A model generated the notes under the pieces. The model made no database searches. It saw only the letters and a program-made list of their open reading frames with translations, and was not told the origin of the DNA. The translations under genes were made by a program, and so were the position numbers. A stretch of DNA of 64,000 nucleotides from Climacium dendroides (Eukaryota > Streptophyta > Bryopsida > Hypnales > Climaciaceae), in assembly GCA_950106755.1 (NCBI GenBank), contig OX467088.1, positions 9,594,001-9,658,000 on the forward strand, in the 5' to 3' direction. Positions 1 through 64,000 of the stretch are shown here, piece after piece (within the stretch, counting starts at the first letter, position 1; each line of letters starts with the position of its first letter).

Positions 1-250
1 TGAAAAATAACTTTCACACCCCTATAAGAAAAAATTGTCTAAAAAATAAACAAAAAATTCCTAAAAACAATTCTCTATTGAAAGCTCAATTTGAGTTGAA
101 TCATTCTATATTTTACATGAGTTTGAAATTTTGGGAGTAGAATCCTATAGTCATTAGTAAGCAATACTCAAAATTTGAAGTTAAAATTATAGTTTATTAG
201 AAACCACTTGTTTGCATGTTTGTTGTAGTAGAACTAAGTGCACCCCCAGG
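1..250. mobile_element. hAT-type MITE, partial (left end outside window)
   Basis: This is the right part of a short non-coding inverted-repeat element that is complete at 48,265-48,753. It ends with the terminal inverted repeat word AAGTGCACCCCCAGG, followed by TAATTAGG at 251-258. The same 8 bp flank both sides of the complete copy, so they are the 8-bp target duplication expected of hAT elements. It shares its insertion site with the copy at 48 kb, so it was present before the two blocks separated. No coding potential. Confidence 0.75.
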
Positions 251-3200
251 TAATTAGGACCTTGTGGATAGAATGGTACAATTGATTTTTTATTTAGAGT
301 TGTTCCCTAAAAGGCTAAAAGATAGAGAGGATCTAGTAGTAGATTTGACTTTTTTAGCATAATTAGCAATGATTTAAAGGTATTTTTAGAAATATCTTAG
401 AAAAAATCAAAGATTTGATTTGGGCATGATCTCAAATATTAAATGCAAAATCCAAAATTAAACAATTGAAAGATTGTTTTTTAAATATATTTAGATTAAT
501 TAGGATTAGTTTCCAAAATGTCTATAACTTAGGAAAATATCTAGGTAATTTGGGAAAATATCAATTGGTAAACAAGGGAAAGGGTGGCCTTGGGAAAGTA
601 TAAAGGGCCTCTCTTCCATTGTTTCCAGTATCCCCTCCTCCATTTTTGTGATTTTTGCTTGTTGACACATTGTCAATGTGATATTCAAGGTTGTAAAGCC
701 ATTCTTATATTTTTTTTGTTTGCTGAGTATGTACTCATACTCTCGAAGGATGTGGAGGTCCCTACAAGTGGATTGATTTCATTACTTTACTCTTTAGGAG
801 GTTTAGTCTCCCAAATTGAGCTTATTAGAATTTGGGAGGTTTGGTCCTCCAAATTCTTAATTCCTTTAAGTTTTCTAAGTTTCATACTAACACTTAAGGA
901 CCTCCCAACCAAATTCTAGTGATTCCATCAATTGGAACCTTAACATTTTTTTTAAGTTTGAATTTGGGAAGTTTGGTCCCCAAATTCTTAATTTAAAAAA
1001 AAATTGAGTCATTTGGAGAGAGTTGTTTGTGGTAGTCTCTCAAAGTCTTGTTATAGTCAATTTTCTTAAGTTATTTTGCTTTTAAATCATTCCATGACAT
1101 TGTACTAGCTCCTTGTGTGACATTCTCCAATTCAGTGGCATCTCCCTAGAGTCCTTGACTTGTAGCCATGTACTAACTTAAAATTGTGGGAATTACAATG
1201 GGTACTAAGTTTGAAAAATTTAATGTGGTGAAGTTTTGACTTTGCCAAAAGTTTTCCAAACTATAATTTGGCCAAAATTTGTTGTACAACAAAGTATTGG
1301 TCTATCATTTTTAAAGTGTTGGTCAAACCACTAAATAAGTAAACCTTACTTTAAAAAAAATACTTCAAAACTATAGGGGATACCTTTTGTTACCATTTCC
1401 ACAAAAAATTTGCTAGAGTTGCCCCCACATGGTGAAGCTTTGACCTTAAAAGTTTGGGCTAGAAAGTATTTAACCCCTAAAGGATTGTTTGTCCCATCAG
1501 GGGACAATTTGGATCCAAGTAGGTTCCTATTGCCTCAATTTGTAGTGAATGTTTTTGAATTTTTTTTAAGGATGTGTGGTTTTGTGAGATCTTTTAGGAT
1601 ATATAATTCTTATTTCAATTAGTGCCCAGAAGAAAAAAGTTATGGCACAATAAGTCAAAAATGGAGGTCAGCGGGCAGCACAAAAAAATAAAAAAATATC
1701 AAAATAATTTTTAAAATTTTTTTCCAAAATTTTATATTTTCGTTCACATTTTAAGCTTTGATTCATTCTATTTGGATTAGTGACAAGAAAGTTATGGATA
1801 ATTTTAGTTTTTTGGGCTGTTTAAGTATATTCTTGAAAAAATAACTTATAGGATTCATTTTTTAATGCAAATTTTGACAATTTTTCAAAACAAATTGTTA
1901 GACAAGGTTAGGTTTGCTTTCTAAAACAATCTCATTGTTGGGATTATTGTATTTCAAGTTCATCTTAGAGCTATTAATGATTTGTTTTTTCTCTCAATCT
2001 TTAACCTATTTCTATTTAATAATTTTTTAACAAGTGAAAATTTTAAAAAAAATTATTGAATTTTTTTCTTAGATTCTCAACTCAACTATTCAACATAAAA
2101 TACTTTAAAAATCAAAATCAATAGTACAAAAACTTTTAGTTAAAAAGATTCAAAGCCAAAAAATCTAGTCAAACAAGTTGCAAATAACTTGTTTTCTTCA
2201 CTTTGGATGCAAATATCTTGCAATCTATGTAGTCAAATTTGATGAAATGCTTACCACATGTTTTTAGATAAGTTAAGTACAAAATCCTACAGTTAAATTT
2301 TTGAAAAAGGTATATTTTTGCTTTTCTTAGGTGAATGCAGCAAAAGTGGTAGTTTTGAGTGGTTTTTGACAAAAAAAAAAACCCACCCTCAAGGCTTTAG
2401 GGGTTAAACTAAACCATTTCCATGTGGCCCTTTCCATGTGGACAAGGGCTATTCATTGAGATGGAAACTTTTGGTTTCCTCCAATCACTATAATACAGGT
2501 GCAATTTGGTTGGTGAAGATTTGACTTGCTTTGAGTATTTAAAGCTCATAGGTTTGTTTTGTCTTCTCCTTCCCAATATAGTGACATCTCTCATCTTTCT
2601 TCCTTTTACTTAGTGTTGTGGAATTTTACATGATTAGATAGAATTTGCTTTTAGGTAGAATTCGAAGAAAAGACAATTAAAAGCCCCCAAAACATTAGAA
2701 TTTAGGAGTGTGTTAAGTGAGTCTTGAGGTTTGAAAAATCCCCCCCCCACACACACAAAAAAACCAAAAAAACCAACCCCAAAAGAGTAGTTATACGGCA
2801 GTGTTGTGTTAGGAGGGTAATTAAGTCTTAAATTTTAGAATTAGTGTCAATTAGTATGAAGCTAATCAAAGTGGGTGGTAGTTTTATATACAGTTTTTTC
2901 CCTTCAAAATCAAGGACCACTGAACCAATCCGTGAAGAGAACACGGTCAGCTGGGAGCGGTCAGGAACAACTGGGAACGCAGTCAGGGGAACAATGTAGG
3001 GGTCTCGGCGAATGGCGCCTCGACACAATAGCATCCAAGGAGAGGGGTCTCAGGCAATCCCTGAGTGCCACGTGTCATACCAAGAGGATCGGAGAATTGA
3101 AAGGTGACTGAGTAGGATCAGCAAGCAAGGAGCAAGGTAAGTAAACATCCAGATCAAATCGATTTGAATTACAGGCCATCACTATCATTTATTTTCAAGT

Positions 3201-4965
3201 TCGGATTTTTGATGCTAAAATTAGACTTCAAGATGAACTTTCCAAAAATATAAACAACTAAAAATAGCAACTTGGTTAGGTTTTATTTTACTTCAAAGCT
3301 TTGCAAACACTAGATTTTGGTGCCTTGGGCATTTAGGGGTTAAGGTGAAGGCATCCATAACCAATCAAATAAGCAATTCTGAACATGATCTGGAGTAGTA
3401 CAAGGCAAAAAACAAATATTTTTGTAGTTGCATTCATTTGATAGAAATGACGAGGATTGCAAAAATTTTTGTAATTTTATTGCTTGAACTGAAATTACTA
3501 TGAACTTTGGGAGGCAAAAAGTAGTTTTGACCGTAAGCCAATGTCTAGACTCTTTTCATTTTGATCATTCAAGAACTACTTTCCTATTTATTGCTTCTTA
3601 CTTTCTTGCTCACTACTTTGGAACATGTGTCATGAACTAAATAGTTCAAACTTTGATAAGAAAAGAAAAAAAAACATTCCCAACTTCGTTTGGAAATTTG
3701 TTCTAACCTTAGTTGGAAATACTGCACCCTATTGCCCGCCCTATTGATTGTTGATGGGGCGTTGGTTAGAAATGGGTGGCTTCACCTTACATACAAATTT
3801 ATGATTTTCATACACTAAAGTAAGTATAATCTTTTTAAATGTTCTCATTATTGAAGTCTAGACTCTCATAGTTGCAAGTCTCACATCAAACATCTCAAAT
3901 CCTAACAACCTAATGAACAAGAAAACTTAAAAGTGACAACTAAAAAGTCTTAAAAGTTGGAAGGTGAGATATTTTGAGAGAATATTTGCATTTATTACAA
4001 ATTGACCCCACAAGTTTATCAGTGATTTAACAAATTATGGAGTTATTCAAGACTTATGGACCAAAAAAACATTTTGAAGACATTGCTAGAAGCCTTGATT
4101 GAAACCTGAAGACATCGACAAAAGTATCGGTGGGTAGCCGACATACATGTACTATTATGTAGTATACATGATAAAAAAGTATAGATTTGCAAGACGGTTA
4201 TGCTGTAGTTGGTTAGTAGTGACCAATGAAAATTGATAACCACCTAAACCCTAAATTCCAGAATTCATATTTATGGAATCTGAAAATTCCAGAATTTGTT
4301 AAATTTTCCCTGTTTGTTTCAGACTTTGATTCATTTTCCTATTCATCTAATTTATTTGCTAGTTATTAAATTGAATTCCATTAGGGGCTATTGGGCTAGG
4401 GGCTATTATTTTATTAGGCCTAATAAGACAAATAAAAGAAGACAAAACCAAATTTAACCCTTAAAGGACCAAGGCCTTTTTTCTACCCAAAAATACTCAA
4501 AATTGCCATTTTCATAGTAAAAAGCAAAAAAAATTGATTTTTTTTTGCATATCTAACTGTAGGATCTTACCCCTAACTATTATGAGAATGTGTGGAAAAA
4601 ATTTCTGAAATTTTGATTGCACAGATTGCAAGATAATTGCGTTTAAAGTAAAAAAAAGTAAGTTTTTTTAGCTCATTAGGGGATTAGATTATTTGACTTT
4701 GAACTTTCTTAACTTTAATTTTTTGCACTATAGAGTTTTGAGCTTTAAATCTTTATGGTGGAAAATTGATTTGACAATCTAGGAAAAAAAATTAAAAAAA
4801 AAGTTATACTTTAAGAAATTGTTGAGTAGAAGTAGGTATGAAATAGAAGGAAAATCTAAATTATTAATATCTCTACTTTTTTTTTAAATTGTAAAATTGC
4901 ATTCATATATGTATCCCACTAGTTATTTTTTATTTTTTCAAGAAGATGCTCTAAGGTAAACCAGC

Positions 4966-7140
4966 TGTAAATAACCTATTCGGATTTTTAGTGTCATTTT
5001 TTGGTGTGTTTTTATGTGGTTTTAGTTATGTTTTGTTTGATTGGTGTTCCAAATGGGTGATTTTTGGATGTTATTAACCAATTTGGAAGTGTTTATCCGG
5101 ATGCAGTCAAGCATGAGCCACGGTGATGGGATTGGAAGGGAAGCCAATTCGGAGAGTGAAGGCAGTTTTGGGTTGTCTGAGGGTAATTCCTATTTGTAAT
5201 GCAGGATGACAATTCCAAGTTGGAATGTTCTGCGTTTTTGTCCAAGTAGGAACTGTCTGTAGTCAACTAGGTCGGAGCTGTTGTGGTTTCCAAGTTGGTT
5301 TGCCTGTGGTCGGCAGTTAGGGTTGCGCGGGGTGTTGCAGGTGCCAATTTGGGAATTTGTGTGTGTAGTGGAGGGACGGTTATTTTTGAGGTTCCTAATG
5401 GGCAGTTTGCGAGTTTTGAGGTGATGCCAAGTTGGTTAAGGAACTGCCTGGCTTGGGGTTTTAAAGTCGAGTTTTCCGATTTGGAAGGCACCCACTGTTG
5501 AGAGTATGCCAGTGCGAGTCCCAGCCCCGAGTTGGCTGTGTATTTTCGTTGTTTGTGTATATTTGGTTGTAAGAGGACGAGTGGTTCTAATTGGTATTTG
5601 TGTGTGTATGTGATATGATGGTAATGTTCAATTTGGGATGAGATGTGTGAATGCTTAAGTCCGAATTGGTGAGTCTGTGTGTAATTTGGAAGTTGTCCGG
5701 AGGACTGTGCGATTATTTGCAGTGGTGGCTGTGAAGAACCGATTTGGAAGTTTACAGTGGTGGAGCAGAAGAGCTTAAGTCCAAATCGGAGTGTTAGTGA
5801 AGCAGAGTCAGGAAGATGTCTGTAATTGAAACCTATTAGGATTTATGCATAAAGATGCTAACCTATTAGGAAGTTATAATGAGATTCATTGAACGGAAGA
5901 TCAATTTGGACGTGATTGTTGTTTGTCCAAATTGGTAGTAGTTGTCTGTGAAGCAAATTGGAATATTTAGCATTATAGTGCTGAGTGGTTGGAGATTTTG
6001 AGAAATAATTACAGAGTGATGGACCCAGTTGGACATGGCACTTGGAGCGTCCAAATTGGAATTATATGAAGCAGTGAGCTAATTTGGAGTGAATCAGTCA
6101 GTGAAACATTATTTTTGTAGAACGGTGATATGTCACCAATTCGGCTGAATAAAGAATGATTGAAAGCGAATTGTTGTTCCTTGTGGTTGGCATGTATGTT
6201 GTGTGTATGAGCTCAATTTGGAGGTTCAATCATAGTGCTGATTCTGCCCAGTTGGAGTTTGGCTGTCTGGGAGTGAAACAGAATTGGAGGGTTGAGTGTC
6301 TATATGTGGAATGCATGGTGTCATGAGTGCTTATCCAAATTGGTTTTATAAAGTTTGAATGTTGTCTAAGTCAGGATCCCGAGTTGGTTTGTGAAGCCGA
6401 AGCAATAGGTCTCAAAATTGAGAGTTTCCGAATGGGTGTGAGAAATTAATTTATCCAAGTAGGAAATCAGAGAAGACTGTGATAAAAAAAATATATATAT
6501 ATAAAATAAAAATAAGAATTCCAAGTTAGTAAAGGAGAGAGTGATATATACAATTTGGAGAGTCTGTGAGTGTTTATAAGAAGATAATTATCCAAGTTGA
6601 GAAGGAAAGATGAGGAAGAATGCAGAGTGTTAAGGTTGATTTCAAATCGGTGTGTAAGAAGTGTTAATGGGCGGTGATAAAAATTACATCAAGCCAAGTC
6701 GTGGAGATAAAGACATGAAGACCAAGTTGGCGAAAGAAGATATGGTGGTTTCCTGTCTTGGTGACAACTGCGGGGCTGATAGGTGATTGTTCCAAAGTGG
6801 GAGTTAAAGTGCCGCAGTGAGCCTGTACTAGCAGCAGCACCAATTCCGATTTGGTGGAAAGACGAAAGAATCCAACTTGAAGATTAAAGATCAATTCCAA
6901 TTGGGTGATACTTAATCTTGGTGGTTATAAGAGTGGAGTGAATAATTAAATTATTAATTATTATAGAAATTGTGAGGAATTAAATTAATACTAGTTGGAA
7001 GTATGCATTCCTTGTGTGTTTTAGCCCTTTATTAGTACGTTCTAATGTCGTTGTAGAAGTAGTCCTATTAGAATTGCCTCCCTAGGAACGAATTAAACTA
7101 TTTGTTTAGATAATCCGATTAGGATCTAAACGTAACTACA
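4966..7140. mobile_element. Solo-LTR-like insertion with 5-bp target duplication
   Basis: Copy A has 2,175 extra bases here that copy B lacks. The insertion starts TGTAAATAACC, ends GTAACTACA, and is flanked on both sides by CCAGC (4,961-4,965 and 7,141-7,145). Copy B keeps the uninterrupted site, reading AACCAGCCCATTG. TG...CA ends with a 5-bp duplication are the mark of LTR retroelements, and no gag-pol or second LTR is present, so a solo LTR is the simplest reading. About 30 near-palindromic words of the type CCRARTTGG are scattered through it. Short ORFs at 5,283-5,501 and 6,664-6,900 resemble no protein I know. Confidence 0.8.
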
Positions 7141-7741
7141 CCAGCCCATTGTGGTTAGATGACCTATTGTGGTTAACCAGGGAGTTTTTTTTTTTTCATT
7201 ATGTGAAATTTTGGCCTTAATGCATGTAAGAAATGACAGTCATGGATTGATTAGTGACCTCATTAAGAGGCTTCAACTTTTCAGAGGGAATTCAATGTCA
7301 AAAATGACTTTTTAATCCTTCCTTTTTAGAAAATATTCATAACTGCTTTGGGTGAATGACATGAGCACTATGGAGTTAGATTTTGTTGGTGATGGAATGA
7401 TCTACAAACCCTTTTGGGCTGAACACTTAAAAAATTCATAACAAATTCATACTTTGTTGAAAAAATACAATTTCAATTACTCTCACTATTTTTCACATTT
7501 GCTTGTATGTGGGAAAAAATTGAAAATTTTTAGCAATAGCATGTGGCTGAACTCCTAATTCTGACCACAATAAGTTGATTTACCTTAATTGCCTCCAAAC
7601 AAGATTGTCCATAATATTCTGACAATAAATCCAAATGAAATGAATCAATGAAAGCTTTCTATGTAGAAAAAACATATAACCTATGAGAAAAAAAAATTTA
7701 ATTCAAATTTTTGAATTTTTTTTTTGTTGTCCCCTCTTCTG

Positions 7742-8691
7742 CCCCCTTTCCCCCCCTCTCCATTGTTTTGAGCATAACTTTTGTTCCTAAGCACCGGTTG
7801 AAAAATAAATTATATTTCTACAAAACTAATCAATTTTTCTATCTTTTAAAAAAGTTTCAAAAAATTAAGACAAAAAATGAGACCATAGGTACTTACCCAA
7901 AATCCCACTTGTCCCCTAAAGGGACAAATGGTCCTTTGGGGGTTAAAACTAATAGGGAAATTGATAAACAATTGGGGAATAGTATTTTAAAGATTTGATT
8001 TGATTTAGGACATGTTAGGATGGTTTAAATATTCAAGTAGTTATTAAAATTATAGGGATTATAAAAAATAGTAGAGAAAAACTAATTGACAAAGTGTTAC
8101 AAAACTAAAACCTTTTAATTAATTAGGCATGATAGAGAGTGATGGCTACTATAAGATGATCATGGTCGTGATTTGCATTGATAGGATTGTCAATGGAGAG
8201 GTATGTTAATTTAATCATTTTCATTTGATTTTTGATTATAAGTAGAATTAGAAATAAGAAATTAAAAATTAACCCTTAGGTTAGAGTCTTAGAATTTCAT
8301 TTACAATTTAGAATACAATAGGTAATTCTTAGAGGGTTCTAAAAATATCTCACATTTAAAAAGCAACCAAAAAATAAGAAAGTTATAAATGGATGAACTT
8401 TAGTAGTAAAATTGGATGAGAATTTAGTAATTTCATCCAAAAGAATTTTGAAAAAATCTAAAAAGGAATTTAAGAATCATAATAAATTTTAGGATTTTTA
8501 GGGCAAGTTAGAGATGAATTTGCCTATTTTGATTAAAAGTAATTTGTGAATGAAGTCTTAATTTACCAATTACAGGTCGAACTTCATCCATTAATAACTT
8601 ATTATTTAGGAAGTTAGTATTTTTATATTTTACCATGTTGGAAAGGTAATTTTTTGCTTTCTAATTTAAATATTTAAAAATCATAATAATA
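7742..8691. other. AT-rich sequence without recognisable gene
   Basis: This is the continuation of copy A past the point where copy B leaves the window. The short ORF at 7,711-7,998 is low-complexity and looks spurious. At 7,908-7,945 there is a small hairpin, TTGTCCC / GGGACAA, beside a CCCCTAAAGG word of the kind that recurs through the block. Confidence 0.5.
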
Positions 8692-9261
8692 CTACCTCCG
8701 TCCCAAAATGATCTTTTTGTTGAACAAAATCTTTCGGATTAAGGCTAAAAATAACTTTTCAAAGACTTATTTTACACAATTAGTAGATTTTGATGATTTC
8801 TTCCCATCCTAAAAAATTTGAGTTTTAGAACCCTTTTCAAAGTGCAGTTTTAAAATATTGAAAAGTGAAAAAATTTGGGCATTTTCAAAGAACACTAATG
8901 AGCACCTAATTGTTGAGTGTCAGGGTGTCATTTTGTGGGCATTTAGTATATGGATAAAACCAAGTATAGAACTTTGTTTTGCCTCCCAAAGCTTAATCTA
9001 CTTCAATTGGGGAATACTCAAAGAGATGCCAAAAATAAGAAAAAACCATGTTCATTGATCCCTTCAATCATTTTATTTGTTTTTTACTTGATGATTGCAT
9101 GGATAGAGGGAGAACTACTACTTAGAATTGTTTTTCTAGTCCCAAACAACAATCATAAGCCAAACTTGATCAATTTCAACATCATAAAGTGCAACAAAAA
9201 GATCATTTGGGGACAAAAAAACAAGGCCAAAAGGAAGATCATTATGGGATGGAGGGAGTAG
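8692..9261. mobile_element. Stowaway-type MITE
   Basis: The left end reads CTACCTCCGTCCCA and the right end, reverse-complemented, reads CTACTCCCTCCATCCCA. The inverted similarity continues inward through AATGATCTT. The element is flanked by TA on both sides. These ends match the well-known plant Stowaway (Tc1/mariner) MITE consensus. It is 570 bp long, rather long for the class. The ORFs at 8,858-9,261 lie inside it and have no recognisable product. Confidence 0.8.
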
Positions 9262-9757
9262 TAATTTTAGAGTAGAAGTTTTAGATTAAGATTAATTAAA
9301 AGATAATTAATGAGAACCTTTTGGAAGCTACCAATTTGATAGAATTTGATGGATGAAATTCTCTCAGTTAGTTTAGAATTAGAACTTCATCTTTAGATAT
9401 CTTTTGCTAGGAAAGTCAAAATTTAATTTATTTTACCATTTTCAAAAGGGGCAAAATACATTCTACAAATTAGGCTAGGGTAGTTTTGCTTTGATTTAAT
9501 TTTAATTTTCAAGTCTAGCATTTGGCCTAATTAGCCAAAGGCCTTGGATTTCTAACATTTAATGTGTTTTGAATGATTTAAAATTGTTTTAGGATATAGA
9601 ATATTATAATCAAAGCGTCCATTGCTTAGAAGGTGTGAATTAGACTAAACTTAGGCACCTGTTAGAATAATTTAAGTAAAAAAAGCCATAAAAGCCCATA
9701 TGTATGTTTTGACTCAAGGGGTGGACATGGATGTGGATGAAACTATTTCAATACATG

Positions 9758-9842
9758 TTTCATTTGCTTTGGATCTCTCATAATGCAATAATGGACGTAG
9801 ATCTCTCATTATTGCATAATGAAAGATCCAAAACAAATGAAA
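9758..9842. repeat. Imperfect hairpin, 36-nt arms
   Basis: Arms at 9,758-9,793 and 9,807-9,842 are complementary with three mismatches and enclose a 13-nt loop. Size and pairing are compatible with a small foldback element or a miRNA-like precursor. Nothing in the sequence decides between them. Confidence 0.6.
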
Positions 9843-10244
9843 TAAGCAATTCCACTGATTTTTTTGAGAACTAGCCAATACTATCAATGTGCACATTCTC
9901 CACCGACTAGTTTAGTAAGAGGTCTAAATCCTCCATCTCTATGGTTGTTTGCAAGTTTTTTTGTCCTTGCAACATTACAACCATTCATTTATTGAGTTAA
10001 ATTCTTACACCAATTTGCAACTAATCACTATAGACTATGGGATGATACACTTTTTTAGCATATTCAACTAGCCTTATATTAACAAACAAATTCCAACTTA
10101 AGTATTGCACTACAATTGCAACAAAGTGTCACAATCCAAGTAACACTTTACAGTTTCAAACAGCCTTTAGAGGTCTTTTACAACTTAATGGACTCACATT
10201 GCTTCACTTTCAGTGTTACTTGAATTACAACTCACTAATACTGC

Positions 10245-10805
10245 CTCTAGGGGTGCACTTAATTCTACTACAACAAACCACGTGCGAACAAGTGATTTCT
10301 AATAAACTATAATTTTAACTTCAAATTTTGAGCATTGTTTACTAATCACTGTAGGATTTTACCCCCAAAATTTAAAACTCAAATAAAATATGGAATGATT
10401 TCTAAAAGAGGTTAAAAATGCACTAAAATAGTATGTTTTTTAACTCAAATATTTTTAGAGAACAAAATTAGATGACCATTGCATCAATATTCAACTCAAA
10501 ATGAGCTTTCAATAGAGAGTTATTTTAAGGAATTTTTTGTTCATTTTTTAGACAATTTTTTCTTATATAATATAGGGGTGTGAAAATTATTTTTCAGTTC
10601 TATAGTGTATTTTTTTACTTCAAAAATTTATAACTTATTATTATTAACAAATAAAAATATCAATAATTCAAAATATAAAAATTTAAAGTAGAAAAATCTA
10701 TTCATATTTTTTAAAAATTTTATTTAAAATTCAAAAATATATATAGGGGGTCCAAAGTTTTGTTCGCACGTGGTTTTTAATGGACACTCTAAGTGCCCCC
10801 CCAAG
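10245..10805 (-). mobile_element. hAT-type MITE, second copy (inverted)
   Basis: This is an inverted, diverged copy of the elements at 1-250 and 48,265-48,753. The ends read CTCTAGGGGTGCACTTA and, reverse-complemented, CTTGGGGGGGCACTTA. The shared inner word AACCACGTGCGAACAA appears near both ends in inverted orientation. The flanks are AATACTGC (10,237-10,244) and AATACTAC (10,806-10,813), an 8-bp duplication with one mismatch, as expected for hAT. The different target site makes this an independent insertion rather than the far end of one giant element. Confidence 0.8.
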
Positions 10806-10813
10806 AATACTAC

Positions 10814-12455
10814 ACATGCTAAGTACCCATAATATTAGATTCAATTTTTCAACTTATATTGAGAAGTCCCAATCCTCGGGACTATTAATAAATACTGCGC
10901 ATATGACACTGAACATGTCACTTGGTGACATAAAGCAGAACTTCCATTGATATTTAAACACTTGGTAGAGACACTACTCCCCATTAGTGCTAACCAATCT
11001 TAAATGTCACCCTACTCTATACTAAGCCCATCGTGTATTTGCTACTTTCATCTCATGACTAATCATGACTCATAACTTATAATATATTGGAAATGACTTG
11101 GTAAAGAGTAGGACTCCATTTAGTTGGTGCCATGGTACATTTACTTAAATGTTCCATGTTGCCTTAAATCTAGTGGTGAAGTTACATCATCAATCTTGAC
11201 TCACCGGAACTCACTAAGGCTTTAAGAAGAGGTGAGGAGGAAAATTAATCCCTCCTCTAGTAATTTCTATGAGATTTAGTAGATCCTTTTTGTGAGTTGA
11301 AGGGACTTTCAAAACCCATGTTCGTTTTGGAAGACCACTCATTTTCAACCAAAATCATCAAGTTACAACCTTGTTTGGATTTCTAAATTTTTAAATGGTG
11401 TAACTTTGCATCTGAAGTTTTAGATCCCACATGTGAGTCCATTCTGGATATTTATGCAATGAATAAATGTTGATGGACTACTCACTCGTCTCATTTGAAC
11501 AAGTTCTCACAAAAGTTATGGCCCTCTAAAGATTTAGGTTCATTGGGAGTGGCATCACGCCTTCACCATAGCCCTTCTCTTGGCCATAACTTTGAATTCA
11601 TAACTTAAAATCTTGTAATGCTTGTCATTTTAATTTTTTTGTGTTCTTCTCTTTTCAATTATATGTTATATGTCATATTTTCATGAAGAATTCATTAGAA
11701 ACCTCTCACTCCTAATTTTTAAGTATCCCAGCGATGCTAAAATACCACAAATTTTGAACGGCCATAACTTTTATCCAACTAATTCAAATCATGCATTTTT
11801 GGAATGGTTGAAAGTTTCTTCTCAAGGACTTTTCAAGCACATAAAATACTCTACCATGTTCTTTTAACCATGAATCATGTTTACTCATGAGTCACTTATT
11901 TCTCTTTATATTTATTTTTTAGAAAGTTTGGGACGTCACCTCCAAGGTTCTCTTTGCTCACTAAGGTACTTCAAACACCTCAAAGAAATAGAGATGTGAC
12001 ACAAAGCCAATACAAAGTTACTAAATCTAATTACAATTCTCACCCACAAACAACTGCTATAGATTCTCAAACCAAGGCCAAATACAAGACCCATATACAA
12101 GAGCCTAACGAAACCAAGAGCACCTAGAACAACACTTCCAAAATCTATAATTCACTCACATGACATTCCAAAATGACAACTTAAGACTTACTTGCTGAAA
12201 TACTTGATCAATTGCTACCAAAATCCAACCAAATCTGAAGTAGGATAATATAAGGAACCATACTCAGACTCACACTTGCATGCATTCAAGTCCACATAAC
12301 TAGTTGAATTTTCAATGCTAATGTGACATGGTTCCATTGGCAACCCGTCACCATTGCCATTATAAGTTGCAATTCATAACCTTCTTTCATTTCAACTTGC
12401 TTCCTTCACCCTTGCATCATGAAGATCGAAGGTTGCAATTAAAAAATGTAGACGA
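10814..12455. other. Intergenic, no gene seen
   Basis: Moderately AT-rich sequence with only short ORFs, such as 11,670-11,867, that show no domain or codon pattern. I see no repeat boundary in it. Confidence 0.5.
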
Positions 12456-13920
12456 TTAACCTATTTGCACCGCTGGCGTGGCGAATCGGTTATCTAAGAC
12501 ATACCTTCCTACCGTGAGGATCTGGGGTCGTTGGGAGACACTCCAACGACAAAATGACGCAGCACAGAAGTATTCCACACGCAAGAGTAACGTCGCATGC
12601 ACGAGAACAGTGCCTCGTCTTAGGGGCTGTTCGCATGGCCAAGCCCGACCCGACCTGCAGGGCAGCACAGGGGGGTCCGCATGGGAACTTTGGTAGCCCG
12701 CAACCGGATGTGGAGGTCGGGTTCCTCCCTCTCTCCACCCTCCTTGAAAGGAGGAAGTTCAAGCCCGCTCTCCTTCCCATCAACTCGACCTTCTAAATAA
12801 ACACATAATTATCTGCCACTTGTCTCCTTGTCCTACTAAAGTTCAAGCTATAGTTCAATCTTACTTTGGGGTTAGTTCGCATGTTTGTCTCAAACTTTAT
12901 TTTACTTAAGTAATATCTTTGTTTTTATTATCTCTCTTTCTCTTTGGAGTTTTGGGTTGGGAATTTTTTGCTTGAGTTTGCAAAAATGGACCCAAACGAT
13001 TTGCTTTCTCAAGGCAACACCTTGCTTGGTGAGTTTTTAGATTTCAATTGAGTGCTACAAATACTAAATTAATACCTAATTGTACCAATATAGTAAAGAG
13101 AAGATAAAGGTTGTCACATCACAATATCAAGCAAAATACCACCTAATATTACTAGTACATGGAGAGAGACTAGAAATTATTACATCAAAGACTATGTTTC
13201 GAAAAATATACGTCTAAAGTTTAAATTGACAAGGGAACTAATGAGCAGCAGGGTAGAGAAGAAGAGCACTCACAAATCCGAAATGGAAAATTAAAATTAG
13301 TTAACTGGGTAAAAAAAGCAGTCAAACTAACTTTAAACTAGTTAAACAGGAAGTCTGACTACAGTTATGCTTGGAGCTCCGTTGAGCACCCGGAAGCCTG
13401 AGCACTGGGGGACCCGACCTGGGCATCAGGTAGCCCGACCTCCACATCGGGGTCGGGCCCCCCATGCGATCAGGCTCTTATCCTTCTTGTGTACATAAAC
13501 TCACAGGACGTAGCTGCGGAGACGCCATAGCTCGAGAGTCCGCAACCAACAGATGCGCAAAGCTAGGACGCAGAGAGGGCAAGAGCAGAAGAGTTGTAAG
13601 TTAGAGGCTGGGTCCGAGTTCCTTTCTGTCTACTTGAATCAATGGCTATGTGTCTTGAGCATTGACAGAGTGTCGAATGTGGACCTTCTTTTCAATTAAT
13701 AAATGGAACTTCTGTGTGCAATAGAGCGCCGCGAAATCCGAGCTGCAAGAAGATCGAGCAAACTCATCTGGAGTCTGAGACAGACCGGCTGCAACACCGA
13801 GTAAATCAAAGCGGGGACAAGGGCCGTCTAGGAGCCTGGAACGAGGGTGGGGCGTGCAGCTGTGGCCAGGAGTGTGGACGTGGTCCTGGTTGCAGCCGCC
13901 CCACGTGAAGGAGAATCTTG
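12456..13920. other. Two GC-rich islands in AT-rich DNA
   Basis: 12,456-12,796 and 13,380-13,920 are visibly GC-rich. They share the word CCCGACCTCCACATC in opposite orientation (around 12,705 and 13,435) together with other ACCCGACC words, so they may be inverted fragments of one repeat. ORFs exist in several frames, which is expected in GC-rich DNA, and none has a recognisable product. The stretch between them (12,800-13,380) contains a short plus-strand frame starting at ATG 12,987 (MDPNDLLSQGNTLLGEF) that soon stops. Confidence 0.4.
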
Positions 13921-14361
13921 TACGTGGACGACGTGAGGAAGAGGACTGTTTCCTAGTTTCCTAGAGTTGTACAAGCTCTAAAATTACTTATACGTCCAAA
14001 TTGCTCCGGGAAACTGAGTACAATGGTTTCTTGCGGACACCAGCAGAGCGTAAGACCTTCAAAATGAGATGATTTTTTTTCTCCAGACGTACATATTCAA
14101 CCCAATATTTATTTCAGCACTCAAAGCACTTCTAATTTTCTGCCTTTGAGTGCCACTCACTTGCACTCTTTGTCTAAAGTAGCCAATAATTCTGTCCAAA
14201 GTTCCAACCACTTTCTACTTGAAGTGAAAGCATAGATAATTAGAATACACAAGTCACCTGCTAAGAAACTCCTTACATGCATCGGTGGGTGGGAGGAGTC
14301 AATAGGATTGAAATATAGAAAGCACTTTTATATTGCTTCTACATTGTGGAATACACGTAGA

Positions 14362-14457
14362 ACTCCCTCTCCTACTTCCATGCTTACATATCATTGGTGG
14401 CATTGTTCTACTCCCTCTCTTACTTCCATGCTTACAGATCATTGGTGGCATTGTTCT
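14362..14457. repeat. 48-bp tandem duplication
   Basis: Two consecutive copies of a 48-bp unit beginning ACTCCCTCTC (14,362 and 14,410) and containing CATTGGTGGCATTGTTCT. The second copy runs into the left arm of the large palindrome. Confidence 0.7.
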
Positions 14458-14737
14458 TGTCTTTTAGTTGCTTTCTTTGTTCCGAGTGAGCATGTAAAGA
14501 GACCCCAAGTGTCCATGGTTGTCATACTGAACAAGTTATTGTTCATTTCTTGTCCTGTAGGATGAGTTATTATTCATCAAATGTACCTCTTAAGTACATT
14601 TGATGAATAATAACTCATCCTACAGGACAAGAAATGAACAATAACTTGTTCAGTATGACAACCATGGACACTTGGGGTCTCTTTACATGCTCACTCGGAA
14701 CAAAGAAAGCAACTAAAAGACAAGAACAATGCCACCA
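14443..14737. repeat. Perfect 144-bp palindrome with 7-nt spacer
   Basis: The arms 14,443-14,586 and 14,594-14,737 are exact reverse complements, separated by CTCTTAA. Both arms derive from the LINE endonuclease fragment on the minus strand just to the right (14,594-15,050), so an inverted duplication of that fragment made the palindrome. Perfect identity means it is recent, maintained by conversion, or an assembly or library artefact. Confidence 0.95.
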
Positions 14738-15050
14738 TGTGTTGTATGATAGAAAAGATCCACATGCATACTCCACCTTTTCCAACCCCTTCCTCACCCA
14801 TATTATAGCCATAGCCAATTGATGCTTCTTTGCATAGAAAGTTGACCCATGGTCAAACAAACTGCCCAAACTTCATTAAATTATCACTTCTAAGTCTATA
14901 CTTCATTAAATTATCACTTCTAAGTCTATGTTCTTGAAAGCAAAGAACATTCACACTAGATTTTAGGGACCAATAGTAATTCTTGATTTTATCTACCTTC
15001 AATGGGCAATTTGTACCTTGAAAGTTTTGTGTGAGTATTGTCACTTTCAT
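14594..15050 (-). pseudogene. LINE ORF2 5' fragment, endonuclease domain
   Basis: The minus-strand frame starting at ATG 15,050 reads MKVTILTQNFQG, then a lysine-rich stretch and VLCFQEHRLR. This is the typical start of an APE-type endonuclease of non-LTR retrotransposons (TxNxxG, then QEHRLR with the metal-binding glutamate). After a 30-bp in-frame tandem duplication (YRLRSDNLMK) and a stop codon, the frame continues through SIGYGYNMGEEGVGKGGV, the next conserved endonuclease stretch. It then ends in the palindrome. Reverse transcriptase is missing, so the copy is dead. It begins one base after the stop of the upstream ORF, a LINE-like ORF1/ORF2 arrangement. Confidence 0.65.
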
Positions 15051-15051
15051 A

Positions 15052-15669
15052 TCAAAGATTTTGAGAGGGGTGAAACAACAGTGGCCCTCTAATGGCCTCT
15101 CTATCTGGCGTACCCCACTGATGAGGAACCTCCACCCTCTGATCTGCTGGGGGTATTGCGCTGTGCCAAAAGTAGAGAAGACCTAAGCGACCTCTACATT
15201 GTATCTTTGGACCCGTGAGACGCCCCAGTTGAGGCGTGAGAAACCCACCATTTGGCTGTAGTTCGAAATTGACTCTACACCATTCCATGAATTCAAAGCG
15301 ACTTGCATATGCTCTGGAACTCTGGAAGAGAGTCAAACGAACCTGATGCATTAGGTGGAGTTCGGAGCGTAGAGTCGTAGATGAGGTGGAAACTGGTAAC
15401 AATCTCTCCACCCCATTGAACTCGGTTCTGATTCTATTCAACCCGTCTATCGATATGCCCTCTATGCTGACTAAATGAATGGATTCGGAAGGGGTAAATG
15501 CTACCCCGAGTTTTTGATTCCCGCCGGCCGCCCTTCGGTTGAGCTTGATGTTTTTTTTTTTTTCCTTTTTTGATATAGATGAAGATGGCCAAGGACCTGA
15601 TGAGACGTTCGAAACCACCCCAACTTTTGATTGGAAAACTACCATAGATGGTGTCTCCGGTCTGTTCAT
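15052..15669 (-). CDS. Possible LINE ORF1 remnant, 205 codons
   Basis: An open frame of 205 codons lies immediately upstream of the LINE endonuclease start, with the stop and the next ATG one base apart. The product is basic near its N terminus (KKEKKKNIK), where the DNA has a long A run on the minus strand. I see no zinc knuckle or RRM. The assignment rests on position alone; the frame could be chance in a fairly GC-rich stretch. The open frame may extend to the left of the A run from unrelated DNA. Confidence 0.35.
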   Translation of the reverse strand: MNRPETPSMVVFQSKVGVVSNVSSGPWPSSSISKKEKKKNIKLNRRAAGGNQKLGVAFTPSESIHLVSIEGISIDGLNRIRTEFNGVERLLPVSTSSTTLRSELHLMHQVRLTLFQSSRAYASRFEFMEWCRVNFELQPNGGFLTPQLGRLTGPKIQCRGRLGLLYFWHSAIPPADQRVEVPHQWGTPDREAIRGPLLFHPSQNL

Positions 15670-16314
15670 TGGGACTTGCAGCCGCTTGGACTTCCCAGGA
15701 ACTTATTTAAAACCTCGCATGACCTTCTCCCACCCGTTCCACTCGTACTCCGAAGTGGTAGGTGATCGTAAACCTTCTTCTAACGTGTCGCAAGAATCAG
15801 TCATGACACCTTTACCTTTAGCATTAGAATAGAAAGACCACCAACCTTCTTTGACAACTGAGCTCCCTCTCCATTCGGCGAGCCAGCATTCACCGAACCG
15901 GAGTTGCTCCGTGCTCCGCCACTGATCCCGTCCCTTTGTGCAATTGTGCTACGCCCGCAGGTACAGCGCCTCCTGCCCCGTGAGTCGGTGCTGCGACCTG
16001 GTCCCTGCCCCCTGCCTGATCAGCGAGGTTATGGGCTGACTGTAGCCTGTCCAAGAGCTGGCCGGGAGAAAGAGGAGGCGGCCGAGGGAGCGTTGCCCAG
16101 CCTCGATCTGAAGTTGTTGCAAGTTTCCTGAGGAGTGCTATAGATCTAGAACCTATAGAAAGACACAGATTGAGCGCAGTTACAAAACTTGGACACCACC
16201 GATCTGTGATCAGCGCGCGACGAGCTCACGACGGAGCGGCGGCGGCGCAGGCGCTTCATGGTCGTCCCTCGCAATACAACATCTTTCAGTTCCACCTGCA
16301 CCGGTTTATCTAGT
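15670..16314. other. Downstream flank of the cyclase gene, no gene seen
   Basis: Mixed composition, with a GC-rich patch at 15,880-16,290. It contains no second bacterial-looking gene, so the neighbouring cyclase is not part of a transferred operon. Short ORFs at 15,904-16,131 and 16,146-16,355 have no recognisable product. Confidence 0.5.
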
Positions 16315-18291
16315 TTACAATAAAGTGACTTTGCTGACCACGCGACTATTTCCACTCCTCAGGTTACGATAGCGCGCCATCGCCCATAGAGGGAAGAGCC
16401 GAGGAAATCCGTGATATCGCAGATAGAGAACACGCGGAAATCCTGTGCCCGTAAATCGCTGCTCAGACCATAGACCATCTTTGCGCTGAGTTTGAGCGAG
16501 ATATGCGACCCCGCGTCCGCAAGCTGCATGTTCCACCTCTCCCACCGCCATGAGAGCAAGCAAGGCCCATGCCGTCTGTGTCGCCGTGCTCGGTGCAGGC
16601 TCGTAGCCCCGATAGTCGAGCTTGTAGCTCGTTGCATCCTCGCCCCAGCCGCCGTCCGGGTTCTGGATGGAAAGCAGCCAATCGCGGGCCTTTCTCACCA
16701 TCGAATCGCTCGTATCGACGCCCGCAGCGTTGAGTGAACACAGCACCGACCAGGTGCCGTAGATGTAGTTCATGCCCCAGCGGCCGAACCAGCTTCCGTC
16801 GGGTAACTGATTGCGACGCAACCATTTGATTGCACGCCGAATAGACTCTGACGTTGTGGGACGTTCGCCAAGTTGTGCAAGTAGTGAAAGACAGCGTCCG
16901 GTCAAATCCCCCGTCGGCGGATCGAGCATCGCACTGTGATCGGCGAACGGGATGTTGTTGAGGTAGTGATATGTATTATCGGCATTGAACGCGCCAAAGC
17001 CACCGTCCTCGCTCTGTAGTCCGATGATCCATTCGCTTGCGCGATCAATTGATTCGTCGAATGTCTTGCCACGGTCGCTGCGTACGCGATCCATCGCCAT
17101 CGCGACAACGGCCGTGTCGTCGAGATCGGGATAGTGCGCATTGTTGTACTGGAACGCCCAGCCGCCGGGCCGCACATTCGGACGCTGCACGATCCAGTCG
17201 CCTTTCACGTCGAGAATCTGGAGCGGCTTGAGCCAATCGAGCCCGCGGTTTGCTGCCGCGATTGCTTTCTCGCCGCCGGCTTCAAGCAGCGCATGCGCGA
17301 CCAAGCCGGTGTCCCACACCGGCGAGACGCACGGCTGGCAGTAGGCCTCGTCGTTCTTGACGACGAGCAGCTTGTCGAGCGAGGCGCGCGCGATCTTGCG
17401 GTCTGGATGATCCGGCGGAAACCCAAGCACCGCATACATCTTAACGGAATTTTCCATCGCGGGGTATACTGCGCCAAGCCCGTCGATGCCGTTGAGACGC
17501 TCGGTGACCCACGCAACGCACTTGTCGATGGAGCGCTTGCGCAAATCTTTCGGCATGTAGGGCTCAAGCGCACGTAGGACGATGTCGATGATGCAAAAGC
17601 CGATGAACCAGGACCATTTCTGGTGCGGCGCCTTCACCGGCGCGCCGACTGTCCTGGGGTCCTCATGGAACAGCTCGTCAATCGTGACGCCACGCGGATT
17701 GATTGCTTTAGGCTTGAGCGCCTGAAGCACGAGTAGCGGGACGATCACGGTGCGTGCCCAGAAGGAGATCTTGTCGATGTGGAACGGGAACCAGCGCGGC
17801 AGCAGCATGATCTCGACCGGCATCACCGGCACGCTCTTCCACGGGATCACGCCATAGAGCGACAGCTGCAGGCGCGTAAACACATTCGATTTGACCGCAC
17901 CACCTCGCGCGAGAATCGTTTCGCGTGCCAGCTTCATGTGCGGTGCGTTGACGTCTTCGCCGATCATCTTGAGCGCGAAGTAAGCCTTCACGCTCGAGCT
18001 CATGTTGAAGTCGCCTTCGTGGACCAGCGGCCAGCCGCCATGCGCGCCCTGGATGCGGCGCAGGTAGACGCCGATCTTGCGCTCCAGTTCGAGGTCAGGC
18101 GTCTCCGCTAAGTAGTGCACCATCAGCACGTATTCGGCGGGTATGGAGGCGTCGGTTTCGAGCTCGTAGACCCAGTGCCCGTCCGGTTTCTGCTCTGCGA
18201 GGATGGCGTCGGTAGCGGCGCGGACATGCCCCTCGAGCGAACTCTCAATGGCGGTGCGCGCCGGGGCCGGCGCTGTGAAAGTCTCGGTCAT
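16315..18291 (-). CDS. shc: Squalene-hopene cyclase, alphaproteobacterial type, intact and intronless
   Basis: A single uninterrupted frame of 658 codons encodes a full-length class II triterpene cyclase, which cyclises squalene to hopene/hopanol, normally as a monotopic membrane enzyme. The catalytic acid motif DLDDTA is at residues 389-394. QW-type repeats are visible at QKPDGHW (34-40), QGAHGGW (81-87), QSEDGGF (426-432), QLPDGSW (495-501), QNPDGGWG (543-550) and QRKDGLW (602-608). Segments such as VYLRRIQGAHGGWPLVHEGD and IMLLPRWFPFHIDKIS resemble Rhizobiales hopene cyclases more than the fern 22-hydroxyhopane synthases I know. The gene is much richer in GC, especially at third positions, than its surroundings and has no intron. 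The last residues (about 651-658) look like host-derived read-through. No hpn genes lie beside it. Start chosen at ATG 18,291 because similarity begins soon after. Bacterial contamination is argued against by plant-type repeats on both sides, but an assembly chimera is not excluded. Confidence 0.93.
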   Translation of the reverse strand: MTETFTAPAPARTAIESSLEGHVRAATDAILAEQKPDGHWVYELETDASIPAEYVLMVHYLAETPDLELERKIGVYLRRIQGAHGGWPLVHEGDFNMSSSVKAYFALKMIGEDVNAPHMKLARETILARGGAVKSNVFTRLQLSLYGVIPWKSVPVMPVEIMLLPRWFPFHIDKISFWARTVIVPLLVLQALKPKAINPRGVTIDELFHEDPRTVGAPVKAPHQKWSWFIGFCIIDIVLRALEPYMPKDLRKRSIDKCVAWVTERLNGIDGLGAVYPAMENSVKMYAVLGFPPDHPDRKIARASLDKLLVVKNDEAYCQPCVSPVWDTGLVAHALLEAGGEKAIAAANRGLDWLKPLQILDVKGDWIVQRPNVRPGGWAFQYNNAHYPDLDDTAVVAMAMDRVRSDRGKTFDESIDRASEWIIGLQSEDGGFGAFNADNTYHYLNNIPFADHSAMLDPPTGDLTGRCLSLLAQLGERPTTSESIRRAIKWLRRNQLPDGSWFGRWGMNYIYGTWSVLCSLNAAGVDTSDSMVRKARDWLLSIQNPDGGWGEDATSYKLDYRGYEPAPSTATQTAWALLALMAVGEVEHAACGRGVAYLAQTQRKDGLWSEQRFTGTGFPRVLYLRYHGFPRLFPLWAMARYRNLRSGNSRVVSKVTLL

Positions 18292-18920
18292 CTTAAAGTT
18301 TCTGTTGCTTAAGAATGCTGCACAAATTTGGCTGCTGTGTTGCCGGACCGAATGGCACCTTCGCTGGTCGCCGGCCAGTCACCAAGGTCTATCCCAGTGG
18401 GGCGATGGAGCTTAGATTACGAAAGGCACCAGGTAAAGTCGCCAATCAACAGGTGCAATTGTTTCGCGATTAGATTGCGAGTGATCGATTCACGAGAATT
18501 GGCAATTCTAATTTCACGAAGGCTACTGACAATCACAGATGGTTGTCCATGGTGAGTCAAAGAATCCATCCGAACTTTCAGAGGCTTCAAGACTCCATAC
18601 ATATGGATCCCATTTGTGCTGCTCTGCAAGATCCACGTGATCATGATGTCAGAAAGAAATATTGAATAACACCCATAGCATGTACAACCTCGATGTACGA
18701 AACATGTGCCAGCTAAGCTTATAAGGAAAGGTTACACGTACACTGCTTGAACTCAGATAGCAGGCCGAGGGCTACGACCAATACGCAGCTCACAGGCTAC
18801 TTGTACTATGCAAGTCAAAAATCATACCTGTGGCCACGAGTGCAAGTGAAAATAAGGTACTATAGTCTGCTCTTAAAGACGACCATTTAAGCCTACCCAA
18901 CTCATCATTGACAGTATTAA
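18292..18920. other. Upstream flank of the cyclase gene
   Basis: Intergenic sequence of intermediate composition. I see no bacterial ribosome-binding site worth the name and no clear TATA box close to the cyclase start. Short ORFs here overlap each other on both strands and lack domains. Confidence 0.4.
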
Positions 18921-19405
18921 TAAATATTTCAAGCAACATGTCACCGTTTCCTAGATAGAAGTCGCATTTACAAAATAGTCACTTTTACAGCAGACTACCT
19001 TAGTTCTAAGCAGTACACTAAATAGTATATTTAGTGTTAGCAACACTATTTACGAACCATAACACTAAATAGCATTAACCTTACTAATGTAAATAACATT
19101 AAATCTGATTTCTAACACTAAATGTATTCTATGGTAAATCTGAAATCTGAAAAGGTTTACATTTAGTGTTAGAACACATTAAGAACATAGGAAGGTGAAC
19201 CTGAAGATGGAGGCGGCACATTCAAGTTTAATACTACACTAATTCCTCCAAAGTTGAGATTTAGTGTTATGTGAAGTAGGGTGGTAATTACATTAAATGT
19301 AATCCAACACTAAATATTTCAAGCAACATGTCACCGTTTCCTAGACAGTAGTCGCATTTAGAACATAGTCGCTTTACAGCAGACTACTTTAGTTCTAAGC
19401 AGTAC
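18921..19405. repeat. MITE-like segment between 95-bp direct repeats
   Basis: A segment of about 95 bp starting TAAATATTTCAAGCAAC and ending CTAAGCAGTAC occurs at 18,921-19,016 and again at 19,311-19,405. The stretch between them begins ACTAAATAG right after a TA and contains at least eight words of the form AACACTAAAT or ATTTAGTGTT in both orientations. The same subterminal words occur in the pogo-like element at 52,022-55,552, whose ends are CACTAATAATG. A related non-autonomous element is likely, but its exact ends are not clear. Confidence 0.55.
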
Positions 19406-22400
19406 TGTAGGTGTTGGTTTCACCACCCTGGATTCTCGTGCACTCGGAAGGGCTTGCCTGGTCACAGTCCCATGTGCAGCTAGCTTCGGCTTCAATGGTT
19501 TTGCCATCTGGACAAATCCGAAGACAAATCACAACAAGTACTGCACAGTAAGGGATTCATGTGCAAGTTCGGAGTGGGGAGGCAGGATGAGTTCGACGAA
19601 ATCTGCGTGGTCATGACCATCGCCGACCCAGAGTGAAACCCAAATAGGATAAAATCATAGCAAGATCGAGCTTCAAGGGCACGGTGGATGCACAGACAGA
19701 CAGTGCAAAGTTGAAAGCTCTAGCTAGATATCAGTTTCCACATGCCAAAAGTCCAGTACTGACACGGTCCAAGCCGAGCGATGCAAGACATACCAGCACA
19801 GAAGTCCATGAGGCCAAGCGATCCAAAACCTGCACTGACCCAACAAGAAAGGAGTTCGAGATCTTCGGGAACTCACTTAAAAGTGCAGCATAATTACCAA
19901 ATCGTGAGTCTATTTGTGCCACGAAAGAAGCTGGGCTTCCAGAAACAAGGAGGATCGTGGAACATCTGGAAGCGAAGTCGTCAGTGGAGTCTTATGAAAA
20001 AAGAAAAGGGGTCGGACAGAGGTATCTTGAGCCAGCGCGCATGTCATCGATGAGTCGGTCCTCATACCTTTGATAATCAATGTAAGGTCCTCAACTCAGG
20101 ATCAGAAAGGCCATGAATTCACAAAACCTATACCAGCAACTGGAGATCCAGAAAATCCTGAAGTGGATCAGAATCCACAAGGAGGAGTGCAATTAACGAA
20201 CCGCTGCACCAGCACCGGCACCGTCATAGTGGTAGGCATCCAAGTCGACAATCTCTCCACCATTGTCAGGTTCTGCAAACTCAAAAACAAATCAACAGTT
20301 CCGGAATATATCAAGACTTCACGAATTCATTCTAGGTCAATAATGGGTTCAGGTTCTTCACCACCAACAAATTAAAGCAACATTCATAACCTGTACGTTT
20401 TGCACCTAGATCTACCTGCAGACAACTCGAATTGAAACCAACCTTCGCAACACAAAAGAGGTGGAACGGGTTCAACTCAAAAGAGGTGGAACAACGAAAC
20501 TCGAATCCTTAGCTGGACATCAAGGACAGCGAGATCGATGGGAAGAAGGGCAAACGATGAGAGACAGACGATTAACCTAAAACCATCTTCAGCTTACCCG
20601 CCCCCTTGACTGACACAGCGTCGGTGGCCTCGTGCTGGTCGCCCAAGCTGACCGGCCGATGCAAAAGACCGGCTCATTTTATTTCTTTTTATAAGTGTTG
20701 TTATTATTTCAGGAAAATAGTATGCTTGTATTGTACATATTTGCACTTTTGGCTCTTTGTTATTTTAAGGCTTCATATCATTGAGTGAAACATATTGCAT
20801 GTGTTGATTCAAAAAAATGATAGTTGAACATATAAACTCTTTGAAACCAATAAAAAAAAAGGCCTAGATTTTGCTATATTATTGTTTAACACTAGAAGGA
20901 TGGAGAGGATGTTTGGTTTTCAACTTGAGATGGTCAACCAAGTTTTGTACACATTGAAAAATGGATGATTTTCATCCATTTTGGGGGGGCAACTGTATTG
21001 ATGCTATATTAACATTAATGAGTTAAGTTCTAAACATTTTAGTTGTTTTTAAAATTTTATATGAGGTAGTTTATTAAAAGTGGTACACTATTTAGTGTAG
21101 TTCAATACTTTGAACTTTTTCCCTTAACCCCTAATGACCTAAGCGACCATTTCTAGGTCAATGTACCTCTTTTTGAACTACTTGTTCTCAAATTTTGAGT
21201 TTTTACAAATCAAAATTAATTCTAAAAAATAGACTAGGTTGTGAATCCTATGGTCATAGTTTCATCAAATTTTGAGTTCAACTCTACCTTGTAGAATTTT
21301 TCAAAGTTAAATGATGCAATATAGTTTAGAATTTATTTTTGGGGTTTTTGGATTGGTTGTGGACTGAAAATTTAGTCAACCAACCAATGTGATTCTTGCC
21401 CACCTCATAAAACAACAAATCCAAGGAATTCAAGGAGAAGACAAGTGTCCCATTCTTTTTTTTCTTACGAACACTACTCTCATTACAATGACCACCATCC
21501 ATTGCAAGCTCTGCCAAGAATTGAAAAATGCTTAGAATGTGTGAAATTTGTACATGTACATTCTAAACTCTCTTATCTTTCATTAAGCACAAAAGGGGAT
21601 CATTTCAAAATATTCTTACAAAGATATGCTCCTTCAAAGTTTGTTGCCTTGTATTTCCATTGACTGAAATAAAACTTCAAACTTAAATATCTCCTAAATA
21701 GTGTTTTCAAATAATTTGAAATTTGAAGTTCTCATTTGCAATATGAAATTCAAGATCCTATCCATTCTATTCAATCTCAAGAAAAAATTGAGCAAAAAAA
21801 TTGCTCAAATTCTTGACAATTTTGGCCCATTTTGAAAGTACAACCCCCTTGGGTCATTAGGGGTTAAGATTTGATATTGACATTGATTACAATTTCTTTT
21901 GACTTTTTAGCTAAACTAACAAAATGAAGTGTGGTTTCTATTCTACTAGAGAATTTTGATTATTTCCTTAAAATAACCATTTTACATAACATTGTTAACA
22001 AGGCATATTGCTTCCCTTGTGTAGGAGGTATAATCCCTCCCTAGATGCATGGGAAGGATTTAGTTATAATGTAAAGAAAGCAATTGGCTAGTTCAAAGTC
22101 ATTGTTGATCAAACTTTGTGAGGAACTGTCAAGTTTGAGTAAAGTCACGGACTCTGTCCTTTAGGGGTTAATAGGGTTTAGAATGTTTAGTATTCAAAGG
22201 AAAGAATACATCAACGTTACAAAATCACTGGTCACAGGTCCACTGGGCGTAACATGCACCCAGCTAAAAATACCGAATGAAAACATCCCTCTTGGATTCC
22301 AATAGACTGCGGTGGCCAGTATTATCTCCCAACATTCTCTCATATTGAACAGTGAATATCTTACAAAGAGTTATTCTCAAAATGGTGCTCACTTCTAATT

Positions 22401-22546
22401 TCTACTTCTAAATTTCACAAAAAGACTAGTACATAAGAGGTGTTGTTATTGTTGTTGTCGTCGTCGTCTTCTCTCCTGGAATATGATGAGAGACTTCAGC
22501 GTGAAGTACAGAACGGAGATGCTTGCATCCATGTGGGCACACACAT
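19406..22546. other. Intergenic, no recognisable gene
   Basis: 19,406-20,660 is of mixed composition, with ORFs of 60-101 codons (for example 20,070-20,375) that match nothing I know. 20,660-22,546 is AT-rich and resembles the duplicated blocks in style. It repeats the word TTAGGGGTTAA or its complement at about 21,126, 21,861 and 22,158. Confidence 0.4.
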
Positions 22547-24331
22547 CTACCCGCTACCAGAGTGACGAGAGTGACGAGAAGAGCCACCTTCAGGAGCCTC
22601 ACTTCTCTTCTCCCGCAATCTCTCCAGAGCAATGCGACGCTTCTCCTCAAGCTTGGTGAACCCCTTCCTCCCAAAGGAGATCACCTTGGAACGGCGTGAT
22701 GATGCACTTGAATCCGAGTCTTTTGACAGATCTGCCTTGGGATGTTCCAGGTTGCCAACCTGCAACTATAACGGGACAAAGCTTGAGGGCCAGTGTTCGT
22801 ATGGAAACTGAAAGCCTACACAAGGTCGCCAAACAAACTTACGTAGAAAAGTTTAACCCATTAAGAGCCCTAACGACCAATAGTGCATGCTTCATATCCA
22901 TTCGAGTTAAATATAAATCACTTAAGAATCTGCAAGGAAAGTAATAGAATAAACCAATAAAGAAGAAATCATACCCTGCATGTTTTTACCGATAGAAATA
23001 TGTCTTCAAAGTTGGTAAAATCAACTCTTAGCTTATGAAGTGGACTCTCTATTCTTAGCTTCCGCACTTCAGGGTTACAGATCACTTAAAACTGGTCACA
23101 GAAGATTCCACGGACCTCATTCTGCCACACATACTAATTCATTGCTACCCCTATTCCATGGGTAGAGAGAAAGAACCTGTTGAGACGGATTCTGTGACTC
23201 GATTTGCGAAGCTGAGCCCTCTGAGAGTTGCAAGAGATCTCCATCCAAGGGTCTGGATGTTTCCACGTCAGATGCCCCTGCGTCAAATTCACTACTCGTA
23301 TCCAACGGCTTGTTCCTGCTGTAGTCGTCGTCATCAAGCAAAGGCGTCGTCAAGTCGGACTCATTATCCTCCCGTATTGACGGAGGTGCTGATGGTCGCG
23401 AAGGAAACGAATGCTCCAAGCTTGACTGTTCTGAGTTGGCAGCAAACCGTGAAGGATTCCTCGTAGTTCCAGAAGTTGAAAGACTGCTTTGAGAGAGTGG
23501 AGAAGAAGGCGGAGGCATCTGCATTACGGGGCCATATGGAGAACCCGGTGTTTGGGAAGGTAAAGAGGCTGGTGAGCCATGACCGACGCTCTCAGACGGA
23601 GACTCTGAAATCTGAGGTTTACTCTGTCCATTACGAGAAGAAAGTAATTGACCACTTTTGCCATTCTCCTCGGCGGTATTAGGTTGTACGCCCGGATTGG
23701 GTTTGGGGACTTGACGTTCACTTTCAGAGATTTGTAGAGCCGAGAACGCAACAGGAATTTCGCTTTGTTGTATCCAGTCATCTTTCTCAGCCATCATCCA
23801 ATGGAGAAAGAGATCTTGGCTATATGGCGTAACGATGGACTCCCGAATTTGTACCTGCATGGAGAAGCCATGAAACATCCAGTATAGAAATAATCACAAA
23901 AGAGCTCATGCCCAATCAATCATAATCATCAAATTGAGAAAAGATTTCCCTCTCCACATCATGAAATATATTGTGTTCAACAAGTTGGCCAGGTACTCTA
24001 TATAAGTTTTCCGGTTTATACAAATCTCCAGTTTCAGAAGAATGAAAGCACGAGAACAAACCAAGTCGACTTAGCTGTGAATAAACAAACAGTGAGACTC
24101 GAATAGTACCTTGATTTGATTGGCAACAAAGCTACCTAAAGGCCCGCTGCTGAAACGGTGATCACCAATACCGGGCTCTGGTGCCAGATCAATGTTGGGC
24201 ATTTCCTTGAAAGAAAACCATATTCGATCAGAAGGAGGTGCTCTCAAACCAACTCTAGAGAACTTTTCCGACCGTGTCTTGGAAATATAGCCGAATGGGT
24301 CATTCATGAATGTGAGGTGTTTATGAGACAC
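22547..24331 (-). CDS. 3' exons of a TEX2/DUF2404-like (SMP-type) lipid-transfer protein gene, truncated
   Basis: Three exons read in phase on the minus strand: about 24,331-24,110, 23,854-23,177 and 22,759-22,547. All junctions are phase 0 with good sites (CAAG/GTACTA, GCAG/GTACAA, ACAG/GTTCTT, GCAG/GTTGGC). Exon 1 contains PPSDRIWFSFKEMPNIDL and GDHRFSSGPLGSF; exon 2 starts VQIRESIV and includes LHWMMAEKDDWI. These resemble the C-terminal part of plant DUF2404 proteins (SMP-domain family related to TEX2/Nvj2, which act at ER membrane contact sites). A long Ser/Pro-rich acidic tail follows, then a basic end rich in EKRR. The 5' half of the gene, including any membrane segment, is missing: a stop precedes exon 1 and mitochondrial DNA follows within about 100 bp. 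The reading frame is undamaged, so the truncation is either recent or reflects a retained fragment. Confidence 0.6.
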
Positions 24332-24826
24332 TAACTCGAGCGTGTTTGGTCAGGTTATTGATCAACTAATAATATTATAGTGCTATCTCCTCCATGGCAG
24401 AATGGTAGCTTGCCTGTGGCAGAGCAGGAGGAGGTCCCAATTTGAATATGAAACAAAAACACTGTAAGTACGGCTGCTTTTTTGTCCGAACTAGTACTAT
24501 TAGTTGGAAATCTTATGTGTTTTCATGTAAGTATGAGAGTACCTCGGTAGTACTGGTGAACTAGATAGCCATGATCCGGCTATCTGGGACGGAGGACTTG
24601 TAGTATCCACCTACTCGAAAGAGAGCTGGTAACAGTAAAGTACTTGATTCGATCTCATTCGTTTAAGGGCAAAGCGAGAAGGAATCTAAATCACTGTACA
24701 GAAATGATTTTCATTTATGGACTTTACCTAATTGACACGAGAAATCTGACTTCATGTCTGAATAGAATTAAGCCTAAGCCTTTATAAAGGACTACGGTGC
24801 CCTATAGAGTAAAAAATCAGGTTGGT

Positions 24827-24860
24827 GAGCCGTGTGATAAGTAACTATCTTGCACGGTTC
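24827..24860 (+). ncRNA. Group II intron domain V (cox3 intron remnant)
   Basis: A 34-nt hairpin begins GAGCCGTGTGATA and ends TTGCACGGTTC, matching the domain V consensus with its terminal GGTTC. It lies about 75 bp before the cox3 exon, the right distance for domain VI and the 3' splice site. The upstream 350 bp are probably more of this intron. Confidence 0.75.
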
Positions 24861-24934
24861 GGAGAGCACTTTATTATGTGAGATGAGTAAACGGCGACTA
24901 AGTTGTACGGCTCTATGAAGTAACTTTTGACTCT

Positions 24935-25228
24935 ACCATTTTTCTAGCTCTAGTCTTCACCGGGTTTCAAGGAATGGAATATGTAGAAGCACCTTTCACG
25001 ATTTCTGATGGTATCTATGGTCCTACCTTTTTCTTAGCCACAGGGTTTTATGGTTTTTATGTTATTATAGGTACTATTTTCCTAATAATATGCGCTATTC
25101 GTCAATATTTAGGGCATTTTACCCAAACGCATCACTTTGGCTTTGAAGCAGTTGCTTGAAACTGGCATTCTGTTGACGTGGTTTGGTTATTCCCATTCGT
25201 AACCATTTATTGGTGGGGAGGTAATTAA
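24935..25228 (+). pseudogene. cox3: Mitochondrial cox3, last exon, broken
   Basis: The frame reads [14 protein letters not shown], then [24 protein letters not shown], and IRQYLGHF, clearly cytochrome c oxidase subunit 3 (complex IV, inner mitochondrial membrane). It ends after YWWGGN with the genuine stop at 25,226-25,228. An in-frame TGA at 25,157-25,159 replaces a conserved Trp codon, and the next residue (Tyr in the family) is Asn. Two conserved His codons (GFHGFH) are Tyr, a C-to-T change that could be U-to-C editing in the parent mitochondrion or nuclear decay. Everything upstream of this exon is absent. Confidence 0.85.
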
Positions 25229-25244
25229 AAAAAGGAGAAAAAAT

Positions 25245-25450
25245 TTGAAACAGTTTTTTTACCAACCTATTAATCATACTTTATTTAAAGATAGAACTTC
25301 ATTTAATTTGCTTTCTTTTCTAAGAATTGGGCTTGTAATGATGGTGGTATTCATGATTAATTCTGGCGATTCTAATATGGATCTTAGTACTTTTTAGAAA
25401 GAAGGTATTCATATATAGGTGATGTCATGAGGCAACTATTTTGATAGACT
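25245..25450 (+). pseudogene. Possible sdh4 remnant downstream of cox3
   Basis: About 20 bp after cox3 a frame reads QFFYQPINHTLFKD, SFLRIGLVMMVVF and NMDLSTF, then TAG where Trp would fit, with a later frameshift. In many plant mitochondria sdh4 (membrane anchor of succinate dehydrogenase) directly follows or overlaps cox3, and LRI followed by FW..GIHI is loosely compatible. The match is weak and position carries most of the weight. Confidence 0.35.
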
Positions 25451-26997
25451 CAAAAGTTATCAATAACTTCATTATTATTCTAAGAAGAACCTTGGGGTCT
25501 AGAAGGGGCATTATGATGTCAATCCAGAGGGCATAAAAGGCATCCCGACCTTGCCGCTGAAAAAAGAATATGTTTGCTATGCCCTATCCCGTAATATGCA
25601 ACCTGCCTTTTTTTCCAATAGCAATCGAATGGAGAAAACCCTAGCTGCTTAAAAGCGACCATTAGATTTGCATGAGAAAAGTGAAGAAGGTGGTTGACCA
25701 ACGTAGCGCTATGGAGAAGCCTTGTGCTGATGGTATACCAGTACCATTTTTGTGGGAACTGAATAATAAATAGAGCTCTTCGGTCTTCTTCGTTCATTAT
25801 GTGGGGGGGTGCGGCTTATGTGAGAACCCGCACGCCCCCCTCCCCCTCCCCTTTGTCCGTTTGGCCCTGATCGCTTTGTTCGTAAAACATGGCATTATGT
25901 AAAGATTATGTAAAGTTTACATACATATTCAAATAGATGGGCTAGATGCACGAAACAATAAAACTACTTCATGAATTCTAGGAAATGCTGCTATGTATTT
26001 TAGAAAGATGCGTAGCACTTGGTTGGTTTTGCAAACAAAGAAAAAAAATAAATATCTATTTTTTTCTTTGTTTCACTAATCAGTAGAAAAATAGGCTATG
26101 CTCTGCGGCCTAGTTGATTTGACAAGGTTGTTGGCTAAAAAGCGGGTTCGAGAAATGAATGCATTCTTCTTGCCCAAGTGTTTTGTCAATGCCCAAGGGC
26201 AAAGCTCTCTTATTAGGATGAGGACCGAAGGCGCCAATGCTTTTAGGCAAAGCAAAAAACCATATATAGAGAAGTAGGTCGATCCCGTTATACCGCGCGC
26301 CGTGCAAGGTGCTTTCGTTGCTATAGGGCATATCCTGGTGCCCAATTTCCAGTCCGCGTCAATGAAGTCAATCGCCTAGAGGTAGCGTTGTTGCAATGCG
26401 CGTGGAAAAGCATCTGGGAAACCAAGTCATGACCCATAAAAGGACGACTTGGAAGATACTGTTGGGATTGATGAGGCTAACAAATCCGAATGATGTAGCT
26501 GCTGAACGATAGCATTCACTAAGCCAGCGGGGAACAACTTGGTCTTGGAATCGATTCTTTTGGTAGGTATAACGGGGGCTGGACATGGAAAACAAGGACA
26601 AAGTAGGGGCATTCTCAGTAAGGGAATAAGACTATGCGGACATCTTACCTCGACAAACAGGTAGAAAAACTTGAAAACGCAATTACGGGATCGACCTACT
26701 TTCTAACGAGAGGGTCGGCGGAGCCGCTATAGTAAGTCAATAGGGAAATCGACCGAGCCAGGTATTGAAGGGTGGCAGTTATGATCCGAGGGTAGAGGTT
26801 CACTTCAGTGGCAGCGGTATAGCTGGCATGTGGCCGCGAATGCGGGACAGGCGGCGACGCTTCAACTCTTTTGAGAAGACGGGTTGGTCCCAATAGACAT
26901 AAGAATGTTGCTATGATCTCATTCAAGAAGTACCTCGTAAAGCACGTCAATCTAGATCTAGATTGTTGTTGATGTGCTTAAAAAAATCAGTGGCGGA

Positions 26998-27031
26998 GAG
27001 CTTTATGACGGGAAACTATCACGTAAGGTTC
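26998..27031 (+). ncRNA. Group II intron domain V (nad1 intron remnant)
   Basis: A second 34-nt domain V-like hairpin, starting GAGCTTTATGACGGG and ending ACGTAAGGTTC, sits 29 bp before the nad1 exon fragment. It therefore represents the 3' end of a group II intron in nad1. Confidence 0.7.
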
Positions 27032-27060
27032 GGAGGGCGGGGAAATCTCCGACCCCTACT

Positions 27061-27129
27061 TTTGATTATGGTATGGTATTGCCAAATTTAAATGTAGGTA
27101 TACTTTATCTATTTGCTATATCTTCTCTT
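27061..27129 (+). pseudogene. nad1: Mitochondrial nad1 exon fragment
   Basis: 23 codons read FDYGMVLPNLNVGILYLFAI followed by SSL, a strongly conserved stretch of NADH dehydrogenase subunit 1 (complex I). It is preceded by an intron domain V and breaks off before the expected GVYGII. Only this small exon is present. Confidence 0.8.
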
Positions 27130-27348
27130 CTATAAGACCGTTTCCTGGAGGAGGAGTGTACTGATCATCCACACTCAGACATCCATGCGAGGCCTTCCTG
27201 ATTCGAGAACCTAAGCTAAGCCTTGGTTAGAGGGGGTGAGAGTCAATATTTCTAGAACGGAGCCGTATGACGCAAGCTGTTATCGCTCTGCCAATAAATA
27301 ATTTACATACGTTGTGTACTGCGTTTTCAACAGTTTTCCGCGGACTTC

Positions 27349-27639
27349 GTAGTTATGATGTTGAATATTAAAATAGCAGAAATTCATGAGAATGTATTGC
27401 GTTATTTACTTGTAGGTGGTATTATTGGAATTATTTTTTTGTTGGAAATTTTCTTCATTGTAGATAATGATTATTTTCCAATATTACCAACGAAATTGAG
27501 TACAACCTATTTAACATATACAGTTTATGCTGAAAAGATACAAAGATGGACTAATTTGGATACATTAGGCAATTTACTTTATACCACCTATTTTGTTCTG
27601 TTTTTGTTCTATTTATGTTCTTTTTTTCTTGAATATTGA
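27349..27639 (+). pseudogene. nad6: Mitochondrial nad6, internal fragment
   Basis: The frame reads VVMMLNIKIAEIHENVLRYL, then GGIIGIIFLLEIFFIVDNDY and TLGNLLYTTYFV, an internal piece of NADH dehydrogenase subunit 6 (complex I) very like early land plants. The N-terminal membrane part is missing, and the C terminus diverges after YTTYFV into an unrelated hydrophobic end with a stop at 27,639. Flanking DNA has no matching exon. Confidence 0.85.
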
Positions 27640-28600
27640 ATGGTAACTTTTTGGAAAAGAAGGAAAGCAAAGTATAATTAAATGGATTTGAAGAGCTAAA
27701 AAAAAGGCGGCAATGGCGCCTTCGGCCCTATGATTGGTGCCTTCAACCCTATGATTATTCTCGCCGAAGAGCACCTATGTAGTCCACTTCGGCGGTGCTT
27801 CGCCCTTGTTGAGTCTATTCATCAATTATTCCAAAACGCTAAACAAAGTGATGATCAGTTTTGCCACTACCATGGCTGTTATGAACAAATCGTGTTGGTA
27901 GTCAATGGAATAAAGGTTAGCTTTGCGAGTACCCATAGGGTGCACCAAAAAAAACTCTTTTTTGCTTGAAATAGTTTTTTTTTGCTCATAGTTCTCCGAA
28001 CTGCTCAAGTGCGCGGTGTCAGTCTACCGACTTAGGCTCCTTTCCTTCCGCTTTCCAACAGCACTTTCTTTCTTCGTTTACATGGTTCTCGAAGCAAAGG
28101 CTGGGGCAGGTACTACGAGCCCTCTGTCCCACGCATCTTTGTCTAGAAAAATGTATGGTTCACCGGTTCCACCGAATGCTCCTATCTTTTCACAAGATTG
28201 TATGAGTGTAGTTATGCTTCAGATGCTTTGCTATATTCATATTGAATCGTAATTTCTGTTTCTATCTCTGGTGTACTCGCCTTAGATCTTCGACACACGA
28301 AGAAAGACGTTGTAGGAAGAAGTTGTACTTAGAAAATTGAAAGCCAGCAAAAAAAACTATTTTGCCTTACTTTGTTATCTTGCCAAGGGAAGCTTATTTT
28401 CCTTCTAGCCTGGCACGCCCAGGTGATCATTCCACTGGCATATCTCATTCATGATACTTTCCATTTGACTGACACTCAAGGATGCGTTCTCATAAAAGGT
28501 GAAAGACCATCACTTTGATAGGCGAGAGGTATAAACACCGTGAAGTGTGAAACAAGGCTTACGGCTCTTGTTGAGCTTACTCATACTAATTATTTATTTC

Positions 28601-29837
28601 CCGGGAGCCCACAGCTCTACGGACTAGAATTAGATGGTCTAGTTGGAATTTGAACAATTGAAGTTGTTGAATTGTTGTGATCCTTGTGGAGTTTTGAGAC
28701 TGGGAGGGACTCTTCATGGTCTTTAGAATTTGGATTTATGGGTTTAGCCAGAGTATAGTATTCACTATCCACCCAAATTGTTGATATGTTGTCTTTCTTG
28801 TATTGTTTGTTTGTAGCCTAAGGTTTGTCGTTAAATGATCTAGTTGGAATTTGAGCAATTGAAGTGGCTGTCTTGACTTTTGTGGAGTTTTGACACTATG
28901 ACTATGTGACTTTTTTTGGTTGAAGTTCTTAGAGTTTGTTAAAATTGAGGTGTAGTGTGGTGAAGAAATTTTTAGCAAATGTGAGGTATTGTAGAAAGTG
29001 ATTTTTTGAATTGAGTTCTTCAGAGGATTGAAACTAAATTAATAGACTGAGTCATCCTTTTGTCAATGTGTTTGATGTGCCTATGTGCATATCTTTGGAC
29101 CTCATGATGCAAAACCCAACTCTTGCATCTTGAGCAATGAAATTAATTTTTGATTCTTTTGTGTTAAATATTGATGCATTTGTACAATAAGATTTCCTTG
29201 TGTGATTGGGCAATGCATTCCACATTCGGGGATGTTCAACTTCACAATTATTGTTTTGCAATATACAAATTTGTTATACCAAATTGAGTACAACATGATT
29301 CTTCTTTTCTCAAAGTAACTACCTCCTAGAATTTTGAAATGCAACTCTAAAATTGTCTTTATATTTGGGCCAACTATGACACTCCTTGTTAATGGCTTTT
29401 AAAAATGAATGCATGTGTTTAAGTGGCAATTTGGGAAGTCTTGCATCATTAAAATGCCTAAACGTCTTGCTAAGCAAATTTAGCATAAGTCAAATGTAAA
29501 ATCTCCCTTACATTCTTGGAATCCTAGAAAATTTGAACAAGTAATTACAAGATCCACTCAATTTGAACTCGTCTTCCCATATCCTCTATCCCACAAAATT
29601 CTACGTTGGAATGTAGTTTTCAATGTAACAATTTGCGTTGAAGTGCATTCCAACGCAGAATTTCAGCGTTAGAAACTAGGAACTCAACAAAATCCATATG
29701 ACAAGTTTTGTAGTTCCCAACACAGTTTAAACAACGTTGGAACGCAGTTTCCTTCTAGTGATGATGTCCATTTCAATTTTATACCAAAATAAAACCTTGG
29801 TTCCCTATTTTGCACAATTGGATTCAATTTTGAATTA
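28601..29837. other. AT-rich intergenic sequence
   Basis: No gene seen. The phrase TCTAGTTGGAATTTGA with its surroundings is present twice (about 28,638 and 28,843), a diverged direct repeat spaced about 205 bp apart. Words around AACGCAG and TTCCAACG recur at 29,600-29,760. Confidence 0.4.
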
Positions 29838-29847
29838 GGTAATGACA

Positions 29848-29914
29848 GGGGAATGCTAGTATGCGAGCGTAGAACACAGAGCATAGATATAGAGCATGGA
29901 GCATGGATTTAGAA
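29848..29914 (+). repeat. MULE left terminal inverted repeat
   Basis: Starts GGGGAATGCTAGTATGCG right after the target duplication GGTAATGACA and contains AGAGCATGGAGCATGG. It pairs with 46,872-46,939 in inverted orientation with scattered mismatches. Confidence 0.85.
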
Positions 29915-29934
29915 GTTTTGATATAAAATATGAT

Positions 29935-30140
29935 GAAGTAGTTGAAAAGTGGATGAAAGAGTAGACAAAAAAGTGGATGAGGGTTTAGGGTGGATGAAAA
30001 AGTGGATGAGGGTTTAGGGTGGATGAAAAAGTGGATGAAAAAGTGGGAGAAAAAGATGATGAACAATGTCAAAAGTTGGATGAAAATTTGGAAAGTGGAT
30101 GAAAAAATAGATGAAAAAGTAGATGAAAAATGGATTATGC
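29935..30140 (+). repeat. Subterminal minisatellite, GATGAAAAAGTG-type units
   Basis: Short units of the form GTGGATGAAAAAGT repeat irregularly. A unit containing GAGGGTTTAGGGTGGATG occurs twice in tandem (about 29,975-30,030). Subterminal arrays are common in Mutator elements; this one is not mirrored at the right end. Confidence 0.6.
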
Positions 30141-31822
30141 TGGTACTAGTGTGTATAGTGGGTTACGGTTTAGGGTGAGATTCTACATTTAAAGCGTAGG
30201 AAAAAATTAGAAGAACTTGAATAAAAGTTGGATAAAAGCTAGTGAAAATGGATGAAGGATGAGTTGAAAATTGTTAAATATTTAGGCTAAAATAAGATGG
30301 AGTTGATAGAAGAAATAGATGAAGGGAAGGATGGGAAAAGGTGATGAAAAGAATGGATGGAAGAAGTAGAAGGGAACAAAGGATGAAAAAAATGGATGAT
30401 ACAAGTACAAGAAAGAGCTATTAGAAAAATATATTAGATGAAATGGAGTATAAAAAATGTATTGTAGAGAAATAATCTCATTCAACCTCAAATGATGCAA
30501 GAGAGATTGAAGGTTCAGTTTTTGTGGGAATATCTTCTCCTATGACTAGAAGTGCAATGGGTCCGACCACCGTGGCATTAGGAATTAGGTTAAACATTTC
30601 AGATTGGATCAGGTATGCTGAAGAGTTCTGTAGTATGCAATTCAATACTATGGCACCTAACAATTGTGGAAATCCCCGCAGAAAACAGAATTCAAGTTAA
30701 TATTGAAACTTTATTCTTCTGTCAATTTCAACATTGTGGTAATCTTAATTAATTAGCCATTAAGTTAGTAGCATAAAAACATGCCATTTTGTTCAGTTTG
30801 CAAACGAATGTAAATGTCATATCAAGCGATACATGGATTGGGAATTTCTAGCAACATAAACCCGTAGTAATTATTAATCAAACATGAAAATTGTGGAGTA
30901 AAACTTTAGTTTAGACACAAGTGAAAACGGAGATTCAGTAATCGTAGCAGTACACATGGTCTCCCAAGATACAGCAAGTGACTTGCCCAAACATGAAGAA
31001 AAGCATACTGCGTGTAAGTGGATTCCAACTTCACTTGTAAGAAGCTGTAGGAAGAGAAAACAAAAAAGGCACGGAATTGTAAGTTTTATAACCATGTGTT
31101 GAAAACACCAAGAACCCTACATGATCAGTTCAAATATACTATGCAGAAATCGAACTGCCCTCACTGTCTAATGCTTGTGAATTTGACTGTACTGCAAATT
31201 CATCTATAAAGTTAAGAGCACGGGGGTCAACTAGGTGGGCCCTAGCACGTGGTCTAAGATTCAGGGCAACCAATTCGTGAGCCACTGTATCAACATACAC
31301 AGGGAGAGTAATGGCTTCGGTGGACTAGGAAAAACTGAGGATGAGAAAAGAAAGGGACATTAGCTGCAGTTGTCACGCTGTAGGCTTGCCTAAAAAATCA
31401 AGTTATCCACATGTAAGTCGGATGGTTAGAAACTGACGTATTTCATCATGCGAAGAGGAAAACAGTCACATGATGACTTATTTACGGAATCTAATAGTCT
31501 TCACAGTAGCTTGAACGGGGACTTCGTCTTCATCCATATCGACTAGTACATTAGCCGGTTCAGGTGGCTTAGGGTTGGGACCGACGACCGTGTGCATAAT
31601 TGGAGCAATAAGTGCATCAAAAATAGCCTTATCCTCCTCGAATGCAAGAATATGTCGCAGTGTGGTACGGCAAGCTTGGATGGTTGCACCTAAAAACATG
31701 AAATAAGTATAAGGGTGAGGACAAAGGGAAAACAACCGAGTGATCTAATTGATGATCATGACAGTGACAAGTTAATGCCAAAGTACCTGTAGCGGTTGTG
31801 CAGTTGACCACAACGTCTCCTG

Positions 31823-33999
31823 GTGTGAGCGCTTATTTACCCACCCTTGGTAAATCAGTAAACACAACTAGGTTCTTTTAGTTAGTTCTATCCTATGGGT
31901 GTTCTAACGTCGGTCCATTGTGCCTTCCAAGCAATGGATCTTTCTAAGTGTCCTAAATGTCCTACACTTGCAAAACAATTCTTGTTCAAATCCAAACTTT
32001 AGTTCCTAAAAAACTAATAAAAAGGGAAACATTTGAGATTAGTGATAAAGTAAAAGCTTCGCCGTCTTTTAAGAAATCATCAAAGTTCTATCACAATCCT
32101 AGGACTTGAAGTCAAAGCTCCACCGTCTTTTAGGAAATCATCAAATTTCTATAACAATCCTAGGACTTGAAGTCAAAGCTCCGCCATATTTTCAAAAAAA
32201 CCACAAAAAATATTTAAAACAAGTACATGTTAGTCTAATCATGGTTACAATGTATGTTAGTACAAGTGTTAGTATGACTTTCGAACACGCGAGTTAGTAC
32301 GATGGTGTTGGTTCACAAAATATTTTAAATACTAGAGGCTCTCCTAAGTGGCATCGCCAATCGCAAGGGAAGAACCTCTAGGATTAGTACAAAAACTCCA
32401 AGCTCCAAACTAGTACACAACTAGACTTTGAGAGTTTTGTTCCAACCAAAACTTCTCCAAATGACACAAAGAAGAAATACAAACTATGGTCCAAACTAGT
32501 ACACAACTAGACTTTGAGAGTTTGTTCCAACCAAAACTTCTCCAAATGACACAAAGAAGAAACACAAACTATGGCCCAAACTAGTACACAACTAGACTTT
32601 GAGAGTTTTGTTCCAACCAAAACTTCTCCAAATGACACAAAGAAAAAAAACACAAACTATGGGCCAAAGGGCCAAAACTTAGAAGATCATGACACTACAA
32701 GAGAGAGGAGTGAGTGAGGAGGGGAGGCCTTATATACCTTCTCTAGGTCCCCAAAATCAAAGAAGACTTGGAATGCACTCCAAGCAATCCTATCCCTTTA
32801 GATTTTCATCCTAATTCTAATTTTTTAACTTTCTATGTTGGTCTAAACTTCTAACTTTTGGAGAAATGCTTCAAATCACAAACGGATTGTGCCATTGGCT
32901 TTAGAAGGTCATTTTTAGTCTATAACAACTCCCACCCCTTTTTCCTACATCAAAATCACAAAGATTTCTAGCGCTAACTAGAAGACCAAAATTGGATAAA
33001 AATCCAACTTTTGGAGATCAACTTTTCTAAGAAAAGTAACTAGCTTAGGCTCTTTAGTAGGTGTAAGGGAGTAAGGAAAGATCCCGCTTCGACCTTAATC
33101 CGATTCTGTATGCTCCGTCAACTCCACGATTAATCTTTAAATTTGCCAATTTTGGAGGATCTTGATGGTTTTGCATCTTCTGACTATCGGAATGCCACAA
33201 AACTTATTGGATCTTGTTATTAACATAAAATAAGCTACCCTAATTTTTAATGAGATTTTACCGCTGCCTGGGTAATTTCTAGGAATTTCCCATCATTACT
33301 TCCAACGGTTGACTACCTGGAAAAAGATCTTTTGAAGATTAGAAAAAACCAAGAATTTTCATGGAACCTCTCATGGAGTTCTACAAGGGATGTGCAAACT
33401 CATATTCCCGTTTTGCACATCTAAGGAAGGAGAATCAAATCCTGCTATCTCCTTTAATTTCCGGTAAAAAGATAATCTTCCAAATAGAAGGGAATCTTGG
33501 CGAGCTGATTGCTCCGATGGACTCCTGGCATGATTTCCACTTCAAACTACCGTACTTAAGTTGTAAATGCCCTCCTATGATTCGTCTTGAGTTTTCTTCA
33601 CCTACAGGCTAACAATTGGAGTTTCTACTATTTTGCCAATGGAATGGGAAAACTGAAACCTCTCTTTGGGAATCTATACTAAGGTTTTTACATAGTTCCC
33701 TTGGACCAATTTGGTTAGGATCTATCACTGAAAGGTAGGTTTAGACAAGTTGGGCAATTTCTACTAAACATGGTTATTTTGTACAATTTCTGGATTTCTA
33801 CCCTATCTACATGCAGGATTTGGTTATAAATAACAAAAAATGCCTCAATTAGGACTAATGATCATATTGGTATGTGACATCTCCGTTTTGGTTATTCACT
33901 CTTTTTTGGACTTTTTGTATATAAAACTACACTCAAAACTTTATAAAATAAAAATAAAAAACAATTCCGAATCATAAGTGACCAAATGGGCACTCACAC
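31823..33999. mobile_element. 2.2-kb non-autonomous element nested in the methyltransferase gene
   Basis: The left end GTGTGAGCGC and right end GCACTCACAC form terminal inverted repeats, flanked by CTG (31,820-31,822) and CTA (34,000-34,002). Removing the insert and one flanking triplet joins the minus-strand codons for IK to PGDVVVN, giving KPGD. That is exactly the loop expected before AdoMet motif I in beta-class methyltransferases, so the boundary is confirmed by the host gene. 3-bp duplications suggest a CACTA-like or Harbinger-like class, but the end sequence is not typical of either. No transposase inside; one 83-codon ORF at 33,361-33,612 is unrecognised. Confidence 0.8.
32050..32665. 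repeat. Tandem repeats inside the nested element
   Basis: Two arrays. A unit of about 60 bp containing GAAATCATCAAA and CAATCCTAGGACTTGAAGTC is repeated 2-3 times at 32,050-32,190. A unit of about 85 bp starting CTAGTACACAACTAGACTTT is repeated three times at 32,410-32,665. Internal arrays of this type are often seen in non-autonomous CACTA-like elements. Confidence 0.75.
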
Positions 34000-36900
34000 C
34001 TAGTTTGATGCATGCTTCCACAAGCATCTACATGAATTCCCGAGATTTCTCTTGAGGTCCCCACCATGGTATATCTCTATTCATGGTGACGTCATTTTTG
34101 TTGCAGAAATTCTGCAGAATGTCATCCTTAGCCACATTAATATCCACAATATCGTGGGATTCCACGTATTGGAAGGGGTAGTCATCCTCGGACTTCGGTC
34201 CGTTCTCTTTTACAACGAGAGATATGGAGAACCGCCTAATCTGCAACAACTAAAAACTGAGAATTAAACACTATTGTAGGAAATCATTCAAGCACACATG
34301 GAAGACGTAGGGAAATACATTACCATCTTAATGTTGTCTGCTGGAGACGTTAGGTGAAGGCGGTTCATGCCGAACCATGTCCGAAGTATCTTGAATTTGT
34401 ATCCTTGGCAGCAACCAAGAAGTTGGCTTCTGTGGGCACGAGAGAGGGTTGGATATATTACTAGAAGACCTCCATAGTCATGGAGGTATGCTTCGGCAAA
34501 GTCAAAGATTGGCACTAACCAATCATCTGCAATCACGTTCCACTTTGGTATAGGTGCACGAGGAGTCAAGAGTGTTGGAATATGAAGGCCTTCAGGAACA
34601 TCCACGATGACCAAGTCCACTGCAGCCTCACGCTTCAAGACTCCATTGAAGAAGCGTTGTTTATCACTCGAATGTTGTAGGAAAACATGAGGGATAATTA
34701 CAAACACAATATAGGCACATAGAACTTTAGAAGGGAATTGATGAAATTGTAGTAGTATGTGAATGATAAAAAAGAAGAAAAATATATGAATGTAGGTCTT
34801 GCTTGAAATGTACCATTGAAAGGAACGCATTCACGTCATCAAATGTTTTTTTCTGACTTGGTAAAGCGGACAGCGATAGGTTCAATATGCACTCGTCTAC
34901 ATCATGTGCAGGGTAGTGAGAGGATGGAGTGAGCCCGTGGACCAAGCACTCTTGAGTAAGCAAAAAGCTTGATGACCCTTCTTTCACCTCAGCTGCACTT
35001 GTAGCTAGTTTGGGGTTTGGGGTTTCGGCCTTCCTCTTGGTACCCTTCTTTTTCCTCTTCTCTTGGGCCTTCTCAGATTGGGTTGCCTGTCGCTTCTTCC
35101 TGATGTCGTCGGACTTCCTCTGTGCTTCTTCAAGCTTCTCTAGCTTTTTTCTATCAGAGACTTCCCGCCTTTGGATGCATCTTGCTCGCATCTCTAGATC
35201 AAGATGAGCAAACTCATCAAACTCAGCATCAACAATAGCGGCATCCTTCAAGGTCTGGAATAGAGCCTCCTCCTCTAGTGGAGTAGTTCCAAATATGCAT
35301 TCTATATACCAAGGACATGCTTGCAGATGTGGACTTGTCCACTTCGTCAATTGCATGGGAGAATATGCAGTCTGGAGAAGACCGATCTAACCAAGTAGTC
35401 AAAAACGGTGGTAAATCTACCTTCGCAATTGCCTTCTTGTTGTACAGCTCAAACTTGAAATACCTATGTCCAATGCAGGATTAGTCAGCTACCTTTATAA
35501 GAATAAGTGATAGTACAATAAACAAGGCACAAGGACAATGCATTGGACCCTCCAAATATGATTACAACATGATTGTCCCAATGAATCGCAATGCCACAAG
35601 AACTCCTAGACAAGGACAAACACCTGTAAATCACACGCTTGACAACCAGCGCCAACCCTCTGAATTCCTTGAAGCTATCTGACTTCTTGAAGAGGTCAAC
35701 ACCCTTGAAAACACTGGTGAAAGCAATATCCCAAAGCTTCATCCTCCAACTCTCAATGTACTCAAGCAGTGTCATTGGTTTGCTTGGAATGCTCATATTG
35801 ATTGGAATATTGTCAGCCCGAATGATTGAGTCAAACATGTTGTTGGTTGACTCCTCGATCTGAAGAAATAAATGTAAACACATTGAGGCCATGTTGGGCA
35901 ACCGAAAATGTGAAATTGTCAGGCTATAAATACAATAATGAAATCATGAGATATAATCATTACCCCAGCATACCAGCACGCCCTAGCAAGAACTTGAGTC
36001 AACTTCTCCTCATTCACAGGATGAGGTGAAAATTGGCAAGCCTCACGTGAGGGACTAGAAGCATTCATCCACTTGAGCCACCTAACTTTTAAGTCCAAAG
36101 AGACGTTTGCTGTTGCAATCAATTGTAACTTCTCTAGAGTCAACTCAGGAACAACAAAAAGGCTCCAATGTCGCTCTATTTGCATGAAGAAAATGAAAAG
36201 GCATCGTCACTGAAGATGAGACAAGCCGATGAAGAGCAAAACCAATGGTTCTGTGAAAATACCTCTTTCAACCAGTCAGGTCCCAATGCCGGATTTGCAA
36301 CGGCTACAATCTTCGAGAGCTTCTTGTATAGCTTCTCCGTGGAATCCTTAATCGATGCCCTCATAGCGTAGGCAACTCCCTCTCTTGTAACGTCATCTTC
36401 AGGAGTGTCCTCATGATACTTTCGGACTGCCGCATCAATAGTTGTGGCTATCTCTTGCTAAACAAACATAGAGGACTCTACAAATGTTATGAATCGAACG
36501 CATGATACCCTAAGCTTGAGTGCCTCATGAAATTTGAATATGAGTTCTTGTTACTGATCACATTCATATCTTAAAAATAAATGATGTGAAGACATCCAAG
36601 GGCATAGAATACCATGACTTTCGTGTATTCTATTGACATTTTGCCTTCTCCTCAGGACTCAGCATTTCATGAAATTTCTCAAGCTCAAGTACCCCATACT
36701 TCTGGACGCGGTAGAGTGTATGAACCAGGTTGGTCTTGACATGCAAGTTCTCGGTATGCCTGCAGTAAATAATAATTTAAGATTAACCTGAGGAGTAACT
36801 CCAGAAAATAGAGCATTGTCCAAGAACAGTATTTTGATAGGTGACTGCAAACGATAACAATGAGGTTGGTGTAAACTCACTTGTTAATATCATGCATTGC

Positions 36901-38199
36901 TTGCATTGCAACTCCAGTCCGATGCCTTGTGTCTAGGACTATTGAGTCCACACAAATGTGTCAATCGCGATCTGATCTATGGAGGTGCTCAATGTGATTC
37001 ATCCAGGCGATTTGTCTGTGATTTCCATCGCAGACAAAAAACTTGTAGTCCACCAAATGCTTCAGGACAGTCTGCTCAAGCTTCTCGTTGAATTCATCAT
37101 TCATTGCATTCCATATAGGTCCCCATTCTTTCTTCTCAGCATTGGTAAATACTGCCATCTCACACGCCTCATTCGATACTGAGACATAGAAGACTCTTGC
37201 ACCCTTCTCGTATCCCCGACTAAATTAGTTCTCCAACAACGCCAAATCACACGAGAGTGTAGGCTGTACCATGGGCATTGGAACTAGATGACATAAAGGT
37301 ATCTTTAGTCTTGATTGGTCACTGGATGTCAATCTCAAGCTATGAATTATGGACACAATGTCCATTGTCTGCGATTTTCGAATTTCATCTTCCATGTAGT
37401 GCGGTTGAACCCCAGAAATTGAAATCTCTGAGGCTTCACCGTCGTCATCCTCCCCGTCACCTCTAGGTGCAGAAGCCCTAGCAGTCATAGACAATGCTCT
37501 CGGTGGAGATTTCTGAGGTGCAGGCTCTTGCAAACGATAACAATGGAGTAGCAATTGTCATATGAATTTCACATACAAATACATTGAGAAATATATTGTA
37601 ATGTTAATTTGTAATGGACATCATGATTGTCCATCAGAGTGATTTAGAATGGAGACCAATATTCTGAATATTATAAAAGGAATAATTTATAAAGGTAACA
37701 TCATCAAACACATGTCCACAAACCACACTCTCTAGTGAAAACAATGTATCTCCCAAATCAATGTAGGAGCATATCCTCTTGGGTAGTAAGAATGGACGAC
37801 ACATCATCAGCGAATATAAGTTCATGGTCCCCGGATTCAATAGACGTGCAGTAGAACTCTGAAAGATCCGACAGCCCCAAACTGTGAAGGTCATCTACTT
37901 CCTCATGAAGTTCGCGAATTAGAATTTGAAGATCATATGGTACCCTAGGCTGCTTCTCTCGGAGACGAATCTCGGCATCTATATCTGTCATTTTAATCTC
38001 CATGGCCGAAGGAGCAGGATCTTGAACATTCTAAACTTCAACAACACTCTCATGACTTTCAACCTGGAGATGAAAACAATTAGAAAACTTATATAAGAAG
38101 GATAATCAATAATCACATCAAATCGATTAAGAAACTAGGATGCCAAAACTTTCGGACACGGGAGCCAAGACAGCATATGAGAGCAATGAAGGCGACAAC

Positions 38200-39060
38200 C
38201 CGCATGATTCAGTGATCAGGTCCCTAATCGGGTCAAAAATTGTCCGCGACTAAATATTCATGCATGGCCCCCAACCTTCCGGTGTCGACTCAGTCCCGAG
38301 ACAGGGTTTTTGGGTTCGGTGCTATGTACAGACCCCTAATGCTTGGGGGTTCAGAAAAGGAGCGTTCGAACTCGGAAGGCCAACTTGAACAGGCTGCGAG
38401 CCCCTAACCCGGAGTCAAAATGTGAGAGGATTGGAGGCGGGCGGTTTAGTGAATCACTGTTCTCGTCCCCAATAGGGTCAAGAATTGTTCGCAACTAGAT
38501 ATTCATGCATGGCCCCCAACCTTTCGGTGCCGTCTCAGTCTCGAGACAAGGTTTTGGGGTTCGGTGCTATGCATAGACCCCTAATGCCTGGGGGTTTAGA
38601 AAAGGAGCGTTCGAACTCGGAAGGCCAACCTGAACAGGCTGCGAACCCCTAACCCGGAGTCAAAATGTGAGAGGATTGGAGGCGGGCGGTTTAGTGAATC
38701 ACTATTCTCATCCCTGATAGGATCAAGAATTGTCCGCGACTAGATATTCATGCATGGCCCCCAACCTTTCGGTGCCGTCTCGGTCCCGAGAGAGGGATCC
38801 GGGGTTGGAAGCCATGTACAATTTTCTGAAATTTCCTATTCACGCCTAAACTACGGTAGGGGCAATCCCAAGTGTGTGAAAAAATAGTCAGCGCAAACGA
38901 GAAATAGATGCTGGAGGACGCAAGATTCAATACATGCACCAGAATGATTATTTTTCCGATAATCATGCATGGCTCCCAACCCTCAGGTGCTGTCTCGGTC
39001 CCGAGAGAGGGGTTTCACATCGGGAGGCCTGCATGATTTTATCCAGGTTCCTATTCATGC
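38200..39060. repeat. 245-bp tandem repeat between the two divergent MULE genes
   Basis: The word ATTCATGCATGGCCCCCAAC recurs at a spacing of exactly 245 bp (TGCATGG at 38,261, 38,506 and 38,751), with a diverged partial unit at 38,966. Units contain GTCTCGGTCCCGAGA-like palindromic stretches and GAATCACTGTTCTC. The array lies directly upstream of the methyltransferase-like gene, in the region that should hold promoters of both divergent genes. Confidence 0.8.
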
Positions 39061-40788
39061 CCTAAACGTCAACTCCCGGGATTCAGATTGTAGTAAAATG
39101 CGACATGCAAGTATGTTGAGCTTCAGCATACATGGGCTGCGACGGCGGAGACTTCTTGCGCAAGTGGCTGCATGGTATTCTCTCCAGCTTGATTTCTTCG
39201 CGGACGTAGTACTCGATTCATCACTGAAGACCTTGGAGCAACACAGAATTGCTTCCACATGTCAGAAATCCAAGAGTAACTCATAACACTAAATAATGGA
39301 ATGCCTTAGTTAAGTAGACAGCAAGTGTTAGAGGACCTACCAAATTGTCCTTTGCACACGGCGAGGCCGAGATCACGACCACGGCAGAAGGTGTGTGGAC
39401 AGGGCAAGGTGACGACCCGAGGATGCAATGGCAACGGAGTTGCGCGGCAGCCAAGGTATGTCATGTACTACTGTTCTTTCATTCAAGGTTAGGGTTTGCT
39501 AGGGAAGTACGGTCGTAACTATGTTGGAAAATACGTTTGGGATCTATGGCTGGGAACTACGGTTGGGAACTACGGTTTAACTACGGTTGCATCAAAGGAT
39601 ATTATCCCAGTTCTTTAGCAATAAATATTCTTACCTCAAGTAGCTCTCTTTTCTCTTCGCATTGCATTATATGGATTAGCAATTTCCAATTTGTATGAAA
39701 AAAAGTATACCTTGGTGCCCTTCAATCCATACTATTTACGTTTTGATTGCAATGAACCCGGATGCTCTTGATGGATATTATGAAATCCTAATTTATAATG
39801 TCCATAAATTGTGGTTCTCTTCTTGAATAGGATCGAAGAGTTTTCGTTGGCTAAGGGTTACCATTATACTTTGAGCTTCTCAAAAGTCAGCAATGAAAAT
39901 CCTTTAGTAGAAATATCAGTTGATACCTATGAGCAATATGATTTTTTTAGGTATTTATTTGTAGACATTAGAGTTCCTCTTGACTGAGGTTACCTCAGTC
40001 ACCTTAAATATTCTAGAGTACTTGTTCTGTGGCCAAGTTTTTCTTCAAAGTAGTGAGGGTAGTATATAATTGAATATTTGATGCATTCAGTGTAGGTAGT
40101 AGGTACCATTGTTTGATTACAACACATATTATGGTTATTTGCTCAGGGTCCTAGGAGGGGTACAATCTTGGGATCAAAGTGAAGTAACCTTGTATATTTC
40201 CAATATAAGATTTATCTGCATATCTTCAAAATCCTCCATATCTGCGATATCATATATAATATCCCTTAATAGTACTTGATGGATGACTTATTATTATGGT
40301 CAGTGTATTCGTTTATCTATAACGGGTATATTTTTCTTGAAAATGCAAATGATTATGATGAATTTTCTTGAGATTCAATTTCACTATACTAAGTGGACTG
40401 TGCTTCCTTACTACAGAAGCCTCTCATATATATCACTGTACTTAGGGAATACTTACACAGACCTGCTTGACATGTATTAACGGTATACCCAATACATTTA
40501 ATGCCCTATTTAATCATTGTTCTTCTGACATTTTTTAGTTTGTGAGCCGCCATTTTCATACTATATTGTACATGTTGAGTTACTACTAGTATTCACTATT
40601 CACATGTTGTATTTATTGTATCAAGATATAGATGTATTACTTTCATTCTATTACAGATTTTGAATCTGTTATTCAGAGCATTTCAATACTTCGGCGCTAA
40701 TGTTTTGTATGAAATATAGTCTCCGGTTATAGTGTCATTTCACCCTTGGATTGTACAACCTGAAGAGGTGCAGGAATGATGCATTGCT
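39061..40788. other. Non-coding spacer between divergent MULE genes
   Basis: AT-rich after 39,600. Short direct repeats of GGAACTACGGTT and TAACTACGGTT occur at 39,545-39,585. No gene seen; the ORFs at 38,969-39,286 and 40,283-40,480 lack recognisable features. Confidence 0.5.
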
Positions 40789-43700
40789 TTGAATGATAGC
40801 ATGACAGGATCTTCAATGGCAATTGTGAGGGCACATGGAGAATGTGTTCCGATTTCATTTCCTGTGGGCGAGTTGGAATATGCTGTTGTCAGTTCGTCTC
40901 ATTTGAGTGCCCGTTTCCTACTTGCAGAGAACTCATTAGATATTGACGAAGAAGTATTTGATAGTATAAGTGGTGAACTGACGCATACTATAGGTCAAGA
41001 GCCCTCTGTGTGTGGCCTTGTTAGGCAATGGCATTTGCATGAAGGTAGGTATTTAACATATGGATTACCGTAGTCGTGTATAGGAGCATCCAATGCAGAG
41101 GGATCCGCTAGAGTTTCTAGGACTAGTACTTTCGAGAATACTGTGAAAATTGAGCCTGGTGTGGAGGTGATTACCATTGGCAATGATGACTCTGATGGTT
41201 CATCTCTACCCTACAAACTTTTGAAACCGACATCGTCGCCTGCAGTTGGTAGGGCGTACTCATCCTTCTCGCCTTCTCCAGATATAGTTATACTATCATC
41301 ATCTATTCATCTTCCCGTGCGTCCTCAATTGTTTCATGTTTGCAAAAGTTGTGCCACACGAAGGGTTCTAGGAACCCGTTCAAGAGGGTCAATTGGAACT
41401 CAATTAGAATTTGTAGTGTCCAATTTGTTCCACCTTCGTTCAATGGTGATGTGATATTTGAGTTACCACCCGTTAGAGATGTTTCGGGAACTCACAATCA
41501 GGCTAAGCTTCTCATTTGGACAAATCTTCATACGACAAATATAAGGAATGCAGACGGCCTGACATTTTGGTTGGCGTCTTGCGTGGGCCACCTACGATGT
41601 GACAACCCGAGTTGTGACTATCTAACTCGAAAGCACCGTGTAGCTCTCATCAACGAGACTGAATGGGATGGTTGTTCTCCTGTTTCATTTGAGGTTCGTG
41701 ATATTCCTCCACTTGGTTCCAGTATCACATGCAAGATTTGTTTGACTGCTCCATCGTGTATTGGTAGTTGTCCTGCGAAAATCTATTATGTATAGTAGTT
41801 GGGTCACAGGACATGACTCGAGCTTGTATTCATTTCGGTATTCACAACCACCCTGTAAGAGATGGAGACTGCCGGGAGTACAAGGAGAGAACTCGGTCCT
41901 TGATATGAGACCAAGTTGAGCGGAACCCGTCTGGAACAAATTCCGCTATCGTCATGAAGGCTAGCAAGGAGTTCCTTCGAGAGATGCTACTTCGACCCGA
42001 AGAAGCTACACCTACCCTATTTGGTCTCCAGGAATTGATGCCAGTTCTGGAGAAATGCAAATTTATGAGTTCCCCAAGTATTCGCAATGAAGTCAATACG
42101 TTCAAGTACTTCCGGCGCTTTGGAGTGATGGACAGCATCACAAAGCTTCGTGGCTGTAGCAATTGGGCTTTTGTGCAGAAGAACAAATTCCCTAATCAGG
42201 GATCCGACTCTAACAAAGTATTTGTGTTCAAAATGTCCGAGGTTGGCCCTAGAAGTGGCGTGGACTTGGTATCCCGTATGCAACCTGGTGGTGACCTTGA
42301 GGACGCATGGATCATGTTTGATCATGTTAGGCGAGTGAAGCTCTAGACTACAATTGTGTGTCATGTTTATGACACGACCTATTGCCATGTCATGACTATT
42401 GCAATTAGTGATATGCAGTCAGAAGATGTAGTTGCCCAATGCAACTTCTGGAAAAACTTAAACGTCGTGATGGGTAGACATAGATATACCTTGCCCTATT
42501 TTAAGGGCTTCATGGCTGATTCGGCACAAGCAAACTGGAATGCAGTGCGCATAGTTTATAGAAGTGGTGACCCAACCGAGCCCATGCCCAATCGAGAACA
42601 TACATGTTTATTTCATTGGACTCAGTCAATGGAGAAATACACGAAGGCAGACATTTGCAGTGACCTTCAAGACCAGCATCGGAAGCTATGCAAACAATAT
42701 AAAGGATGCAAATTCCTTAGCAGAGGCAGAGACTAGGTTTCATGCAATTCGAACGTGGTGGCATTCATCCGGAGCCACAACCGGGGAGGGGCTTCGCTAT
42801 CTGGAGTTGTGGTTAGCGTTTTGGCACTTCCGATATAGGCAATGGGGAGCATTCATGGACACTATAAGATTCTTGATCACCGTATCCCTCGTTTGTTTGT
42901 TTTTTCAAGATAGGGTTCATGTTCCTGTCTTATCTTCTATCATTGCTAATCATTTATTTTTTTTATGCTTTCTATCTTCAGTTTCTCGAGTACTTCATAT
43001 AACAACCCTAATCGTAGACATTAAATCCAGGAAATATTGGTCCTCTTCATTTGTAGTAGCTTTAATCCATGCTCCCCGGAATAGGGACTCACTGAAGATG
43101 AACTTGGACTCATTCCTACTTGCAACCTCGCAGAGACCGTCCATAACAAATGGTTGCAACAATCTGGAAAACATGACTCTGATTTGTACGTCGCCACCGT
43201 AGATGACTATGTTCGAGCGTTCATGCAAATGGTTAGATATTACCAGTTTCTAAAAGGTGAGAAGCCGGGAACTGATCCAGGAATAGAAGAACTATTGCTT
43301 CGTGTAGCACAGAGATATGCCCAACGTACCGGTAATCCGAAAGGATTGAACGATGCCATGGCATCTGTACCAGGAGTCAATGAGTACTGCACTAGGAAGC
43401 CCCATTTGGAAGGCGAGGAAGTTTTCGGATCTAAGAAGCGAATGCCCAATCTTCCACATGGTTCTCAATATGACTTGCATTGTCCCGACAAAGTGAATTT
43501 CTCCCGACCCCGGATTGGAACGAGGGCCACCCCTGCACCCACACCGGTCATTTCCTTGGATCAGATTTCTGCAGAACCATGGCCTGTGACGCATGAAGAT
43601 TATCCGGATTTGTTGAGGTCACCTAAGACAAGGTCAATTCCTGCAATTGAGGTGGCCTCCCAAGTGAGGACCGTCCAAGAAACAGTTTGTAATGAGTCTC

Positions 43701-44551
43701 AATGGCATATTGCCTACTTGCCTAAGACGTCTTCAAAAGCATGTTTTGCATTGCAGGCCATTACGCGAAAAAAATGTGTTGCAAAAATAGTGCAAGGCAA
43801 TAGGGGAACAGCTGCACCTACATACACCGGCAGCATGGACAACTACAAGAAAAATAGGATTGAGAGAATGCAATTTTTTTTCTGCAATGATGATATATCG
43901 TGGTGCGTCAAAGGTTCTTGACGAAAATGGGTTCTATCAAAACCGGAAGTACCAGACATTTGGCTGGTGAAAGTTGGAATCAATCTTACACCCAAAGAGA
44001 TCCTAGATCTTCAAAATGCAGGGTTCCGTCTTCCGCAGCGTCTTGAAATTTCCCCTCGTAGGCTATTTGGAAATCATGATTTGCCCCCTGATGTTTTGGG
44101 ACTTCAAGTTCCAGAGTCACCCGCAGAGCACCCCATCACACGGTCAGGAAAGAAGATTCGGAGGAATCCAAAAGCACCTACAACAAAGCAAGCAAACAAT
44201 TGCGCCTCCGCACTCACAATGCAAGCAGTGGTTCGTGAAGTTACTATGGTACCACATCCGGGCTTCGGATGCATCATTGCACTGGACTCAGGTACACCGC
44301 CTGCCATTGAACATTACATGATCACTATAAGTGCATTTCTTGAATGCACTTGCTTTTATTTCAAGGAGATGTCAAGAAAGGCTCTAGGAAAAAGAGGGCA
44401 ATGGGCTAATTGCAAGCACTTGTACTTTTTGTTCATTGGAGTTTGCCAATTGGATGCAGAAGTAGATCTTTTTATTCATGCTCCAAGCTTTAGCTTTAAT
44501 GAAGTGAAACGCATACTTCAGAGTGGTATCTTAAAGCTGAAATCCAATTAG
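40789..44551 (+). pseudogene. MULE transposase (zinc-ligand region, DDE core, SWIM finger), degraded
   Basis: Successive plus-strand frames make up one transposase. 40,789-41,450 is an N-terminal region rich in Ser and acidic residues. 41,340-41,870 has cysteine/histidine ligands (GHLRCDNPSCDY, TCKICL, then HNHPVRDGDC), resembling WRKY-GCM1/FLYWCH-type binding domains of MULEs. 42,350-42,880 is the DDE core, with VYDTTYCHVMTIAISDMQSE and FKGFMADSAQANWNAVR supplying the first two acids, then LELWLAFWHFRYRQWG. 44,330-44,420 is a SWIM finger (ECTCFYF ... CKHLYF). It cuts and moves the 17-kb element in which it lies. In-frame stops at about 41,071, 41,793, 42,344 and 43,919 and frameshifts near 41,400 and 42,710 disable it; an intron is likely at about 42,890-43,080. 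Transcribed away from the methyltransferase gene. Confidence 0.8.
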
Positions 44552-46871
44552 TACACAGTTATCCTTCAATACGGTTGACGCTAGCATATTGCAGTGTACC
44601 TTTGGATGGTGTGCTCCAAACTTGTTTCACGTAAGAATTGTAGTGAGAGTAAAAGAGACACTACTGAATTTCAATTGTCAATCGTCCATTGCACCTTGCA
44701 CTATCATGCGTGATTGCCCATCCCACACTCTCTAGTATGATTTGTATATATCTCTGGATATAAAATATTCATAGAGGGTTGTTTAGATTGGTATTGATAA
44801 TTGCGACAAAATAAAAATGGCCTTCCCTCGTCCCAATCCACTGAAAATGACCTTGACTGAATTCACTTTTTACAATGAATATGGTAGGACAACGGCAGAG
44901 GTACTTAGAGGTGGTCACCTTATGCATTCAGAAGTTTGCAACATTTATCTGAACTTGCTATGGTTGTAAACCCATTTTTTATTAGCACTATCTCATGCTA
45001 GCATTGGTAGCCGTTACCTAAACCCTTGCAATACAGATGAGTAGCAATTATTGATCAATATAGTACTTGCAAACATAATTGAAATTCATTGTTATTGATA
45101 GGAAGTTTTTCAACATGCTAATGCCTTTTATATGATAAATTGGTAAAGTGGTTGCACATGGATGAACTTAATTAATCATTTTAACCCTATCACATGGAAA
45201 TGTTAGCCTAATCCCAAGCATTCTAACTACAGTTGTTCAATAGTTTAAGTTAAATTGTTCACCTAACCATACATTTTTCAATACAATAAACAGATGTGCA
45301 TCCAACAATAAAAAGTTTATATGAACCCTGAACCCAATGCTCTAAATCCTAAATATAGTCCTCTATAAAAAGTTAACAGATGTGCAATAAACAAGACACA
45401 AAGGCAATAATAAATACCGTAAACATTGAACCCTCACCCTAGAAGTATGCCTGTCCTTCACCTTTGAAGGGTCATTTCACGGTTTGAGGTCCCCAATTAT
45501 ATTGAGATAAAAAAAACACAGTTATAGGGGTACCCCTAAACCCTAAAACCGTGGTGAAAGGTTATGTTATGTGTCTTGATACCACGGTTATAGGTTCACA
45601 CCCAAATAATTTTTTTGCTATAGACTTAGGGTCTCCTGTCTTGGATCCACGGTGATAGGTCCATTTTCACAGTTATGGGGGCATGAATATAAAGTTATCA
45701 TGTTTTACTTTGTAAAACTTCAAAGCAACCCTAGTCTAAACATCTACAAGACATACTTCATTCAGAAGTTCATTCAATTTGGGATACATAACCATGAACA
45801 CCTTTTTTCTTACATGTTCAATGGATTTTTGCATGAAATGTAGACAAAGTCATCTATTTAGTTGATTTTGAAATATTCCCAATCAATTGCCCGCCATAAC
45901 ATTTATAACTTTGAGGCGTCTATCTTCTTGGGCCACTTTGGCAAAAAGCCCTAAATCCTAACTATCCACTGAAACCTTCCTATTCCTCCATCTCCTCTCC
46001 CCCCTTCCGTCTAGGCAATTGAAAGGCCAATCCTTAAAGAAAACAAACTCCTTTCTCCCTCCCATGCCGTTGATCTAGATACGGGTAGGGATACTTTACA
46101 GGACCAGATACGATATAATATAGACACGGTCCGAATGCGAGATACAAGATATAGTTCAAATACGATACAAATCCAATATGGTACGAAGATGAGATACGGA
46201 ATATAGTTCAAATGCAATATAAATACGATATGGTATATATACAAAATACAAGGTATGAGGTACGGATATGGATATATCCCGTATGAAATGTTACCCCTAG
46301 CCCCACTTGAAAATTACAGAAGGGCAGGAGGGGAGGAAAAAGGCTAAATTTAATATAATAAAAGTTTGAGCTTATTAGTGGGAGGTAAGAAAATTCAATT
46401 TCATTTTTTTTGTGGGAGTGGATAGTGAGACAGTCTCACTATCCACTCGAAAGACAAGCCACTAAGCTTTGGCACATGAACCAATAAATTGATATAGCAT
46501 TAAAACACCAATCCCCTACACAAATTGGTTAGTCATAATCCCACCGTAGGAGGTGTCCAATGTCATTGTTGAAGTTACGCACCAACAATAATAAAACCAT
46601 TCTTCTAAGTTCAATCAATATAACCCTTCCCTCCATGTGGTCAATGGTCCTAAAATATTTCTACACATATTCAGATTGTAGTCCACCCTAAACTTTTGAG
46701 GTTAGACTTTTTAAATCCCCAAATTTTGAGACTGGACTTTTTATTACCTTAAAGTATGCTGATTTATGGAACTAAAGCCCAAAATTTTTAGTTGACTTTT
46801 GAAGCTAAACACCCAAATTCAACAAAATAAATAAATACATAAATTTCTACCGCACCAAATTACAGAAAAAG
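44552..46871. other. MULE right-hand non-coding arm
   Basis: No gene seen. It holds a telomere-like CCCTAAACCCTAAAACC (about 45,535), a degenerate array of ATACGATAT/ATACAAATA-type words at 46,080-46,290, and a perfect 15-bp hairpin GAGTGGATAGTGAGA-CAG-loop at 46,416-46,448. Confidence 0.6.
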
Positions 46872-46939
46872 GCCCTAAATCAATGCTCCATGCTCCAATT
46901 CCATGCTCTACGCTCTATGCTCGTATACTAGCTTCGTTG
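46872..46939 (-). repeat. MULE right terminal inverted repeat
   Basis: On the plus strand it contains TGCTCCATGCTCC and ends CTCGTATACTAGCTTCG before the target duplication GGTAATGACA. It is the inverted partner of 29,848-29,914. Confidence 0.85.
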
Positions 46940-46949
46940 GGTAATGACA

Positions 46950-48264
46950 ACTCCCTTTGATTCCTTAAGTGTTTATTACTCAATTGACTACTTAATTGTT
47001 TATTACTTCTTTGACTCATTAACAAATTTGTTTTATTGATAAACTACTTTCCATATGGCTCTATCACTAATCCATGGATTTCAGTCATATCATTTTGTGA
47101 GATTGAGGGATTATCAATTAAATATTCCAAGGTGATTGTAAGCCTTTAAGTTGGCACTTGGAACTTAGGTTTTTTGGGGGGAGGGGGGTTGTCTAGTTTT
47201 GAATATATTTATGTGAAAAAATGCATAAAAAGAGAATTTGAGTGAGATTTGGTAGAAGTCCCTACTAATGCAGTGAGGGGTCTTTTTAAAAATGTAGAAT
47301 GCTTAAAACACCTTGTTTTTTCATTTCTAGAATCTAATTAAAAGTTTGCAAAGTTGATTAATCAATTCCAAGAGAATTTAGAGTCAAAAAGTTAGCTAGT
47401 CCTAGTGTCTTGTCCCATGCTAAAACTAGCCCTAAAAAGTATATGAAGCAAATTCGCTAAATGAAAACAATCCATTTTAGGTTTAGAGAGTCTAGGAAAA
47501 ATTACCATCCAATTCATGAAGAATTTGGATTAGTCAATTCTTATCTACCAGTAACTTTTGAAATATTGAGCTAGAATGCAAATGAGGCGAAGGGAGAAGT
47601 GACACGAGCACATAGAGAGGTGCTTTTAGCTTAAGAGCATGCCAGGAGTTAACATCAGAGCTAGTTGTTTCAAGATTCCTTGTTACTAGAATGATTTTTT
47701 CTCTGGGTGGAAATTATAAAGGAGTATTTAATTTTAGACTCCTTATGAATAGTGCAAAGAAAGAATTGAACTTGCACTTTGATTTTGGAAACTTCCTTAA
47801 AGTTATTCAAATTTTTTTTGAAATACCTTGATGACTTTGTAGGAAGTCATTCAACTACCTTTAAACATATTTGTAAATTCATAAAAATTACCCATATTGC
47901 GGTAAAATTCCACTAAAAATTAAAATAGATTTATTTGTGCTAATAAAGGACCCCACCAAGTTTGGAGGCATATTGACATTGGCAAATTATAGAACTGGCA
48001 ACAACAACATTGAATTCCAAGAAAATTTACAAGTAGGCGGTGGATTGACCAGCATACCAAGGGCTTACAATATCCAAATGTTGTAAATATCAATACTTTT
48101 CTTACTCATGTGAACCTTCTAGATAGCCCTTTTTAATTAGTTTCTTTTTAAAATGCAAATTTCAATAGTTGGAATTTTTGATTTAAAAAAAAATTATTGT
48201 TAGTGGTTTTTATGAACCGGAATGGCCTGGAAGTAGAGAGTGGGAAATTTTGTGGCTAATTAGG
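46950..48264. other. AT-rich intergenic sequence
   Basis: No gene or repeat boundary recognised between the MULE and the hAT MITE. Short ORFs only. Confidence 0.5.
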
Positions 48265-48753
48265 CTTGGGGGGTGCACTCCTCCTTCTTTTGATGTTAGT
48301 GTCCAAACAAAATTTTGGATCCCTATATAATTTTTGAATTTTAAATAAAATTAAATGAATAAAATATGAATTGATTTTTCTACTTTAAAATTTTATGTTC
48401 TGAATTATTGATATTTTTATTTGTTAATGATAATTAGTTACAAATTTTTGAAGTAAAAAATATACATTGTAGAACTGAAAAATAACTTTCACACCCCTAT
48501 AAGAAAAAATTGTCTAAAAAATGAATTGTCTAAAAATTGTCTAAAAATATTTGAGTTAAAAAAACATGCCATTTTAGTGCGTTTTTTTACCTCTTCTAGA
48601 AATCATTCTATATTTTATTTGAGTTCGAAATTTTGGGAGTAGAATCCTATAGTCATTAGTAAGCAATGCTCAAAATTTGAAGTTAAAATTATAGTTTATT
48701 AGAAACCACTTGTTTGCACGTTTGTTGCAGTAGAACTAAGTGCACCCCCCAGG
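48265..48753 (+). mobile_element. hAT-type MITE, complete copy
   Basis: The ends read CTTGGGGGGTGCACT and, reverse-complemented, CCTGGGGGGTGCACT. The 8-bp flanks are identical: TAATTAGG at 48,257-48,264 and 48,754-48,761. The copy is 489 bp long, AT-rich inside, and non-coding. It matches 1-250 directly and 10,245-10,805 in inverted orientation. An 8-bp duplication and GGGGTGCAC-type ends fit the hAT superfamily. Confidence 0.85.
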
Positions 48754-49197
48754 TAATTAGGACCTTGTAGATAGAATGGTACAATCGATTTTTTATTTAG
48801 AGTTGTTCCCTAAAAGGCTAAAAGATAGAGAGGATCATCTAGTAGTAGATTGGACTTTTTTAGCATAATTAGCAATAATTTAAAGGTATTTTTAGAAATA
48901 TCTTAGAAAAAATCAAAGATTTGATTTGGACAAGATCTCAAATATTAAATGCAAAATGCAAAATTAAACAATTGAAAGATTATTTTTTTAAATATCTTTA
49001 GATTAATTAGGATTAGTTTCCAAAATGTTTATAACTTAGGAAAATATCTAGGTAATTTGGGAAAATATCAACTGGTAAACAAAGGAAAGGGTGGCCATGG
49101 GAAAGTATAAAAGGCCTCTCTTCCATTGTTTCCAGTATCTCCACCTCCATTTTTGTGATTTTTGCTTGTTGACACATTGTCAATGTGATATTCAAGG

Positions 49198-49932
49198 GGG
49201 TGATTGCAAGAAACACCTGTCGATTTTGTTGCATTTTCACAGTACTCATGTTTTTTCTTCTGTAGTACTTTAAAAATAGAAAACTAATTTTTTTTAAATT
49301 AAAAAAATATGAATTATGTATATACTTCTAAAATGAAGGTTTGCAGAGAAGGAAATGTGTAGGAAAATTCTCTAACTAGGAGAACTTGAAAAGTACCAAA
49401 TCTCAAGAAAATAGGACTTTTGATGTGAAAATTAGTTAAAAATAGTAAAAACAAGTAAACACAAAAAATAAAAAGTGGACATTTTTAAGAACTTTATGAA
49501 GATGTTCATTCACCAAAAAACTTACAAAAATAATATTTTATATGTTTCAAAATGCAAGCAGAAGGAAGCTCTCTTCATAGACTTCCACACCACACAAAAT
49601 TAATTATTTTTAAAAACCCTTTGGTGAAAAGTTGTATTTATATGTAAGGAAGAACTCCATATAATTTTATTGATGTAGGGTATATGAAAAAGGTACTCAA
49701 AAGTACTAAAAACCTCCAAATTGGCAAGTGTGACATTTATTTCGGGCCTATTTTTGGATAGTAAATTATTTTTGAAAATTACCAAAAAATCTAGGAAGTT
49801 GTAGGATAGTCATGAGTACCTTCCTTGTAAATCTTAAGTCATTCGAAGGTAAAACACAAAAATTATGGTCAAAAAACAACTCAGCCCGCAACGTGTGACA
49901 GAAAATAGTACAAGTGTTTCTTGCAATCACCC
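49198..49932. mobile_element. 735-bp MITE present only in copy B
   Basis: The ends are GGGTGATTGCAAGAAACAC and its reverse complement, an almost perfect terminal inverted repeat of about 23 bp. AAGG flanks both sides (49,194-49,197 and 49,933-49,936), and copy A shows the empty site TATTCAAGGTTGT at about 683-695. AT-rich and non-coding. The 4- or 5-bp duplication and GGGTG ends do not identify a superfamily with certainty. Confidence 0.85.
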
Positions 49933-52021
49933 AAGGTTGTAAAGCCATTCTTATATTTTTTTTGTTTTTTGAGTATGTACTCATATTCTCAAAGGATGTG
50001 GAGGTCCCTACAAGTGGATTGATTTCATTACTTTACTCTTTGGGAGGTTTAGTCTCCCAAATTGAGCTTATTAGAGTTTGGGAGGTTTGGTCCTCCAAAT
50101 TCTTAATTCCTTTAAGTTTTCTAAGTTTCATACCAACACTTAAGGACCTTCCAACCAAATTCTAGTGATGCCATCAATTGGAACCTTAGCATTTTTTTTA
50201 AGTTTGAATTTGGGAAGTTTGGTCCCCAAATTCTTGATTTAAAAAAAAATTGAGTCATTTGGAGAGAGTTGTTTGTGGTAGTCTCTCAAAGTCTTGTTAT
50301 AGTCAATTTTCTTAAGTTATGTTGCTTTTAAATCATTCCATGACATTGTACTAGCTCCTTGTGTGACATTCTCCAATTCAGTGGCATCTCCCTAGAGCCC
50401 TTGACTTGTAGCCATGTACTAACTTAAAATTGTGGGAATTACAATGGGTACTAAGTTTGAAAAATTTAAGGTGGTGAAGTTTTGACTTTGCCAAAAGTTT
50501 TCCAAACTATAATTTGGCCAAAATTTGTTGTACAACAAAGTATTGGTCTATCATTTTTAAAGTGTTGGTCAAACCACTAAATAAGTAAACCTTACTATAA
50601 AAAAAAATACTTCAAAACTATAGGGGATACCTTTTGTTACCATTTCCACAAAATTTTTACTAGAGTTGCCCCCACATGGTGAAGTTCTGACCTTAAAAGT
50701 TTGGGCTAGAAAGTATTTAACCCCTAAAGGATTGTTTGTCCCATCAGGGGACAATTTGGATCCAAGTAGGTTCCTATTGCCTCAATTTGTAGTGAATATT
50801 TTTGAATTTTTTTTGAGGATGTATAATTCTTATTTCAATTAGTGCCCAGAAGAAAAAATTTATGGCACAATAAGTCAAAAATGGAGGTCAACGGGCAGCA
50901 CAAAAAAATAAAAAAATGTCAAAATAATTTTTTTAAAAATTTCCTAAAATTTTATATTTTTATTCACATTTAAAGCTTTGATTCATTCTATTTGGATTAG
51001 TGATGAGAAAGTTATGGATTATTTTAGTTTTTTGGGCTGTTTAAGCATATTTTTGAAAAAATAACTTATAGGATTTATTTTTGAATGCAGTTTTTGACAA
51101 TTTTTCAAAACAAATTGTTAGACAAGGTTAGGTTTGCTTTCTAAAACAATCTCATTGTTGGAATTATTGTATTTCAATTTCATCCTAGAACTATTAATGA
51201 TTTGTTTTTTCTCTCAATCTTTAACCTATTTCTATTTAATAATTTTTTAACAAGTGAAAATTTAAAAAAAATTTATTGAATTTTTTTCTTAGATTCTCAA
51301 CTCAACTATTCAACATAAAAACTTTAAAAATCAAAATCAATAGTACAAAAACTTTTAGTTAAAAAGATTCAAAGCCAAAAAATCTAGTCAAACAAGTTGC
51401 AAAAAACTTGTTTTCTTCACTTTGGATGCAAATATCTTGCAATCTATGTAGTCAAATTTGATGAAATGCTTACCACATGTTTTTAGATAAGTTAAGTACG
51501 AAATCCTACAGTTAAATTTTTGAAAAAAATATTTTTTGCTTTTCTTAGGTGAATGCAACAAAAATGGTAGTTTTGAGTGGTTTTTGACAAAAAGAAAACA
51601 CCCTCAAGGCTTTAGGGGTTAAACTAAACCATTTTCATGTGGCCTTTTCCATGTGGCCAGGGGCTATTCATTGAGATGGAAATTCAAACTTCTCATTTCC
51701 TCCAATCACTATAATACAAATGCAATTTGGTTGGTGAAGATTTGACTTGCTTTGAGTATTTAAAGCTCATAGGTTTGTTTTGTCTTCTCCTTTTCATTTT
51801 TCCCCAATATAGTGACATCTCTCTCAACTTTCTTCCTTTTACTTAGTGTTGTGGAATTTTACATGATTAGATAGAATTTGCTTTCAAGTAGAATTAGAAG
51901 AAAAGACAATTAAAAGCCCCCCAAACATTAGAATTTAGGAGTGTGTTAAGTGAGTCTTGGGGTTTGAAAAATCCCCCCCCCCCCCCCGCGCAAAACCCCT
52001 CAAAAGAGTAGTTATACGGTA

Positions 52022-55000
52022 CACTAATAATGTTAATTAGTGTTTAATGAAGATTAGTGTAGTCTACAATGTTTACCCTTGAACACCAATTTCCAACCAC
52101 TTTCCATTTAGTGTTGGCAGTATTGTAGGACTTGAAATCAATGCACCGCCTTCCGCTTCCACCACCTCTCCTCTCCGCCTTGCTCTCTTCGCTCCGCCTG
52201 TCTCTCTCCGCTCTGCTTGGCTCAACCCCGTAAGGACATTGCGAGTGTACACAGAGTTGCATTTCCAAGTATTACGCTTTTTGAATTAATTGGTTTTTGA
52301 TAAATTGTGATGATTTTTGGTTCTGTAGTTTTATTTCACTACAAGATCTAGATGTTCGTGTTCATTCTAGGTGCACATACCTTAGCCTCAATTGATTGGT
52401 GTACCTAGTTTGTTAAATTACCCGAGGTTATGGATGTTTTTTGTGTCATTCTGATAGGTTTGTGGCTTCTTTTTGCAAATTAACTAAGTGGTTACACTAC
52501 AATTACACTGCAAATTCTTACTCAAGCTAATCTTTAGATGGCAACCCACGTGGCTTTTGTTCTTCCAGTGGATCTCAATGATCCTAGTAGATGGCCGGAA
52601 AGACAACAGTCTAATACCTCAGTAGATCCACACCCTACTGTCTTCAACGCAGACCTCCACTGTGCCCATGTTGTGGACATCCCAGTTGGTAGACTCATAG
52701 AGGACAACTACAATGAGAATCTTTACATTGGTAGCGGAGCAAATCCCCCACATCGCCCTACTGCTCTAGCGAACCATTTTGTCAATGTCGACCCCCTTCA
52801 TGTAGGTGCACCGTCTTCAGTACATGCCTTGAATTTAATTGCAATATTTTGTAGTGTTGATTTCATAAATTCTGCTTGCTTAGAATTCCATTTACATAAT
52901 GAAATTATGAAATCAATTCATTCACTACGAATACTTGCATGATCAATGTGATTAAGCTTATTTCCAAGTTCAAATTCATATTGCAATGAACTCATGAATT
53001 CATAAACCTTTAATGGTATACACATCGTACAAGTGAATGTAGCTTAGGCAACCAATCTTTTATTGCACAATCTTCATTATGTGGATTGAAATTAAACAAA
53101 ATGCTGAAGCATCAAGAATTTTTCTATCCATACAATTTTGAAAATTTGACTAAATTCTCAAATCCAATGAATTATTGCGATCACTTGCTTTATATGTTAG
53201 CATCCAAACTTCAAGATCTTGCTTGTTTTTTATTTTTATTTTAAATTACAAATGTATTTCTGAATATAAATTTAGAAGTTAGTTTTACATTCTCAATTTT
53301 ATTTTAAGTTTAAATTCTAGAGTATCATATTCTTAATTCTTAATTCAAATTCATGAGTTCATTGCAATAATTTTACAATAATTTCAAATTGAAAATTAAG
53401 GATTAAGAATTTATAGTAACTTCAAATTTAAATTTAAAAAGCATCACAATAATTTCAATTTCAAATCTAAATTTATTCATTTAATTTTCAATTTTGAATT
53501 GTCAATCAAATTTTTAGTTCTCTAAATTTTTTTGAATTCCATTTTAAACCGTCAATTTCATTCTAAATTTAATACTTAGTTCACTTCTCAATTCAATTTT
53601 GAATTAATGTAATATGGTTTTCAATTTAAAAGATGCTTAAGAGAAAATATTTGTTGAATAATATATTGAGGAAGAATTGTTTTAAATATGATTTGTTTTC
53701 TACATGTTGTTTTGTAGGTCGTCCACCTCTTCATGTTCTTCTTGTCAACACCTCTTCACGATGCTTGCAACAAGTTTCCACTCTTCTCAACCGAAAAATA
53801 GTCATTGCATGGATGGTAGAAGATGAAGCAATTCACAGACTTGTTGGTTTCAATGGACACATTATTCAAGCTTTTCCTGAGCACTTTCGAGGTCAGAAAG
53901 CTACCAATTATATAAGAGCTATACGATGGTGGCAACAATGAGGCAACTACATTGAAGTTGATGAAGAATTATAATTAACGTGCAACCACAATCAAGTTGG
54001 CAAACAGAAGAGACTCCACTTCAAAGCCAAGACAGGACATGGCAAGAAGCGCTCTGATTGGGTCCAATGGTTGTATCCAAGGGTCCTGGAGGCTTTCGAA
54101 GGACTTCGAAAATCTGGTGTGAAATTTTCTTCCAAAATTTTGTTAGAGTTGGCTCTAGAGGTGTTACTGGGTCCAGAGTCAATTTATACCGCTGAATCCA
54201 TTGATCCTATAGACTAGAAATTGCTCACCAGCAAATTGTGTCATAGTTGGATTCAATAGTTTATGGGAGTACATAACATTGTATTCGTATCACAACGCAG
54301 CAGGCTCTCTTGTAGTCTTGAGAAGGAACTTCAAATTGAAATGCAAACTGCATTTTATTTAGGAGTCTTGTAGAGAGGGTTCCAATCCAATGTTTTGGAT
54401 GAGAATTTAATGGAAAATATAGATGAGACACACTTTGTTGTCAATGTTGACAATGGCCGGACATTGGGTTTTCGGAGAGATACCACGGTGAAATATACTA
54501 AGTTAGTTTCAGGTGGAAAGTCTATGACCATGGTGGTCAGAGTCTCTGGAGGTCGTAGATCAACTATTGAAGCTCCTATGTTGATTTTTACAAATTAAAA
54601 TAGAAGCTATCCTATTTGGAGATTGGAGGATAACATCCCTGGAGTTTTATATAGGAATGGTTCAAAAGGTTGGATGGATCAATCTATTTTCCCTGAGTAT
54701 TTTAAGGAAGCTCGTGCTTTTCAACCTGACCTTCACCAATGGTTGAAAATTGTATGAGTAGATAATTCTACTACACATAAGATAACTCTAGTGTTGAGAG
54801 ATGTTCTAGCAACTAAGAATACCACTTTGAGGTATTTGCCTCCATGCTCCACCCACTTATGCCAACCTGCAGATACCTTTATTATTTCAAAGATAAAGGA
54901 TGCTTGGACTACTCGTTGGGAAGCCAAAAAGACCGAATTGATTCAATCAAATGCATGGCAAAATATCCCTCGTGAAGACAATCAGTGGTCTAGCAAATTG

Positions 55001-55552
55001 ACAAATCCAGGTAAGAGATTTTTTTTGCAATTGGTAGCGGATAGTGTAGAAGATGTGAATAGGCAAGTTGATTTTGGCAATATGTCTTATGCCAGGAAGG
55101 CCATGATCCGTTGTGGCATGGCCTTAGATGTTGATGGTTCATGGAATGTGAACCAATTGTTTCCTCATCTACAACAAATTGACAAATCCAAGGTCAAGAA
55201 GTGCCTAATTTTATTAGAACACCCTAGAAATATTTTCTAGTGCTTTGCACTATATGCAATGGACACATGTTTGTAATAAAATGGTTGGCTTTTTGAAAAT
55301 GTCTTCTTCATTGTTTCATGATTTTTGTGCCAAAGTCTATAAAATATGGTTCGTTTTTTTGAAATTGGAAAAGAGTGGTACTCTCAATAAACACTAAATG
55401 TCAACTTTGTAAAATTTGGAAGGTGTAAAACATCATGGGTGATGGCAATTAGAGTTAAGTTGAAATTTAGTGTGTACACATTATTGATTCAATTGACATT
55501 TAGTGTTCAAGTTCGTAATTAGTGTTACAAACACTAATTAACATTATTAGTG
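52022..55552 (+). mobile_element. 3.5-kb pogo/mariner-like DNA transposon present only in copy B
   Basis: The left end begins CACTAATAATGTTAATTAG, and the right end is its exact reverse complement over 24 bp. TA flanks each side (52,020-52,021 and 55,553-55,554), and copy A lacks the element at 2,797. A TA duplication is diagnostic for Tc1/mariner-pogo elements, and a broken DDE_1-type transposase gene is inside. Subterminal words such as CACTAAATGTC and TTTAGTGTT echo the MITE-like segment at 18.9-19.4 kb. Confidence 0.9.
52538..55240 (+). pseudogene. Pogo-like DDE transposase, degraded
   Basis: The coding parts are an N-terminal exon from ATG 52,538 (MATHVAFVLPVDLNDPSRW), a probable intron to about 53,718 ending TTTTGTAG, then GRPPLHVLLVNTSS. 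The catalytic region follows: NIDETHFVVNVDNG (about 54,415-54,460) for the first aspartate, VDNSTTHK (54,757-54,785) for the second, LPPCSTHLCQPADTF (54,833-54,880) for the third. This is the DDD pattern of DDE_1 proteins (pogo/Tigger/Jerky family). In-frame stops at about 53,939, 54,216, 54,371, 54,596 and 54,756 inactivate it. The element probably moved when another copy supplied the enzyme or before the stops arose. Confidence 0.8.
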
Positions 55553-57088
55553 TAGTGTTGTGTTAGGAGGGTAATTAAGTCTTAAATTTTAGAATTAGTG
55601 TCTATTAGTATTAAGCTAATCAAGGATAAGTTTAGTGGGTGGTAGTTTTATATACAGTTTTTTCCCTTCAAAATCAAGGACCACTGAACCAATCCGTGAA
55701 GAGAACATAGTCAAGGAACACAGCCGGGAGCGGCCAGGAACAACCGGAAACGCAATCAAGGGAACAATGTAGGGGTCTCGGCGAATGGTGCCTTGACACA
55801 ATAGCATCGTGGGAGAGGGGTCTCAGGCAATCCCTGAGTGCCACGTGTCATACCAAGAGGATCAGAGAATTGAAAGGTGACTGAGTAGGATCAGCAAGCA
55901 AGGATCACCAATGTGCAAGGTAAGTAAACATTCAGATTAAATCAATTTGAATTACAGGCCATCACTATCATTTATTTTCAGGATCGGATTTTTGATGCTA
56001 AAATTAGATTTCAAGATGAACTTTCCAAAAATATAAACAACTAAAAATAGCAACTTGGTTAGGTTTTATTTAACTTCAAAGCTTTGCAAACACAAATTAG
56101 ATTTTGGTGCCTTGGGCATTTAGGGGTTAAGGTGAAGGTGTCCAAAACCAATCAAATACACAATTTTGGACATGATCTAGAGTAGTACAAGGCAAAAAAC
56201 AAATATTTTTGTAGTCACATTCATTTTATAGAAATGACGAGGATTGCAAATTTTTTGGTAATTTTATTGCTTGAACTGAAATTACTATGAACTTTGGGAG
56301 GCAAAAAGTACTTTTGACTGTAAGCCAATGTCTAGACTCTTTTCATTTTGATCATTCAAGAACTACTTTCCTATTTATTGCTTCTTACTTTCTTGCTCAC
56401 TACTTTGGAACATGTGTCATGAACTAAATAGTCCAATCGTTACAAAAAAGTTGGACCCTATAAGGGGCTGCTTCCCAATATTAAAAATGACTCACTACTT
56501 CTCACTTTGAGGACATTCCTTTGTAATGATAACAGTACTTGTCATTTTTTCCAAGAAAGGGCAGCCCATGATCTCAGTGATCGTGTGGTAGCGATTAGGT
56601 TGAGGGACGGGCAGCATAATCATGACTTGTCGTAGTCGTGTCCTTGTGGAGTTTAGGCGCGGTAAAATTGGCGCGAGATGTATGACCTGGCAGATGTATC
56701 CCGCCTAACGGTTATCTTGCATTCAGCTGAACTTGCAACATGTATCCTAATTACAATTGTAGCTTTGAAATTCTTCATTCCCGCCTTCAAATTTTGTACT
56801 GGTTGGGTGTCGATGCTGATACTGCACTGTTGTCGATGTTCATTGCTGTGTGCAAGCACAACACAACTGCACAGCTCGATCAGATGACCTGCACAGCTCA
56901 ATCGATAGCTCGATTGATAGTGAGATAGGCGGAAAGCGGGAGAGACATCGTCGTCCTGATGTAGACGTCCACCAATCTGGACTCAGTAATTGTCCGGTAC
57001 AGTAATTGTTGAGGTTCAAGTTATTGAGGTGATGCGTTTTGTGAGGAAGAGTACGTGTAGCTACTTGGTGTAGTTTATATTGAGATCC

Positions 57089-60000
57089 ATGGCACTTGGG
57101 GATGTTACGAATGTGCCACCTTATAAAGCGCAGGTAACGATTGATGGCAAGTATGTGCCACTAATTCAGAGAGGAAAATTCCTGCATGAACAAGTGTCAA
57201 AGTTGTGCTTCTCAGAGAAGAGAAAGGCTGGCCTCACTGCCATAGATCTTTGGATGGACGGGTCTTTGTATCCAAATGACCCTAGAACAGGCAAGCGTCC
57301 AAAGTTGAATTGCTTGAAGGATTTGGTAGAATTCGTTGGGGAGGGAGAGAATGGCATGCTTGGATACGTCAAGAGTCTAGTATTAGATAGTGCTGGAGGC
57401 TACCAAAGGGACGTGGACCGCTATGTTGTAGAAATTTTGTTTCTAAAGGAGTATGTGTCAAACTTGCAAAGTCAAATTGACTTACAATCATCGAGGCTCT
57501 TTGATGTTCCGAATTTGCAGTCAATTATTGCGAATTTAGAGTTGCAGAAGACTTCAACTGAGGATCGCATGCAGCAAATGCAATTAGAGGTTGATGCTCA
57601 AATAGTCGTGAGAGAAGATATGAGAGTGGCTGCAATTGCAGTAAGAGAGGGGCATGTAATTGAAAAAAAAAATCTGATAGAGATTCATAATGCTAAACTG
57701 CAATCTGTTAGATTAGACCTCTACAAAACGAAATCAACTCTCTCCCGCCTCACTCAGAAAATGAATCAACTGCAAAATACTACGTTCGGCTATCGCAGCC
57801 AAATTCGGCAGCGAAGAGATTTGTCTTCCTTGTCACAAAAAGGAGGACATGCGAAGTTTGTACGGAGATTGGCTCGTACAATTGTAGGACCACAAACAGC
57901 TAGAGCTGTACATGAACAAAACATGATTGAGGGTAGAACTCAACGATTGCATGGCGACGAATCAACCCAAGCAGAGAGCGGTCGTGTTTTTGCTAGCCTG
58001 CTGTCGAGAACTGAGGTTAGTACGCTGTTGCAAGATCCGAAAATGATTCCAGTCGGAGAAAAACTTGTAAATCAGTACTTTGATAAAATTGGAGAGATCA
58101 TGGGCCCAGAAAACGTTCTTGAAATATGTGACCGAAATAGTATAATACAAAATGGTTACGCTGCTTACCACAAAAAATTCAGTAGCACTGTGAAGGTCGT
58201 AGGGCGTGGAAACCTACGGGTTAGTTGCATGGCAAATCTGCATCAGGTTACACTATTACGAAGGGACTTGAATTCAAGATTGGAGGACTACATCGGTTCA
58301 TATTCTCATATTGAGAATGAGTTCATTATCGCACAGCCAGCAAAGTCCAAGACCAAAGTTTCAACTAAGGTTGTCTTGTCCTCTCGGAATTCATTCTTTG
58401 TGGATATAGAGAAAGTTCAGCAAACAATGGTCCGTCTTTACAAGATTACTACAACAGGTATTATACTACTCTTCTACTATTTTGAAATGGGTACGTATTG
58501 AATTCTCTAAGTTAGGGTTTGTTATGAAAGCTAGACCTCATTTTGGATGCGTGTTTTATTGCTTTGCAGAAGTACAGGGAGATCCTCTCATCTTCGTACT
58601 CAAGCTTGATGAAGCAGAAATTATCCATGCACAGAAATTGGAAAGAGTGTTGATTACCTTAATGAATCGTGCCCTGGATCCATCAATTTCTTCCATTGAT
58701 CCGAAGTACTTTTCCGTTCAGTCTGAACGAGAGGTATGGCTTGCAGCTTTTCAAGTACCAAAAGAATGTCACGAGGTTCTTGAATGGGTTTTCAAGCAAA
58801 CAACATTTCCAGAGTTGATCCGAGCTCAAGAATCTGGGCAACTACTGACAGTTTCAGGTGTAGGAGACTTCAAAGTGCGCTGGTACTTAGCAGCTGACTT
58901 AAAAACAATAAAATGCATGTACGGGTTACAACATGGAGCCAACTGCAAATATGCTTGCATTTATTGTCTACAGGAGAGAACAAAGCTTGCCATTGTGACC
59001 CAAGCTCAAGCAACTACATCAATGACAAGAAGATCAAATTCATGGAATGGAGGCCTCTTCTCGTCAAGTGTGTATGAGAAACCGATTGTTGGTGCTCGGA
59101 CTCTTATGCGTTGGAAACCAATTTTCCTGATCCCATTAGACAGAGTCCATATATGCACTCTTCATGCTATGAACCGGATAGTTGAGAAGATTTTACATCT
59201 TCACTTCATGTTTATTTGGACAATTCGTGATAAAACCATACAGGCTGCTGCAATTAACGACATGCAGAAAGTTCTATCTGCCATTGGAATGCATGGCAGT
59301 AACGTGATTATCTTCAAGGATGCAGAATTGTCAGGAAAATCAAATAGCGTTCCTAACAAACCTAGTCTCTCTGGAGCCAATTGCGCTAAACTCTTTAAGC
59401 CAAGTACCTTGCCTGGAGGATCCAACATTGTTTGAAAAGACGTAGTGGCAGCTACACACAATTTCTTGGACAGTGGAGACGCAAAGAAAAGTCAGATGGA
59501 CATGTGGGAGGCCCTACAAGATCTTCGACAGTACTTCACAAAATTGACTTTGACGAACGATCAAAGACACGAATACCGAGCTAAAGCCCAAAAGTGGGGT
59601 CGGCTTTTTGTCACTTGCTTCGGTGAACATCACGTAACTCAATACATGGTAGATACAATCTTTCCTTTCTCATTCTGCTTTGAATTCAAAGTCGGTGTTT
59701 TTTTCTTTTCTCTGCAGCTACAGGTACTAAAACTTGTCTACCGTATGTGCTCCAGCATATCATCGTCAAACACACTCCATTTTTTGTTGAAGAATACGGA
59801 TCGCTCTCCGTGTGGTCCTGTCAAGGGATGGAGAATTCTCATCACGCTGCCAAAGCTGCCTACCAACGTCATACCCAACATGCAGGTGGTCAACAACAAA
59901 CAAAGAGTGCATTGCATCAAACCTTTGAACATTGGTATCGTATTATAGCCCATCGTTTCAGAAACATTGAAGAAGAAGTAGAAAAACAACCATCAGCAGA

Positions 60001-60169
60001 GGAACAAGAGGATATTAAAGCAACTATTCAAGCTCGGCGTGAACGATCTCTTGCTTCAAGCGCAGCTGCACATTGGGCCGAATGGAAGAATAATTGTACT
60101 CGACAAGGTTCTCGATGGATACCTCATGCTTCTCAATCTTCACAAGAAGATTCCAGTTTGCCGACCTAG
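57089..60169 (+). CDS. DDE-type transposase of the 5.85-kb element, intron-containing, nearly intact
   Basis: The start is ATG 57,089 in a good plant context (CCATGG). Exon 1 (57,089-58,457) holds a DNA-binding-like N terminus and a coiled coil (about residues 120-240). Intron 58,458-58,569 (GTATTA...TTGCAG) joins in phase to exon 2 (from 58,570), which reads VQGDPLIFVLKLDEAE, then GLQHGANCKYACIYC (a CxxC zinc knuckle), and PLDRVHICTLHAMNRI. Exon 3 (about 59,718-60,169) reads VEEYGSLSVWSCQGMENSHH and AAYQRHTQH, the probable region of the third acid (QGMEN). The overall pattern, H-GAN-YACxxC, LH...R, QGxExxHH, is that of a widespread DDE transposase group with an inserted zinc knuckle (CMC/KDZ-like); I cannot name the family. 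Defects: a TGA at 59,433-59,435 and a one-base phase mismatch at intron 2 (59,649 to about 59,717). Confidence 0.7.
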
Positions 60170-60287
60170 CCATTTAGTGCTCGAATTTGGAGACTTCGGG
60201 GTGGTAGAAACTCCTCTGCAGTAAGCGTTTTTTCTTGCCGTTTGTTGATCTACAATCATGCATCAGAATTGTTCTAATTAGAGATAA

Positions 60288-61535
60288 TTAAGGACCATTA
60301 GAGACAGTTAAGGACTTTACAACATTTGGACAGTTACATCCAAGAGCAATGGAAATCTCGTGCCTGACATTTGTAAGTGACCAATCTCGTCCTACTTCAA
60401 TTTCACCTTGTAAGTCTTGGAATTCATAAGGTATTTTGATCACCTCTACTACACCACACTGGTCCATCAGCTCCCACTTCTTTCCATTGAAACGTTGGCG
60501 GTTGAATTGAAAATTGGCATATAATGTCGATCTGCCAATGTGGAACTTGAAAACCAATGATTTCCGATCCACTATGCACTTTATCAAATCAGCTCCGTCT
60601 ATTTGCTTGATGTCCCAACCATCGTCCATTAGAGATGATAACAACGAGTCTGATACTTCTGGAAAAACAAATAACGTTGTTGTTTTGCGGATATTGAGAG
60701 CTTCTGAGAACAGATCTACCATCACTGGTACGGGTATGAACCATTGGAGATGTGTTTGCCTGCTACCTGTACTAGGCTTCAAAGAGCTTAGGAAATCAGC
60801 TCGCATACGTGCACGAAATGCTTCAAAAGTTGACATATCCGGCAATGGCCATGTGGGATCATTGAATCCTGGCAAAGGGATCAATTGTAAACGTCCAAAT
60901 TGTTCATTTCCTTCTCGAGGAAAATACATGGCATTGTAAAAGAAAAGGCTGTCATTCAGAAGCTCTTTAGGGGTCCTGCTTCCTCTTCCTAGTTCCCCTA
61001 TATCCGCATATAAGACATACAGAACGCCGATGATGCTCTGAGGATGAATCCAGTCTTCGTATATTGAAGGGTATAAATCTATGAAATGACAGAATTGTAA
61101 TTTAGTAAGAGCTGAAATCGAGAACTTGAAATAGAAACTCAAGTAGAAACTACTATTATTGGAGTTTTGTGAGATTAAACAAGCAAAAAATTGATGAATA
61201 AAGGTTGGTATAGACTTACAATTTGAACCGCTTGACATTGAATAGTGAACCGTGGGATCCAACTCCAATTGTCTAAACATGTATGCGTGTTGAACCTGAA
61301 CACTTGAAATTGTCGTAGAACTAGGGCTCAAACGAAATTCTTTGATCTGCGCTTTGTATGATCCTTGAACGGAATCCCCTCCGTGTTTCACTGCATCTCT
61401 GCTGTGTTCACCTCTACGCTCAGGTCTTAATGAAACCCAGGAATTCACATCGTATCTTTGAAGAATGTACGCACCATCCTCATCAACTTGATTGTATAAT
61501 GTCACAGCTTGAAGCCTAGACCGTGGTGGCCTCAT
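60288..61535 (-). CDS. Second gene of the 5.85-kb element, unknown function, two exons
   Basis: The product is about 368 residues. Exon 1 runs from ATG 61,535 (MRPPRSRLQAVTLYNQ) to 61,220. Intron 61,219-61,079 has GTAAGT and CATAG ends. Exon 2 runs from 61,078 to the stop at 60,288. The joined frame is in phase and open throughout, so this copy may be functional. Visible blocks: RYDVNSWVSLRPERRGEH near the N terminus, then YPSIYEDWIHPQSIIG, RTPKELLNDSLFFYN, WPLPDMSTFEAFRARMRA, and a C-terminal half rich in aromatic residues. No known domain recognised. It is convergent with the transposase, with stops about 120 bp apart. By position it is a TNPA-like accessory protein or captured cargo; neither is shown by sequence. 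Confidence 0.65.
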   Translation of the reverse strand: MRPPRSRLQAVTLYNQVDEDGAYILQRYDVNSWVSLRPERRGEHSRDAVKHGGDSVQGSYKAQIKEFRLSPSSTTISSVQVQHAYMFRQLELDPTVHYSMSSGSNCKSIPTFIHQFFACLISQNSNNSSFYLSFYFKFSISALTKLQFCHFIDLYPSIYEDWIHPQSIIGVLYVLYADIGELGRGSRTPKELLNDSLFFYNAMYFPREGNEQFGRLQLIPLPGFNDPTWPLPDMSTFEAFRARMRADFLSSLKPSTGSRQTHLQWFIPVPVMVDLFSEALNIRKTTTLFVFPEVSDSLLSSLMDDGWDIKQIDGADLIKCIVDRKSLVFKFHIGRSTLYANFQFNRQRFNGKKWELMDQCGVVEVIKIPYEFQDLQGEIEVGRDWSLTNVRHEISIALGCNCPNVVKSLTVSNGP

Positions 61536-62291
61536 TTTGCAATTGACAGTACAATGCACTCAATTTGAATACTATGAGCATCACAATCCTGAATAGAATT
61601 GCAACGACACACTTGTGGCCCAAATTGACATAACCCAAATTGAATTCCTCCTAAATTGAGCCAGAGTACTGATCCACACGATAGCTCACTACACTCGCCA
61701 GAGCAATTTCATCAATCCTAAATTTACTAGTTCCGAACAGTTACCAACGAGCTCATACAATTATTTTATGATACAATCTTCTCGTGCTGCCACTTACCAC
61801 GAGAAGAACCAGCATAGACGCATTCAAAGATGATCCAGATACATAAAAAAAATGCAGCATCTGATTACGTACTCATCCCAGGATTCAATGCAAAAACAGG
61901 CGTACATTCAATCAAAACGAAGCAATTTGGTAACTAAAATCAGTCGCGAAAGGAGCATGAAAATCACCACCTTCTGAAGAAGAAAACAATCGAAACGAGA
62001 GGAGCCTTCTCATCAGAACAGATTCAAGATTCAACTATAAACTCAGCTATGAATTCAGAAAACAGTTTCCGCAGCTTCCACAGCTTCAACGGAAATAGTG
62101 GAACCTCGCGGGAGACGTCACGTCAGCGTTTACTTGTCATGATGGCCTTGAGGCCAACGTCCTCGCTGTCTGGTCGACGTAGTCATTGTAATGACGAGCT
62201 GTACATGTTATTTTTTGAATGGGCAGCAGGTAATAGTAAGAACATTAGTAAAAAAACTCAGGGCCCTCTAGAGGGTCGGATTCTTTTGTAA

Positions 62292-64000
62292 TGCTTTGAA
62301 AAGAAGGAAAAAAACACATTCCTAGCTTCGTTTGGAAATCTGTTCTAACCTTAGTTGGAAATACTGCACCCTATTGCCCGCCCTATTGATTGTTGATGGG
62401 GCGTTGGTTAGAAATGGGTGGCTTCACCTTACATACAAATTTATGATTTTCATACACTAAAGTAAGTATAATCTTTTTAAATGTTCTCATTATTGAAACC
62501 TAAAGACATCAACAGAAGTATTGGTGGGTAGCCAACATATAAGTACTATTATGTAGTATACAGGGTAGAAAAATATAGATTTGCAAGACGATTATGTTGT
62601 AGTTGGTCAGTAGTAACCAACGAAAATTGATAACCACCTAAATCCTAAATTCCGGAATTCATATTTATGGAATCTGAAAATTTTAGAATTTGTTAAATTT
62701 CCCTTGTTTGTTTGAGACTTTGATTCATTTTCCTATTCATCTAATTTATTTGCTAGTTATTAAATTGAATTCCATTAGGGACTATTGGGCTAGGGTCTAT
62801 TATTTTATTAGGCCTAATAAGACAAATAGAAGAAGACAAAACCAAATTTAAACCCTAAAGGACAAAGGCCTTTTTTCTACCCAAAAATACTCAAAATTGC
62901 CATTTTCATAGTAAAGAGTAAAAAAAAAATTTGAATTTTTTTTTTCATATTTAACTTTAGGTGTAGTTAACTATTATGAGAATGTGTGGAAAAAATTTCA
63001 GAAATTTTGACTGCACAAATTGCAAGATACTTGCGTTTAAAGTAAAAAAAAATAAGTTTTTTTTAGCTCATTAGGGGATTAGATTATTTGACTTTGAACC
63101 TTCTTAACTTTAATTTTTTGCACTATAGAGTTTTGAGCTTTAAATATTTATGGTGGAAAATTGATTTGACAATCTAGGAAAAAAAATTCAAAAAAAATTT
63201 ATGTTGAGTAGAAGTAGGTATGAAATAGAAGGACAATCTAAATTATTAATATCTCTATAATGGAATTAAAATGCACTAATTCCAATGGTGAGATTGTTTT
63301 AGCAAGTAAACTAAACCATGTTGAACTTTTTTTTTTGGAAAATTGTAAAATTACATTCATATATGTATCCCACTAGTTATTTTTTCAAGAAGATGCTCTA
63401 AGGTAAACCAGCCCATTGTGGTCAGATGACCTATTGTGGTTAACTAGGGAGTTTTTTTTTCACTATGTGAAATTTTGGCCTTAGTGCATGTAAGAAATGA
63501 CAGTCATGGATTGATTAGTGACCTCATTAGGAGGCTTCAACTTTTCAAAGGGAATTCAATGTCAAAAATAACTTTTTAATCCTTGCTTTCTAGAAAATAT
63601 TCATAATTACTTTGGGTGAATGACATGAGTACTATGGAGTCAACTTTTGTTGGTGATGGAATGATCTACAGACTCTTTTGGGCTGAACACTTAAAAAATT
63701 CATAACAAATTCATACTTTGTTGAAAAAATACAATTTCAATTGCTCTCACTATTTTTCACATTTGCCTGTATGTGGGGAAAATTGAAAAATTTCAGCAAC
63801 AACATGTGGCTGAACTCCTCATTTTGACCACAATAGTCTGATTTACCTTAATTGCCTCCAAGCAAGATTGTCCATAATATTCTGACAATAAATCCAAATG
63901 GAATGAATCAATGAAAGCTTTCTATGTAGAAAAAAAATATAACCTATGAGAAAAAAAATTTAATTCAAATTTTTGAATTTTTTTTGTTGTCCCCTCTTCT
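62292..64000 (+). other. Copy B continued, non-coding
   Basis: Matches 3,650-7,741 of copy A, without the solo-LTR-like insertion; the intact target site AACCAGCCCATTG is at about 63,408. No gene. Confidence 0.8.

Follow-up and report, generated by a model that had tools for sequence, protein, structure and literature searches.

The window, a stretch of 64,000 nucleotides from Climacium dendroides, contains one copy of a transposon with two genes (Table 1). The transposase gene is on the plus strand, and divergent from it on the minus strand (about 38003-31478) is a multi-exon cargo gene. This cargo gene combines a ParB-like domain and a DNA methylase-like domain, so both domains are in one gene inside the transposon. 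A sequence-only reading of the same DNA had described a multi-exon gene divergent from a transposase, and the minus-strand exons agree with that description.

Table 1. Features of the transposon copy in the window
Feature	Position	Strand	Remarks
Whole transposon, window copy, 17,092 bp	29848..46939		Independent copies are homologous only up to these ends
Left target-site duplication GGTAATGACA	29838..29847		
Left terminal inverted repeat	29855..29912	+	58 nt, 83% complementary to right arm
SAM-motif-I part of cargo gene	31478..31827	-	PGDVVVNCTTATG (31827-31787), intron, then ATIQACR... (31689-31478); other copies match PF01555 and PHROG methyltransferases
Nested 2171-bp insertion within methylase coding region	31828..33998		Imperfect ~9-bp repeat at borders
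Next methylase exon (IRRFSISLVV...REFM*MLVEACIK)	33999..34240	-	Interrupted by nested insertion
Methylase exon with motif-IV-like VDVPEG	34321..34665	-	
Cargo middle exons	34820..36759	-	About 36759-36629, 36457-36262, 36175-35966, 35859-35625, 35463-35420, 35371-34820; splice sites placed by eye
ParB-like cargo exon, DGNHR at 37015-37029	36881..37524	-	46 relatives; fold of relative P0010
Cargo gene, first exon found (MEIKMTDID...)	37761..38003	-	Conserved in 6/7 other copies searched
Spacer repeats between the two genes, 245-bp unit	38205..39061		
Four candidate palindrome sites TCTCGGNNCCGAGA	38288..39006		Candidate ParB-domain binding sites; 38288 and 38533 each have 2 mismatches; 38778 and 38993 are exact
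Transposase gene, broken in window copy	40801..44548	+	Approximate limits
DDE-like transposase segment	42347-42736	+	By eye
SWIM-like CxC...CxH of transposase	44345-44419	+	By eye
Right terminal inverted repeat	46875..46932	-	
Right target-site duplication GGTAATGACA	46940..46949		

The perfect 10-bp duplication reported earlier at the element borders is present on either side. Inverted arms are present too, but they are 58 nt long and 83% complementary rather than ~65 bp, and their outermost bases match poorly. The genome (412.6 Mb in 123 contigs, with the window on contig C37) was searched for copies, and six others were aligned to the window element, four of them readable at both ends. These four further insertions start and stop at points identical to those of the window element, and each has its own perfect 10-bp duplication (CTAGAGTTCC, ATATTAAAGG, CATTCCTTGG, and GTGTTGAAAT). 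The fifth copy, 134 kb from the window element, is a segmental duplicate of the window locus because its flanks and duplication are the window's own. The sixth (c34, on C34) has no right end and no transposase within the 30 kb examined. Four additional copies were probed at both ends, and one end was found in each. The search for other copies with these ends yielded four more insertions and one element of a sister lineage, and the target-site duplication is 10 bp in five insertions and in this sister element.

The window copy itself is dead. Its ParB exon has two in-frame stops (TAA at 37225-37227 and TGA at 36961-36963), an in-frame TAG follows REFM ahead of motif I, and the transposase carries stops and frame breaks. 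Between MLVEACIK and PGDVVV, the methylase coding region is interrupted by a 2171-bp insertion, which is absent from 5/6 other aligned copies; the sole aligned copy that shares it is the segmental duplicate. An intron was considered for this 2.2-kb stretch and rejected, as comparison with other copies identifies it as an insertion.

Transposase and cargo protein domains

MULEs (Mutator-like transposons) have target-site duplications of 8-11 bp (PMC6446971). The window element has the corresponding features, with its 10-bp duplication within this range and its terminal inverted repeats. Its transposase was earlier read as a MULE transposase with a SWIM finger. A DDE-like segment with C..H and a SWIM-like CxC...CxH can be placed by eye, but Pfam analysis of a spliced transposase relative gave no match, neither PF10551 nor PF04434. 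Another DDE superfamily with 10-bp duplications would fit the missing Pfam match; it is quite improbable given a duplication inside the MULE range (PMC6446971) and the combination of the DDE-like segment with the SWIM-like pattern.

With the ParB-like exon as query, 46 protein relatives were found. The full-length cargo composite had no protein relative, apparently since the collection has exon-sized proteins only; exon queries matched. Pfam gave no match for single window exons or for window composites (ParB, methylase), NCBIfam gave no match, and a PDB sequence search returned nothing relevant. No ParB family was among the Pfam matches of 47 family members, and the ParB-like profile phrog_1033 matched 17 of the 47 (best E 0.039). 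Structure prediction and Foldseek found a ParB-N fold for the exon of relative P0010, with weak Foldseek matches (no E-value below 0.001, TM about 0.3). Support for the ParB-like domain of the sequence-only reading thus comes from the predicted fold of the exon in a relative and not from Pfam matches of window exons. This predicted fold is that of the ParB/sulfiredoxin superfamily.

The later exons read ...VDLVIVDVPEG...FDFAEAYLHDYGGLLVIYP..., followed by PGDVVVDCTAATG-ATIQACRATLRHILAFEED in other copies. By exon order, and with motif IV assigned by eye, motif IV precedes motif I, which is the beta order. PF01555 scored 28.9, 29.0, 32.0, and 28.4 bits in four genomic copies and 25.9 in a sister copy, exceeding the cut-off of 26.7 bits in 4/5 genomic copies; the profile matches span the motif-I half, and motif IV was placed by eye. 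PHROG DNA methyltransferases match other copies with E down to 1e-7, and phage DNA methylases are among the best tblastn rows (E 6e-5 to 1e-4). Motif I (VVVDCTAATG) is retained in other copies. At motif IV, 19 of 21 relatives have D[VI]PEG and 0/21 a DPPY-type sequence; the catalytic (D/N/S)PP(Y/F/W) was found in 0/21. The structure model of the methylase half-domain had a pLDDT of 51.6. The proposed beta-class methyltransferase is therefore backed by PF01555 on other genomic copies and by motif order, whereas the window composites have no Pfam match and motif IV is not DPPY. Because DPPY-type motif IV occurs in 0/21 relatives, we make no claim of an active methylase; catalysis may have been lost, motif IV being DVPEG-type.

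Linkage and selection across copies

A genome search with the ParB exon gave 114 candidates, and the best 40 were scored, 34 of them with 89% or more identity. Among the matches listed, the methylase exon is 2.5-2.9 kb from the ParB exon in 34/34 close copies, and a divergent transposase is within 40 kb in 31/34 (within 12 kb in 26). A ParB copy is within 40 kb for 53 of the 55 transposase copies listed. Within 12 kb, 26 of these transposases pair with window-type and 22 with sister-type ParB, 5 more are paired within 40 kb, and 2 (C37:21509504 and C38:18554873) have neither type. The other exceptions among the matches listed are 3/34 ParB copies without a transposase (C41:3052136, C40:24166659, and C77:48046) and 3/37 close methylase-exon matches without a ParB partner (C37:15288999, C38:23832097, and C3:11211922). 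These pairings among the matches listed (methylase 34/34, transposase 31/34, and ParB 53/55) favor the association put forward earlier over MULEs that lack the minus-strand gene, or a gene that sits elsewhere as a separate repeat.

Six ParB matches at 72-73% revealed a sister lineage with at least 40 copies that are 97-100% alike. Among the matches listed, which came without a sister-type transposase query, 18/40 sister ParB copies have no transposase. The one sister element examined is 21.06 kb long, is on C35, has the same ends, and is flanked by GCAATGCAGG on either side. Its transposase half is 86% identical to that of the window element, and its ParB-methylase gene and transposase are on the same strand, unlike the divergent window arrangement. 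A single unit, with ends shared among copies and 10-bp duplications, contains the two genes, and their pairing persists in most of the copies listed and in both lineages. In architecture, this is almost certainly a MULE-type transposon lineage in which a ParB-DNA-methylase gene resides as an accessory.

Purifying selection acts on the cargo. Between subfamilies, dN/dS is 0.216-0.258 for the cargo and 0.220-0.266 for the transposase. Within the youngest groups the values are 0.41-0.49 and 0.54-0.62, respectively, and such higher values are expected as copies decay after insertion; the ParB part in the closest copy pairs has 0.65-1.3, with few changes. Between lineages, silent sites of the cargo are saturated (dN about 0.26) while transposase dS is 0.24, indicating that the two halves differ in history and that modules were exchanged or the cargo was replaced. 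Among three young copies, 136/201 singleton changes are C>T or G>A (CG 40, CHG 40, and CHH 56), and this excess would be compatible with host cytosine methylation of these copies.

Palindrome array and possible role of the cargo

The cargo protein had been suggested to bind its own repeats, and a candidate site for such binding was found as an array of the palindrome TCTCGGNNCCGAGA in the spacer. The window has 4 sites versus 0.75 expected, and 1/100 shuffles reach 4. With up to 2 mismatches, eight elements have 4, 4, 9, 8, 11, 6, 4, and 10 sites (the eight include the duplicate pair, and the C34 count extends to the end of the stretch), and their flanks have none. Exact sites in six elements number 2, 4, 6, 8, 1, and 5, compared to 0 for the reversed control. 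In both lineages, most sites are in the spacer that precedes the cargo gene; outside it are three near-matches and two exact sites, located before, within or after the transposase. A palindrome screen (6-nt arms, gaps 0-6) found only TCTCGGNNCCGAGA in all six spacers, with the runner-up in three, and blastn of sister spacers against the other spacers gave no match. In the orientation of the cargo gene, the palindrome has GA at its centre in the window lineage and in gene-proximal sister sites; the centre is reversed in c38, whose spacer contains N. The palindrome could serve another protein.

Our best explanation, to which we give an even chance, is a MULE-type lineage with a self-binding ParB-methylase that sustains expression against silencing. 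The ParB domain would bind the TCTCGGNNCCGAGA array as ParB does on parS, a step we consider about evenly balanced, and would bring the fused methylase, or a methylase-derived SAM-binding domain, onto the element. The delivered part would mark or occupy element promoters, which would keep the element expressed against host silencing; its effect would then be on silencing or on the timing of expression. Methylation as the effect is more doubtful. Several observations weigh against this account: the DVPEG-type motif IV, the weak Foldseek E-values, the C>T and G>A excess suggestive of host methylation of the copies, the few palindrome sites beyond the spacer, the reversed centre in c38, and the missing Pfam match of the transposase. 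A self-marking transposon is a tentative proposal by analogy: ParB would load at the parS-like array and slide or spread like bacterial ParB, and the divergent methylase would write an element-specific mark, with the protein-site pair transferred from one MULE lineage to another and preserved despite inversion.

Somewhat less likely still, the methylase may be catalytically dead, and a ParB-like binder with a SAM-binding module would autoregulate its own gene or open chromatin in a VANC-like manner. DVPEG replaces DPPY in 19/21 relatives, conserved rather than decayed, the array is near the 5' end of the cargo gene, and VANC targets are often tandem repeats according to the abstract (PMC5735166); the retained motif I in other copies and the constraint on the methylase part speak against this reading. 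A role in transposition, with methylation state or ParB-type nicking setting when or which copy moves, is improbable. Cargo constraint resembles transposase constraint, two exact palindromes are upstream of the sister transposase, and nicking by a bacterial ParB-methylase is reported in the excerpt consulted (PMC5512222). However, the sites cluster at the spacer, away from the ends, and the termini bear a different short motif, GAGCGTAGAG, with none inside the element in 5/5 copies counted. Gene uptake by MULEs is well known (PMC6446971). A mere passenger, that is, a host or foreign gene captured Pack-MULE-fashion with no function for the element, is nevertheless highly improbable given the pairing of 53/55 listed transposases (cargo presence in 34/34 and 40/40 is by search construction), a cargo dN/dS of about 0.22, and retention of the cargo in both lineages, in a different orientation in each.

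Relation to known systems

Sola1-1_Ec32, a giant transposon of Ectocarpus (21.5 kb), has, on the opposite strand, a gene whose 1104-aa product combines a ParB-like domain with an N4/N6 DNA methylase, and the authors suggest that this protein binds and marks the transposon's own sequence (passage in PMC12477816). It resembles the window element in cargo, divergent arrangement, and proposed role. Compared by description, it differs in belonging to the Sola1 superfamily and a brown alga, and the passage names neither binding sites nor a selection test, unlike for the window family (PMC12477816). Green and red algal cases, including Petroll 2025, are cited in one sentence of that paper for the same domain pair as cargo (PMC12477816).

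The closest analogues in function are the VANC anti-silencing proteins of VANDAL MULEs in Arabidopsis. They are MULE-encoded and act on their own family sequence, but they are reported to cause methylation loss, and the abstract names no ParB or methylase (PMC5735166). Bacterial and phage fusions also join a ParB domain to an adenine methylase, although they are prokaryotic and outside eukaryotic transposons (excerpt of PMC5512222). Scans for the cargo family gave 23 pattern matches in viral contigs and 38 in prokaryote contigs, but no match was confirmed. Dinoflagellate and charophyte retrotransposons likewise acquired DNA methyltransferases, but these are C5-cytosine enzymes in retrotransposons (excerpt of PMC5890265).

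The sequence-only reading knew such fusions from bacteria and phages and knew of no MULE carrier. No MULE with ParB-methylase cargo was found in the literature searched, most subscription papers being outside that search, and neither ParB nor methyltransferase is mentioned in the main text of a MULE survey (PMC6446971). The cargo as such is not new, having been published for other transposon superfamilies (passage in PMC12477816).

In the literature examined, the published ParB-methylase transposons have no site, selection test, or family-wide linkage test. In the present genome, two lineages retain the cargo, and the 14-bp palindrome array is a concrete candidate binding site. Through this candidate array, the self-marking proposal for such proteins becomes directly testable.

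Copies of the element elsewhere in the genome

The transposon in the window has a second copy on the same contig (C37:9.76 Mb), with flanks and target duplication identical to those in the window. Because both copies share these sequences, the second represents a segmental duplication.

On another contig of this genome (C38:16.09-16.79 Mb), at least eight near-identical copies alternate strictly in orientation, spaced 76-117 kb apart among the matches listed. This array may reflect either palindromic amplification or an assembly artefact.

Nested insertion and neighboring features

Within the insertion that interrupts the methylase coding region, 33192-33288 matches 47875-47971, outside the element, in inverted orientation (97 nt, 72%), indicating that the insertion belongs to a different repeat family than the element. 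Other features are listed below. The group II intron domain matches possibly mark a nuclear copy of organelle DNA. The squalene-hopene cyclase ORF lies in a patch of 58.7% GC (surroundings about 30-46%) and may be either a horizontally transferred gene or foreign sequence within the assembly.

Features flanking the element in the window
Feature	Position	Strand	Details
Squalene-hopene cyclase ORF	16315-18378	-	687 aa, unbroken; Pfam E 6e-143
Group II intron domain match 1	24825-24936	+	Score above gathering threshold
Group II intron domain match 2	26996-27059	+	Score above gathering threshold
DDE_1 (pogo/Tigger-type) transposase fragment	54758-55237	+	

Terminal motif

The short motif GAGCGTAGAG and its variants were confined to the vicinity of the termini in all five element copies counted, with no interior occurrences in any of the five; it is a possible transposase site.
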